DNA of 64,000 nucleotides from Tetrapyrgos nigripes. Lineage: Eukaryota; Basidiomycota; Agaricomycetes; Agaricales; Campanellaceae. The notes beneath the pieces were generated by a model. It did no database searches. It saw only the letters and a program-made list of their open reading frames with translations, and was not told where the DNA came from. The stretch lies in NCBI GenBank assembly GCA_013368315.1, contig JAACJM010000108.1, positions 1 through 64,000 on the forward strand, read 5' to 3'. How positions within the stretch are numbered: position 1 is the first letter of the stretch; every line of letters begins with the position of its first letter. Positions 1 to 64,000 of this stretch are shown piece by piece. Both the position numbers and the translations under genes were made by a program.

Positions 1-129
1 CGCCTCGGGGACGACCTGATCCGCCCGAACATGCTTCTTTCTGCACCTATCGCCAAATTTACAGGTTCCTTTAAGGAAGAAGTAGCAAACGCGTTGTTGT
101 TCTCCACCTCGAGATGCGGGCGGAGGCAT
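1..129 (-). CDS. CCCH zinc-finger protein, N-terminal fragment (runs off window)
   Basis: The complement of 127-129 is an ATG that opens a reading frame of 43 codons without a stop up to the window edge. After a short Pro/Gly/Gln-rich start (MPPPASRGGEQQ) comes a C-x7-C-x5-C-x3-H arrangement, seen as CYFFLKGTC then KFGDRC then RKKH at about residues 15-33. This is the CCCH (C3H1) zinc-finger signature, a fold usually used to bind RNA in processing, decay or nuclear export factors. A single N-terminal CCCH finger right after the start is seen in several fungal families, so the specific protein cannot be named. The rest lies beyond position 1. The finger itself is convincing; the start codon is the only in-frame ATG visible. 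Confidence 0.7.
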   Translation of the reverse strand, partial: MPPPASRGGEQQRVCYFFLKGTCKFGDRCRKKHVRADQVVPEA

Positions 130-357
130 GGATGGTGGTGGTGAGAAACAAAGCTGTGGAAGGACCTACAGCCCGTAGTGGCATGGCATAGAAGGCGTTA
201 CGGAAGTTGCCTCGTTCTTTGTCTTTCCCAGCGGCTAATTGGGCGTTTGACTCGAGTCAGCTGGACCACTTTGTTATCTAAAACGGCAGATCCGCCCAAT
301 TCCTCGAAACATCCAGAACCTACACCAACACCTCCCGATTTTTCTCGAAAAATACGC

Positions 358-1375
358 TCAACGACCTCTGATCAAGTACTCTATTAGGTCCTTTTCGCTC
401 AAAGAGACGCTCCTCGACACCCCCTGCCACTGTCCAAGTGAGGACAAGTCTACAAGCCATTCTGTGTATTCCTCTTCTAGACTAGACTCGACGCCGCGTT
501 GAACCATTTCAAGTCGAATGAGGTATTTGTGAGTGATTCTTCGGCCGAGCACAGCGGAGAGGAGGGACGCGGCCTAGGTTGGATGGTTCAGTACTCTTCT
601 GCAAATAGTCAAACGCATTAAACGTACCTCATCGCAGTTGAAAAGTTCTGGCCCAGTAATGAAAATCTCCGTACCGGCATCTTCTCGTCCTGCAACGGCC
701 TTACTGCAACTTCAGCAATATCATCTACGTCAACCCAACTATATTTTCCATCTCCAGCTGCACTATAAAATCTCGCCTTTTTGTTTAATTTCGTCTGCGA
801 CAGCTAGAAAGTTTTCTACGATACTCATCAGTCAGCTACTAGTTTCTCTATCCCATCACTTCAGGGACTCACGATGGAACCACGAAGGCGTCAACACCAC
901 ATAATGGAAGCTCTCTTTAGAACCAATATACCGCCCAGCCAACTTCTCTAAATACGCATGCGTCAAACCCATCATCGGTCTACCTTTACCCACCACCCCA
1001 GCGCTCAACAGCATAAACCTCCTGACACCTCGTTTCGCAGCGTACTCGCAAAACTTGTTGGCCTGGTCGAAAACTGCGAGTATTTATGGAAGAGCGATGT
1101 ACACCACAAACGGCATTACCGAGACTGAGGCAAAGGCGGATGGGAAGGTCTCCTCATCAAACCAGTCAAACTTTACCGGGATGACGCGTCGTTTGATGAC
1201 GTCCATAGGAGTCGCATGTCCGTTGGAAAGCTGCTCCAGGAGGGCTGAGGTCATTGCTAAATGTCAGTTTGCGAGTAGCTAGGAGACCGCTCTATCGGGT
1301 TTCGCGGAGGATGAGCTTGGCTATGGTGATAGCAGTCGTTCCAGTGCCGCATGCCGTCAGAGGGGTATATCGCAC
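358..1375 (-). pseudogene. Festuclavine dehydrogenase-like (EasG/NmrA fold) gene, decayed
   Basis: Reading the minus strand gives, in order but in different frames, the landmarks of the ergot-alkaloid EasG/festuclavine dehydrogenase family: a degenerate N-terminal dinucleotide-binding loop (TACGTGTTAITIAKL, near 1360-1310), a VKFDWFDEETFPSAF stretch (near 1185-1145), FCEYAAKRGVRRFMLLSAG (near 1060-1000), GRPMMGLTHAYLEKL, then after a likely intron ENFLAVADEIKQKGEILYS and SWVDVDDIAEVA, and a C-terminal part from 552 to the stop at 358. Such enzymes are NAD(P)-dependent reductases with an NmrA-like Rossmann fold. Frame breaks are visible between the N-terminal loop and the FDWFDE block, and an in-frame TAA follows VVYIALP. 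No other ergot genes lie near it. I read it as a pseudogene; unrecognised introns could explain some but not all breaks. Confidence 0.7.
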
Positions 1376-1735
1376 AAATAAGCGAGTAAGATACCTTCAA
1401 CATCCGCGCTGAGGTGGTTGTAGATGGAATTGAGCCCAGACACTTTGACCCAACTTGACCAAGAATTCTAGACGGGTCCGACCAAAAGACGAATTTTCAT
1501 TGGCTGCGGATAAGCGGATGTTGACCGGATTAGTGCACGTGATTTTTGTTTCCGGAGTGCTTTTGCTCAACAACGGCTCTACTTGTATTTTTCTTCAATT
1601 TCTTGTGCGATATCTTTCTCAAATGTCTGATGACTCTGATGTGATTTGACGCCGAAGGACCCACTGTCGTAACTGCAGGCTATGCATGTCAAACCTTTGA
1701 TCAGACACCAGACTCATAAATGATAGCAGCGTCAA
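1376..1735. other. Intergenic, no gene recognised
   Basis: Lies between the divergent festuclavine-dehydrogenase-like relic and the ADP-ribosylglycohydrolase gene. Short open frames here have no recognisable motif. It should contain the promoter of the downstream glycohydrolase gene, but no clear box is visible. Confidence 0.5.
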
Positions 1736-3087
1736 ATGATCCCAAGAACTCTCATTCCTACCATGTCCATGTCCATCCTCTCCACACAGTTAGTCACTCC
1801 AGCTTCCCCAAGTAACAAAATCCGTCTCTCCCTTCTCGCAACAGCACTTGTCGACGCACTCGGTGGACCAGCCGAGTTCCGGCGTCGCTTTTCCTTCAAA
1901 ACCGTCACGTCCATGGTATCCAACCACAACTTCAACCTACCCAAAGGCGTTTGGACGGATGATACCTCCATGGCTCTTTGCCTCGCACGGTCCATCGGTT
2001 CTTCGAAACTTCGAGGTGTGGAAGATGGGTTTGACGAGCACGATCAGTTGACGGCGTATACCAACTGGTGGTCTCGGGGCGAACTTTCTGCCACTGGAAG
2101 GTGTTTTGATATCGGAAACACGATTTCTCGTGCTCTTAGCATCTACGAGCCGTATGTGAACGCTAAAGATCCCGCTGCTCGGGCTAAGGGTCTCCGGGAG
2201 ATTAAAACTCAGTTGGACCATGAGGATTGTTCTGGAAATGGGTCCTTGATGCGCGTTCTTCCTGTAGGATTGGCGTATTGGGAGGAGGAGGAGAAAGCTA
2301 GGATGTATGCTCGCCGGAGTAGTTTGACGACTCATCCTAACGAGATGTGTCAAGAGGCATGCGAGGTATGGATAGGTGCTATCGTCAAAGCGATGCAGGC
2401 AGCCTGCGCCCAGTCGGCGTCTCCGGGTCTCAGACCACAACTTTTTCCAAGTTGGATCTACTAGAGTATTTCACCACCTTTCCCTACCAAAACGAGGAGC
2501 TTCGAAAGGCGCTCGCCGTTCCAGTTCCGGACTTGCCAAACGATAACCTTGGTAAATCTGACCGTGACGCCGCTCAGCTAGAATCCTACTACCGCACCAA
2601 TCACCCCATCATCAGACTCATAATCGACACACACGCCGAACATGTCAAAGCCAAACGCCAGTCTACGAGTCTCCCTATCCCCAGTGAAAAAGCTCTCCCT
2701 TCATCCGGATATGTCCTACACACACTTGTAGCCGCGCTCTACTGCTTCTTCGCTTCTTCTACTTTCGAAGAAGGTGCCATACTTGCGGTGAATTTGGGTA
2801 ATGACGCGGACACTGTCGGAGCGATATACGGTGGATTAGCAGGCGTTTGGTATGCTGGGGATGTTTTGGAGGGGTATTCGAATTCTGGTATATTTGGAAA
2901 GTTTTCTTCGAGTGTGATAGCTGCTTACAGGAGTTTAGGGTCTGCAAATGAAGAGGAGGAAACCACAAAGAGGTTTTGGAGTAAACGGGTAGATGGGTGG
3001 CGGAAGGACTTAGTTAAGAGAGAATTCATCGAAGAGGTTGCTGAGGAGTTGGTTCAGTTCCAAGCTAGCTCATCTGATTCTGTATAA
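1736..3087 (+). CDS. ADP-ribosylglycohydrolase (ARH/DraG family)
   Basis: Predicted to hydrolyse ADP-ribose from modified proteins or small molecules using two Mg2+ ions. The family motifs are all present: GGPAEFRRR near the start, WTDDTSMALCLARS (metal-binding TDD block), SGNGSLMRVLPVGLAYW, and NDADTVGAIYGGLAGVWY (the second metal-binding D-x-D-T block). Exon 1 (1736-2365) and exon 2 (2434-3087) are in different frames. A GT..AG pair at 2366-2433 (68 nt, ending in TCTCAG) joins them in phase, but the interval also reads as plausible protein (VWIGAIVKAMQ), so an indel at about 2400 is the alternative. Two downstream in-frame ATGs (1763, 1769) could also serve as starts. Length (about 420 residues) is in the normal ARH range. 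Confidence 0.85.
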
Positions 3088-3486
3088 GGAAAAACTAATT
3101 GTTATAATTTGACGAGTTTACACGCAGGAACTATACAGTTACAGAGTCATGCTGGTATGTGTCGTATACTTGTATGATATTCGTATGGTACATGTGGGGT
3201 CCAAATGGACTCCGTGCCTATGGGCATACAGGTTTCCTTCATGCAGCTTACAGTAGACTCTTCTATTTGGTCCTTACAGCCTCATCGACATCCTTGAGAC
3301 TTGAGATCATTGGTACCGCCACGGCAGGACAACCTCTATTTCACACCCGCCGTCGATCGATCGATCGAATTACATCGGTGGAAAATAGGGGCCACTGTTT
3401 AAAAAAATGGTCTGACGCTGCGAGACTGCGAGACTGCTTCTCTGGACGATGAGAAATGGTTCCGAAAAGACTGAAGGCCGCAGTGA
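3088..3486. other. Intergenic, no gene recognised
   Basis: Presumed 3' UTR of the ADP-ribosylglycohydrolase followed by unassigned sequence. Contains a short (CGAT)n palindromic run near 3350-3367. I see no supported coding region. Confidence 0.5.
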
Positions 3487-3531
3487 CGACGCCAGCAGGA
3501 TTCGAACCTGCGACCTCAAAGAAGAACAGAT
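3487..3531 (-). pseudogene. tRNA-Ser 3'-half relic
   Basis: The minus strand carries the T arm GCAGGTTCGAATCCTGC, the 3' acceptor strand ending TGGCGTCG, a short variable-arm remnant and the 3' anticodon-stem strand TCTGT, nearly identical to the intact tRNA-Ser at 16035-16151. The D arm and 5' acceptor strand are absent for at least 250 nt upstream, where an (AG)n microsatellite (about 3547-3562) and unrelated sequence lie. It is therefore a truncated copy, or the head of a tRNA-derived SINE. Confidence 0.6.
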
Positions 3532-3890
3532 TGAGACAAATAGATAGAGAGAGAGAGAGAGATTTATACACGCCCCGTCTAGCTACAATACATGGTAGGT
3601 AGCTATCCGTGGATCCACTTGCTGGATCTAGCGCGGCAAGCAAAGGCTCAGTAGAGCCAATCGTCCTGACCAGCAGGGTAGGGCGTCTACCTCGCCAAAG
3701 CGCTGGAGGTCCTAGGGAGATTGTGTTGAAAAGTGCAAGCAATCACGAGGCATAAGTAGGTAATTACAAAGAAAAGTAGAGATAAGTATATTACAGAGGC
3801 CATCACAGGGAAACCGGGAAACACAGAAGAAGCCGGGTCAAGAGGGAAAGAAAAGAGAAGGAGGAAAGTGCGAGTTATGTAGGAAAGAGC
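3532..3890. other. Intergenic, microsatellite, no gene recognised
   Basis: Contains the (AG)n run near 3547-3562 and sequence adjoining the 3' end of the non-LTR element. No coding evidence. Part may be the 3' untranslated tail of that retrotransposon, whose exact end I cannot place. Confidence 0.4.
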
Positions 3891-6790
3891 AAGTTATTCA
3901 TGCTCATCTGTCCAAATTTCATCAATTCGAAGGATACCGCACCTGTCTTTCCAAATAATAAAAGCGTTATGTATGAATTCGGCAGTAGTAGCAACCAAAT
4001 TCCAGTCGAAGATCCAACATTTGAGCAACTCAAAGGAATGGAGATTGGATTGAGAACTGAGGGGGTTGAGCTGGATGGAGAGTAGGAAGACGGAGCATAG
4101 TGTGGTAATTTGAGGGAGGTGCAGGCATTGGACAAGAACATGCTCAGGGGTCTCATATGATAATTTGCAGAAACGGCACAGTTTGGACGGTATATCATCA
4201 CCATCCCTGGGAGTTCTACCTGGAGAACAGTGAAAGATCCAAGGGGAGACGTTATCGCAAAGGAGACGAGTGAGAGACTTGCGATGCCGGTGGTGAGGAG
4301 TGTGGAGTAGGTAATGGCGAAGGCACAGCACTGGTGAGGATGGGGAGGAGTCAGAGTCTGGGTCTGTGGGCTCAATCCGATTGCGCAGGAGGCTCAGACG
4401 GCTAAAAGAGTTAATCTGTCCCAGCAGGAATTTGCTGGAGTAAGACTTAACATCTTTGATGAGTTCATCAATGGACGCTGGTGATAAGAGGTTATTTGGT
4501 GGTAGCTGGAGTTTAGGAAGATCAGGAGGATGTGGTAGGCAACAAATAACAAGATCCAGATCAGAGAGCCAACAGGAGATGTTGTTGGCATGGAGAGCGA
4601 GGAGCAGGTTGAGTGCAACATGAGGATATTTGTCTGGAGGGAGCTCAAAGAGATATTTCAGGTATGATAGAGCGAGGATCACATGGTGGACATGAATAGG
4701 ACGAATTGTGGTCTCTGTAAATAGAGGAGGATAGAGTTCTTTGAGAGACCTAGAATCTGACACCAGAAGTGATGCTGGACCTCTTCGAGAAGGTGGATGG
4801 CAGAGTCAGTGATGTCGAGGACCACCTCACAACCAAATATGAGGTGACAGTCGACTAGAGCAGTGTACAGTTCCTTCACAGATTTTGGAGGGATACAACC
4901 CTGACCAATCAAACACTCTGTGCTGAGTATACCATGAACGGAAACAGTTGCAGTGTTCGCTTTCTCGGCATAGTTGACTGAGAAGATGTCCCTGTCGACT
5001 TGAACAGAAGAGGATACCAACATATTTAAACTTGTCAGTGAGCTTTAGGACATGCCCGTTGACCAAGAAGATTGGCTGGGTGATAGGGTCGACAAGACCG
5101 ACAATAGTGGCAATGGACCAAATTTCTCTTGGATGGACATCCCCAAAGATCATAACCTCAGATTTGGAGGGGCTGAGAGAGAGGAAGTTGTCATAGCACC
5201 AAAGCTGCAGTGCATTGAGGTGGTGCTGGAGGCCAATAGTGGATCGGGAAATAATAACCATGTCATCAATGGTGAGGTCATCTTCATGCGGAGGAAGTGA
5301 GAAGGTAGAGAGATATAGGTTCCAGAGCATTGGTGAGGCAGGGTCACCCATAAGGACACCAGACCCAGCCTCAAAGTCTTCAGAAACCTCATCACCAAGA
5401 ATGAGGCGATAACACATGTTGGTGTAGAGATTTTGGAGCCAGTCGTAGTAGATACCGGTGAGGCGAAGGTCTTCAAGGCAATTCCAAAGCACATTGTGAT
5501 TCGTGGAGGGGAAGGCGTTCGAAATGTTGACGAAAGCAACAAAGAGAATTTCGTTGTTACTGCAGGCATGTTCAATGAGCGATCGCAGTATGAAAGTGTT
5601 GTTGTTTGTACGGTGACCTGAATGGAAACCATTCTGAGAAGGGGGAAGGAGATTACCAGATTCGGCTGCTGAGGTAAGTTTCTGGAGTACCAGTAAGGTA
5701 CTGAACTTGAGGAAGCAGCTCTCGAGAGCGATAGGGCAATAGTTGTTGGCGTCGGTCAGGTTTTTACCACGTTTTGGCAGCGCAGAGAGAAGAGTGATTA
5801 GCCAGGCAGTGGGGACCTTTCCAGTACGAAATCATTCACAATATAGGAGATAGAGGGAGTCATTGTCAATTTCAAGGATGAGGGAGTAAGTGGCATTGTC
5901 AATTCCAGATGTGTTGGAGTGTGGATGGATGGAGAGGTAGGATTTCAAGCTCTTGATGTCGGATACTGTAATATCTTCATTTAGTATTGGGAAGATGGAA
6001 GGTTGGGAGGTAGCAGGACAGCTTTATGCACAAATGTTATGTTTGCGCAGTCGTTCCATGTTGAATAGAGAGGATTTGGGATCAGGAGGGTTTAGACATG
6101 GGTGGAAGCAGTTGTACAGGTCACATAGAGACCTGGGGAGGAGGAGTAGTGGGGTAACAAAGTTTTTTGTAGAGTTTCCAGAAAGCAGCCGGAGAGACAC
6201 TGGCTTCAATGATTCGGTCTTGCATGGTGGTTTGTAGACTACACCTGAAGGCACGACCATGACATGAGCATGCAGATGACAGAGGGTGTTTGGTAGGAAG
6301 CGGAGATGAAGGCCAGCAGAGATTTGTTGACATTTTAGGCTGTATCCGAGAGTGAGGTGGAGGAATGAAGTGAGGACCTGGAGGAGTGAGAGAAAGATCA
6401 TTGCTTTCGTCACCCATAATAACAAAGGGTAACTGGCATCCAGCTTTCGCGAGAGTGGTTGCCTCAATCTGGTGATTATTGGCAGAGTTGGAGATGAGTT
6501 TGATGAACTTGACTGGGGCAGAACAGATGGCGATCTCGAGAGCAATACATTTAAAGAGATCACCGTGAGCACCAGTTCCAGTCCAGCTACATTTCACATG
6601 GCCAGGAGCACCATAAGTGAGAGAGTGTATTAGGGATTCAGAAGTTAAGTAGAGAAAGAGGGCACAATCTGGAGGAGTGAGTTGCAGGGCTAGTAGAACA
6701 GCATATACCTTGGCACCGATTTCTGCACGAAAGAATGGTGAAAAAGTAAATGATATATTTCTGCATCTATCTGCATTAATATGCACAAAA
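3891..6790 (-). mobile_element. Non-LTR (LINE-type) retrotransposon remnant: RNase H, RT, CCHC
   Basis: On the minus strand, in broken frames, I read in order: an RNase H-like stretch (AEIGAKVYAVLLALQ ... LAKAGCQLP, about 6720-6430), a linker, and a reverse transcriptase. The RT blocks include SGIDNATYSLILEIDN, TDANNYCPIALESCFLKF, PSQNGFHSGHRTNNNTFILR, EILFVAFVNISNAF, GVLMGDPASPMLWNLYLS and a degenerate catalytic box TIDDMVIIS where family members have A-D-D. A C-terminal domain with C-x2-C-x8-H-x4-C (CRFCKLSYETPEHVLVQC, about 4190-4135) ends at 3894. At least one in-frame stop sits just before the FRTGKVPTAWL block and several frame changes are needed, so it is inactive. No endonuclease domain and no poly-A tail or target duplication could be placed. 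Conserved QNGF and GDPASP motifs make the RT call secure. Confidence 0.85.
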
Positions 6791-8925
6791 TCTGAAAGCT
6801 ATTCTATAGGAATCCCAATGATCCCATTGAGCTCCATCCGCCTCAAAGTCCCCTTCGTCGTGCGCCATACCAAAATCTAAAACAGAAGTTCCGGAAGTAT
6901 CATCAGCAGAGATCCCGAGCATGCACGATGCGAAACTACGTACCATATACAGCTGCAATCCTTCTTACACGTGTATTTCGAGACCTAAGGCCAAGTTTTG
7001 TGAGCTATATGCAAATGGCATATACATAGAGTAACTCACCTAATCGAAAGAGGGTGAGCATGGGGCAAGCCATAAAGGAAGGGGTGTTAATGTAAAGAGA
7101 GCTACATAAACACGGTGTCTTCGAAGAAAGGGTCGAAGAACGTACTGTTTGGGTTTTGCTTGCGAACGATGAGTCAGACAGGTTGAGGAGATGCAGCGGA
7201 CATAATAACTCACCATATTCCAGACCGCCTTACGCACATATACCCCATTCCTACTACGTAGACACGTGAAAATTAGCGTGTCTGAACTGGCCTAGTGCGA
7301 AGACCTGCATGAGTGACCATGTTGTAACGTGACACTGACAGTGAATGATGATGGACGTCATTGGAATACTGAGAGGCAACGGGCGTGGCAGAAAGAGGGA
7401 GGGAGAAGGTCGAGTCGGAGTTGGGAGGGATGGTGGTGGTACGCGACAGAGAGTCGAGCGTGTGAACTTCAAACTTGCTTGCCTTGGAGTCGACTTCACC
7501 TGGTTGCGACTAGCAAAGAATTTCCTCATGCGCAAATTTGAAAATGTATAAGAGAAGTCTTTTTTTTCAGTTGATTAAAAAAGAGCGAGGGAGAAATGAC
7601 GAAATTTTTGACTGATGGCGCCATAAAAAACGTCGCCGACCAAATTTGATGAGCCTGCTGCTTCTAAGAAGTCTACATAAAACCGCAGATTCATGCAAAA
7701 ACTGTCAGAATTCTGCAGATTCGTGCATAGTTGTTTTTCACTGGGATCAAGAGACAGAAAATACTAAACGAAAAATGAAAGAGATCAAAAGAGAAAGGAA
7801 AGCGATAAAAAAGGACAAGACGAAGAAAAAAGAGAACAAAGTGAGAGAAACTTTAGTTACCGGTCGCCAAGATATTGAGATAACGTCATTGTTTGGTCAT
7901 GTTAATAAATACAGGGGCTGCAGATATGGGCAGGGACGAAACCGGAAACAACAGCACGGGAAGAGACGGGATGAATATGCACCGCCACACGCAGAAACAG
8001 AGTGTAAAGAACTCAGCCTCATTTCATTCGGCCTCGTAATCCGAACATCATAAATAAAATGGGAGAGCGCTCATGCATTGCTTTTCTATTTCTAATTACT
8101 TTATTACTTGAACTCCTTGCACACACTGCTAGTCTTAACCACCTGCTGCCTGTGCTTAGCATACGTCTGTCAACAAATCCCCACTTGGGCCCTGCCGCGC
8201 CTCACTGGGCAGGGTCGCGTCTCGGCTAAAGAATGTGTGTGAGCAAGTTTTAAAGCTGCCTGACCCCATTCTGACTCGGATGGATGAGTGTACAAGCGAT
8301 TAGAGAACATATATTTATTATGATATACAACGTGTTACTGAAGGCCTCGAAGCTATCTACGAAGGCACTGTAGAGTCTGAAAGATGACGATGAGGAGAAA
8401 ATGAAAAAAAAGTTCTCACCTCTCTGGATCCCACTTCTACCTCAGGACCATCATTTCGTGTGACTTCTTATCCCTCACACCAAAACCGACATCATGGGAA
8501 AATTCCAGACCCATAGAAGGACTCCCTACACAGTAAAGAAGGTCATAATCCAGTTTACAGAAAGAATTGTGTGTTTTGTTGGTCGTGGGTATTTCCTGCT
8601 GGGAAAAGGAAAAGGCGAGGAGTAAGGTAACTAGATGTGATCGCTCATTATTGTTGATGATTAGCTTCAAAGTTCAAGCTGACGTAGGGTTCACAATTTG
8701 TAACTTCAAGAACCTCCTCCAAGTAACGGTTCGGCAAACCTCTGCTTCAGTCCGCTGTCCGGCGCTCTTTTACTAAAGCCATCACCACAGCGGCACTTGA
8801 AGCTCTCATGAAGTTTGGCTGTCTACAATTCATTCTTTCAAGGTTTTTTCTTTCCTACTTGTGTTTTGTCACTGTGCATGATAGCTCTTAATCTTATCAA
8901 CGTAGGTTAGCGGTCGCTAGTCTTT
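6791..8925. other. Unassigned 2.1 kb, no gene supported
   Basis: Only short open frames, including a Lys/Glu-rich low-complexity one (7646-8053) with no family signature. On the minus strand between 7240 and 6790 there are several plausible GT..AG intervals but the joined reading gives nothing recognisable. It could hold the degraded 5' end of the neighbouring LINE. Confidence 0.4.
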
Positions 8926-9216
8926 CGCAAAACATTATCTTTGATGCTTTGTTGGGCTTCTCATAAAGACTCATGTGACTTTAGACACTTTTCAAAACTT
9001 CTTGCGCTTTGCCATCAACCACCTTATTGAGCACTAAAGACTAAGTTGTGCGTTTGAAGATCTTATCTAGGCACTCAAACTGCCATATTACATAAAGGTC
9101 AGCAGGTCTCTCGCAAGACTTTATCTTTGATGCTGCATTGCGCTTCTTATATACACTCATGTGACTTTAGACACTTTTCAAACTTCTTGTGCTTTGCTAT
9201 CAACAATCATTCAAGT
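8926..9216 (+). repeat. Imperfect direct duplication, two copies of about 100 bp
   Basis: The segment near 8928-9030 (landmark GACTCATGTGACTTTAGACA) recurs near 9113-9215 (CACTCATGTGACTTTAGACA) with a spacing of about 185 bp and roughly 85-90 percent identity by eye. Both copies contain a TTATCTTTGATGCT head and a CTTTGC(C/T)ATCAAC tail. It lies just upstream of the NLR gene. Confidence 0.65.
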
Positions 9217-9302
9217 GAATAATGCAACCAGGTGCGTGTTGATGACACAAACCACTGCGATACTGGTAGCAAATCATTTGTTACTTACTATCTTTCAGAT
9301 AA

Positions 9303-12219
9303 TGGTCAGAGTATTATCCCAGGGGGGAAGGGCTTAATATTCTCAATGTCCATGGGAATCAGTACCAGACTTTCAATACTGACAATAGTCAGACTGTAGA
9401 CTCCTACAATGTCTACAACAGAGATTTTTCCAATGCTACTATTCAAGCAGGTAAGCATACTCTCTGATTCAACAAAATTGTCTCTGGCCATATTCATGTT
9501 ATTTGTAGGAGGAAACATCAATATAAGCCAGTTCATGTGCAATGCAAATGACAGTAAGCTTTGCTCAAAGCTCAAAATTGAACACAATCTGAAGTATCTT
9601 TTCACTTATCTTAAAGGTCTGGCAATTCAGTCATGGATTGATGCTCCTAATCCCTCTATCAACTTCAACGCTGCCTATAATAAAATGACTGAAGGCACTG
9701 GAATATGGCTCCTTGAGAATACCAAATTTATTGAATGGAAAAATAAAGGTGGATTACTGTGGCTTCAAGGGAAAGGTATGAACTGAGTCGAGTCATCTGG
9801 ACTGAGAAAGTGGACATATCTCACTATATTTCTAGCTGGGTCTGGGAAAACATTTCTGTGGTAAGTCTTTAATCTCAAAAAGCCAAATCAAAGTAGATAA
9901 AGCTTGTTTTTCTAGCACCAAGGCCATCTCTAGCATCAGTGCTGAACATCAAGTTGCCCATTTCTACTTTAGCACACTTGATCAGAACAAAGCCAAGGTG
10001 ATTTATGAAGGAATGCTATCTTCTCTTATGCTGGACATAGGCCTTTGTTTTGACCAGAAGAAACTGAAAGATATGTATCAAGAATACAATTCAGGAAGGA
10101 CTAAAATGCCAGCTGATACTATGAAGTCTACCTTGTTGGACCTGTTAAGGCAGAAATCTTCATCTATGTTCATCTTTGTAGATGCATTTGATGAATGTGG
10201 GATTCAGGACCAACCTTTGGTGGCAGATTTTATTCAACAGCTCCTGGGACTAAGCGTAAACATTCATATTTTTGTCAGCTGCAGATATTCAGCTAATCAT
10301 GTTGGGATGGATGTTGGTACTTATGAAATATCTCTCAATGAAGAAGTTGTAGAGGGAGATATAGAGATATATATCCAACAATCTCTTCAATCCAGAGCAT
10401 TGTTTAGGAATATCAAAGACAAGGTAGCAGAGGTTCTGTTGCGTGGTTCCCATGGGCAGTAAGTATTATTTTTCTGACTCAAATTGTTTAGTCACTAATG
10501 CTACAAAGGATTCGATGGGTAGATTGCCAAATTCAATATATCCAACAGCTAGGATCATTGCGAGCCATCAGGCAAGCCCTGAAAGGTCTACCAAAAACCT
10601 TGGAGGAAACTTATGAGCAGGCGTTGAATGCTATCAGAAAAGAGCATAAGGAGGATGCGCAGGCCATATTGAAATGGCTTTTATTCGGATATGATGTGTT
10701 GACTTTGAAAATGCTGTCAGAAATATTTCAGATTGATTTTGAGCAACAAACTTTGAATGATCCTGAGCCCATACAAAGAAGCGAATTGTGCAACATTATA
10801 AGCTCAACATTAGTTGTGGTCCAAGAAGTGACTCAATTGAATGGTCAAAACGAAGATATCCTACAACTGGGACATCCATCTGTGAAGGAGTATATTGTTT
10901 CAGAAGAAATCAAAGCAAGTTCAGCCAAGCTTTTTCAGATAAATGATCAGCTGGCACATGAATTCATTGCTCAATGTTGTTTAATCTATCTAGTGGTTTG
11001 TGGAAAAGATGGAAATATGGCTCGAAGACAATTCCCTTTGGCAGAGTATGCTGCAAATAGATGGCCAGAACATGTCAGAAGTTTACAAGCATTGGAAGAT
11101 CCAGTCAAGTCTTTAAGTTTACATTTGCTCACAGATACAAATATGTCCTGCTCAGCATGGATGGATACCTCAGCCACTTATTGGCATGTTCTGCCTGCTG
11201 CAGGGTCTGCTCTTCCACTTTATTATGCCAGTGCAGTTAATTTGCACAATATGATATTGTTAATCATGGCGAAAGGGGCAGATGTCAATGCTCAGGGTGG
11301 GAAATATAGCAATGCACTGCAAGCTGCCTCATATGCTGGAAGTGTAGACATAGTCAAGCTTCTGCTTGAGAAAGGGGCAGATGTCCATGCTCAGGGTGGA
11401 GAATATGGCAATGCACTCCAGGCTGCTTCATATGGAGGAAGTATAGACATAGTCAAGCTTCTGCTTGAGAAAGGGGCAGATGTCAATGCTCAGGGTGGAG
11501 AATACAGCAACGCACTCCAGGCTGCTTCATGGAGAGGAAGTTTAGACACAGTCAAGCTTCTGCTTGAGAATGGGGCAGATGTCAATGCTCAGGGTGGTCC
11601 ATATGGCACTGCACTCCAGGCTGCTTCTGCTTCAAATGCAGGAGGTTTAGACATTGTCACACTTCTGCTTGAGAATGGGGCAGATGTCAATGCTCAGGGT
11701 GGTAATTATGGCAATGCACTCCAGGCTGCTTCTGTTGTATTTGGAGGAGGTGTAGACATAGTCAAGCTTCTACTTGATAATGGGGCAGATGTCAATGCTC
11801 ATGGTGGTAGATATGGCAATGCACTCCAGGCTGCTTCATATGGAGAAAAAGTAGACATAGTCAAGCTTCTGCTTGAGAAGGGAGCAAATGTAAATATTGA
11901 AGGAGGAAAATATGGAACTGCTCTCCAAGCAGCTTCTGTTGCACAATTTACTTATGGTCATGACTATGGCAACCCAGTAGAAATACTACTTGATAATGGA
12001 GCAGATATCAACTCCAGAGGTGGAGAATATGGAAGTGCAATTCAGGCTGCTGCCATTGAAGGCAAAAGAAAAATATACGATCTCTTGATACAGAGAGGAG
12101 CAACTGGGATAGATCCTCTTTTCACTATATTTCAAAAAGCTCCTAGAATTCCCTTTCCACTTATGGACAATGAACCAGCAGATCATCAGATCTATTGCCC
12201 ACTCTTCTGGAATATGTAG
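9303..12219 (+). CDS. NLR/STAND protein: NACHT-type NTPase with ankyrin repeats
   Basis: A STAND NTPase of the fungal NLR type, expected to be a cytosolic switch that oligomerises on ligand binding. Exons resolved by phase-matched GT..AG introns: up to 9450, 9509-9775, 9836-9860, 9916-10458 and 10509-12219. The Walker A loop is built across two introns (QGK|AGSGKTFL). Walker B is FIFVDAFDEC near 10165-10200. A winged-helix-like linker (LPKTLEETYEQALNAIRKE) follows. The C-terminal half holds eight repeats with the core GG-x-Y-(S/G)-(N/T)-ALQAAS plus LLLEKGADVNAQ (about 11270-12095). No stop or frame break is seen. The 5' end is uncertain: the frame before 9450 is open back to 9303 without an ATG, so another upstream exon must supply the start and possibly an effector domain. 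Confidence 0.88.
11270..12095 (+). repeat. Eight ankyrin-coding units of about 99 bp, highly uniform
   Basis: Within the NLR last exon a unit of about 99 bp recurs, with GTAGACATAGTCAAGCTTCT and GATGTCAATGCTCAGGGTGG repeated almost unchanged. The first six units are nearly identical at DNA level. The last two, after about 11880, have drifted (NIEGGKYGT, NSRGGEYGS) and two units carry small insertions between helices. Confidence 0.85.
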
Positions 12220-13094
12220 TTTGTTTTGATTTTGAAAAGTAATTATGTTCCCTTGTTGTATGATAGAATTGTCTCTCTTAAAAGTCTTAAAAACACGACA
12301 TGTTACTCTGAACAATGATCATAAATTTTCATGCCCAGTGATTAGTTCTTTACCAGTGGTTTATAGCTACCAATGCCTGACCTTTCTGTAGTCTCTTATC
12401 AAAATGAATACTTTTTGCCTTATTCATGGCTGTGAGTCCTCAGGTGAGCTTTTGTTGGAATTCAGTAAGTGCTTACTCCCAGTCTGTCAATTATCAAATA
12501 CAATATTCAAGGCTCCACCAGAACAGCATTAGCTGAGAGGTTTGCTCACTGCACTGATTGTGTTTTTACAGTGATGTGAGAGCTTACACTCTTTGTAAAC
12601 TGTTGACTTTATTATGAGTATTCTAAGTACTATAAAATACCACAACAGTAAGGAGTCTCAATGTGTAACTTATCCTAGCATTCAGTAACAGTCATCAACA
12701 TTGATGGCTTTCAGCTTGCCTTTGGGATATTGGATTGACACCAGTAAAATGTCCCAAAATGTTCTTAGAATCCCTACTGAGGTATGTTGAGTCAGAAATG
12801 GATACCCTGTCCCAGAAAGTATAATATCCATTACATTTCAGATCTTTCTCTTCAACTCACATCTTGGAGAATGTGGCAATACGTTACGTAGAACGCTCCT
12901 GGGGCCACATAACAGTGAGAGGATGAGCTCATGGCCATCATTCAGTACAGGAAGCCACTACCAATGGCATCTACCTACTTTGGAGAATTTCATTCTAGCC
13001 ACTAGCATCAATAGTACTGGGGAAACACATAGGGAACACTGTTCAATGAATGGAGGGTGTCATTGTATGATGCCTGAATCCAAGAGTACCTATT
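12220..13094. other. Intergenic after NLR gene, no gene recognised
   Basis: AT-rich sequence with short frames only. The first part should be the NLR 3' UTR. I see no motif or repeat that supports another gene. Confidence 0.5.
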
Positions 13095-13970
13095 GTCACT
13101 TGTGGGTTACACTGGAAGTGAGCTCATGGGAAGCCAGCCTCTGGCTTCTTCACAGGAAGCTGACACAGAGCCGACCTTTCAACTTGTCCAGTGATCAAAC
13201 CTGTAGGGCCCAAGTAAACTTCAGCACATTTCGCCCTCAACATGTGATGTTCCCACAGCCCAAAAAGGCAAACCCCTTTGATGAGCCACAGGCCAGGCCT
13301 GGAGTTCCATTGTTCTTACTCTGGAAGTGCTTTTGCTACATGTTTTTGGCCTCTGATTGAAGTTGTGAGCATCGTTAGACTACGGAAGCCTCAGAGCCTT
13401 CATGATGCAAAGTCAACATGACATACGAGCTCTTAGATACCATGGAATAGTACAAAAATGATACATTTAGACATGCTAAGGGAGTATAGACTGTAAACCT
13501 GATATAAATCAAAATGACATGTTGAACGTGTCCAGAAGATTAGCACAAAACAGGCCTTGGGCCCTGGAAGAACCACAACACAACCCTGAAAAATATGCAC
13601 AAAATAGGCCACTGAAGGCACACTACAAAAGCAGACTGACAGCAAAAAGGAGAGATGAGGGTGATCAATATTGTAGGAAAGAGAGAAAGAACTGAGCAGG
13701 CCTGAGACAAGGGGGAGGGTGGGTGCTTGAATAGCAGTGGCAGTGGTGGTGGTGATGTTGAAAGAAGAACAAGCAAATAAACAAAACACACAGGATGGCT
13801 TTCAGAAGCTGGATGGCTGACCAGAAGCCCCATTGGGATGTCACATGTTGAGGGCAAAAAGTGCTGAAGTTTACTTGGGCCCTACAGGTTTGATCACTGG
13901 ACAAGTTGAAAGGTCGGCTCTGTGTCGGCTTCCCATGAGCTCGCCTCCAGTGTTATTACCCATGACTTAC
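13095..13970. repeat. Long imperfect inverted repeat, arms about 110-150 bp
   Basis: The left arm (about 13109-13262) and the reverse complement of the right arm (about 13827-13953) share CACAGAGCCGACCTTTCAAC, TTGTCCAGTGATCAAACCTG and TAGGGCCCAAGTAAACTTCA with few mismatches. The left arm has an extra stretch of about 26 bp after GAGCTCATGGGAAGCC. The loop of about 560 bp has no recognisable coding. No clear target duplication is visible, so it may be a decayed inverted-repeat element or an inverted duplication. Confidence 0.7.
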
Positions 13971-16034
13971 CTGCAAAGCCATGCTTTTCCTTGCTCATTT
14001 ATCAAGTTTTCCACCAATTAGCTTGCAAAAAAAGCCTACTATGTGATAATAGATGTATATTTAAGAGCTTTTGTCTGGGTAAGTTTGATGAGAGTATTCA
14101 AGGTAGGATGCACAGAATCTAGCACTCAACAGAGACTTGCACTGAGGTCAATGGATGTGAAGAAAAGTGTTTGTTAAGCCAGCGCAAGGTGTTATGCTAC
14201 ACATGTAAATAGTCTTTGACCATCTGGTGGACCTGGTCCACATTATGTCTACAGTACTTCTACAAACAGAGAGATGACTGAGGAGTGAATTTCTTTTGTT
14301 TTCGTGAAAATCCAAACAGCCCGGGGTGACAAATTGTCACCACAATAGCATTCTGAAGCATAGATCCCTCATGTCTGGCCTTCAATGATGTCATTATTTC
14401 TGTGAGGACGCTGACAGGAGTGATAGCCACTGTGTTCGAGACTGTTACAAGGCCCTTTAGGCCAAGTTAACTTATGTCGACCTCCCAATTGAGTAGCAAA
14501 CTTTTCCATGGGTTCTAACTTTTCCATGGCACCTCAGCACTCTGAAATGACCAAAATTGACTGACATTTTAACTGATGCTCAACTGATATGTCATCAGCA
14601 ATTACATCATCCATGCTTCCTCCATCGCCTTTCATGATGACACAGGCCCTGCAACCAAGATGAGCTTCAGACACATTACCTTCCCTCAGCAGCTGTCAAA
14701 AGTCATAAACAACTGCACTCTGCATCACTGTTGCTGCCTCTAAACCTTCCAAGGTAAAAGCATAGATAGAGCTCTGTGGAGAAAATAGGTTTGGCTACAC
14801 AACAGGTGTGTATCTTTGTCTCCCCTTGACCCTTTTTCTGTGTGTGATAGATAGAATTCACTATTTGGCACACATTATAGACCACAAGAGTTTTGTTGCT
14901 TTGCAATGAGAGAATGAGAGGCTGAGAGCCATTGAGCTTAGTGAGTATATTATTATCATATCTTCCAAGGGCCTCGTAACTTGCCATGCAAAGCAGTGGC
15001 ACCTTTCCTCAGTTTATCACAGTTGGCATTTTCACAGTGTATCATAACACTGACTTTCGAATTGTCACATTTACATGTTTTTCTTCATGATGATGATGAC
15101 AACAATAGCAACAGTGAAATATGTCAAACCCAACGAAGTACCAAGTACAATTGTCTGACCTTTTTTTCTTCTTTTCCTCTTTGTGGTTTTGACACTTTGG
15201 CTTGGCTCACTCTTCCTTCAACTGACTCTAAACAGGACAATGTGTTTGGAGAAGACATCCTCAAATATCAACCCTGGTTTGCCCTCTGTGACTGGGCTAA
15301 ATCATCAATTTGGTGACATCCTATGGACATGACTCATCCGTTTAAATCTTCATTGATGCCTGGAGCAGAAGCTAGAGTTAGAGTGGAAGTGGAAGCTGGA
15401 GTGGAGAAAGAGAAACCCAATGTAGAATGCAGAAGCAGATGCAGAAGGTGGAGATGGAGTAGCACTCCCAGGCATGATGACTATGACTCCAAGCCCAACT
15501 GCTATCACTAACACTAAACCTGATAACAAAAGGCTCAAGAAGAGAAGGGTGGTCCTGGATCTGAAGAGGGTTACACAGTTGGCTGGGTTGGCTGGGTTGG
15601 CTGGGTTGGATAGTGAGTTTAGACTGACAAGTTTATTTTTTTTCTCTGTTCTGACACATTTTTACAGTCCTCTTTGGCATCACCAACCCCTTCAGGCTTC
15701 GACATCTACTATGGCTCATTCTCATCCTCACCCTCATCCTATCCCAGACCCAGTCCCTTGCCATACCTCGACACCAACCCCTCACTCTCAGTCCCTCAGT
15801 CACCTACCTTGCAACACCATCACTCCAACCAAAGACAGTATCAAGGGGTGTTCAATACGAAAGTGTTGGTGTAGGGGGTTGGAGGTGGTGTTTAAATCAT
15901 GGTAGTGGGTGGTGGATTGAGGCAGGGGGAGGAGACCATAGTGCCTTCTTGAGAGCTCGGTCCTGTTCCCATTCCTGGCTACATGTCTAGACGAGAAATC
16001 TGCAAAAACCATCCAAAATTTCGGAGAGGAACAG
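13971..16034. other. Unassigned 2 kb, no gene supported
   Basis: Several short frames on both strands, none with a family motif or a convincing splice chain. Includes a small 9-bp minisatellite at about 15580-15610. Confidence 0.4.
15580..15612 (+). repeat. GGCTGGGTT minisatellite, about 3.5 copies
   Basis: The 9-bp unit GGCTGGGTT is repeated head to tail three times with a partial fourth copy. Confidence 0.8.
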
Positions 16035-16151
16035 CGACGCCAGCAGGATTCGAACCTGCGCCCTCAAAGAGGAACAGATAGAGTCTAAAGTTGAACAAAT
16101 TCATTCATGCCAAATTCTAATCTGTCGCCGTAACCACTTGGCTATAGCGCC
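16035..16151 (-). tRNA. tRNA-Ser (anticodon AGA), intron-containing
   Basis: The minus strand starts GGCGCTA, which pairs with the 3' acceptor strand TGGCGTC (discriminator G). The D arm is GCC..GGC, the anticodon stem is ACAGA/TCTGT, and the loop starts TTAGAA, giving anticodon AGA. An intron of roughly 35 nt follows position 37. The long variable arm folds as CCTC-TTT-GAGG, which with the T arm GCAGG-TTCGAAT-CCTGC marks a type II serine tRNA. No CCA is encoded, as expected in a eukaryote. Confidence 0.88.
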
Positions 16152-17046
16152 TTATCTATGTATAGTTAGGGTATACAAACAGTGAGTCTTTTGTAGTCGG
16201 TTTGAGGGGAAGGACTCGCGAGGAACTCGGGTAAAAGAGTGGAGTGAAGGGAAAAACAGTGGGGGGAGGCGGAAGGCGGCCTGAGGGCGGGGGGGGGGGG
16301 ACGGAGACAAAAGCTCTTATTCTCGTGGGTCATGATACCGGCGGCGGCACGGAGGCAAAACTGTGTCACAGATTGTGTGTTGTGGCTTGAAGTACTGAAC
16401 GGTCGTGAAGAGAAGGGGAAGGAGGAAGAAGAATAGGACGTACCATTCTCTAGAGATCGCCATTGGTTGAGGATCAGACCGTTCAGTGCAGTAAGTACAA
16501 AGTAGTAAGAGTTGAAAGAAATTGAGAAGAATGCCTGCAAAGAGACGTTCCTTCGTGTGTCTAGCAGTCATTTTGACACCGATCCTGTTTGTCTAGTCTA
16601 ATTTGGATGATATGTCCTATATGCTAACGAGCGCGTCTTGTTACGGTTTCTTTAGGGTTGAGGAGGTTGCCGATGATCCTGGATGTATATATTCGTTTGA
16701 TTGCGCCTTTATTACTGAGGAATATTTGAGGAAAGCTCAGAAAACAGACTGATAATTGTCAATGCTGCACTGGAGAAGACTGATAGTGAATTGGATGTTG
16801 AGGCCTATTCAGCCTAATGTGAGTGCCAATCTAGTGAATATCGCTAGCGACCGAGGGTCAAGCTTCTGGGAACCACGTCCACGCCGACCGAGCTTTAATC
16901 TAGCAGTTTGGTGAGGAAATATTTCTTGAACAACGCCATTTTGTCTAATCCGAAGATTCAGGCTTATCTGGAGGAGATGTAAATGCGAATCATGAAGCGA
17001 GTGTTCCGCTGCACAGCCACAACTTACTCTCTTCCGACGCTGGACG
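16152..17046. other. Intergenic upstream of the Trs65-like gene
   Basis: Contains a G-run near 16290-16300. Minus-strand frames of up to 124 codons (16166-16571) include a hydrophobic N-terminus but no recognisable family; I do not call them. Should include the promoter of the gene starting at 17047. Confidence 0.4.
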
Positions 17047-20000
17047 TTGTCTGCGATGATGAGCTCGACATTTGAAGAACTGTTCACCGCTGCAGAGCTC
17101 GACGTCCGCGTCCCAAATGCCTCTTTGCAATTCCCGTCAGAAGACAATGCGGATCCCGATAAATGGCTGGACGACTTGGAGGATTCTGATAGATCACAAG
17201 CGTTTTTCGGTGTGTTTCCTACAAAAAACAACAGGGACTATCCTTCTCATCGAGATGTAAAGATGAACATTTAGAAGCAATTCTTACCATTCGTCTGCCT
17301 GACATATCCTCAGCGTCGTCGGCAGCGAACACTCCAACAACGACAACAACGCCTTCACCCAAACCCACCTCTCAACTCCTCAGATTCCTCTCGCATCTTC
17401 AAGTCGCTTTGGAGGCCTCATATATACCTCAAGCACCTTCCATTGAAGTCTTAAGACCAGAAGACACCAACAAAGAGTATGAGCCGCCGTTGAGTCCGCG
17501 ACCCTTGACACCGACTCCTCGTTCTCCTCGATCAACTACACCTGCAGCATCACCATCATCAGCGGCAGCTTCAACTACAGAACTCGCCGTACCACCACGT
17601 CACACATCGCTCAAGAAACCCGTCAACCTCTCTCTTGGCTCGCCCAACTCGCTCGCACCGCCTGGATCGGCTCCTGCTGGAAAGAAACAGCCCCATCATC
17701 CATCTATTCTTCCACCAGCCAACGCCGAATCCTACGCCTGCTTCAGGGACCTCGGATGCCAAGTATGCGTTGCCTGGAGCTGCAGAGCAGGGCATTGTGC
17801 TTGTCGGTGGTGCGTCCGGAGGAGTGATATGGGGTCAGAGGCCTGCGACTGGAGGAAAGGAGAAGGATAATGAAGAGAGTGCAAAGGCATTGAAGAAAGG
17901 TATGGACGAAGAGAAGGAGTCTTTCTGTCTACTTTGGAGTCCCGGTGAAAGAGTGTGGATTGCGGTGTATAGAATGGTTCTCGATATTGGTGAGTCTTCA
18001 CCTCTCATCTCGTGTTTTCGAAGCAGCAAAAGCTAATGTTTCATTTGGCACCATACCACAGCCTTTCTACGTCTTCCTTTCTCAAGTCCCTCCTCTGCCT
18101 AACCGTCTCCACTACTCTACGCGACAAACCCATCACCAGCCTCGACAGATACTTCACCTCTCTTGGTCTCTTACCATCCCCTCACACCGCCGATTCTTCC
18201 GCTTCCAGCTCCGCTACTATCTCAATTAACTCCACTACAAGCGAAACCTCTACCTCTACCGATGAGCAAGAGTTAATAATACCAGTTCACCCAACTCTTC
18301 CCCAAATTCTCCCTCTCAAAGGCCCACCCGAAGTCAACTTATTCGCTGGTCTTTACGGAATCTCAGGATTCCGTGCATCAACTGAATCGTCGCCTACGAA
18401 TGGTTCACATCCTCCTAATCCGTTCACTGCTTCGCCGACGAGTGCTACTGGCGCTGGTGCGACTTTCACCTTCTTCAGCTGGACTCCGGAGTACTACAAA
18501 AGCGAATGGCAAAACTGCAGACGCAGACAACCAAGGCACAGGCGTAGATATTTTAACATTACCCTCAACCCGTCTCGGTCCATCCACGCGTGTCGATCTG
18601 TTTGGGTTACATCCAGAACCCAATTCGCCTACTTCGTTTGCGGATGGTACTCCTAATCCTAACGCGTCAACGGCCACTCTGACTCAAAGTCAAGGTCAAA
18701 CTCAGACTCAGAGTGGTGGAAGCAGAAGTCAAAGCCAAAGCCGAAGTGCGACCCCTTCATCCCTTTCTGGATCCGGAGGTGTAAGACACCGACCAACGTC
18801 CACGCAAGATAAAAGGGAGTTGGCTAGAGCGCTTATGAGTGGTTTTGGGTCTGGGAGGACCACACCTTCTTCTTCGAGACCTTCGACGCCTACCCTAGTC
18901 TTGTCACCAACTGGGTCTGATAGGTCAGAGACGGACTCGGGGTCGGGGTCGGCGCCGGGGACGGCGAGGATGCCTATTGTATCAGCTGGTGCTGGGACGG
19001 GGATTTTGACGCTGAAGAAGAGTTTCAGAAAGACGTTGGGTATGAGGTCGGGCTTTAAAGTGAGGATGAGGACAGTGTTTGTGCCGAGTGTGTTGTTTCC
19101 GAGGAATGAGGATGGGGAGGAAGGTGAAGGTGAAGACGAAGACGAAGATGAGAGTGAAGTTGAGGATGCAGAAGACGACGATGTGGGTGAAGGTAGTGAA
19201 GGAAGCGAAGATGAAGATGACGAGGAAGATGAGGATCATGAAGACTTACTCGCTTCTGGTTCTTCCGAACGGACTGTGGTACTGTGCGTTGAGGTCGAGA
19301 ACGATGGGTTCCAGCCTGAGATTGTCAGGAATGATGGTGGTGAGTTTGTGCTTTCTTCCTTCTCTCTCTCTTTTCTTTTTCTACTGTTTTGCTGTGACTT
19401 CATTTTTTATGTTTGTTCTCTTCCTGATATCAACTCATCTCTTCCATTTTACCAGATGATCCAGGTCCAGCTTCCTTCGTCATCGAGAGAGTTGAAGTAG
19501 ATGTTGGTGCAAGTCTAAACTCTTCAAGTAAAAAGTCCAGCATTGCCACCACTGCAAACGGCTGGGGCGAGAGTGGTGCAAGGACGAGGTTGATTGGTTG
19601 GGATGACATCTCGCTGTCTGGTGATGGTAGTGGTTGGCCCAGACGCAATTCCAATTCCAAATCCAAGAAGTCGAAGAAAAAGAAGTCAAAGTCAAAGACC
19701 AAAACAAAATCCAACCCCATCGTATCCCCTCCCACCCCGATGCCGACCCAGGTTCATCAACTTCAACCCCAACATCTCTTACACCCACTCAAAAGCCTCC
19801 CAGACCGAGACTGAGGTTCTCGTTACCTGCTATCAGCGTCGACACGTCCCAAGCTCATTCACAGGTACCTTCGCATCTACAACCAAATCTTGGCCATCCA
19901 CTGTACCCGAACCAGAAGAGAAAGTCGAAGCAGTTTCCTCTTTTGTTGGCTCCTAATGAGCAGCATAACTTGTTATATGCCGTCTCGTTCTTACGTTCTC

Positions 20001-22785
20001 CCGAAGAGGAAGCGGCAGAGTCGTTGGTTGGTTTGTTGAGGGGTCCTGGTTTCAGTGGCGGTGCTGGCGCGAGCAACACTGAAGGTGTCTCTGGGATGGC
20101 TTCTGGTGTCGGTGTCGGCGCTGGTGGCATGTCAGCGTTGCAACGCTCAGTGACGATCAATATCTTTGGAAAGCCTTGTTTCAAGTATAAACCGCGGCCT
20201 GCAGAAAGCGAAGATGAAGAGGACGACGATGACGAAGATGGTGATGACGACGACGACGAAGACGACGAGTCAGAGTATTCACCGACCTCGGCGTTGATGA
20301 CCCCCATTACACCTCTTTCTACTATTTCGACTGCTTCTTCGACGTTTACGGATATTATGAATTTGGATGATAGCGGTGATTCGGCGAAGCCAAGGGTACC
20401 AAAGCAGAGGAGGATGATGAAGCCAAGACGGGAGAGGGAAAGAAAAGAGCGAATGACCTTGACGCAAATATCCCAAGAAACCTTTGTCTATCCCACTTCC
20501 ACATTCTCAACGAAATGGAACTGCATCCTCGACTTGTCATCGTCTTTCACTCAACCACCTTACCGCAACTCTTCACAATTACCGACATTTTCGCAAATGC
20601 AGTCTTCCAAGCCGGTGTTTAACTTGCCATTTGATGATGAAGATGGTTTAGGCGATGGGAGCGGGACTTACCCCAGTACGGCTGTTCTTCCAGAACCACC
20701 TTCTCCTTTCCCCGTTTCTGTCTCTGGGAATTTCCCAACCTCTGCATCTTTGAAGGCTCTTGGATCATTCCCTTCGCCTGGTGGGTTAATGAGTCCTCCA
20801 GTTCCCAGTAGCAGGGATAGAAGGTCTCTAGGTGTTGATACCGGCAGTGGTAAACGGTACAGCACCCCGCCGGATTCAGTCAAACGACATACTATGCCAG
20901 CACCATATGGTGCTGGTGCTGGTAGTCAACGTCCTGTTTCGGTGGTTTCTGCTGGGTTGGGTGCTCCTAGAGCGCGAGTGTCGTTGACTCCGTCGTTACC
21001 CCCTGTTCCTTCAGGTTCTATTGGAGAAGATATCCCTCCCGTGCCTCCTCTACCCAATAGAAGACATTCAGGCGCTAGTCTGCCAGAAAGGAAGGACTCT
21101 GGTGGGATAGGGATGGGTAACAAACTCCGAGAGAGGAGAGACAGTTTACTTTCTCTCGTGAGTCGGGATAGGGACAGGGACAGTTTACCCCCGAGAAGTG
21201 CTACCAGCACACCAGGTCAACATTATTACACCCCACCCTCCGTCGCACAAAACCAATTCTTACAAAATCAGTACAGTCACCAGTCCACGCCGTTACGCTC
21301 CCCAACAACGTATGAACCACCTCCACTTCCAGAAAAAGATTACCCAGCGCAGTCAATAGACTATATTATGAGCGTCGAGCAGGATTATGGGGGTTTGAAT
21401 ACGAATGGTGGGCTGGGTTTACCGCCCATGACGCCTGCGTATCCTGCCTTTAACACTGGTCCTGGTACTAGTGCCGTTAGTGGTTATACGTCTTCGTCTG
21501 GGCCGGCGGTCGCACAGACAAAGGTTTCTGCTGGACGGTCATCGCCCTCACCTTATGGTCACCCTTTCCCGAATAAAGCGCCTCTAACGGCGATACCACC
21601 AACACCACCTTCTCAAGCACCGCTTATACCCCAAGGAGGAAACTTTGGTGGGCCCACTGCAGCTTCATATGGGAGTATCGGAGGAGGTGGAGGTGGTGGT
21701 GGTGGTGGTGGTGCAGGTGGTAGTCATTATACTGGACAAAGTGTTGATATAAAGAGGGAACGAGGGACGTTTGGGTCTATGATGGGTATGATGGGGTTGG
21801 GATCAGCGTTAGGGTCTGGAGGTGGTATGTCAGCTGTACCACCTACACCTCGACCTGTTGTGGGTGTTGAAGGTGGATTTGGGTTTGATGATGCACAAGG
21901 TGGAGGGGAAGGTCCGAGTGAGGGAGAGAATATTATTGTGTCTGTGGGACTTTTGCCGAGGAGTAAGATGAAAGCAAAGACGAAGGGCAGAAGGCGACAG
22001 GGACACGGACACGAAGAAGATAGTGATCAAACCAATTCGGAATCTGACTCAGATGCTGATGACACTGACACCGACGTTTTCAACGTCAACCCCGACTCAA
22101 ATCCAGACACAAAGTCAGACTCCGACTTCATATACCCAATGGACATCTTCATACTCGACATATTCGTCTTCAACCGGTCTACTTGGACGAGGAGATTTGA
22201 GATTACGTGTCCGGATGCGAGGATAAGGAGGAAGAAACTTGAGAAGGAGACGATTATGGGGTTAGCTAACAACCAGGGAACGAAGAAGAACCAGAGACGG
22301 AGTGGAGCGACTGCTGCCGCTGCGTTGTTGACCATGGAGAAGGAGAAGATTCAAGGACCCGGGGTGTTGGCTATGGAGAATCGAATTAGGGTTGGGTGAG
22401 TTCTTTGTTCTTTCGAAAAAGTTTCTTGCCCTTGCTCATCCACTCTTTTCACTCTTTCTTCCTCTCACTTCGTTTGTGGATTCTAACAACTCCTCTACAG
22501 TCCACTCCTTCCCTCCGCATGCCAATCTGTCCGTATGAAGTTCCTCGCAGTGACACCCGGTGTACACGCTATCGACACTCTTACTCTCACTGACGTCGAA
22601 TCGGGATTTTCTATGAATCTTCGGTGGGTATTTGTTCTATTGGTCATAACTGTGTTCCTTCTCTGATTATTTTGAACCTTCTCTCTATTTCCAGATCAGT
22701 GATGGACATTGTAGTACATGAGCGTCGACCAAGGCTCCAGGCTTCAGGGTACCAAGATACATGGTATTGGACGATTGGTCGCTAG
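17047..22785 (+). CDS. TRS65: TRAPPII-specific subunit Trs65-like protein
   Basis: Trs65 is a fungal subunit of the TRAPPII tethering/Rab-GEF complex at the Golgi. Family blocks seen in order: FEELFTAAELDVRVPNASL and DKWLDDLED at the N-terminus, LLRFLSHLQVALEASYIP, ESFCLLWSPGERVWIAVYRM, TVSTTLRDKPI, LTLKKSFRKTLGMRSGFKV, RMRTVFVPSVLFPR, RTVVLCVEVENDG, FPLLLAPNEQHNLLYAVSF, YPTSTFSTKWNCILDLSS and, across the last introns, CQSVRMKFLAVTPGVHAIDT with SVMDIVVHER (the terminal Ig-like domain). Clear introns: 17990-18061, 19340-19455, 22396-22500 and 22624-22694. The protein is expanded by acidic (19110-19250), Lys/Ser-rich and Pro/Ser/Gly-rich (20600-21950) inserts. Apparent frame changes near 17235, 17720, 18095, 18480 and 19720-19810 are not all explained by introns; the one near 18095 looks like a missing C in a C run. 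Either assembly indels, tiny introns or decay. Confidence 0.8.
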
Positions 22786-23214
22786 TCACTGGTGCTTCTG
22801 ACCGTCGGATGTTCTGCTTCAGGCTCTAGCCGTCGGTTGAGTCCTCCACGTCATCTAGTGCTGCTGCTAGCCGGCTTCAGATCCCCGTAGTCGTTATTGG
22901 AGTCGGGAATGGTCTTTAGATCGTTGGTGCTGGGTTCTGTTCGGATTTGTTGGAAGCTCTAGTGCAGTCTTGACCGTTTTAGGCGGTTTTGTTCGTCAGA
23001 AGAGGATACCAGCTCAACACATCACCTTCCTCTATGTCTGTAGATCGTTCTTCTTGCATTCTTCCTGTAATTATCGCGTAGTAGAAGCTGCAAGAACAGA
23101 CACTGATATATGCCTGCCGTGACAGGAGAGTCACATCGTGACATCGACGTATCGCAGGTCCGCGCTAACATTCAGTAGACTCTCTGACTAACACCACCAT
23201 CACCGTTCTCCACG
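22786..23214. other. Intergenic between the Trs65-like and Grd19 genes
   Basis: Presumed 3' UTR of the upstream gene and promoter/5' UTR of the PX-domain gene. No coding signal seen. Confidence 0.5.
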
Positions 23215-24191
23215 ATGACGACCGTGTCGCCTTTTGCACGGGCAACGACCTTTGACGAGCCCCGCTCGCAAACTGTGAGTACCACTTTACATATTCATGC
23301 CCATGTCCATTTCAAGCTGTCTTGAGCAGTATGCGTTATGTTATGTGTCTAACTGCGTCTTTTTCTCTCTCTTTTTGGGGTCATAATGATAGATTGAAGA
23401 AATGTACAGTGTACCAGAGAGTTTTCTCGAGATTGAAGTGAGGAATCCTCAGACGCATGGTGAGTAAGCTTTGTCTGCTGACTCTCGTGCATGGGCGAAG
23501 TAAAGGAATGACGAGCATATTTCTTATCTAGGTTTTGGAAGGAAGATGTACACTGACTATGAGATAGTGTGTAAGGTGTGTGGTCTTCCTTCCTTATTAC
23601 CCGCCCACAAAATACCTATCGCAACTGGACTTCCTAATCGCCCTTTCTCTGTTCCTTATCTACAGACCAACATCCCCGCCTTCAAACTCCGACACTCCCT
23701 TGTTCGTCGACGCTATTCCGACTTTGAAGCCTTCCGTGACATCCTAGAACGCGAGTCAACCAGGGTCAACATTCCTCCTCTCCCTGGTAAAGTCTTCACG
23801 AATCGTTTCTCCGACGAGGTTATTGAGAGTAGGAGAGAGGGTTTGGAGAGGTTTTTGAGTATTGTTGCTGGGCATCCTCTGCTGCAGGTGCGTTGCGTTT
23901 GTTTGATTTTTGGCTTTACTCGTTTGGGTTTGGGTATCTTGGTGGCGCTTGGGTTATGGGTCTCGTGCATATGAGCCACTGGGTAGCTGGGACTGGGCTT
24001 GCAGCGTCACTGGCATTTGGCCTTTCTAGTCAGTCTGGAGGTTCTCATACTCATACTTTGACTGTTTTGGTTTTGATCTGTCAATTCTGGTACTAATAAT
24101 TTTTTTTCGGCTCCTTTTTCTTCAGACTGGAAGTAAGGTTCTCTGTGCCTTCCTTCAGGATCCTGCATGGGACAAGACTCAATGGCTGTAA
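23215..24191 (+). CDS. Sorting nexin Grd19/Snx3, PX domain
   Basis: A small PX-only sorting nexin that binds PI3P on endosomes and acts with retromer in retrieval to the Golgi. Five exons with phase-correct GT..AG introns: 23215-23274, 23393-23459, 23532-23575, 23666-23887 and 24126-24191, total 459 nt, 152 residues (family about 140-165). The PX core is complete: [34 protein letters not shown] (the RRYSDF phosphoinositide-binding block), NIPPLPGK and [19 protein letters not shown], ending with [13 protein letters not shown]. No frame break. The start is the only ATG in frame upstream of the PX region; the terminal TAA directly follows the conserved tail. Confidence 0.93.
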
Positions 24192-24901
24192 ACGTGAACG
24201 CCGCCGAGGACGAGAGACCCCTACCACGAACTACTCTACTCTGGACGACGGAGATGGCTGACAGGTTTCGACTGGTCTGCGCATCTTTTACCCTTCCTCC
24301 CTCTCCCCTCCCGTAACCCGGCCTACTCCTATCGTTGTTATTGCTGTCCTCCTTTTCTTGGTTAACCTCAGCTTCATTATCTTCATTCTTTTCCTATCCT
24401 TCTTTTCTTTCCCTTTCCCTTTCGTTATTTGTTTTCTGCCCTGTCTCCTTTCTTCCAATGTATCTACCCACCATGTCTTTCTATAACGACTCAATAACAT
24501 TATCTTGTTTTCTCACCAATGCGGAAGTCCCGTTGCCATCACCGTCACTGTCATTAACATGATCGGTCGTTTTCTCAATTTGTCGGTGTCATTGTCGCCC
24601 AAGTGTCAGCTGTCATAGCAAGGAGGCAGACATCTCGCGGCTTTGATCCCTTATTTACAAAAGGCAGCAGTCACTTCAGTTTCGACGGATGAGGGTGCGC
24701 AGAACTGGATTTACGTATCTGCTGCATTGGACCTTAATGGGTCTTCTGTGCTACTCCATGTACGTCACTTCGTTGTTTTAAGACCAAGGGCCTAACTAAG
24801 TATACCACGGTCGGGAAACTGATGACAATAATTCTACTCTGCTTCTTTGGATTGTACTACAAGTACAAATTGCGTCTGTGTCGAACTATTACACCACAAC
24901 C
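24192..24901. other. Intergenic between convergent Grd19 and NmrA-like genes
   Basis: Holds the 3' UTRs of two converging genes, with pyrimidine-rich sequence around 24290-24440. No gene recognised. Confidence 0.5.
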
Positions 24902-25994
24902 CTAAAATTTGACAACATCCTCCAACTTCTTCCATACATGTCCTTCCCAAAGCTTATTCGCACTACCAGCTCCTTCTTCACTATCCTTAGGGTTCTCCTT
25001 CTGCTTCCCGTTATCCCACCCGGTACTGCCTGCACCACTCTCAAACTGCTTCAACAAGATCTCCCGGAATATGGGACCTGGAACAGTCTCGACAAAAGCA
25101 TGGCCTTGACCGAAACGATCGGCGAGTTGACGAAGGGTTGCGCAGTCGCCTTCAAGGCGGAGTTGCGCGTTGGAGAGTTGGGGAAGGGGAACGGTGGTTA
25201 GGACATGTGAGACGAAGCCTGTAACGGAAAGGGAAAGGCAAGAGATATTTGCGGTGAGAAATGGGTAGAAAGCAAGCATTGATGCCGAGCAAAGGTACTC
25301 ACCACCAACATCTTCCTGAGCTGTGAAACTAACGGGTGTTTCGCCTTTTCCAATGATGTTGACTTTTTGGTTGGTGTCGTAATCAACGACGAAGGGGATG
25401 GCTTGATGCCACAAGCTAGACTGCGGGTCGCTGTCAGAGACGCCAGTTTATCCAGCCTTGCCAAGAACGAGCGACTTACGAAGACACGAGCATACGGCAA
25501 GTCGATGGATTTCAGGAATTCTGTCCAAAAGTCAAAATGGTATCTCGGAAAAGCCCAGATCGATGGAAAAACGAAAACGTACCTGCAAATACATCCTTAT
25601 CCACAAGTGGATTACCCGTTCCCGGTGTTCCCTTTCCAGCAAACCCAGTCGTGACGATTCCATATTCCGAAGGAACAAACAGCTTCACTCCCGCCTCTTT
25701 CGCAGCAACCGCAGCCTTCTTCTGCGCGTCCAAAATTGCCTCAGCACTAAGAGTCGAAACGACGACGTCGGTAGAATGTTTCTTGAAAACCTCTACCAAG
25801 GCTGAACGGTTGTTATAGTCAACTGAGATGGATTCGACGTTGGATGGTAGGGATGAAGGGGCTTTGGAAGAGGGACGAGTGACGACGATGAGCTTCTTCA
25901 CTTTGGGGTTTTTAGCAAAGGCATCGATGATGAAGGGACTGATAGTTCCGTTGCTACCGAGGACGGCGAAAGATGAGTTAGTGTTGGTAGACAT
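24902..25994 (-). CDS. NmrA-like / isoflavone reductase-like NAD(P)-binding protein
   Basis: Atypical short-chain dehydrogenase with NmrA fold. Four exons on the minus strand, phase-matched: 25994-25583, 25520-25480, 25420-25303 and 25218-24902, total 888 nt, 295 residues, the usual size. The N-terminal nucleotide-binding loop reads FAVLGSNGTISPFI, in which the third glycine of the usual G-x-x-G-x-x-G is a serine. VVTRPSS follows the second strand, as in NADP-binding members. LFVPSEYGIVTTG matches the F-x-P-S-E-[FY]-G block of this family, and INIIGKGETPVSFT-like sequence (VNIIGKGETPVSFTAQEDVG) marks the substrate-side strand. No catalytic Tyr-x3-Lys is evident, so it may be a reductase of phenylpropanoid-like substrates or a redox-sensing regulator. 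Intact. Confidence 0.88.
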
Positions 25995-26381
25995 GTTTTA
26001 GTAAGAGAAAGATAATGGACTTTCTGTGTCTTCCAGAATCTCATAGACCCTTCTTATATGATCCCAATACGCATTTGTAGCATTTGGCAATGAGTGCGTT
26101 GGATGACGATGTATTGCTCACGACTCTTACTCATCCGACACTGGGACAACCGAGGGATTGGCGGGAAGTCTTGGTCATGAATCATTTGTGAAATTGTCTG
26201 GGCCCAGCAAAATTTCAAATGAAATCAGTCGCAATCCATGACGAGGGAAACCTTAGAAAACGTAGAAAATGAGCAAGTATAAAGTTATCGCACATCGAGC
26301 TAGGGCTTCAAATAGATGAATAATATCGTAGCCAGCAACCAAGCTTGCCAGAAACTTTTGAGGTTTGAGACTTCACACCCA
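25995..26381. other. Intergenic, promoter side of the NmrA-like gene
   Basis: No coding signal. Separates the NmrA-like gene from the MITE pair that follows. Confidence 0.45.
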
Positions 26382-26634
26382 CACACCCAGCAGTAACCAA
26401 TATTCCGTGGCCAGAAGTTAATTAGGAAACATCAAATCTCTGGCGCTCGAAAACGGATTCGAAAACTTTAAATTTCCGAAGCCTCGGCAAGCAATCCGAT
26501 TGGCTCGGATCCGCTTCCGATAAATTTCTGAAGCACGAAAACCTTTCGTTTCCAAATGAGTTTTCTGGTCCCTCGAAAACTTGACCTTTCCGAACTAACT
26601 TTTGGCCAATGAATATTGGTTAGTGCTGGGTGTG
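26382..26634. repeat. MITE-like inverted-repeat element, copy A
   Basis: Left end CACACCCAGCAGTAACCAAT and the reverse complement of the right end CACACCCAGCACTAACCAAT match over about 50 bp, extending through ATATTC..TGGCCA.AAGTTA. The middle holds TCCGATTGGCTCGGATCCGC, shared with copy B. No ORF. Confidence 0.7.
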
Positions 26635-26769
26635 CCAGAGCCAACCAATATCCCGAGGCCGAAAGTTAGTTAGGAAATTTATCGGAAGCGATCCGATTGG
26701 CTCGGATAGGCTTCCGATAAATTTCCTAACAAACTTTCGGCCTCGGAATATTGGTTGGCTCTGGGTGTA
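26631..26769. repeat. MITE-like inverted-repeat element, copy B (near-perfect hairpin)
   Basis: Arms of about 55 bp: CCAGAGCCAACCAATATCCC through TTAGGAAATTTATCGGAAGC, and its reverse complement ending GCCTCGGAATATTGGTTGGC. The loop is TCCGATTGGCTCGGATAG-like and matches the centre of copy A. The copies abut each other and have the same outer (A/G)CACCCAG motif. Confidence 0.75.
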
Positions 26770-27903
26770 CTTTGAAGTCTGCAGCAGTAGAAGGAGGAGC
26801 ATTCGGGGGTAGGTGTGGCCACCGTGAGAATCAAGATTAGCAATCTGGGCGGCCGCAACCGTGATCCGCGATAAGTACGAGTGCTTATCTTAGGATAAGC
26901 TAGCGTAAGGAGTGGCTATGCCTTTGCTGACGAATCTGCCGTGTAAGGCAGATTCGGTATTCGCTTTGCTCCTGCCTTCATCTCGTCCAACGCTCGCTCC
27001 TAGGATGCATACCTTCTTTTCGACCCACCCTCCACATCCCTCTAGCTCTGGGTGCATTTGGGCCCCTTTGGGTCAGCCTCTCTTTCCTCTTAGCACCCCG
27101 ACGCTCAGGACTCGGTCCTGATAGGCATTTAGATGCCTTCCTCATGGTGCGATTTCCAGACGTGTCTCTGGCATGCCTGTCATGTGCCCAACATCTTCCG
27201 ATGACGCTTCGGGCCGAGCCCTTCCCCAAACCTCGCCAACTAGCATAACAACCTAGTTGGCATTGAAGCATGTTTAATAAGTACTAGAATACATTATGTA
27301 TTCTAGTGTCTCTCCCTTTCCCTTAAGAGCCACAAAATAGCTCAGCTTATCCACCACACTTGCATCACACAGTGGAAGCTTCTGGTCCCCAAAGGCTCAG
27401 GTAATGACTGTGGGTTGGACTAGTCATTTCAGTCCTTGCCTTCTCACCAAATCCCAAGATCTGAGGTCATCCTCAATATCCTGGTCGGACTCAGGTTTCC
27501 AGGGTCTTCAGTGTAACACGCACTGTATAACTTAGCTGAAGGATGCATGTGTCAGAGGAATCTTTCAGATCAGAACGAGATGTCCTGTCACCCACTGTCT
27601 TGGCTGTAGACGAGGTGCCGATGATTCTCTAACACTGGGCAATATCTCAATCTTATTCTGCCACAACTTCTAGGGCTGTCGATAAGCCTGCAGACACCTG
27701 AGCTCTCAGAGGAGGAGGAGAGTTAATCAGACCAGCTAGCTGCGAATTGAAGCAATGGTAGTAAAGCACGAGTGAGTCAATTCGCTCTCACTTTCAACTG
27801 TCGTTCTAGGATCATCCTTGACTGCAAGTTTCTGCTGATAGAAAGCCACCTCTTATTAAGGACATCTCTTTACTATCATCCCCCGGCTCCCATTGTGTAC
27901 CAT
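26770..27903. other. Unassigned 1.1 kb with a small palindrome
   Basis: No supported gene. Contains a perfect 11-bp-arm palindrome at 27283-27307 (ACTAGAATACA / TGTATTCTAGT). May include the dead promoter region of P450-1. Confidence 0.4.
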
Positions 27904-30148
27904 ATGCTCGTGCTCGCTCTCAAGACAACAGATTTTCTGGTCCTGGTTCTTTTTCTCTGTGCACTCAAGCGATATTCGTGCCAATACTGCAGCAAGGGTC
28001 TGCCTCTGGGTCCTCCTGGCTACTCTATTGTTGGTAACATTTTTGATGTTCCTTCAGAAAGACAGTAGATCACGTACCAGGATATATCCAAAAGATATTG
28101 TCAGTTGGTTTCTGGTCTTCTCTACTTAGCACAGTGCTCACTGGTGGTCTGACAGGTTCTGATATAATTGGAATAAACTTGTGAGGTACACTGCTCATTG
28201 TCGTCAACTTGCTTGAAGCAGCAAATAAGTTGTTTCGGGAACAATCTGCAAATTACTCAGATAGGTATTATGCTCTGAAATAAAACCATCTGCATAAGCA
28301 TTTTGACTAACCAGACACATGCTTTAGACCTCGCTTCACAATGGTGAATGAGTTGTAAGGCTATTATTCTTTACGGCTGTGAATGGCAGCTCAAGCTAAT
28401 CTAAATCCTCAGAGACTAGAGTTGGTTTCACTTGGAATTGTTTCATGCCCTATGGGAGTGAGTGGAAAGGTCAGTGACTAGTAACTTCTGGCAAGAGACA
28501 ATTCATGCATGCTGACCAGTGACCTGTCTATGGGGTAGAGAACCACAAACGCTTCCGTCAAGAAGTGAACCCACATAAAGTCGTTCACTATCGACCTTTG
28601 ATGATTTTAGCTACCAAGCAATTACTGCAGCACCTGCTCGATACACCCGATGACTTCATGAGACACTTGCAATGGTGTGTTTAACCCCACCTACTACTTC
28701 CTACTATGTCACTAATTGGTGGATTCATCATTCATCATTGATGTCTACTAGCATGGCCAGTATAACTGTCCTCTCAATTACGTATGGCATCCAAGTACAA
28801 CCTGAAAATGATCCATTTATCAAAATTGCTGAAAAAGCTACACGTGCAGCTTCTTGTGTGACAAACTCAGGGTCATACCTGGTAGATTAGCTTCCCTTCC
28901 TCAAATATGTACCAGAGTGATTTCCTGGTGCAGGCTTCAAGTGTCACGCCAAGGAGTGGTGCAAGGATGTTTCTGCAATGCCAATCCTCACTTTTGATTT
29001 CGTTAAAGACACTATGGTGAGTTCATTTTGAAGCGTCATACCACTCTTATCTGACACTAGTATCATCATTTTATAGGCCAAAGGTGCCTTTATACCATCT
29101 GTGGCTAGTCAATGTTTGGAGAAGTTAGCAGCGGAGTACCCAAATGAACCAGATTCCTCCTGCCGTCGGCCTGGGGCAGAGAAACTCCTTTCGAATGTTC
29201 TAGGGACAATGTATGTAGGTAAGTAATGTGTCCCGTAGTCCTTTCCAATTTTTTGATCATGAATACATGGTTAAACTTGCACTAGCTGGTGCAGATACGG
29301 TCTGTATATGGTCTTTTGTCTTGCTTTACATGTTGGTTACCTGATCAGGATCTCTTTGTAGATGGTCTCAGCTCTGGGATCCTTCATCTTTGGATTAGTT
29401 AAGAATCCTGATGCTCATAGGAAAGGCCAGCTGGCAGTTGATGAGCTGACTGGTGGAGAACGAGTTCCAGATTTCTTGGATGTTGGATCACTTCCCTATG
29501 TAGATGCTCTTTTAAGAGAGGCTTTGAGGTGGAAACCAGTCATTCTGTTGGGTAAGTGTATGTGTCCCAACAAACCATTTAGCTTGAGAGTATTGGCGCA
29601 TTCTTCAAATTCATCAGGCATACCCCCATAAAAGTATCGAGGACGATAGCTACAATGGGCATTATATATCTGGAGCCAATGGTTGGTAAGTATTCGTAAA
29701 ACCTCAATCAAAGAGACTTTGACATTGAACGTTGATACTTTATCTGCTAGGGCAATGCTTCACGACAAGGCTACGTATGGTCCAAACCCACATCTGCTCA
29801 ACCCAGGTCGATTCCTGAAAGAAGACAGGACTCTGAACCCTAATGTTCCCTTTCCTGATCCAGCATTCAGATTTGGTAGAAGAATGTGTGGCAGCAGAGA
29901 ATTTGCTGTAGCCTCTATCTGGATATCTATCACATGCATTATAGCATACTTTGATGTAACAAAAGTTATGGATGAGGATGGGAATGTCATTGAACCGAGT
30001 GGGGAGTATACTTCTGGATTTATTTAGTGAGAATAAACTCTTTCTTTGACTGGTTTAGTACTGTGGAAGTTGATGACATGGGTACAGTTATCCTGTCCTG
30101 TTCAAATGCAGCATCAAGCCTCTGTCTAAGAGAGCAGAGGAGATGATA
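27904..30148 (+). pseudogene. Cytochrome P450 pseudogene (P450-1), paralog of P450-2 and P450-3
   Basis: Membrane-bound heme monooxygenase remnant, of the agaricomycete group often annotated as O-methylsterigmatocystin oxidoreductase-like. Recognisable exons: anchor plus proline-rich hinge (LPLGPPGYSIVGNIFDVPSE) followed by an in-frame TAG; PRFTMVNEL; FMPYGSEW; HKRFRQEVNPHKVVHYRP; an exon with TVLSITYGIQVQPENDPF and SGSYLVD then a TAG; SALGSFIFGLVKNP; the K-helix region LREALRW (ExxR present); GPNPHLLNPGRFL; and the heme region FRFGRRMCGSREFA, where the usual C-P-G after the heme cysteine reads C-G-S. A last exon YPVLFKCSIKPLS follows an intron at about 30027-30090. At least three stops and frame problems make it a pseudogene. 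Confidence 0.85.
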
Positions 30149-30349
30149 TGTTGGAGTAGGGGATCTGGGAGATATCAGAGAGGTTTACGCATTGTTTGTT
30201 CATATTTTGCATGGGCTTTAGCTACACATAGTACATGTTTGTTTGTGTATTCGAGTTGATCTCAGATCACATCATATCCTTTTGTCATATTCACTGTACC
30301 TGCCTCATCTTGGTGGTGAGAGCTGATCCGAACCCAGCAACACACGTAT

Positions 30350-33300
30350 ATGAGTTATTTTGAGAGGTTTCTGAGTTTATCAGCATATCGGTTACAGGAT
30401 AAGGTTTCTATGAAGATAGCAAAAAAGAAACAAGTACTCCCCCCAAAAGGTCCTGACAGTCGCTTTCTCAAAGTGGCAGACAAGCAAGAATTACCATCAC
30501 TGATACTAGAAACGCCTACCACTTTATCCACACTGAGTTCCCTCTCTTCTCTTTCTTCAATACCTTTTCCTTTGCTGGACAGTGACTCAGGTCCTGAAGA
30601 TGATCACACCATAACGGACATTGAAGAAGCCAAGCTGAAAGCTACTGCTGACATGGCTAATGAAGATACTTTGGGCTTTTTTGTGGGAGGCGTGACAGAA
30701 AAGAAGAATAGCGTGGACTGGATGAAACAGGTCAACCAACACTTCTGAGGCCAAGTAGATGAAGACAAACATGCAGGTGAGATGGGGGACTACTTTGAAA
30801 TGGGATCGCCAGCAGAAGAATGGTATGAGGAGCTGACAGCTGAACAGAAGGGGGCGAATTGGGCAGCATTTAGGGCATTGTTTTTGGTGAAGTTCCCAGC
30901 ACTGGATGTGGTGATACGCCGTACAAAATCGCAGTATACATACTTGGATTTTGGTTCATAATATCAGTTTTGACATTATTTTAAGGGAATAAGAGGACTA
31001 GGGTGAGCCATGAACTGCTAGTTAATACCTAGCAGGACTAAGAAAACAACAGTACAATAATATTAAGTGCTTACGAATGGAGAAACAACTCATTCTAAGT
31101 ACTATGATAGATATGTACGAGTTGGGAGTTATAATAGCAGACCCACCAAATGATAAAGATAGTCTATAAAGGCTTTCGAATCCTATTATAACGACTAGAA
31201 CTGCTAGCATGATCCAAAGAGAAAGTGAAATGCAAGGTAGCCCCTATTTGTGGGCATAGGAACGCGTAAGCAGCACAATCCTCAGCCAAAAGGTCAATCG
31301 GAGAAGACAGCGCTAAGATTGGACATGCAGACAATCACGCTAGGTCTAGATCTATGTATTGGTAAATCCCATAGTACTAAAACGGCTTTGAGGGAATCTT
31401 AAGTGTCTGTAAAAGGTACATGTGGACAAAAGTAGGACAAAGTATATATGTATGGGATCCCAGAGAGTTCAGCTATCCATCGGTACAGAGGGGATAGTGA
31501 ACGGGCATCTCTACACAGAGATATGAGGGACAGAAGTGCTAAGTCACAGTACATCTGAACGATCGGAATACAACCCAAATGGGTAATGTTATTTCTGGAT
31601 AAGGATAAATCCATCAGTAATCGTCTAGCTAGGCGTTGAAAGCATTGAAGAAGGAATAAGTATGCAAACGGGACTGCAGAAGAGCTGGACTCGTATGTAG
31701 AACTCAATAGTAGACTGCTGGCAATACATAGAACGTGAATAAAGCAAGATCAGAGAAAAAAGGGAAAGGAAAACTGAACAGAATAAAGAAACTACGAGAA
31801 AACCCTATGCCCCTAGCGTAAGGATGCGTATGAAGGACCTAGTAGTCATAAGTGGAGCATTCTGAGTCATAGATGCAATGCTCACTAACCAGGACAGTAC
31901 ACGAAAACACCAGACAGCTTACAAAGGGAACTGAAGAAAGTTCCTACGAATATTTAGATAATATTGAACAGTTTCTGTATACCCTAATAAGCAAGTCTTT
32001 ACTTATGAGGAAATAGGTAGAACTCGTTAGTGGACTTTTTGATTTGTTTTATATTTTCTCTACGTACCTCTTAGCGGACCTCGAAAAGAAATAGGTAACT
32101 GTATAGTTGTAGCTGCAAGTAGTATAAAAAGACCAGATATTATGAGTAGCTACCCAAGCCATGTACTGTAGAGTATCGGATCTCGCTAGCAATAGTAGAG
32201 GATGTGAAACACGGACTAAAGCTTCTAAACAAACTTAACTGCACTCGCTACGAGTATAAACATTGTGTTGGAGATAATAGAGTTTTAAAATTGAACATCT
32301 TTGGGGTTATAACTGTGATCTTTGTGTTGACCTTCTGGTCTATTAAGTGTTGATTTTAAGGCAATTGTGGCCTACAAGTGTTTGATTTTTGGGACTTGTT
32401 GATCCCCTTGGTGTTAACTTGTGTTTATTGTGTTGCGCGCTAAGTGCTAACTTCATTGAAAAACCCCGATCAAAAGTACTTATAGTACAAGTAAACTGGG
32501 AGTTTGAGTACTCTGACTACTCAGAACACTTGTCTCATTTACATTAGTATACAGTTTTGTGTTTGAGTGCAGTTCCTAGCACTTAATTACAAAAACCACC
32601 TATTAGCGGTAAAGCCAACAAACAATGAACTACACAAGGAAATCCTGGCGTTACGTCTGGATGGTACAAAGTCAGACCAACATCACAACAAATCCAAGCA
32701 GTGGATGCACATCTGGTTTGTGGACTGCCTTATGAAGTTGGCTAGTGCAGCTGGGATGGAGGGCAGATCCTCTGATATCCCCTCTGTCCATGAGAAGTTG
32801 CCTGAGGTACTCAGGGATCTAGTCCCAGATGATGCAGCAACATGGAAGGATTTCATCAGATCAATAAAGGATGTGGGATATCGTGAACATTTTTGCAACA
32901 GGCAGTGCTGCCAACCAAGAAAGCAAGCTGTTCTATACAAATGTGAAGTTAATAGACAACAAGGGAAAAGAAGTGGAGATTTTGGGTCTAGTAGACGATG
33001 GTGCCATGGTAGCGGCCATCAACACCACTGTCTATGACTCAATATGTGGCAAAATTGGGGGTTGGATGTCGTCCAGGAGAAAGATGCGGATGGCAAATGG
33101 AGAGATTGTTCTGGCAGCAGCACAATGGGAAGGAATGGTGAGGTTGAGGGGGATGGATGTGAAGGGTACATTTGAGGTGTTCAGTTCTGGCAGCAGTTGG
33201 AAGCTGCTATTCAGAAAACCATTACTCAAGGCTTTCAAGGCGGTTCATGATTACGCAGTGGACGAACTTACCATTCAGAATGGCAAACAGGTGGTGGTCA

Positions 33301-34655
33301 TCTTTAATGGCTTGGGCTCACCAATACAGATCCAACAAGTGGTTATGGTGGAAGAAGTTGAGGAGGAACAGGAAGAGTTACCAGGTGGGGGAGCTGAAAG
33401 GTTTATTATTGAGGAAGTAGTGATGCCAGGAAAGGTTGAGACTGGGAAGGTGGATGAACACATACCAATGGAAACAGCATGTAATAATAGCAGGGTACCT
33501 AAGAGCCAGGCTACCCTGTGGGACAGGGAAGTTCATTCACTCGAGTCAGTGAATACAGACCCTTTGCCCACTGATCTGCATCCAGAACACAACTCTAGAT
33601 CCACTCCTTATTCTTTTGTCTTTGAAACACCAGACGAATTCAAACAGTGATGACAACATGAGGATGAGGAGGTATTACAACATAGAGACCAGAGGTTGGC
33701 AGAAGGCAGAGATTTAGAGGAGTGACAGAACAGGCAATGGAGTGAGAGTATGAGGAGGTTAAATAAAGGAAGGAATGGTCAATGGTGGTGTAGAGGGGCC
33801 AGGGTGTATAGGATTGTACAAGAAGGGGATGACCAGTTTGTGGTTGCCAGCGGAAGGAGATGGAGATTGCGAGAGTTTGTATGGCCAAAGTGGGAAGAAC
33901 TGAGAGCAAAAAAGAGATGGAATAGGAAGCAGGCAGAGTTGAGGAAGAAAATGAAGGATAGAACATGTTCAGACTCAATGGGGGGAAGTAATGCACCCCC
34001 CTTGAGGGGAGTTTTCAATGAACCCTCTTCCATAGATGCCATCAATATTGAACATGGTACCATCCCAGATCTGAATTGACCAGGATTGCCACATGTTTGC
34101 TTGGTAGACTCTGAAGGGGATGTGGCAACATCACTGGGTGATAGGGATGTAATACCTGAATCTTTGGAAGGGCCTGGACCAAAAGGCATATATACCAGGA
34201 ACGATGGCAAGTTTGGTGCTTTCAGGGAAGAAAGGGTCCAGGAAATCTTGAGACTCATCAAGATTGGTCCAAATTTGACAGGGGAACAATGGGTCCAGGT
34301 GGAGGCACTAATCCAGAAATATGCTGACTGCTTCGCATTATCTGTGGGAGAGGTCAGAACAGTGCCAGGTGTTGTACACAAACTAAATGTAACAAAGGAT
34401 GCAAAGATGGGTACATCACCAAAAGGACAGCCTCGTCTAACACCGCCACAATGGGATTACTGGTACGATAAGCTTGATGAGCTGCTGGAGGCTGGCATCA
34501 TCGAGCAGTGTAAACCCGAAGACATCAAGTGTGCCTCCCATACAACACTGGCAAAGAAGGCTCATGAGGGTGGTGGTCTGTCCTTGGAGGAGTTGAAGTA
34601 CTGGCTCAATGAGCAGTGCATTGCAGCCAGTATAGCTACTCAGAATAAACGGAGT
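30350..34655 (+). mobile_element. Ty3-type LTR retrotransposon remnant: gag, protease, partial RT
   Basis: Frames in order: a gag-like region (30350-30965, with WYEELTAEQKGANWAAFRAL) with an internal stop; after a gap of about 1.6 kb, gag continues (KEILALRLDG ... LVPDDAATWKDFI, about 32630-32870). A retropepsin-like domain follows with ILGLVDDGAMVAAINTTVYD, KMRMANGEIV and KLLFRKPLLKAFKAVHDY (32960-33260); the usual D-[ST]-G is D-D-G. Then comes the start of the RT region (ERVQEILRLIKIGPNL, CFALSVGEVRTVPG, RLTPPQWDYWYDKLDELLEAGIIEQ), ending abruptly near 34655. No RT active site, RNase H or integrase remains, and no LTR pair could be placed. It is a truncated, inactive copy. Confidence 0.8.
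30966..32600. other. About 1.6 kb insertion splitting the Ty3 gag, unidentified
   Basis: The gag reading stops after RRTKSQY (about 30935) and resumes at NELHKEILALRL (about 32625). The sequence in between is AT-rich with no frame above about 100 codons and no recognisable motif. It may be an LTR or a non-autonomous element; AGTATAC occurs close to both borders but I cannot confirm it as a target duplication. Confidence 0.5.
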
Positions 34656-35116
34656 GGGGTGTATGTACCTGGAAGATGCAGCATATCAGAGCAGCAGATA
34701 ATATAGAGATCCTGAGTGCCCAATAGTAGTACGGGAGTCTGAAGGGGTTCCCAAAGTCTGCCACGGTCAACAGGTAGAGATATGACCACATCGCCGCTGA
34801 GTATACAGTCTCCAAAACGCTACAATTATCCATTTCGATCAGTCTACCAAACAAGGATTGGGGATTCCGTACCACAGACACCCAACCTGTAGAAGGAGTT
34901 AGCGTTTGTGCCACATATCGTCGGTATTTGAACAATAAGTAAGTACTCACCATGAATTTAAGTACAGACTTATCATTCTTGAATGAAGCCATATAATAAT
35001 GATATGTGTATCACTGATATCCCATACAGAACCGAAGACAGAACAATAGCAATCTCCATGATCCCAAGATCTGCTCCTTGAGCGAGCGTGTCGTTGAGCG
35101 GAATGTTGCTCTCCAT
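34650..35116 (-). pseudogene. Truncated DUF6534-type multi-pass membrane protein gene
   Basis: The minus strand opens with ATG at 35116 (MESNIPLNDTLAQGADLGIM), the typical short polar start before the first transmembrane segment (EIAIVLSSVLYGIS). It continues, after a frame change, with SFKNDKSVLKFM, an intron of about 60 nt, and VLETVYSAAMWSYLYLLTVA with DFGNPFRLPYYYWALRIS, which resembles helices 2-3 of the fungal DUF6534 group. The reading stops where the Ty3 remnant ends (about 34650), so the remaining helices and the DUF6534 core are missing. The resemblance is to the complete relative at 37423-39127. Confidence 0.55.
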
Positions 35117-35360
35117 AAGTTATAACGAGGCTGGATGCAGGTGGTACGAAGAGCTGTTGGTGTTCTGCATCGTGTAGGCTTATAAGCGTATATCATCCGG
35201 ACCGGCTGCGCTTCACCTTCTCATCATCACGCCTGACTCGAATGATCATGGAGTCACTTCAACTATGATACCAAGTGCCGGAGGCTGTCGTACCATTAGT
35301 ACTAGTACGGAAGTTCTGTATCTATGTTTCTTCTATACATCGTGATCAACAGAAACTCTA

Positions 35361-35650
35361 TGTATCACTGTCTGATCGCTGAATTATTTGTGGAGGACGC
35401 ACTGGTACTAATGATCCAGAGAATTACCGAGACGCAGTCCCTACATCCATCGGCATACAAGTACGTCCAAGCGCGCCATTCCATATTTCCAGCTCGTGAA
35501 GCTTTGTATCACTGTCTGATTGCTGAGTTATTCTTGAAGGACGCACTGGTACTAATGATCCAGAGAATCACTGAGACGCAGTCCTCTACATCCGTTGTTA
35601 TACAACTACGCCCAAGCGCGCCGTTCCAGATTTCCAGCTCGTGAAGCTTT
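35361..35650 (+). repeat. Tandem duplication, two copies of about 145 bp
   Basis: Unit 1 (35361-35504) and unit 2 (35505-35650) both begin TGTATCACTGTCTGAT and end TTCCAGCTCGTGAAGCTTT, with about 85-90 percent identity by eye. Landmarks shared: GACGCACTGGTACTAATGAT and CCAAGCGCGCC. No coding role is evident. Confidence 0.8.
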
Positions 35651-35739
35651 ACCCATTCGTCAAGTATCCAATCCAATTGCAATGATCCTTCTTGAGAGAC
35701 TTTCAGCATGAATATTCATACAAATACCCAGCCAGATCT

Positions 35740-36409
35740 CACACCGAAAAGGGACAAATTTCCGCTCGACGGATATGTGAACGGATATGTGCATGGCAAT
35801 AAGATATATTTGGAACCTGGATTTCAGTACAAAAAGACGATGTATCTGTAAGGTAGATATCTGAACAGAAAGTTGCTATATAAGGATGCATTTTAGTACA
35901 TTTGATTGATGTGCAGAAATATTGCGTATCAAAGCTATTGAAAGAAGTACAAAAAGACTTCATATCAAGGCTCCAGATATGGTTACGGACATGGGTCTGG
36001 AAAGACAATAAGTCCGGCTTCCTGATATGGGTACCAATAATTCACATGTCCGTTGAACGGATATGCGGATTCTGGCCTATCCGTTCAACGGACATATGAA
36101 CTATTGGCACTCATATCTGGAAGCCGGATTTATTGTCTTTTCGGATGCATATCCGTAACAATGTCCGGAGCCTTGATATGAGGTCTTTTTGTACTTTTTT
36201 CCGTAGATTCGATATGCCATGTGTCTGTGTATCTGTGCACCAGTCAAATGTACCAAAAGACTTCCAGATATATTGGCTTTCTGTTCAGATATGTAGTCTA
36301 CGGATACATCATCTTTTTGTACTTATATCTAGTTTCCAAATATATCTCATTTTCGTACACATATCCGGTCACATATCCGTCGAGCGGAAATTTGTCCCTT
36401 TTCGGCGTG
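35740..36409. repeat. 670-bp fold-back element, arms of about 330 bp
   Basis: The whole interval is a long inverted repeat centred at about 36073. Left end CACACCGAAAAGGGACAAAT and reverse complement of the right end CACGCCGAAAAGGGACAAAT match, followed by TTCCGCTCGACGGATATGTG in both. Internal pairs include CATATCAAGGCTCC and GACAATAA(G/A)TCCGGCTTCC. The centre is GTCCGTTGAACGGATA with its complement, spaced by about 15 bp. No ORF. Arm identity is roughly 80-85 percent by eye. Confidence 0.85.
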
Positions 36410-36492
36410 TCTCCCACCCCTCCGGATCCGTCATGATCATCAGTGAGAATGCCAACGTCCAAAATACACTCTGTATGTACCTCGCGCTTCAA

Positions 36493-36837
36493 CTAATTTG
36501 ATGCATACACCGGAGGAGGATCATCTGTCAAATACGGATTCAGCTGACTCTCCAACGTCTGTATATGAGCCATCATCCTTCGCATAGCCATCTGCATCCC
36601 TTCCCCATCTTTGGAGCTATCAACTTCTCTCTGGAGCCTCTGAACCTGATTTCGTAGATCATTAGCCTCTTCTTGGAGCTGAAGTTGACGTTCTGTCACA
36701 GCTGAGGTTGGATCAGTGGTTCGACTCTTGGATAGAATGAGTGGAAACGGCGAATGAGGCCTCCCAGAGCCTGCTGTGGGGGTCATGGGCTGCTCGTTCC
36801 GATGGTGATTCGAAAGGATTAATCGAGTCTCCGGCAT
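36493..36837 (-). CDS. Coiled-coil protein, probable C-terminal exon or short gene
   Basis: An open frame of 114 codons with a Ser/Pro-rich start (TPTAGSGRPHSPFPLILSK), a heptad-like amphipathic stretch (ERQLQLQEEANDLRNQVQRL onward, about residues 48-95) and an acidic Pro-rich tail (LTDDPPPVYASN). Agaricomycete proteins with this tail are often membrane or vesicle-associated, but I do not recognise a defined family. It may be the last exon of a larger gene whose upstream part (36838 and above) is not recognisable, or a duplicated fragment. Confidence 0.45.
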   Translation of the reverse strand: MPETRLILSNHHRNEQPMTPTAGSGRPHSPFPLILSKSRTTDPTSAVTERQLQLQEEANDLRNQVQRLQREVDSSKDGEGMQMAMRRMMAHIQTLESQLNPYLTDDPPPVYASN

Positions 36838-37422
36838 GTTCGATCTGTGTGCCTGGAGTCGTTACCGGCGTTGTCCTAGAGAAGAAATCATTTCGTCCTG
36901 CATATTATCATGGAGCGCGTGAATGAGAAGCTATCTCGTTTGGGAGTCTCCTTTGGCCTTGACCGGCGGTCAAAACTTCAAAGGAGACGGGCCCAGAGAG
37001 TGAGTTCGGAAGAGAAGGGTGAGAGTTCGGAAGACAAGCGTGTGAGTTCGGAAGATCCAAAAAGGTGGTGAATTCTAAGCCATATTCCCGTGGTCATCAT
37101 GATCATAATGACAGTGGGTATAACGTATAGAGTACCACAAAACATTCAAGTAAGTCTGGGAAAATCAATGTGACGTACCAGTAGAAGATAGATGAACGAG
37201 GCTGGTAATATCAATCAAGTACCATGGTAATGGATCATGGAAGATAGATGGATGAAATAATTGATGATTGGTGGGTAAAAATCAAGATAGAAGCTCTGTA
37301 ATTGTATTATATACGTGTGTATGTACATATACAGCACTTGCATATAAGTATACGCTCTGCGAAAAAAGTTGCAACTCGGAGCATTCCCCACAAGTTGCAT
37401 TGCATTGTTGCACAAGCCTACC
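36838..37422. other. Intergenic, no gene recognised
   Basis: Between the coiled-coil frame and the 7TM gene. Contains short tandem GTGAGTTCGGAAGA-like repeats (about 36998-37053). It should include the promoter of the downstream gene. Confidence 0.45.
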
Positions 37423-39127
37423 ATGTCCGAACATGATGGCTTCCCTTCGACTTCCATTCCACTTGGAATAGACATTTCTAACAGTTTCAATGGTCTCTTT
37501 GCTGGCATCATTATCTCTTGCATGTAAGTGGGTTGGGAATGCTTTTTTTTTTTGATAATCAATTTGCTGGCACAGATGTCTTGGAATAATTCTTGCCCAG
37601 ACTTGGTCATATATCTTCAATAATCAGGATGTATGGATGCTGAGAATATTAGTAAGCAGCATGTTTGTGTCTTAAGAAGATAGTATTGATTGTGTGATAC
37701 AGATGCTACTTGTATTGTGAGCAGTCTTGTCATCCTGTTTGCTAATGCACCATTGATCTAATTCATTTTTTGTGTAGTCTATTGGAGCTAGGATTCACCT
37801 GCGCAGAGGTACAGCTTTTACAGAATGATCTTGTAAGCTAAATGCTTTCATTACAAGCATTTTTTGTAGCTAACTATCTGTCTTTGAATAGGTAGCAAAC
37901 TTCGGAAATTTGTCCTCACTCACCCAAATCACTATGTGAGTGATTGATTCAGCTTTCGGCCGTAAGTTCTCCTGAAAATGCTTTGTAGTGGTTCAATAGT
38001 TGGTCAGGCAGTGACAGCTATCAGCATATTTTGCGTCCACTGCTTTTTTATGACTCGGGTATGGCTGAGTAAGTGGTATCTGTAATGGCTACACTGATAG
38101 CTTACTGATTGGCAAATAGTTGGAAAATTCCGTTGGACTTTGCTGCCTATTGTAAGTGTAGCCATTAGGTTCTATGACATGTTGTCATCATGGTGAATCT
38201 CAGGGAGTCTTGGCTACTGCTTCTTTAGGTGTGTTCTAAATTTTGCATATACTTGACATGGTTGACTAATAATTGTTGTGTGAATAGTCGCTGGATTTCT
38301 TAATGTAGCGCACACCTCAATAAACAAATCAGTGGATGTGTTTCAGGACCCCATCTTCCAGGTGGGTGAACGCAAATGATAATAATGTCAAAGCTTTCAG
38401 TGTTTGCTGACCTGGCTGGTTTTAGTTGCAATTTGGAATTCAAGCTGGTTGTGCAGCAGTTGCAGATGTTCTAGTAACATTCCATCTTTGTTGTCACTTT
38501 TTCCAATTCAGGACTGGAATTAATAGGTAGCTATTAATGAAATTATGTACTGAAACTTGAACTGAAACTTGACAACTATCCAGAACTGACAAACTCATTC
38601 AGCAACTCATTCAGTCTTTGGTTACTCGTGGTGTTCTTGTCACTATGGGTCAAATTTGCGTGATTGCAACCTACTATGTTGGAATTGAAAAATTATACTG
38701 GCAAGTTCAGTTTCTATAGCCCCTTGAACAGCTGAAATGATCAAGCATATAACAATCAGGACGCCTTTCTATTATAACATGAGTCATATCTATGCAATCA
38801 CTATGTGTAAGCCTGGAGGTTCTTGCTTTTCTGGATAACCTACTCACTTCAATTCTAGTTGCGATTCTCAATTCTCGGGAAAAGCTTCGCCGAATTGCAG
38901 GAGATGTTGTTATCGACAGCGACTTTAGTTATGCAATGAACAGCAGGCTACAAACACATCAAACTGAAAATTCAATCAGCTTCAATCAGCCAGAGTCCAA
39001 AAACATTTCCGAGGTTTGCTTTTTTGATAGTATTTGCACAGTACTTGTTGCTGACTATGATCCAATCTGTAGAATGAAGATCATAGAAATGGGCAGCAGA
39101 AAGTCCAAGTCCTGGCTTAACCATTGA
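37423..39127 (+). CDS. DUF6534-type seven-helix membrane protein
   Basis: A multi-exon gene made of small exons. Segments in order: MSEHDGFPSTSIPLGIDISN with the first helix (GLFAGIIISC); CLGIILAQTWSYIF; a helix-rich middle; GQAVTAISIFCVHCFFMTRV; WTLLPIV; FLNVAHTSINKSVDVF; CAAVADVLVTFHLCCHFFQF, the start of the DUF6534 core; RTDKLIQQLIQSLVTRGVLV; QICVIATYYVGIEKLYW; YYNMSHIYAITM; and, after an intron at about 38808-38859, AILNSREKLRR. This is the widespread agaricomycete membrane family of unknown function. The cytosolic tail to 39127 is poorly conserved. The middle exons near 37680-37900 are uncertain, and one reading there has a stop, so intactness is not proven. Confidence 0.72.
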
Positions 39128-39964
39128 ATATATGGTTGCATTGTGCCGCTGCATGAGGAAGCCATCGTTAAACCTTCCAGACAAGTCCAACTTCCGACTA
39201 ATTTGAACTATTCTTTATATATTCATTCGGACTCGGACTTCTCGGCTCTTGCCAACTCAAGCACACTCAGTGGCATTGAAATTACTTACTTACTCTTTCT
39301 ACATGTACAACAACTCGAATTGATAAGGTATACCTAAACTGAATCTTGTCTTGCAATTGAACCAAACCCATGATTCATCACATCCTCTGAAATTCGAATC
39401 AATCCTCCTCAGGCCTTAATCTTGCTTAAAAATGTCCTCTGAATTACTTGTAATCATTTGCTGACAGTGAGAACGACTCCAGGGTCCTGCACTAATAATA
39501 AGTCACCCTCTACACCTGTTGAATGATTGATTTTGGATTGATCGTCACGTTAAGAGTAGCGAGTCGCAAGTTCCAATATTTATAAGTAGAGAAACGCAAC
39601 CGTGACAATCATCATGATCACACACCTAGCGCCACTCCAGGAATTCTACATCCACCGAATCGCGATTACAATTTATTGCGATTTCCCAAAATAATGGGTG
39701 ATGGCACGCTTTAATGGCAGAAGGGTACAGTGGTACGCGCGAACTGAAGTAAGGCTGATGATATAGACTGCATGGATGAACTTCTGTGTACGTGACTCGA
39801 TTCTGATGTACTTGATTCTCCATCTCTCCTACTCCGTTGCTCAAGCGGATATCGTCACATTCCACATGAAATAGGAAGATTGGAGCCTGTCACAACGCGC
39901 CAAGGTCCCCACTGGCACTGTATTTACGTATATCCAGGCTTATGACACGACGAGCTCGTACTAG
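39128..39964. other. Intergenic, no gene recognised
   Basis: Only short frames. No repeat or motif seen that would support a gene. Confidence 0.5.
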
Positions 39965-39966
39965 TA

Positions 39967-40687
39967 CAGTCGCGGACAGTCAGCGTCGACAATTTTTTCC
40001 CACCCAATTTTCTGGGAAAAACGGCCCGTTGAAATTGGTAGTAAACCATATTTAGAGCTTATTCATACCATTAGGACAAGTTTTCAACGAGCCGATTTCC
40101 CAAAATAATTCGGGCAGTTTTTAGGCCCAAAAAATTGGCAGTACCCTAGTTTCTCGTGGGAAAAACTTCGGAAGTGTGTTTTTCGACGTATTTCGGCTTC
40201 CTGGATCTAAATCCGATATCAGTTTGGCCCAGAAAATCCGTTCTGTGCATGTGGAAGCCTGCCGAATGATTGCCGAGCAGCTTCTCCACACACGTGATGA
40301 TGACAGCCGAGGTCGGCTAAGCTTACGCTATCACTTGACATCGCTTCTGGGAGTTCTCCTTGAGTTCTCCAGACACGTCCCAGCAGACACTCTCTCATTC
40401 AGTGTGTACAAACCTCGTAGAGGTCTGTTTATTGATACAATGGCTAGACAACACTAGGGACAAGTTATCCTGACTGCTTCAAAGCCTCTTCAAAGGGGTC
40501 AAAATGCTCTCTGAAATTGGCCAAAAAATTGGCAGTTCCTAACGGCTCGTGGGAAAAACTTCGGAAGTGCGTTTTTTAACGTATTTTGATGTTCTGAGTC
40601 CAAATCCGCAATTATTTTGGCCCAGAAAATTCACGTTCGGGAACCGGAGCCGATTACTCTTTTGTCGACGCTGACTGTCCGCGACTG
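39967..40687. mobile_element. TA-flanked MITE (Tc1/mariner-type ends), 721 bp
   Basis: Terminal inverted repeats CAGTCGCGGACAGTCAGCGT (then CGACAA) at 39967 and its exact complement ending at 40687, flanked by TA on both sides (39965-39966 and 40688-40689), as expected for Tc1/mariner insertions. Inside are two direct repeats of about 105 bp (about 40130-40235 and 40525-40630), sharing GGGAAAAACTTCGGAAGTG and TTTGGCCCAGAAAAT. A frame of 93 codons (40176-40457) has no DDE signature, so the element is non-autonomous. Confidence 0.82.
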
Positions 40688-40689
40688 TA

Positions 40690-41696
40690 GTTCCGGTAAG
40701 CGGATACTGCTTTCAACAGTGCTATAATGGAGTCTATACCAAAATACAGAGTTGGATACTATGTACCTATCGACATCATAGTTCCTCGTAGAAGCTAGTC
40801 TCTCCTAGACAGACCCAACCCTTGGTTTGGGTCTGTTTGAACTGTGACCCCCGCGTCGCCGCCGCGGCGTTATTACATAAGAATGTGCACGTGCATACCG
40901 CATGACGCATCAAAACTCGCGTTAGTTTGGGTCGATTGGGACTGATTGGGACAAATTAAGGTACTTATAAGAGGTATAAGGAATCTGAGAGGCATATCTG
41001 AGGCTTTTCGGTAGCTCAAGGACTGCTGCGAGCCGTGTGCTCTGAGCTAGAGTCACACTTGTCACACTTATGTGACTACTTGGTGACTACAACTCCTGAG
41101 GGCTTTCTTCCTTGTTTCGACCAGTCTTACATCCCAATTTTCTGCAGGAACTCAATAATGGTGTATATTATGCTCGTTCGCTAATATTTGCAGTCCTTCG
41201 TAGTAGTGTTCGCTTTGCCAGCAGCGTGCCGATACATTTTTATGTAATAACGCTGCGGCGGTGCAAGAAGGGCGCGTATATACTCTCATCGGACTACGTA
41301 GAAGCGAGCAGGCCTTCTCTTTCGCCACTTCCTTCACAGTTGCCGGTGATTCAGAAGATCCTTCCTTGGATTGAGAAGCTACTAAGGAGTGCTTCGACTC
41401 CTTTGTATGGGTCTCATCGTCATTGCCACTGATTGATAGGATCCTTCCTGCATGCTGCCTGTAACTAGAATGATGAAGTTGGAGCTTTGCTCGGAATATA
41501 AGGGTATTATACTCCACTTCTTACTCACTTCTAGTCTTCAATGCCCGTCCTCGTCGCTGAAACGGGGTACCTTATAACTGGGATTGCATTAACGTCCTCA
41601 GGCTATCCTTGCGTTAGCTAGCTTCCCCCCTTTCCACTCGCCGCCTTCAAGTTGCAGCCTGTCTCCTCAGCCTCTTTGTACGCATCCGCATACAGC
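40690..41696. other. Intergenic upstream of the CYP512-like gene
   Basis: No supported gene. Contains a small hairpin AGACCCAACCCTTGGTTTGGGTCT near 40811 (arms about 9 bp). Short frames around 41112-41517 lack motifs. Confidence 0.45.
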
Positions 41697-44113
41697 ATGC
41701 CAAACCTCACAACATCTTTCTATCTTCTTGTTTGCCTCTCAGCGTGTTTCCTCTTGTCAAAACTAGTGCAATCATGGGTTGTGATGTCTAAGGTGGATGC
41801 GTGCTCTCCCTTTTTCATCCTTTTCCTAATTCATCGAAATGAGAACGCGGCTCACAGCTTCACAATGCTAGTTATCGAAGATCCCTACTGCCGGGCCAAG
41901 TGGACTATTCGTCTCGCTGTTTGGAAATGTTCATTTTGCTACCCATGCTCGTCAAATAATTCAAGAAGGGTACGACAAGGTATTGGTCGTTCCTTATCTC
42001 TCCGAGTCGATGAACGAAACACTGATAGAAAATGCACACCTCTCCGTCCAGTACCACGGCCGCGCCTTCAAGATCAGAACACCGGGTCGTTGGTTGGTAG
42101 TTTGCCCCTGGACCAGATCTGCTAAACGATATAAAAAGAGCATCGGATGATCAACTGTCCATCGCCGAAGCATTTAACGACGTAAGTCTTTCTTGCCACT
42201 CCATCGTCTGACAGAATTTATTGATAAGTATCATCAAGACCCTCCAATTAGACTACACTATGGGGCAACAACAGCGTCTCCATCGGTACCACGTTGATAC
42301 TGTCAGAAACAGTCTTACGAGGAATATGTCCGCGAGTTTCGGCGAGGTTAGAGACGAGGTTCAGATGGCATTTGATGACGATATTCCTAGAAGTGTTTCG
42401 GGAGGTACGTATCTATCTCTTTCAGTCTCAATCTGAGTCTAGGAATGTCCTGACGAGAATTTCGCCACTTCGCCACGTAGATTGGGTCGCTGTACCCGCC
42501 TACAATACGATCATGAGGGTCGTGTGCAAGGTTTCTAATAGGTTCTTCGTTGGGCTTCCACTATGTACGTGCCACAGTGCTTCTTCCGCAAGCAATTCAG
42601 ATATTTTTCCAGCTGCTCACGATCATTGTTTGAATTTGCGCTCAGGTCGAAATCCAGATTGGATTGTGAGTGTTGAATGTTCCTGGCATTGAGGAACGCT
42701 CATGGCCTGGATGAATGTCTACGCAGGATCTCAACATCCAGTTCGCACTCGACATCTTCAAAGCTGCTAGTATTATCAACCTCTTTCCTGATTTCCTCAA
42801 GCCGTGAGTCCTATCCCTAGCTCCTGTATCTTTGTTCTTCCTACGCCGTGTACTTATTCCTTGAATGGTATTCCAACGCAGAGTCGTAGGCAATATTCTG
42901 TCTCCTGCCAACGCTGTTCAAACGAAGCGAGCCCTGAGGGATCTCGGAGATATCATTCAAGACAGATTGGACAAGGAGGATGCATATGGTCCTGACTGGG
43001 CCGACAGGCCTGTAAGCACACCATCGTTTGCTCGTTTGCTTCTAGAGAAAAAGTTCTTTCCATATTGCTAGAACGACCTCATCTCTTGGCTCATTCACGA
43101 CAATCCCGGAGGAAAATTTCGTACTGTGACTGATTTGGTGATGCGAATTCTGAGTGTAAATATGGCTTCTATCCACTCGACGGTATGTCTTTAGAACTAC
43201 TTCGATCGGCTCAAGATTTGATATCTAGCTGTTCTTGCCGCATGCAGAGCATAGTAAGTAGTACAGCCTTCGATCTGTGAAGGATACTGACTCATTCAAT
43301 ACAGGAATTCACCAACACTCTCTTCTACCTTGCCATTCAACCCAGCCATGTTATCAACACTCTCCGTGAGGAGATCGACACAGTCGTGAAAGAACATGGA
43401 TGGAGTAAAATCTCCATAGGCTATCTGTGGAAGCTCGACAGCTTTATGAAGGAAACTGCGAGGATGGCTTCCAGCAATGGGCGTAAGTCTAACCCGAAAT
43501 GAATCTCAAAAGCACCAGATTGTTGATGTCTCTACTGACGCAAAAGTTGCGGTCGAGAGAAAAGTGATGAAAGAGTTTGCCCTTTCAGATGGGACCGTGA
43601 TCCCTGTAGGGACCGTCCTTACGGTTCCTAGTCTGGCGATTCATCACGACGAGGTCGGTGTCTTTATCGCAGCCCCTGAAACGCTAACTGATTTTTGTTG
43701 TATCATAACAATCGCTTTCTTGGATACAAAGCGCAATTTCAACGAGTCGCACGTATTCAAACCGTTCCGTTTCTCTGACATGCGGACAAATGAAAGGATC
43801 AAACACCAGATGGTCACCCCAAACGCAGAGTATATTTTTTTCGGGGCCGGACGACATGCATGGTGAGTGTTCACCTCACTGACCTTGCTTGATAGATGGT
43901 GATCAGTTCTTTCTTGTCAATCTAGTCCTGGTCGTTTCTTCGCCGTCAATGAGCTCAAAATCCTCGTAGCTCATACGCTAATGACGTATGACTTGAAATT
44001 AGAAGACAATACTAAGATGCTCCCCGAACCTCAGTGGTTGGGGTATAGAGTTAGCCCCAGTCGAACGGCGAAGGTGTTATTCAGAAGAAGAAACAGAAAC
44101 CTGAAGGTCTAGA
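41697..44113 (+). CDS. Cytochrome P450, CYP512-like, with one frame break
   Basis: ER-anchored heme monooxygenase resembling the agaricomycete CYP512 group. Exon 1 starts at 41697 with a signal-anchor (FYLLVCLSACFLLSKLVQSW), then SKIPTAGPSGLFVSLFG, GRAFKIRTPGRWLVV, SDDQLSIAEAFND, LHRYHVDTVRNSLTRN, DWVAVPAYNTIMRVVCKVSN, DLNIQFALDIFKAASIINLF, LREEIDTVVKEHGW, DSFMKETAR (ExxR) and the heme block FFGAGRHACPGRFF, whose cysteine codon is split by an intron at 43866-43924. The gene has more than ten short introns, and a 6-nt exon (AGCATA, 43248-43253) completes the helix-I region STSIEFTNTLFYLA. One extra base near 42105 breaks the frame between WLVVCP and GPDLLNDI; otherwise all exons join in phase to the stop at 44113. 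Confidence 0.8.
43248..43253 (+). other. 6-nt microexon of the CYP512-like P450
   Basis: AGCATA is bounded by TGCAG upstream and GTAAGT downstream. It encodes Ser-Ile and keeps phase between the exon ending HST and the exon starting EFTNTLF. Without it the flanking exons would lose two residues of a conserved helix-I motif. Confidence 0.6.
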
Positions 44114-44276
44114 ATCTTTCTTCTCCTAGCAGCTATATCAAGTATATGAATTTGTAGTGTGTTAACACAGGACATAGAAAGAAAGAAAGGAAATAAAGAA
44201 GGTGATCAGACCGACATATACATGAAGTGTGAAGCAGAAAGAGCAAAATAAAAATAAAACATCATACCCCTATCAG

Positions 44277-44384
44277 TAACGAGAGTGGGATCGAGCCCAC
44301 GCCCTTTCGGACTAAAGTTAATAGTCATCACGTGACCTGATCCCTGGGCTGGCGCTCTAGTCTAGACCGCTCGACCATCTCGAC
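44277..44384 (-). tRNA. tRNA-like gene (Leu/Ser type), intron-containing, isotype unsure
   Basis: The minus strand has GATGGTCGAGCGGTCTAGAC, typical of a Leu/Ser D arm, an acceptor GTCGAGA pairing five of seven with TCTCGTT, a variable-arm-like TCCGAAAGGG and a T arm GTGGG-CTCGAT-CCCAC with a six-base loop. ACTAGAG and CTTTAGT can pair as an extended anticodon stem around an intron of about 45 nt, but no loop places a T before a clear anticodon. Could be a true tRNA with an intron I cannot delimit, or a pseudogene. Confidence 0.5.
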
Positions 44385-44833
44385 ATATACCAACTGTAGC
44401 AGCTCGTTTCTATGATACAGAGTAAGTCTTTCGGGTGCTTGAAGTTTCGGCTGGAGCTTGGAACTATATCACTCCGTTCTTCCTTACTTCCACCATCCCG
44501 ATTCCGTCTTATTAACCGGTTCTTCGGAATTGACTGGAATGATCCCAGTCAGTGTTCACAGCGCGGTCCAATGGCATCGGGCCACTCGTCCCCGGATGTT
44601 GCACTTCGGCGAGGAAAATCGAAAGTCTAGTCACTCCGCCAGGTGTCTCCTGGGCACGGGGTTTGGGGAACAAGACCTGACTTCCTGAACGTCCCAAAAT
44701 CCCCAGCGGGCGTATGAAATGATCTATCCTATGACTTGCGGTTCCACTCGAGTGCGGGCCTATATAGCAAAGTCTTCTTCCCGCTTTGTGTACGTCTAGG
44801 CTCTGCTAAACTCTTCTCAACCTGTACCTTGTC
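44385..44833. other. Promoter side of the DAK gene, no other gene seen
   Basis: Short frames only. The segment directly precedes the start codon at 44834 and contains a TATATAG-like box near 44760. Confidence 0.45.
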
Positions 44834-47312
44834 ATGGACCGCCATATCTTCGAGGATCACGTCACCAATGCCATTGTCATACGAGCGCTGAAAGGACTCG
44901 TTGCTTCCCATCCAACTCTGGAGCTCTTGGAGCCCATCAAGACTGTTATCGACAAGGACTACGAGAAAGGCAAGGTTGTTACTATTTCTGGTGGAGGAGC
45001 AGGTTGGTGTCCTCATTCTCGCTCTCTTTCACGTTTGCTTATCGGTATTCTGCAGGACATGAACCAGGCTTTGCCTCCTTCGTCGGCCGCGGTCTTCTTA
45101 CCGCTGCAGTTAGTGGAGATGTATTCGCGAGTCCCAGTGCTAAGCAAGTTTATGGAGCTGTCAGAGCGCTACCGAGTGAACGGGGAACCATCTTAATCAT
45201 TACGAATTGTGAGTTATTGTTTGCTCTCTTGTCTCCCCGCCCACTGACACTTTTTACCCAGATACCGGTGACAATCTCCACTTTGGACTTGCATGCCAAC
45301 AAGCCCGAGCCGATGGGATCCAGAATATCGCTATTCTCCCCGTTGGAGATGACGTCTCAGTAGGGAGAACCAAAGGCGCACTTGTAGGCCGAAGGGCAAT
45401 GGCTGGGACGATGCTAGGTTCGTTGTTATATCCTTTTTCTTTTCCCATCAAGCTCATATTATATATGATATACTCCAGTTTGCAAAATCCTCGGCGCCGC
45501 CTCAACAGCGGACTGGTCATTTTCCGAGACGCTTGCGCTCGGTAATGCCTCTGTGGATGGCCTAGCGAGTATTGGATGCACGTTAGGTCATTGTCATGTC
45601 CCAGGACGAATTGGAGGCGGTGGATACCCACTCGTTGAGAAGGACACGGTTGAGATTGGGTTGGGGTTACATAATGAGCCGGTGCGTCTTGATTGTCTTT
45701 TTTGATCTCATTTTTTACAATGTGTTGCACAAGATACTGACGTGCTTGTCATCAACAGGGAATGTGGACCGTCTCTCCTCAACCTTCAACCACTGACCTC
45801 GTCTCGCGCATGCTCAAGCTCATTTTGGAGCAGACAGATCCGAAAGATCGTTTGTACCTTTTGAAAAGGGCGACAGGACGGTATTGTTGGTCAACAACAT
45901 GGGTGGAGTTAGTGTTCTGGAGATGTGGGCAGTCGTTGATGAGGGTGAGCTTTCTTTTTTTAATCCTTTTCTTTTATGTCGTCCACCTCGTTCTCGTTCT
46001 TAACGCGCATATATTTGGCAATATCTGACCTTCCTTATCATCGGTTCTCCACAGTCCTCGACCAACTCGAATCCACCTCAAAACACACTCTTGTCAAAGG
46101 CGAATCCGGGCTTGTCGTTGAACGAATTTACTGCGGTCCCTTCCTCACCTCCCTCAATGCCGTCGGTTTCTCGGTCACCGTTATGAACCTGACGCACACA
46201 GCGAGGGTTTATAACGCTTCCATCGCCTCCGCCTCCTCTTCATCGTCTTCATCATCCCCGAAGGAAATGATCCAGACGACCTCCTCGCGTTACTCGATGC
46301 CAAACATACCACTGCTGCGTGGCAGAACACTACGGTGTATACGCGAGAGAAGAATGGATTAGAGAACAGGACGAGGGCAGAGAAGGTTGTTAAGGATGCT
46401 CCTGGGGTAACGGTTTCTGCATCCAATGGTGAAAGCAGTCATAAGGAAGATGGACCAAAGTTAATAGGTGAGTATATGCGTTAGTTCGTATGTTGTATCG
46501 TCTTCGGTGCTGATCCTTTTTTCGTTTATAGTAACACCCGAGAAACTACGAAACATCATCAAATCTGGTGCTGAAGAGGTGTTGGGATCTGAGCCTGATT
46601 TGACGAAGTGGGATACGGTGAGATTTACAGCTTCTCTTGCCCATCTTTTAGGACGAAGAGCTAACTGGGCTTTGGGGGTAGATTGTCGGAGATGGTGATT
46701 GCGGTGAGACGTGTGCCGCAGGTGCCACCGCCGTGTTGAAAGCACTTGATGAAGGGCTCGGCAAAGACGGGGACTTAGTGAGCGTTTTAAGGGAGTTGAC
46801 CGAGATCGTCGATGGTGAGTCATTTTCATTGGTAGTTGGCTGCCACAGAACACATACTGACATGTTTTTCAACAGACACATGCGGCGGTACCCTCGGTGC
46901 CATCTACTCCATCTTCCTCGCTGCTCTCACTGCCGAAGTCCGCAAAGAATCCGTCGCATCACCCAACATTGAGGTTACTGTGGACATGTCCTTCTGGGGT
47001 CGTACCGCAACAGCGGCCATCGAAACCCTAAAACAAAGCACCAAAGCCCGAGTAGGTCATCGGACAGTCATGGATGCCTTAATTCCGTTCATTGAAGGAT
47101 TACATACTGCGGGATCGGAAGGAAAAGGATTTCAGGAAGCTGTGGAGACATGTAGAAAGGGCGGAGAGGGAACGAAGGAGTTGAAAGCCAAGTTGGGAAG
47201 GGCAACGTATGTGGGTGAAGGGAATGCAGGATCTGAGGGTGGATTGCCGCCGGATCCCGGAGCGATGAGTTTGGTGAGGTTGGTTGAGGGTATGGGGAAG
47301 GTTTTGCTCTAG
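44834..47312 (+). CDS. Dihydroxyacetone kinase (DAK), ATP-dependent
   Basis: Phosphorylates dihydroxyacetone to DHAP (glycerol and formaldehyde detoxification pathways). Nine exons: 44834-45002, 45056-45208, 45262-45417, 45479-45681, 45759-45944, 46055-46467, 46532-46617, 46682-46814 and 46876-47312. DhaK domain: VVTISGGGAGHEPGFASFVG, RGLLTAAVSGDVFASPS, NYTGDNLHFGLA, LGHCHVPGR and GLGLHNEPGMW with the substrate-linking His. DhaL domain: WDTIVGDGDCGET (Mg-ATP binding Asp residues) and DTCGGTLGAIYSIFLAAL, then DMSFWGRTATAA and TKARVGHRTVMDAL. Total exon length is 1936 nt, two short of a multiple of three; single missing bases near 45849 (before FVPFEKGDRTVLLVNN) and near 46256 in a C run (before EGNDPDDLLALLD) account exactly for this. 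Probably assembly errors in a functional gene. Confidence 0.9.
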
Positions 47313-47428
47313 GCTTTTTATTGTCCAGTTTAAAATGTTACGTGGTTGTTTTCTTTCGGGCTGATTCCTGGTGTATGTACCATCGTAATGAACCAACTAA
47401 TCAACTTCATTTGCCATTTATCTACGCA

Positions 47429-49593
47429 TTACATCGCATGTAGCTCCCTCAAGCTATGAATCATCTCTTTCACTCTCTGAGAACGAGGTTTGATGCTACA
47501 TTTGAAAGGAAGTGGGTAGCTTTACGGGTTCCGAATATTAGCTCGTTTCAATCAGGTCAAGCTTCAAATATCCTTACCCGAGCATCCCAGAAGTATACTC
47601 TCCACTCGGTTCAACGACCTTCCCATCCTCATCCACGGCCTTCGTTACATCAAAGCATGCTAAGATGCATGTAATCGCTATCCAAATGGAGGACAACGCC
47701 ATCTCATTACCAGGGCACTGCCGTTTGCCGAATCCAAATGCTGCATCAGGAAAAGCAACACTCGCATCCAGGAATCCGTCTTTTAGGAAGCGTTCCGGGT
47801 TAAACAGGTGTGTATTCGGTCCGTATATGGACTCGTCGTGAAGGATTGCCCTTAAGTGATTTAGTGCCAGGACCGGGGCCAAAGCTTTTCACTCACCATG
47901 AATTGCCCACCACTGTTGCACCCGCTGGGATGTAATATCCTTTGTATTCATCGTCTTCGATACTGCGATATGGTATGCCTTCAAACATCTTGAGCTCGAG
48001 AAGGATCACAACGGACGCAAAGCATGTGCTCACTCAACGGCGTAACTGGAATCCATCTTAGTACTTCCCTCAAGATAGCGTCAAGATAGGGAATAGATCC
48101 AAAATCTGAGAAATCAGGCAGTCGGTCCAGTCCAACGACTTCGTCAATTGCCATTTGTCCTTTCTTTTGGACCTCAGGATTCCTCACTAACGCCAGGATA
48201 AAGGTTCCCAGTGCAGAAACAGTCTGCGGATTTGATTCAGTGGCCAGGTCCAAGTAAAATGCAGATCAGAGGACATACTGTGTCAGAACCAGCTACACAG
48301 TGTCATGGTAAAAGCCGACTCAACTTTGGTAGAGGATAAGAACCCTTACCTGCATACATCGATGCGAGAACACCCTTCAAAACCCTCTCAGCTTCCAGGT
48401 GATCGATATTCGTTGAGGACTCCGACGCCAACCTTTCAAGAGATCGACTAGCGATAGAAGGCACGAAGTTTCCTTTCGTCTACATATGCAGAATGGAAGT
48501 TATGAGCCATGGTTCCTATGACCACTCGCTTAAATGAGAACGCACCATAGCTTGCTTAACAGAATCAAACGTTATGACCGGCATCGCGGAAACAACTTTA
48601 TTCCATTGCTTAGCTTGTGCTTTGAAGCCTGAACCAGGGAACCAATTCGGGACGTGTTTCAGAATGGGAATCTGATCCACTAGGTAGGATCCTGCGTTTG
48701 CTGTACATGCCATCGCGTGCAGGCTCTCTTCCGCAATCTTGACGTACGGGTCGTTTTCGGCTTGCGCGTCGATGCTATATGCCATTGAGAGAATGGTAGT
48801 TCCGGCCATGCTAAGCGGTCAACCAACTTGATAAGCTCAAGACTATCTCCGGCTCTAAAAGGCTTACAATCGCAAATGATTGAGAAAGTCCTCCGGCTTT
48901 TCGAGTAAGAGCACGAGCAGTTTCTGGGTTGCGGAAACCATGACAGGTCTATACTGTAGCAATGCTCGAGGATTTAGTTCTTGATGGAAAACTTTCCGAG
49001 CTTCTATTGCAGAATAGTTCAGTTTGGGCCTTTAAGAATATCACTGCAGCACTGACTTCTCCACTCCTTTCCATAAGGCATGAAAGCAAGATGCCAAGTG
49101 AAGCCCACCCTAACAAACGGAATCAGGCTGAAGCTTTCAATAGAGCGGAATTTGGAACAAACAGTTCATTCAGCATTGTGAAGCGAGGCCTGGGCCAAGT
49201 CTATGGTGATCAACCGGATAATGAAGACTACCCAAAGCACATACCTGTCTGAGTAATTGGAGGATCGCTTATGTAGAAGCTCAGTCGCTGTTTCGAGGGA
49301 ATTGAGGACAATGAGTGGTGTTCCACACATGTTCAAATGAATAACGTCTGAGCCTGAGCAATGTACTCATCAGTATATTGAGATATGACTGAAATTGCGT
49401 GTATCTGACCGTATTCCCTGGACATATCCCTGTACTTGATCCATTCTCCCTCCGAAGGAATATCTAACACGTTTCCAATGATTGGGTAGGCAGGAGGTCC
49501 GGGAGGCAGACGTCGGCGGTATTGCGCCAATCGCTTCAGTATGAAGATGGAAACTAGCAGAGCGAGGATATTCGAGATATAGTTGCCCGGCAT
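47429..49593 (-). CDS. Cytochrome P450 (P450-2), apparently intact
   Basis: Membrane-anchored P450 of the same subfamily as P450-1 and P450-3. Exon 1 (from 49593) has the anchor and hinge (RRRLPPGPPAYPIIGNV). Further exons: DVIHLNMCGTPLIVLNSLE, PRFTMLNEL, VGFTWHLAFMPYGKEWR, KVFHQELNPRALLQYRP, TTILSMAYSIDAQAENDPYV, SGFKAQAKQWNKVVSAMP, NFVPSIASRSLERLA, AGSDT joined to TVSALGTFILALV (the helix-I Thr), ILREVLRWIPVTPL (ExxR), GYYIPAGATVVGNSW, GPNTHLFNPERFL and the heme loop FGFGKRQCPGNEMA. The last exon YPLPFKCSIKPRSQRVK ends at a TAA at 47429 after an intron of about 58 nt. All joins I tested keep phase, although the donor after REYG is GTCAGA, a weak match. Substrate unknown. Confidence 0.85.
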
Positions 49594-50049
49594 GACGAGA
49601 TCGAAGCGTGACGAAAAGCCTGGCGCAATAGTTAGCTCTACCGCTAGGAAGTTGAGAAAATAGGCTCACTGTTGGCAGGGCTAGCGATGGATAGTTTCGT
49701 TGGGAGTTAAGCGACAGTAGTACGGTTGCCGAGCAGTATGTAGGTTTTTGGCCCGAACAAGGCTCAAGCATCGAGGGACTAAGCTTATTCAGTGTTAGTC
49801 GACCTGACGTCAATTACAGCGGTTTGAAAAATTAATGACACTTATTGCTCCTATCAAGTGTTCACAAAATGAAAGACCAGAACGGAGCTCGTCTTATGTT
49901 GGTCTTATGCAGAAAAACCCCTAAGTTACTCATGTTATTCAATCTAGGGCTTGGGGACTCGACTTAGAGAATCCGAGATAGCCAGATTCTTTCAGTGTGC
50001 CGCCAGCCTGAGATAAAGGATATAGATACGAAAAGATAGAAGCTTAGTG
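49594..50049. other. Intergenic between P450-2 and P450-3
   Basis: Presumed promoter of P450-2 (minus) downstream of P450-3. No coding or repeat signal. Confidence 0.45.
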
Positions 50050-50155
50050 TTACAGGGAAACATCCTTCGCGGTATGTATCATCTGCTCTGCTTTGTAAGA
50101 CCGAGGTTTAATGCTACACTTAAAGGGCAGTGGATAGCTGTAGACAGCAGAAGAG

Positions 50156-50685
50156 CAAGGGGTACCCACTTTCTTACTGCCGGACATCACCTTCATTTTC
50201 GGTCATAAGGCCTGACCCCCTCCCCCCCCCTCCCCCCTCTCCTTCCTTTTATGGAAGGTAGTATGTAAGCAAAAGTTACATAAGCTTACCTCATCTCCCC
50301 AACCCCATCATCAACGCTCTTTTGACTCATATTTTACTGCACTAAAAGTGTGTATACATGCTCTTTTTGTCCCTATTTAGATTGTACATATGCTGACCTG
50401 CATTTTTCTTACACTTACTGCCATGATGTCATGCAGTACAAGTCACATGGTTGCAATGGAACGGTCCAGCCTCCTTCTAGATTTGGTTTCTCAGCTAACA
50501 GAATGAGCCTAGATGCTGTTTTTGTCTTCATTTTATGCTTTTAGCAAGTCTTGTACTGAATGGAAGGCTCTTACAGGTCATCCAAGTGCTTATTACATAG
50601 CATGTCACTTTGGGTCATAAGGACCCCTACACCCCCCCCCTCCCCCCAAGGTGATGTCAGGTATTAAGGTTCTGGGTACCCCTTG
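50156..50685. mobile_element. hAT-type MITE, 530 bp, in the last intron of P450-3
   Basis: Perfect 13-bp terminal inverted repeats CAAGGGGTACCCA / TGGGTACCCCTTG extend imperfectly to about 45 bp (GACATCACCTT on both). Flanked by an 8-bp target duplication CAGAAGAG (50148-50155 and 50686-50693). Both subterminal regions carry C-rich runs (about 50216-50240 and 50629-50647). Removal restores a normal intron of about 65 nt ending CTGTCTACAG. Confidence 0.88.
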
Positions 50686-51188
50686 CAGAAGAGTATGTCA
50701 TCAATTTCGTCCATCACAAAGTAGTAGGCTTCATCCTTACCATACAGCACCAGTAGTATACTCCACGTTTGGGTCAATCTCATTCCCGTCCTCGTCTACA
50801 GCTCGAGTTACATCAAAGCACGCTAGGATGCACGCTACCGCTATCCACATGGCTGAAATCGCTAAATCTTGACCACCGCAAAATCCAAGAGAGCCGTCCT
50901 CTTGTAGAAAGCGTTCTGGGTTAAATAGGTGAGGATTTGGTCCATATACTGACTCGTTGTGAAGCATTGCCCTGGCAATATTACCATCAAGTCGCGCTCA
51001 TTGGACCACTCTTGCACAACTGTCACTCACCAATAGGGAACAGTACGGGTATCCCGCAGGTCAAATTTTCTGACCCGTACCCGTACCTGCCAAAACCCGT
51101 ACCCGTGATGACGGGTCAAGGGTAGCAGCGGGGCAGACGGGTCAGAAGCAAAACCTGCGGGATACGGGTATATGCCGGGTACATTTAT

Positions 51189-54100
51189 CTACATATCACT
51201 GAGTACGTCTACGATATCATTGTAACCCTCTGGCATCTCAATATCCTCTGTGTTTTGATCACTAACCTCAATCTCTGGTAGCTTTGCAACGGTCATTACA
51301 TCCTCATCTTGTATAAGCCCCATCAAACTCCATTGCCGAAGGCACATAAGAGCGCGTGTTGTATCAGCAGAAAGCCGATTGCGAACATAGGGTAGAAGGA
51401 ATCGGCCCCTACTGAATACACGCTCAACGTCCGTCGAAGTTGCTAGAGGTAATATTAATTAGACAAGATATATGAGTTGAAGATAGTGAACGCACCGGGT
51501 ATAGTCCAAGGGGGTCCGGACCGGGAAATCCCATACCGGGGGTTGGTAGGTAGGTTCCTCTGGAGGAGGCGAAAAATTTTTTTTTGACCCCCCCGAAAAT
51601 GCGCCTTAGAACAATTTTTCGCTCACTGTTGGCAGTAATACATGTTGTTCACAATGCATCTAAGGTCTGATAATACTGCTTTGACCACGTTGCAGTCAAT
51701 TTTTTGTTGAAGGTTCCGCAAAGCTTCTGACTAGCACAGCAGTTCAAATAATTGATGTAATCATAAGTCACATGCTATTGCTATATTAAGCAGGTAACCT
51801 ACTATATAAGGAAGGTAAGGTAGGTAGGTTCCCTTGATGGGGGCGCAAATTTTTTTTCCGACCCCCGGTATAATTTAATTCTTTTTGGACTCCCTTGGTA
51901 TAGTCAGGTAATCCAGTCCCATACGATAAAGAGTAGGGAAATCTTTCTTCCCTCCATACCACCATCCGAGAACGTCGTCCATAGCTTCAACGTCTGCGCT
52001 GAGGTAACGATCAAGCTCATCACCAAGCTCGCCTGCCTTAGGGGGTTTAAGTGCCGGTAAATCATCGAAACGATTATGCTTCTATGTAAAGATGAGTAGC
52101 CTAGCCGTTAAGTCGAATTGACAAACTCACCTTCGACGCAACAGGTGAAGCAGGCTTGTCAACGTCCATCGGCTCCTCACCACTGGTGTGCTTGTAGTCT
52201 CTATCATATACCTCCTGTACCATTTCCTTCGCAGTCGCAACCCAAGAATCAGGCCAGTCAGCGGTATTGAAATAATTAAGCTTGTGGCGTGGATGTAAAA
52301 CTGTTTTGCATGAGTACTGTCAATACAATAATAATGTAGGACTCAGGGAGGGTTTACTTACTCATAGCGACACGATACACCTCAGAGTAGTCGAATTTTC
52401 CGTAATACTTGTTCAGGGTCTTCTTGGCCAGTGAGACGGCAGCATGTATAGCAGGATCAAACTTCGAACTGAGGCCCATTTCTGTGAACCGTCGGTCTAT
52501 GTCATCGAGGACAGGAAGCACTGTTGCTAGGTTTGGTGTGTTGCAAGAAGAGAATAAGAGCGTAGCATCTCGAAGAACCTGCAAGATTATGAAAGAAGGG
52601 GTCAGAGTCAGAACGCTTAGTCAGAATTCCGCGGAACGAAAACTGACGTCAAGAACCTCATACAGCTGCTCAGCTATCGCCCATTCTTTTTTGCTCAACG
52701 CGTACTGCTGCAATCCGTTGTCTTCCTCGTTGCCAGTAATAGCACGATATGCCTTTTTGTGCTCTTTGTCGATACAATAGCCCAGCAAGTCACAAGTCGA
52801 ATTCCAACATGTAGAGACATCACGTGGAATGACAGTTTGAGGCTGCTTTCTCTCTTCGAGGATCGACCGCCATTGAGGGAGAAGGATGGTGGTAGAGTTG
52901 ATAATCTTGAAGGATGTTTTTTGGAACTGGAAACTATAGTGAGTATGCTTTTCATCTGCAAGTCTCGTCTTACCTTGACTAAAACTTGCTGGACTGGAAT
53001 AATCTGCTTTCGCAGTTCTTCCTTCTCCTCCTCCGACAAGCCCTCCATCATGTCGACAATGAGCTCTTGGCTGTCTTTCTCCTGCTCTCCTCCCTCCTCG
53101 ACTTCCCTCAAACGGGCCTGCAAATCTTCCATGTCCACGCCAGTTGCCAAATCCATCAGAGCCTTTTCAACGTCGTCCATATCTTCCACTTTCTTGCTTG
53201 ATGTTACATCAAACAACTTCGTCAAGCTTTTACCAACTAAATTGATGATATGATTAAAGCAACGAGTCCGGTTTGGTTCCCCAGGGAAGTCAGGAAGAAG
53301 TGTCTCAAGTGCAGATATCATGGTGTCGTTGGATGAGGCATTGTCTGCTGTAATACTGAAAATCTAGGGTGCATAGTGAGCATAGATAATTTGAGGTTGG
53401 AAGCATGTACTAACTTTGTCTTCAATTCCAAACTCCATCAGTATTCCAGCGAACACTTCAGCCAGCTTTTCACCACTGTGAGACTGAAGAAGACTGTGAG
53501 TACTGAGAACATCGTAGGTTATTGTGGAACTAACTGTTGCAACCTCAACAAAGTCTAGTAGAAAACTCAATGGTTCGCCGTCATGCTCCAAATGAACTGT
53601 CACTGCGATATATGCTCGGTGATTTGGTGAGCTCCATGTGTCCGTTGCAAAGTTTATGTCACCTTCATATTCCTTTTTCTCTTTTAGATTAACAATCCAG
53701 ACGAGCAGTTCTGGTATACACACCTGCAACATGGAAGCAATCCGCCGACAAGTCTTTGCAAAGACCATTTTGACATCTCGGGCTACAGTCATTGGATGCG
53801 GTAAGTAGTAGCCAGGTCTGCCTGTCTTCATGAGGCACTGAAAACCTCTGTCCTTGACTATAGCGAATTGCCGACCACTCTCAGCTACCCAGCGGACAAT
53901 CTCCGCCCTTAGAGACAATCAGATCTGAGCATTGTAGAGAGGACATCGACATACCTTGTCTCCCATGATGTATGTTGGTGATGACTGTACGTGACTATTC
54001 CCTTCTTTCCACGCTTAAACACTGCACTGATAGTCCCATCCCTCAAGTACCCTGCAGCAGCCTTTCGTGCATCGCCAACCTTCAACCCCTGGACTCCAGT

Positions 54101-54957
54101 CAAAGCTGCTGGTCCCCAAGCTTTACATTTGTTGATGTGGTTGTGTAACGTCTTTGTTCCTTTCGCATCTGTTGTGTCCTGGAATCGCCGAATTATGCTT
54201 CGGCAAGAAGGTGCGCTACACTTGAATACCTGACACTTGCGACCATTAATGTATTCGATAGTTGGGACAGGTTCGAAGAATGCGTAAACCTCGGAGTTCC
54301 AGCCCTTCATCAAGCGTTCTGTTTTACTGTAAGTACTAATGTTTGTTGATCAGGAGCAGATAAATACTCATGCAACTCTGCCTCGTTGGACTCCTCTTGC
54401 ATATGCTCATCTTCAGTGGTACTAGTCTTGTCGTTGTCAGTGTCGGCATCATCGTCATTGTCACTGTCATCCTCGATGGTGATCACATTGGCAGCCTTGG
54501 AGTTTTTTGCAGGAGCTGCTTCGGGTTGGGGCTCATTGTCACTCCCACTGTCATTAGATTCCTGTAATGTATGTAAATAAGCTGCTCAATACATTTGCCA
54601 CCAGAAAGTAGACAAAATTTACCTCATCTTCTGATACAGTGGTCCTTGCCTTTGACTTCCACAGTGCTTGCTTGATTTTATTGGTGGCAGCTTTTATAGC
54701 TGTTTTTGGGGTGGACTTTGCTTTCTTCGGAGCAGTTGAACTGCTTGTGTTCGGAGTCTATGAAGCTAATTGAGTATGCGGCTATAGGATTTAATTAACG
54801 TTGGACTCACGTTAATGGTGGCGGTCCTGGGCTTCTTTGATGGGAGCGTAGAATCAATTGGGTCGTTGCCGGTGGCTTTGACAGTAGGGTTGGTCTTCCG
54901 CTTTTTGTCCGTAGTTTGCAGATGCTGTGGAACAGGTGGCTCAGGGTGAGGTGCCAT
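51189..54957 (-). pseudogene. hAT transposase, disrupted by nested element
   Basis: Multi-exon transposase. Start at 54957 (MAPHPEPPVPQ; an in-frame ATG at 55014 precedes a poly-Lys tract from a T run). Domains in order: basic Pro-rich N-terminus, acidic Ser/Asp region (about 54530-54370), BED-type zinc finger with QVFKCSAPSCR and TLHNHINKC (about 54240-54140), the DDE/RNase H-like core (NFATDTWSSPNHRAYIAVTV, about 53660) and its helical insertion (TRCFNHIINLVGKSL, DVSTCWNSTCDLLGY), and the C-terminal dimerisation domain (ATSTDVERVFSRGRFLL, YVRNRLSADTTRALMCLRQW) ending at the TAG at 51189. Introns are small. A 393-bp insertion at 51506-51898 separates GLDYLTI from the P-ATSTDVER junction, so this copy cannot make full transposase. 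Confidence 0.85.
51506..51898. mobile_element. 393-bp non-autonomous element nested in the hAT transposase exon
   Basis: Ends CCAAGGGGGTCC and, in reverse complement, CCAAGGGAGTCC, with further similarity at ATACCGGGGGT. Flanked by a 6-bp target duplication TATAGT (51500-51505 and 51899-51904). Inside, GTAGGTAGGTTCC followed by a T/A-rich run and GACCCCC occurs twice as a direct repeat (about 51549 and 51818). No ORF. Removal restores the transposase reading through to the next intron donor. Confidence 0.8.
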
Positions 54958-56098
54958 TGAGAGAGGAAGAGGAGAAGGTTTTTTTTTTTTTGTTGTTGCT
55001 ACAGTACATCTCATAGGTATGTGACTATGTACGAGTCTGGTAAACTATACAGTTTCTAAATTTTCAAAGGTAGTGCCGACAGCGGCGGTCCCCAGTACTG
55101 GCGGGTCTGATTACCCGTGCGGCGGGTCGCAGGTTTGATGCGGGTTGATAAAACCTTACCCATACCCGTACCCGTCAAACCCGTACCCCCTGACCCGCCA
55201 ATTACCCGTGAACCCACGCTATTCCCTACTCACCAAGCATTCCCAACTACAATTGCACCTCCAGGGATGTGATACCCGTTGTATTCGTCGTCTTGAACAC
55301 TTTTACGAGGTAAACCTTATTGTTCAGAGGTATATCAACTTGGGACTGTAACGCGAATAGAGATATGCTTACTCAAAGGAGCGACTGGAACCCATCTAAG
55401 GGCCTCGGGAATGGAACCAAAATCCGAGAAATCAGGAAGTTGTGCACCTCCGGTCCTTTGTTCAACAGTTATTTGCCCTTTCCTCAGAGCGTTGGGGTTC
55501 TTGACTAGTCCATGAATGAATGTTCCTAGAACTGAGACGGTCTAGGGAGTAGAGAAGGTAAGCCATCACGTCGGCGAGTAAATCAGGGGAAAAAAAGATA
55601 CCTAAGACCGTATCAGAACCACCTGCGCGTGACATCGGTGCTTTTCTCAGTTGTTATCCCAACAGTTAAGGGTGAATAAGGTCTTGCCTATGTACATTGT
55701 TGCTAGGACAACTTGTACTACTTTCTTAGGCTCTGGTTGACGGTGTGTCATTGACGAGGGTTCCGATGCTATTTTCTCCAGAGAGCGGCTAGCGACCGAA
55801 GGAATGAAGTCGCCTTTGGCCTAGATACAATATAAGATTAGCAAAACAGGTTACTACTCAACCAACTGGCCATGTGTCCAAAAGGCACTCACCATAACCT
55901 CTTTAACGAATTCCAGAGGAACAACCACCATTGCATAAACATCTTTATTCCACTCCTTGGCTTGACACTTGAAGCCAGCACCAGGGGCCCAGTCTGGGAT
56001 ATGCTTCAGAAGAGGAAGTTGATCCACTAGATATGATCCTGAGTTTACGGTACATGCTATGGCTTGCATTGCTCTTTCGGCGATCTCGATGAACGGGT

Positions 56099-56382
56099 TG
56101 TTGAGCAGGCTATGTTCTATATACGTAGCGGCAACTGCATACTTACCTGGGGATGTAGAAGTGCTTGTTAGAGCAGTTTGTTAGAGGTTAAGAGCGATGA
56201 GTGTTAAGGGAAATCCTTGTTCTTGTAGGGCAATCTACGAGCCCTTATATACTGTTCTAGATAGTACATGTGACTACTTATCTAAGAACTTCTAATGTAC
56301 AGTAAGCGTAACTAACTAGATTACTATCTAATCTATATCTAATCTAGTGTTGATGGCTGCTTACTAATTCGCCAATTCAACA
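56099..56382 (-). repeat. 3' LTR of the copia element
   Basis: 284 bp, starts TGTTGAGCAGG on the plus strand and ends CCAATTCAACA. Identical by eye to 62382-62665. Confidence 0.95.
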
Positions 56383-56391
56383 CTCCCCCTT
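56383..56391 (-). promoter_or_regulatory. Polypurine tract of the copia element
   Basis: Reads AAGGGGGAG on the minus strand, directly before the 3' LTR; expected primer for plus-strand DNA synthesis. Confidence 0.75.
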
Positions 56392-56505
56392 GCTAAGCTG
56401 CACCGTTAGTGTGCGTAAGCATAAAGGCGCTTATAAGCAGCCGAGGTTCATCTTCGTTATTTGAGATACATTGTACCAAGGTTCTATGATACGTTATACC
56501 AAGGC

Positions 56506-59500
56506 TCAACTAGTATAAAACTGAAGTCCTAGTTGTGATCTAAACTTCTTGAATTTTTGTCTGCCAAGGTTCTTTGTAAACATATCAGCAGGATTATCGC
56601 TTCCTTCTATGAACTTTATTGTTACGTTCTTGTTTGCTACATGTTCACAGATAAAATGATACTTGACAGCGATATGTTTTGAACATCGTTCTGTAACTGG
56701 ATTGGATGCGATAAATATAGATCCTTGATTGTCCCCATAGATATCGATAGCTTTCATCTCGATGTTAAGTTCTTTTAAGAGAGCTTTTATCCAGATAACT
56801 TGGCGACTACAGTCACTAAGTGCCATATACTCAGCTTCAGTAGAACTTAACACAGTTGTGGTTTGAGCTCTGGAGGCCCAGTAGAAAGTTCCACGGGCCA
56901 ACGTTAGGAAGAAGCCAGTATGTGATCGATGATCGTTTGGGTCTGATGCCCAGTCAGAGTCTGTGTATGCAGCGAGACCAGTTCCTAATGGATCTGATTC
57001 AGTGATCTTTTTCTTGGATCTGTCATACACTAATGCGTAGTGTCGAGTACCGAGAAGGTAATGGCAAATCCAGAGAGCTTTAGCTAGATGATCATCTGAA
57101 GGGTTTGCAGCGTGCTGTGCCATTTTGGTAACGGCAAAGGCTATGTCAGGACGAGTTCCTAACATGATGTAAAGAAGAGACCCGATGACAGTTTGGTATT
57201 TCTGTCGAAGGACTGGGTCGACTTGGGCTTTGTTTTTTATAGGATAATATCCTGCAGGTAATGGAGTAGCAGAAGCTTTCGCGTTTTGCATACCACATCG
57301 TTCTAGTACCTTCTCAAGGTAGGCGCATTGATCAAGATAGATTTTGCTGCCTTTCCTGACGATGTTCATTCTAAGAAATTCTTTGGCATCGCCAAGATCC
57401 CTGCATTCCCATTTCTTCATAAATTTCGCCTTCAATTTGAGCACTAGCTGTTTGTCTGTTCCACAGAATAAGGCATCATCAACGTAGACAACGGCAATGA
57501 CAATGTAACCGTTTTGATTATATACGAAGATTCCGGCATCAGAGTTGATTCGCTTGAAACCAAGTTCTGCCATGGACTTGTCGAGACCTTTCCACCAAGC
57601 AAGACCGGCTTGCTTAAGTCCATATAGAGCGCGAAGTAGCCGAATGACTTTGCGTTCTTTTCCAGGTTCTATAAAACCTTCCGGTTGTTCCATATAGATC
57701 TCTTCTTCGAGTATGCCATAAAGATAGGCACTACGAACATCGACACCTGAGATGTGCCAATTATTGAGGGCTGCCAATGTGAAGACTAGGCGCACCGTCT
57801 TGAAGCGAACAACTGGAGAGAAGACTTGATCGAAGTCTAGACCTTCAATCTGTGAGAAACCTTTAGCGATGAGTCTCGCCTTCTTATGACCATCAGTTTT
57901 GATGTCAAAGACCCATCGGTTTTTTATGACTTTCCTATTCTCAGGACAATCTACGAGTTGGAAAGTTCTGCGCCTGCGAAGTACCTCTAGTTCTTCACGG
58001 CAAGCGATTTTCCATTCCTCTTGCTCCCTATCTGGTAGGAGCGATATTTCTCGGAGTGTCCATTCGCAGGGAGATTTAGAGTCAATTGCATTATTAAGCA
58101 AGAGATTTATCATCTGTACTCCCCCTTCCCGGCATAGTTGTGCCTGATCTTCTAAAAGATCGTTTCCATCTGTATTAGATGCAGAATTCTCATTGTCTGA
58201 TGTGGACGAATGTGGCTTGAGACCTTCATCAGCGTCTCCTGAGTCACTTTGTCCTGTGGAACTAGGACCGGGATCCTGTGGTTCTGCAGCTGCAGTCCCG
58301 TGTGGCTGGTTTAGCTGTCGCCATGCCTCACGTTCTCTTGCGGCTCTATCAGTGTCGCGTTTATCAGTTGCGACCTGTCTGTCTGCATCGCGTGCACGCA
58401 CGCCAGGGGGCCGAGTGCTTCCCTGTCTCCAGGCTTGATTAGAGTCTGGTACAAATGTTTTTGGTGCTCTCCTGTCACGTTGGGTTCGTCTAGGTGCAGG
58501 AGGCAGATTTGGTGATTGCCTTGGTCGCCTCGGAGGTGTCTGTGGAAGCTGTGGTGGTGTTCCAGGTTCAGATTCAGATCTCGGAGGCGGCGTTTCCAGT
58601 GGCGATTTCCGCGGACTCTGTCTGTCAGCATCGTCATGCCGAACATCAGGTCTCCTTTTGGAAGGTGCGTTGGTAGGTGTGTAAAAATGTTTGTCTTCAT
58701 CTTCGCCGAACATTTGAGGAGTATCCTCATTAGGATCGTTTGGGACGTCTTTCGACGTTATAGGAAGTCGTTTGGAGTTTGTTGTGCTTTTGTCACATCG
58801 AGGAAACAAAGTTTCATCGAATACTGCTTGTGGTGCAATGAATTTTGCATTGTTCTTTCTCATGAATAGATCACCATGTCCGCCTGGGGCAGGACCAAGA
58901 TAGGTCATAAGTTCTGTTTTGGAAGCGAGTTTGTTCTTTCGAATTTTCGCTGGAACGTAGACATACGCTCCGCAGCCAAGTACACGTAAATGGTCCATAT
59001 GAGGCTTTTTCTTTTCCAGAACTTCATATGGTGTTATCCAGTCATGTCGCCGCATCGGAGTGCGCATATACAAATACACTGCATGTGTAACACAAAATTC
59101 CCACCAGCTATCAGGAAGACACGCGTGTTTGCGCATCGCCTCAGCCTTATCCATTATAGTGTGCATGAGGCGCTCAGCACGACCATTTTGTTGGGGGGTG
59201 TATGGTGCGCTTTGTAGGATCTTGATGCCTTTGTCTTTCAACATTTCGATGAAGGCACCTTTGATATATTCTCCCCCTGCATCAGACATCCATTGTTCGA
59301 CTTTAGACTTGTATTGGTTTTCAACCATGGCGAGCCATTGGCGAGTTACATGCACTGGCATTTTCTTATTGTTCAATAGAAAGGCCCATGCGTTAGATGT
59401 AAAGTCGTCCAAGAAGATTATCATGTAATTGAATTTATGATACAATTCAGTGGGGAATTCTTTGAGATCCGAATGGATTAATTCAAAGGGACGCGACGCC

Positions 59501-62055
59501 CGTCTTTCTGATGGTGGGTAAACTTGTTGTGGTGTTTTACCTTCGAGACATCCGCAGCAAATAGGTGGTTGTAAAGGAATATTGAATTCAGGCCAGCCGT
59601 CGGTATGTGTTCGAAGATGTTTGAGAACATCACGAGAAGGATGACCAGCACGTTGGTGTGCTAAGTCAAAGTTGATTTCGTAAATCATAGCATCTGCCAA
59701 GGAGGCGACGTTAGTTTTAGTGTGAGGAAGATAGTAAATGGTATCTTCTGGTGATCGTTTGGTAAATGTCATCCATCGACGACGCATTGCGTTTCCATCT
59801 ACATCTGTCATTTTGTCATGTTTCATCAACATGATCATTTTGTCTGATCCATGAACTGTTACTCTGTCTGACTGTAGAAATGTGCCAAGTGACAGTAACT
59901 GTTGATTTAGATCGGCAACGTAGTAAACAGGGGCAACTTTGAAGTAGCGAGATCCCTGTTGTATGATGACGGTACCAGCGGTGTTGGTTTTGGTAACTCC
60001 ATTTGCAGTTTGAATGGAGATTGGATCTACTTTATGTGACTCAACAAAATTGGTCAAGTCAAAAGTATAATGAGCAGATGCTCCAGAGTCGAGTAACCAG
60101 GCATTTTCATAATGTTTCTGGTTGATGAGAGTGTTCTTTCCCTTGCAATTCACACAAGATGAATAATAAGTTCCACAGGGACATAATATATTTGGTACAT
60201 TATAAATAGAGGGGCTAATAGAGCCCAGAGGAGCGGTATGTATAAATATGTTACAAGCATGTGATAATAATAATTCACATGCGACCGGGCTCATCATCTG
60301 CACTGTATGGGATGTGTCAGATACTCTATTCACAATGGAAGAGAAAGAGGGTGCGGCGTACCTGTAGTATCCGCCATCATTCCAACCCTCAGAAATAATC
60401 TCCTCCTCGGAGTCAGGTCCGAGGGATATAACGTCCATATCCGGAGAACTTGATGGTGGTGTTATGAGGTCTGGTATCAAGTCGGCATCCTCGTCGGCAC
60501 CCGAGTTGAAAGCACTGGGGGACATGGAGATTTCCTCGAATAAGGGGGTAACCGACTGCGCTTGGCTCCACCCCGATGAATTGGAGGCGCTCATCTGGTC
60601 GAGGTCCCCATCGATTTCCTCGAGGCCCTCGTTGTACTCCCTGTCGAACTCCCCTGAATACCACCTTTGAGTCATCTCGTTGGTGATCATATGCATACAC
60701 TCCTCGAGCATTCTGTGGTTGGGGTCGACGTTCTCCTTGTCAGAATCCCCCATGTCGACGAGACCGGCCTCCCACATTCTGAGGCGCTTGGTGGATTCCT
60801 CCTCTTCCTTTTCGAACTCCTCCGAGTTCATGCTCCCCATGTTGGAAATGAGGCTGTCCAATAGCCTGTCATCCTCCTCGGCCATTTCGGCGTCGTCGTC
60901 CGTTCCCATGCACTTGTTGTGTTTCCACCCGAAGTTGTTCCACGCCTCCTCAGTTGGCTTTATCCCATCGTTACGAGCAGTTTTAAAGGCATTCTGGACA
61001 GATGAGAAAAATCTGTCAAAAGGCTTTACCGACTCGCTAAAGAAGGGTTTACGCACATCGTTGGTAGATGGCTCCGTGACCGTAATGGTCGGAGTTTCCT
61101 TGAAGAATTTTGCTGCATGTATGATGTGTGAGTGTCCTAACTTAATAGGACCCATGCTTTGAGCTTGTTGCTTCTGGCGTGTTTGTTCACCGGTGCATTT
61201 TCCGCGGCCTCGCCAGTTACCACGTCCTCGGCCTTTGCCTCTCCAAGCGCTGCTGCTGCCTTTATGGTGCTGCTGCTGCTGTTCCTCGAAGACAGGAGGT
61301 TTGCCTTTGCATTTGATCGCCGTGATTTTGGTAGCGTTAGCAGATTGAGGTTTCTTTCCGCCACGAGCTTCCCAAGTGTTGACAACCTGAGTACGAAGAT
61401 CATCGAGGGATCCATCTTCGAAGGCGTCAATGTCGTCCTGAGTTTCTTTGGCAATGACATAGCCATAGATATCAGCGGGGAGTTTGTTGATAACGATCAT
61501 ATATTGGAGATAGAGGGGAATGGCCGTATTTACGCCAGCGTTATTGATACGAGTGAGGTACATTTTGATGAGATCAATAGCGGCGCCAGGATGAGTGTTG
61601 CGAGGGATCTCGACGTTCATGGCACATTTGAAGTTCTGAAAGATTTCAGCAGCTCCAGGTTTACCATAGAGATCTTTGAGAGTTCCCCACATTCTTCTGG
61701 CGGTAGTGATATCCTCAAGTTTCATACCAATGGCCTGAGAGACACGAAGTTTGATAACTCCCATGGCCTTATCGTTATCTTTGTCCCAATCGATAGTGCT
61801 ACCGGTGGCAGCGGCAGTAAAATGGGTAGGAGAAGCTTCTTCATCGGTTGCTCCTGCAGCGGCACCAGCAGTGGTACCAGCAGGGGCAGCGGGAGCAGGA
61901 GCTGGAGTAATTTCGATATCTCCGGGACAAGGGGTATTGAGGACATATGCAATGCCCTGAGATTGAAGCCAAGATTTGGATTTGCTGGCCCAAAGGGTAT
62001 AGTTCGGTCCAGTAAGTTCTGGAACGGTGGACATGAAGCTTGATCCAGAAGACAT
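56506..62055 (-). CDS. copia gag-pol polyprotein, 1849 residues, intact
   Basis: One frame from ATG at 62055. Gag: LTGPNYTLWASKSKSWLQ (about residue 15) to about 240, then an Arg/Gly-rich tract (GKGRGRGNWRGRGK, about 273-286) where a CCHC zinc knuckle would be expected; none is present. An acidic Ser-rich region (about 340-620) ends with CPCGTYYSSCVNC (625-637). Protease: WLLDSGASAHY (Asp about 656). Integrase: zinc-binding H-x4-H (about 800-805) and CCGC (about 833-836), then catalytic Asp in HSDLKEF (about 863), Asp in SDAGGEY (about 925) and Glu in NGRAERL (about 961). A Pro/Arg-rich linker (1100-1300). Reverse transcriptase: RWVFDIKTDG, DVRSAYLYG and the active site YVDD (about 1524-1527). 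RNase H: AYTDSDWASD, STEAEYMAL, GDNQGS (about 1697-1780). All catalytic residues are kept, so it may be active. Confidence 0.95.
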   Translation of the reverse strand: MSSGSSFMSTVPELTGPNYTLWASKSKSWLQSQGIAYVLNTPCPGDIEITPAPAPAAPAGTTAGAAAGATDEEASPTHFTAAATGSTIDWDKDNDKAMGVIKLRVSQAIGMKLEDITTARRMWGTLKDLYGKPGAAEIFQNFKCAMNVEIPRNTHPGAAIDLIKMYLTRINNAGVNTAIPLYLQYMIVINKLPADIYGYVIAKETQDDIDAFEDGSLDDLRTQVVNTWEARGGKKPQSANATKITAIKCKGKPPVFEEQQQQHHKGSSSAWRGKGRGRGNWRGRGKCTGEQTRQKQQAQSMGPIKLGHSHIIHAAKFFKETPTITVTEPSTNDVRKPFFSESVKPFDRFFSSVQNAFKTARNDGIKPTEEAWNNFGWKHNKCMGTDDDAEMAEEDDRLLDSLISNMGSMNSEEFEKEEEESTKRLRMWEAGLVDMGDSDKENVDPNHRMLEECMHMITNEMTQRWYSGEFDREYNEGLEEIDGDLDQMSASNSSGWSQAQSVTPLFEEISMSPSAFNSGADEDADLIPDLITPPSSSPDMDVISLGPDSEEEIISEGWNDGGYYRYAAPSFSSIVNRVSDTSHTVQMMSPVACELLLSHACNIFIHTAPLGSISPSIYNVPNILCPCGTYYSSCVNCKGKNTLINQKHYENAWLLDSGASAHYTFDLTNFVESHKVDPISIQTANGVTKTNTAGTVIIQQGSRYFKVAPVYYVADLNQQLLSLGTFLQSDRVTVHGSDKMIMLMKHDKMTDVDGNAMRRRWMTFTKRSPEDTIYYLPHTKTNVASLADAMIYEINFDLAHQRAGHPSRDVLKHLRTHTDGWPEFNIPLQPPICCGCLEGKTPQQVYPPSERRASRPFELIHSDLKEFPTELYHKFNYMIIFLDDFTSNAWAFLLNNKKMPVHVTRQWLAMVENQYKSKVEQWMSDAGGEYIKGAFIEMLKDKGIKILQSAPYTPQQNGRAERLMHTIMDKAEAMRKHACLPDSWWEFCVTHAVYLYMRTPMRRHDWITPYEVLEKKKPHMDHLRVLGCGAYVYVPAKIRKNKLASKTELMTYLGPAPGGHGDLFMRKNNAKFIAPQAVFDETLFPRCDKSTTNSKRLPITSKDVPNDPNEDTPQMFGEDEDKHFYTPTNAPSKRRPDVRHDDADRQSPRKSPLETPPPRSESEPGTPPQLPQTPPRRPRQSPNLPPAPRRTQRDRRAPKTFVPDSNQAWRQGSTRPPGVRARDADRQVATDKRDTDRAAREREAWRQLNQPHGTAAAEPQDPGPSSTGQSDSGDADEGLKPHSSTSDNENSASNTDGNDLLEDQAQLCREGGVQMINLLLNNAIDSKSPCEWTLREISLLPDREQEEWKIACREELEVLRRRRTFQLVDCPENRKVIKNRWVFDIKTDGHKKARLIAKGFSQIEGLDFDQVFSPVVRFKTVRLVFTLAALNNWHISGVDVRSAYLYGILEEEIYMEQPEGFIEPGKERKVIRLLRALYGLKQAGLAWWKGLDKSMAELGFKRINSDAGIFVYNQNGYIVIAVVYVDDALFCGTDKQLVLKLKAKFMKKWECRDLGDAKEFLRMNIVRKGSKIYLDQCAYLEKVLERCGMQNAKASATPLPAGYYPIKNKAQVDPVLRQKYQTVIGSLLYIMLGTRPDIAFAVTKMAQHAANPSDDHLAKALWICHYLLGTRHYALVYDRSKKKITESDPLGTGLAAYTDSDWASDPNDHRSHTGFFLTLARGTFYWASRAQTTTVLSSTEAEYMALSDCSRQVIWIKALLKELNIEMKAIDIYGDNQGSIFIASNPVTERCSKHIAVKYHFICEHVANKNVTIKFIEGSDNPADMFTKNLGRQKFKKFRSQLGLQFYTS

Positions 62056-62369
62056 TTCAAATGTGATCTGGGGATATAATCAAACTGTCAGCATAACATC
62101 CTATATGCAAGATAAGCGGCGGCGTTAAGGACGCGCCATAAAATAAATGAAAAGCTGTGGCTAGCGCGCTTATGACAGTGATTATTCCCGGTGTGCCTTA
62201 TACCAGCTTGCAGCCATGTAGGTGCTACTGAGCACATACAGCAGCCATGAAGGCGCATGTAAAGAACTTCTGCCACAAAGGGCGATGTTCAAGCAGCCGC
62301 AGGGGCGCTACCAGGTATTACGCAGTCTAGGACTTGCTGCCAGTGATGGCGCGATGTCCAGGGCTTGCG

Positions 62370-62381
62370 GGGCCCATAACC
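62370..62381 (-). promoter_or_regulatory. Primer-binding site, initiator-tRNA-Met anticodon-loop type
   Basis: Directly adjacent to the 5' LTR; the minus strand reads GGTTATGGGCCC. The plus strand GGGCCCATAACC equals the anticodon stem-loop of eukaryotic initiator tRNA-Met (CAT anticodon inside), as used in half-tRNA priming by Drosophila copia and yeast Ty5. Confidence 0.75.
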
Positions 62382-62665
62382 TGTTGAGCAGGCTATGTTC
62401 TATATACGTAGCGGCAACTGCATACTTACCTGGGGATGTAGAAGTGCTTGTTAGAGCAGTTTGTTAGAGGTTAAGAGCGATGAGTGTTAAGGGAAATCCT
62501 TGTTCTTGTAGGGCAATCTACGAGCCCTTATATACTGTTCTAGATAGTACATGTGACTACTTATCTAAGAACTTCTAATGTACAGTAAGCGTAACTAACT
62601 AGATTACTATCTAATCTATATCTAATCTAGTGTTGATGGCTGCTTACTAATTCGCCAATTCAACA
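62382..62665 (-). repeat. 5' LTR of the copia element
   Basis: 284 bp, same sequence as 56099-56382. Should hold the element's promoter; a TATATAG/TATATACG pair lies inside but I cannot fix the start site. Confidence 0.95.
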
Positions 62666-62724
62666 CGGGTTGTTTTCAGGTTGCACCTCGATACCATAGG
62701 CAATTGAGAGAATGGTCGTCCTGG

Positions 62725-64000
62725 CCATGCTGTGTGGTCGTCATTCTTTCTCTCTGCGACTCTCTCAAACGTCCAATGGTAAAATTGGGTCGAGCCTTCG
62801 AGGATCGACATGATCCAGGACACTTAAAAACGATTCGGCGATTCGTCCGGCAGACTAGTAGTTGTTGGTTGGTACGGCTAGTGCTATTACTGTTATGACT
62901 GACTGCGGGTAGCAAGATGAGAATGGTTCAGACAGTCAGATAGTCAAATCTGAAATCTAAGATTAAAAAACACACATACCCAGTGTTCTGCCTGAGACTC
63001 TGCAATCTGTATCAGCAGCCTCAGCAGGCAGTTCTCGACTTCTCCTGCTTTATGCGTAGAAAGGTGTGAAGATCCTCGTCTGTGCTTATGAGATAATCCT
63101 TCAGGATAGTCTTGGGATACTGCACAGTACGCTCTTGCGCTCGCATCCAGATCATTTCCAAGCAATGCGGGGTGACAATATATCATGAATGAATTCTTCG
63201 TCACAAGTGTTTTGTGTGTTCCCATCATCTTCCGACACTGCGTTGGGTAAGAGTTGGTGGAGGATGGATGAAGTGTTGGTCGTGGCTGTGTTACCAGACA
63301 TCAAACGCGTTGGTGATACGCCTGAAATATTTCGACCAGGCTCAAAACACGTATTCTTCACTTATATGTGAGTTTATGTAGTGTACAAGTGTACAAATAA
63401 AGATTCCGACATTTCTACTCCACTATCTTCTATCAACCTCATAGTTCCTCAGATACTCAGAGACAACTTGTTTAATCCACCTTCTCAGAAACTCGACGGT
63501 GTCATATTCTGGCAAAAAAAAAAAGAAAGAAAGAAAGAGAGGATTATCAGCAGCCAAAAATGCAGAATATATGAGATGCCAAGAAGGATATACAAAATCC
63601 CAGGAAAAAAATTTGTTTGGCATAGCTGACCCAAATCTTCTCTTTCGCCCTCTTCCCATCCTCACTCAACACCCAATCACTCAGTTCATTCAGTTTGGAT
63701 TTCATCACAAACGCCTTTGAGCTTCTCAGCTTTTGCTTCTCTTTCTCGTTACCACCATCCGGGACGGCACCTAAACCAACTGCCTACTACCCCTCCTCCG
63801 CCGTAAATGCCATCAATAGAATCTTTTCCATCAGATCTAGCAATGGTCCAGGTTCCAGATTTCACCAGAGAGAGGAATGACAGAAGCGTGGGTTGACGGT
63901 GACGACAAGAACTGAGGGAGGAGTGTTAGGGAGACGAGAGTCTGACGTCTAACATCTAATTATTGCCCAGTCGATGCGTCCCGGAAATTTACATCCTGTG
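62725..64000. other. Unassigned 1.3 kb beyond the P450-3 break
   Basis: The expected upstream exons of P450-3 (such as those with PRFTM, MPYGKEW and VFHQE) are not found here on either strand. Short frames at 62944-63228 (minus) and 63381-63880 (plus) have no family motif. An A-rich run with GAAA repeats lies at 63514-63540. Confidence 0.45.

Follow-up and report, generated by a model that had tools for sequence, protein, structure and literature searches.

Cytochrome P450s share the heme motif FxxGxRxCxG, and knowledge of the family predicts that deletions next to the ExxR motif and in the heme loop would cripple the enzyme. Transposons of the hAT superfamily (Ac, hobo, Hermes type) are characterized by 8-bp target duplications, short end repeats and a C-terminal dimerization domain, hAT-type MITEs by short inverted ends, many copies and the same duplication length, and Ty1/copia LTR retrotransposons by an integrase ahead of the reverse transcriptase, TG..CA ends and 5-bp duplications. 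One P450 locus of Tetrapyrgos nigripes (P450-3), within the analyzed 64,000-nucleotide stretch of DNA (the window), brings these systems together. It is a gene relic of an ordinary kind and, being well documented, a good case study; a literature search listed six papers that name the species, and among the papers listed none was on this locus.

We consider P450-3 to be a relic (probability roughly 0.87) marked by a 5′ deletion, two in-frame deletions, three primary insertions and one nested MITE. It would be one member of a T. nigripes P450 family that was duplicated in tandem and elsewhere. Exons 1–5 went with the 5′ flank in one deletion, and the approach to ExxR and the heme loop were each damaged by a short in-frame one. 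Three elements inserted by ordinary mechanisms into the 1.37 kb that remain: a hAT at the intron 10 donor, a copia in exon 6 and, in intron 11, a hAT-type MITE. A second hAT-type MITE jumped into the hAT transposase gene and split its dimerization domain. The locus would then offer a base-level record of a duplicated P450 gene dying and turning into a transposon landing ground.

Remaining exons and deletions of P450-3

Scored on a twelve-exon model, P450-3 retains seven exons (6–12), all on the minus strand. Exon 6 is divided by the copia element into a part before it (62671–62729, 59 nt) and a part after it (55893–56098), followed by exons 7 (55688–55820), 8 (55609–55622, 14 nt), 9 (55373–55541), 10 (55234–55315), 11 (50741–50971) and 12, which encodes the C terminus (50051–50137, with the stop codon at 50048–50050). 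Apart from the copia element, exons 6–12 contain no stop or frameshift; in this respect four of the ten other sequences compared are in worse condition. Seven exons with so clean a frame would be in keeping with a gene that was functional until not long ago, a counterpoint to the relic reading.

The damage goes beyond the insertions, as had been proposed. A 21-nt in-frame deletion in exon 9 removed seven codons directly ahead of the ExxR motif, and a 45-nt in-frame deletion in exon 11 removed the 15 codons before the heme cysteine and with them the opening portion of the heme motif. The first-pass annotation described this motif as already deleted, which goes too far: the complete FxxGxRxCxG is absent, but Cys-x-Gly is kept. 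Exon 11 still matches PF00067, and exon 9 searched alone gave no Pfam match. The 5′ deletion joint lies at 62740–62742, where base 62741 fits either side. Below it is intron 5 of P450-3, 11–12 bases ahead of exon 6; above it is sequence that in paralogs is sited ∼1.1–1.5 kb upstream of the start codon. P450-3 lacks exons 1–5 and ∼1.1 kb of upstream sequence; by our own arithmetic, ∼1.9 kb was lost relative to paralog C267. These exons are present in 10 of 11 paralogous loci (the eleventh, L020, ends within exon 6), and between 62740 and 64000, up to the next gene, only weak, chance-level matches to them were found. We also considered whether another insertion had pushed the N-terminal exons away and rejected this, finding no sign of them from 62742 to the neighboring P450. 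Compared with the cytochrome P450s (PF00067) of other Agaricomycetes, P450-3 lacks exons 1–5, and with them the complete N-terminal part of a functional enzyme, as well as parts of two core motifs.

The paralog P450-2 (47430–49593, minus strand) is apparently intact, as first described: its frame is open over twelve exons (517 aa), its product is identical to the public protein D9758_011875, and it matches PF00067 at 1.2e-63, with named matches that include P450s of Moniliophthora, Mycena and other mushroom-forming fungi. Its suggested use as an empty-site reference for P450-3 did not work out because it is too distant (dS 1.35); C188 (dS 0.31) and C27 (dS 0.33) are the nearest paralogs. No allele of the P450-3 locus free of insertions was seen, and the best other match to the block of exons 6–10 was 82%.

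Four insertions from four families

The locus had been presented as one P450 gene hit by three different transposon types. The insertions are indeed independent, but three hits on one gene do not tell the whole story, since exons 1–5 and the 5′ flank are missing as well. The four elements, three of hAT type and one copia, belong to four families but only two superfamilies. The target duplications of all three elements in P450-3 are exact, in agreement with their description as clean. Multi-copy families in this genome define where the elements end: within each family, the terminal bases agree in all full copies fetched.

The copia element (56099–62665) lies in coding exon 6, as originally reported, between two copies of CGGGT (62666–62670 on its 5′ side and 56094–56098). 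On the minus strand, its 284-bp 5′ (62382–62665) and 3′ (56099–56382) LTRs, with ends TGTTG..CAACA, flank a single open gag-pol frame (56506–62055, 1849 aa) containing rve (residues 854–954) followed by RVT_2 (1363–1599), that is, integrase before reverse transcriptase; Retrotran_gag_2, the copia-type gag, fell just under its cutoff. Nothing unusual for Ty1/copia was seen in the element. The LTRs are identical (0 of 284 positions differ), which bears out its description as young, and its site is uninterrupted in paralogs.

The hAT transposon (51034–55228, minus strand, 4195 bp) is situated in intron 10, the intron before the last, as claimed, but its target duplication CTCACCAA (55229–55236 adjoining exon 10, and 51026–51033) is not purely intronic: on the coding strand it comprises the last three bases of exon 10 and the 5′ splice donor GTGAG. 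This target is single and unoccupied in 10 of 11 paralogous loci; in the eleventh, C270, a different element occupies it. The transposase, on the minus strand, was read by eye as ∼11 open pieces (predicted exons). Two of these carry the halves of Dimer_Tnp_hAT (PF05699; 4.1e-06 and 8.5e-05): the piece cut by the nested MITE (51899–52081, minus strand) holds the N-terminal half (profile 1–44), and the last piece (51192–51458, minus strand) the C-terminal half (profile 46–83). Five other pieces searched for domains gave nothing convincing. The family likewise has the 8-bp duplications and short end repeats of its superfamily, the duplication being exact in six of seven distinct deletion derivatives; it differs in its ends (TAGGGAAYAG), and long relatives in the genome are 67–75% identical in DNA. 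In the assembly, no copy of this subfamily with a transposase was found other than the window hAT; at 11 loci the two end regions are present at 95–99% identity and the middle is deleted. Given that this copy is broken by a MITE, one may ask whether the subfamily has lost its transposase source.

The element nested in the hAT transposase gene is a 391-bp hAT-type MITE (51507–51897, plus strand, ends CAAGGG). Its presence had been recognized, though with the duplication TATAGT; the duplication is instead the 8-bp GTATAGTC (51499–51506 and 51898–51905). Scoring of 40 among 170 candidates gave at least 40 near-complete matches, and the 8-bp duplication is exact in eight of nine other copies fetched. 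The MITE in intron 11, correctly placed in the last intron, spans 530 bp (50156–50685, plus strand, ends CAAGGGGTACCC) and is flanked by CAGAAGAG (50148–50155 and 50686–50693), a few bases from the intron acceptor. It has at least 21 matches at 94% or more, itself included, and the duplication is exact in all nine other copies fetched. The paralogs, whose versions of this intron are diverged, do not show its octamer, and even when a single copy of the duplication is retained the P450-3 site exceeds theirs by ∼7 bases, so the site is placed by the duplication and the family ends. Both MITEs, filed as hAT-type by duplication length and ends, belong to short, multi-copy families of near-identical copies, as expected of hAT-type MITEs and deletion derivatives; a distinguishing feature is the CAAGGG end that the two families share.

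Order of events and alternative readings

Private substitutions and nesting suggest that the hAT would have inserted first, followed by the nested MITE and then by the intron MITE and the copia, the last two unranked. The hAT carries 14 private substitutions in 1051 sites, 12 of them CpG transitions, compared with 3 in 391 for the nested MITE, 0 in 530 for the intron MITE and 0 in 284 for the LTR. The 14 include changes that predate insertion, and with as many as 10 in an individual derivative (L078), the window hAT does not stand far apart from its family. The hAT differed from the intron MITE (p = 0.004) and from the LTRs (p = 0.003), and the nested MITE from the intron MITE and LTRs together (p = 0.018), with p = 0.08 against the intron MITE alone. 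The deletions in P450-3 cannot be placed in this order. An earlier argument set a young copia against a heme motif already deleted, but this alone gives the deletion no date. When the youngest insertions arrived, P450-3 was probably dead or close to it, and as a relic it would gather insertions because nothing selects against them.

It is unlikely that P450-3 instead worked until the copia struck exon 6, with the hAT and MITE tolerated thanks to target duplications that preserve the splice signals (the intron 10 donor and the stretch ahead of the intron 11 acceptor), and with the 5′ deletion coming last. The frame open across exons 6–12, the donor and acceptor letters left in place by both intronic insertions, and dN/dS of 0.28–0.38 to the four nearest paralogs would all accord with such a history. 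Against it stand the absence of exons 1–5 and the 5′ flank, the expected crippling effect of the ExxR-adjacent and heme-loop deletions, and an intron 10 of >4.2 kb with the hAT, vs. roughly 45–60 bases in paralogs without an insertion. Private coding changes (20 nonsynonymous, 7 synonymous) also count against it; neutrality was not rejected (p = 0.31), and six paralogs together had 58 nonsynonymous and 50 synonymous private changes (Fisher p = 0.08 vs. P450-3). Relaxed selection is only suggested by this contrast, and paralog L013 has 11 nonsynonymous and 3 synonymous changes, yet is not broken. An assembly chimera, with pieces from separate loci put together and duplications that arose by coincidence, is very improbable: it could account for identical LTRs (as in a collapsed repeat) and for the resemblance of P450-3 to a mosaic of two paralog groups, but not readily for four exact duplications at ends that other copies define independently, for exons whose order and frame hold across each element, or for hAT and copia sites that are continuous and unoccupied in paralogs.

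A splice donor hit twice

In paralog C270, unexpectedly, the same splice-donor octamer of intron 10 is filled by another, different hAT-type element (CTCACCAA in P450-3, CTCACCAG in C270). In P450-3 the duplication leaves the donor TTG/GTGAG, and the next base is the T that begins the hAT end. It is conceivable, if doubtful, that this donor is a preferred, splice-tolerated hAT landing site of the P450 family, reached by two unrelated elements, where each duplication regenerates the donor, the TAG start of both elements completes GTGAGT, and the transposon would be retained as part of the intron. That these elements target donors in general was rejected: with the two P450 sites excluded, one of 73 other targets was donor-like (0.21 expected). 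In this count 40 targets were left-side octamers only, the MITE-2 copy L051 (which has no duplication) was left out, and the effective number of targets is lower than 73 because some MITE loci share flanks (L136–L138 have one flank, and CTAAGCAA occurs at three loci, once reversed). Introners are transposons that make introns (PMC9860276). The two independent cases resemble them in that a target duplication supplies the splice donor, and differ in that the elements lie in an existing intron and create none, and in the count of one donor-like target among the 73 others. With a donor hit twice, one can test whether the hAT insertions that persist in fungal genes are mainly those whose duplication leaves splicing intact.

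T2/A7 (T and A at target positions 2 and 7) is in excess in the 18 hAT targets scored (21 of 36; 17 of 32 minus the two P450 sites), which is the pattern stated for Hermes in PMC10512250. Because A at position 4 and T at position 5 come close to that frequency in these targets (18 of 36), the preference is not an exclusively Hermes-like one. The T2/A7 excess is absent from the nested MITE family (22 of 74, p = 0.34) and present in the intron MITE family (23 of 40).

A truncated P450 gene among its paralogues

Tetrapyrgos nigripes, an agaric by its taxonomy record, grows on litter; its assembly totals 98.46 Mb, of which contig C105 makes up 275,034 bp, the window being bases 1–64000 of that contig. 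Pfam bears out the P450 assignment (1.2e-63 for P450-2), and the 517-aa spliced product of P450-2 shows full-length identity to a public T. nigripes protein. Relative to P450-3, the minus-strand gene at 50050–62724, dS is 0.31 and 0.33 for paralogues on contigs C188 and C27, 0.37 and 0.38 for those on C267 and C233, 0.53 for the upstream neighbor P450-4, 0.55 for C586 and 1.35 for P450-2. At 170 informative sites P450-3 resembles C188/C27 at 91, C267/C233 at 63 and neither at 16, with 59 resemblance runs vs. 75.6 in shuffles (0.4% of shuffles equally low). P450-3 thus looks like a mosaic of the two groups, a pattern suggestive of gene conversion among family members. The 7 kb around the P450s at C157:166516-174173 and C267:5177-12444 are 97–99% identical, differing by an insertion of ~330 bases, and may represent dikaryon alleles or a recent duplication.

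P450-3 is a truncated relic, its 1,369 remaining bases scattered over a 12,682-base span and comprising exons 6–12 as numbered on the twelve-exon P450-2. Exons 1–5 gave no match above chance in 62740–64000, nor were they found from 64000 up to the next P450 at ~C105:64150-66330; they are present in 10 of 11 paralogous loci, the eleventh (L020) ending inside exon 6. Beginning at 62741, the window aligns at 90% with sequence found in paralogues 1138 bp (C267) or 1532 bp (C157) ahead of the first exon 1 codon in the alignment, a loss of ~1.9 kb relative to C267 by hand arithmetic. The single base 62741 is compatible with both sides of the joint, as end joining would leave. Two in-frame deletions removed 7 codons immediately before ExxR and 15 codons in the heme region. 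The first-pass annotation had the heme motif already deleted; the 15 codons are indeed missing, but the motif's Cys is kept, as is the Gly two positions after it, and the order of the elements does not date the deletion. The remaining frame is free of stops and shifts, while 4 of 10 other sequences examined are broken (stops and a shift in L012, shifts in L015 and L019, one stop in L016). The last of these is P450-4 (C105:63120-66989), whose exon set is complete apart from that in-frame stop (NPE*FLQ). The third window paralogue, P450-1 (27928–30148, plus strand), has several in-frame stops in tblastn and is likely a pseudogene.

Four insertions and their order

Three elements interrupt P450-3 directly, all with the clean target duplications first described for them and with ends matching other genomic copies: a MITE in intron 11 (50156–50685, flanked by CAGAAGAG), a hAT in intron 10 (51034–55228, flanked by CTCACCAA) and a copia in exon 6 (56099–62665, two identical 284-bp LTRs, flanked by CGGGT). 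Exact 8-bp duplications flank 9/9 other fetched copies of the intron MITE, 8/9 of the element nested in the hAT and 6/7 distinct hAT derivatives. Chance duplication was set aside as no serious alternative, since the element ends are given independently by other copies in the genome. The intron MITE has at least 21 matches at 94% or more (window copy counted, one partial; 40 of 51 candidates scored), the nested element at least 40 near-complete matches (window copy counted; 40 of 170 scored) and the copia LTR at least 40 at 96% or more (both window LTRs counted; 40 of 406 scored). In the proposed comparison with empty sites, paralogue sequence runs uninterrupted through the hAT and copia targets, with no element there (C270 excepted at the hAT site), but the MITE octamer is not seen in paralogues, intron 11 there being diverged and ~7 bases longer in P450-3.

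The nested element was also correctly recognized, but its reported duplication, TATAGT, is only part of the 8-bp GTATAGTC (51499–51506 and 51898–51905), which emerges once the element end is placed at CAAGGG, as in other copies. With this duplication and end, it is a further hAT-type MITE. It lies within a transposase coding exon, immediately before an intron (border read by eye), and divides Dimer_Tnp_hAT into profile positions 1–44 and 46–83; its target site is empty in all seven distinct fetched deletion derivatives of the host.

Private substitutions were counted against nine other copies for each MITE, eight for the LTR and seven for the hAT. Window copies carry 14 in 1051 sites (hAT), 3/391 (nested MITE), 0/530 (intron MITE) and 0/284 (LTR, in agreement with the young age first assigned to the copia from its identical LTRs); in these alignments the other copies, taken one by one, carry 1–10 (hAT derivatives, both ends summed), 0–2 (both MITEs) and 1–4 (LTRs). 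The hAT count takes in changes made before insertion. Of the 14, 12 are CpG transitions, which points to an origin in the window copy and, less firmly, to decay driven by methylation. A further 19 private indel columns in the hAT were partly produced by fixed-length slicing. The hAT differs from the intron MITE (p 0.004) and from the LTRs (p 0.003; two LTRs, 568 sites), and the nested MITE from the intron MITE at p 0.08 and from MITE plus LTRs at p 0.018; between hAT and nested MITE (p 0.58) the order is given by nesting. Together these tests point to hAT, then nested MITE, then intron MITE and copia in either order, a sequence covering the elements and not the P450-3 deletions.

Whether the gene was already damaged when the copia arrived, as had been argued, was assessed from private coding changes at sites of agreement among six other usable paralogues (omitting L012, L015 and L019 for broken frames, L017 and L020 as incomplete, and P450-2 as too distant). 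In P450-3, nonsynonymous changes number 20 and synonymous ones 7, a near neutral ratio (p 0.31), vs. 58 and 50 pooled over the six (Fisher p 0.08). Among the six, P450-4, retained despite its stop, has 17 to 16, and the 11 to 3 of L013 shows that P450-3 is not alone in having a high ratio. Most of these changes should predate the copia and intron MITE, because neither element has private substitutions. This supports damage before the youngest insertions but is no proof that damage also preceded the hAT.

The anatomy of P450-3 is real and now resolved more finely. Its kind, a pseudogene of a duplicated P450 family with transposon nesting, is well known; a broken last transposase-bearing hAT copy and a splice donor used twice make it slightly less ordinary.

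The broken hAT and a doubly hit splice donor

Among the 40 of 55 candidates scored with the right 3.3 kb of the host hAT as query, no second full-length copy was found; long transposase-carrying relatives reach at most 75% DNA identity. Eleven loci retain both end regions at 95–99% but have lost the middle, four in one arrangement and seven in another; a further three have one end only. The best long match elsewhere to a 184-aa transposase exon is 67% (C240, residues 4–136), shorter pieces reaching 82% (C53, residues 4–70). The MITE-broken window hAT is thus the only transposase-bearing copy of its subfamily found among the scored candidates, and it may have been the source of the deletion derivatives. 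Related copies on C271, C459 and C387 (66–73% in pieces) share the duplication CTCAGGAT and flanks, and are probably a single insertion copied by duplication of its surroundings.

The hAT duplication, TTG|GTGAG on the coding strand, lies across the splice donor of intron 10. In the C270 paralogue (L017, C270:10277-14158), a 1,324-bp hAT-type element with ends TAGTGATGTGCGGGC (locus 160–1499) occupies exactly the homologous octamer, CTCACCAG. At a blastn cutoff of 1e-5 it matches neither the window hAT nor any of the 15 hAT loci set against it. It derives by deletion from an element found elsewhere at 99–100% (exact 8-bp duplications in 7/7 other copies examined), and its site is empty in the near paralogues L018, L019 and L020 (flanks 93–97% identical), so the two are independent insertions at one octamer. 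Both regenerate the donor, the T of the element's TAG completing GTGAGT, and both may have been tolerated through preserved splicing.

A general pull of such elements to splice donors was rejected, only 1 of 73 other targets being donor-like (0.21 expected). The donor octamer fits the Hermes target preference, stated as nTnnnnAn in PMC10512250. An excess of T2 and A7 is common to these elements (21/36 positions over 18 targets, p 7.5e-5 vs. an assumed 27%; 17/32, p 0.0015, once both P450 sites are excluded), but A4 and T5 at 18/36 in the same targets weaken a Hermes-type reading; the nested-MITE family has no T2/A7 excess (22/74). By a rough hand estimate, given three insertions of hAT type into a gene of 2.2 kb, the probability of a coincidence is ~0.1% without and ~2% with target preference, and the coincidence is partly selected, the C270 case having been met while inspecting paralogues of the first.

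Other features of the contig

Beyond the window, C105:71141-76289 and 97812-102961 hold two near-identical ~5.1-kb C270-type hAT copies (ends compared only) with duplications ATCATGGA and ATTGCATT. Within it, an RVT_1 reverse transcriptase piece (4830–5492, minus strand) is probably a non-LTR element remnant, and frames for NPHP3_N and ankyrin repeats, together with an array of 99-bp tandem repeats (9998–12219, plus strand), perhaps form a NACHT-ankyrin type gene. A tRNA match on the minus strand (16035–16151) probably contains an intron, given its 117 bases, and a DAK2 domain frame of dihydroxyacetone kinase type (46836–47312, plus strand) adjoins P450-2.
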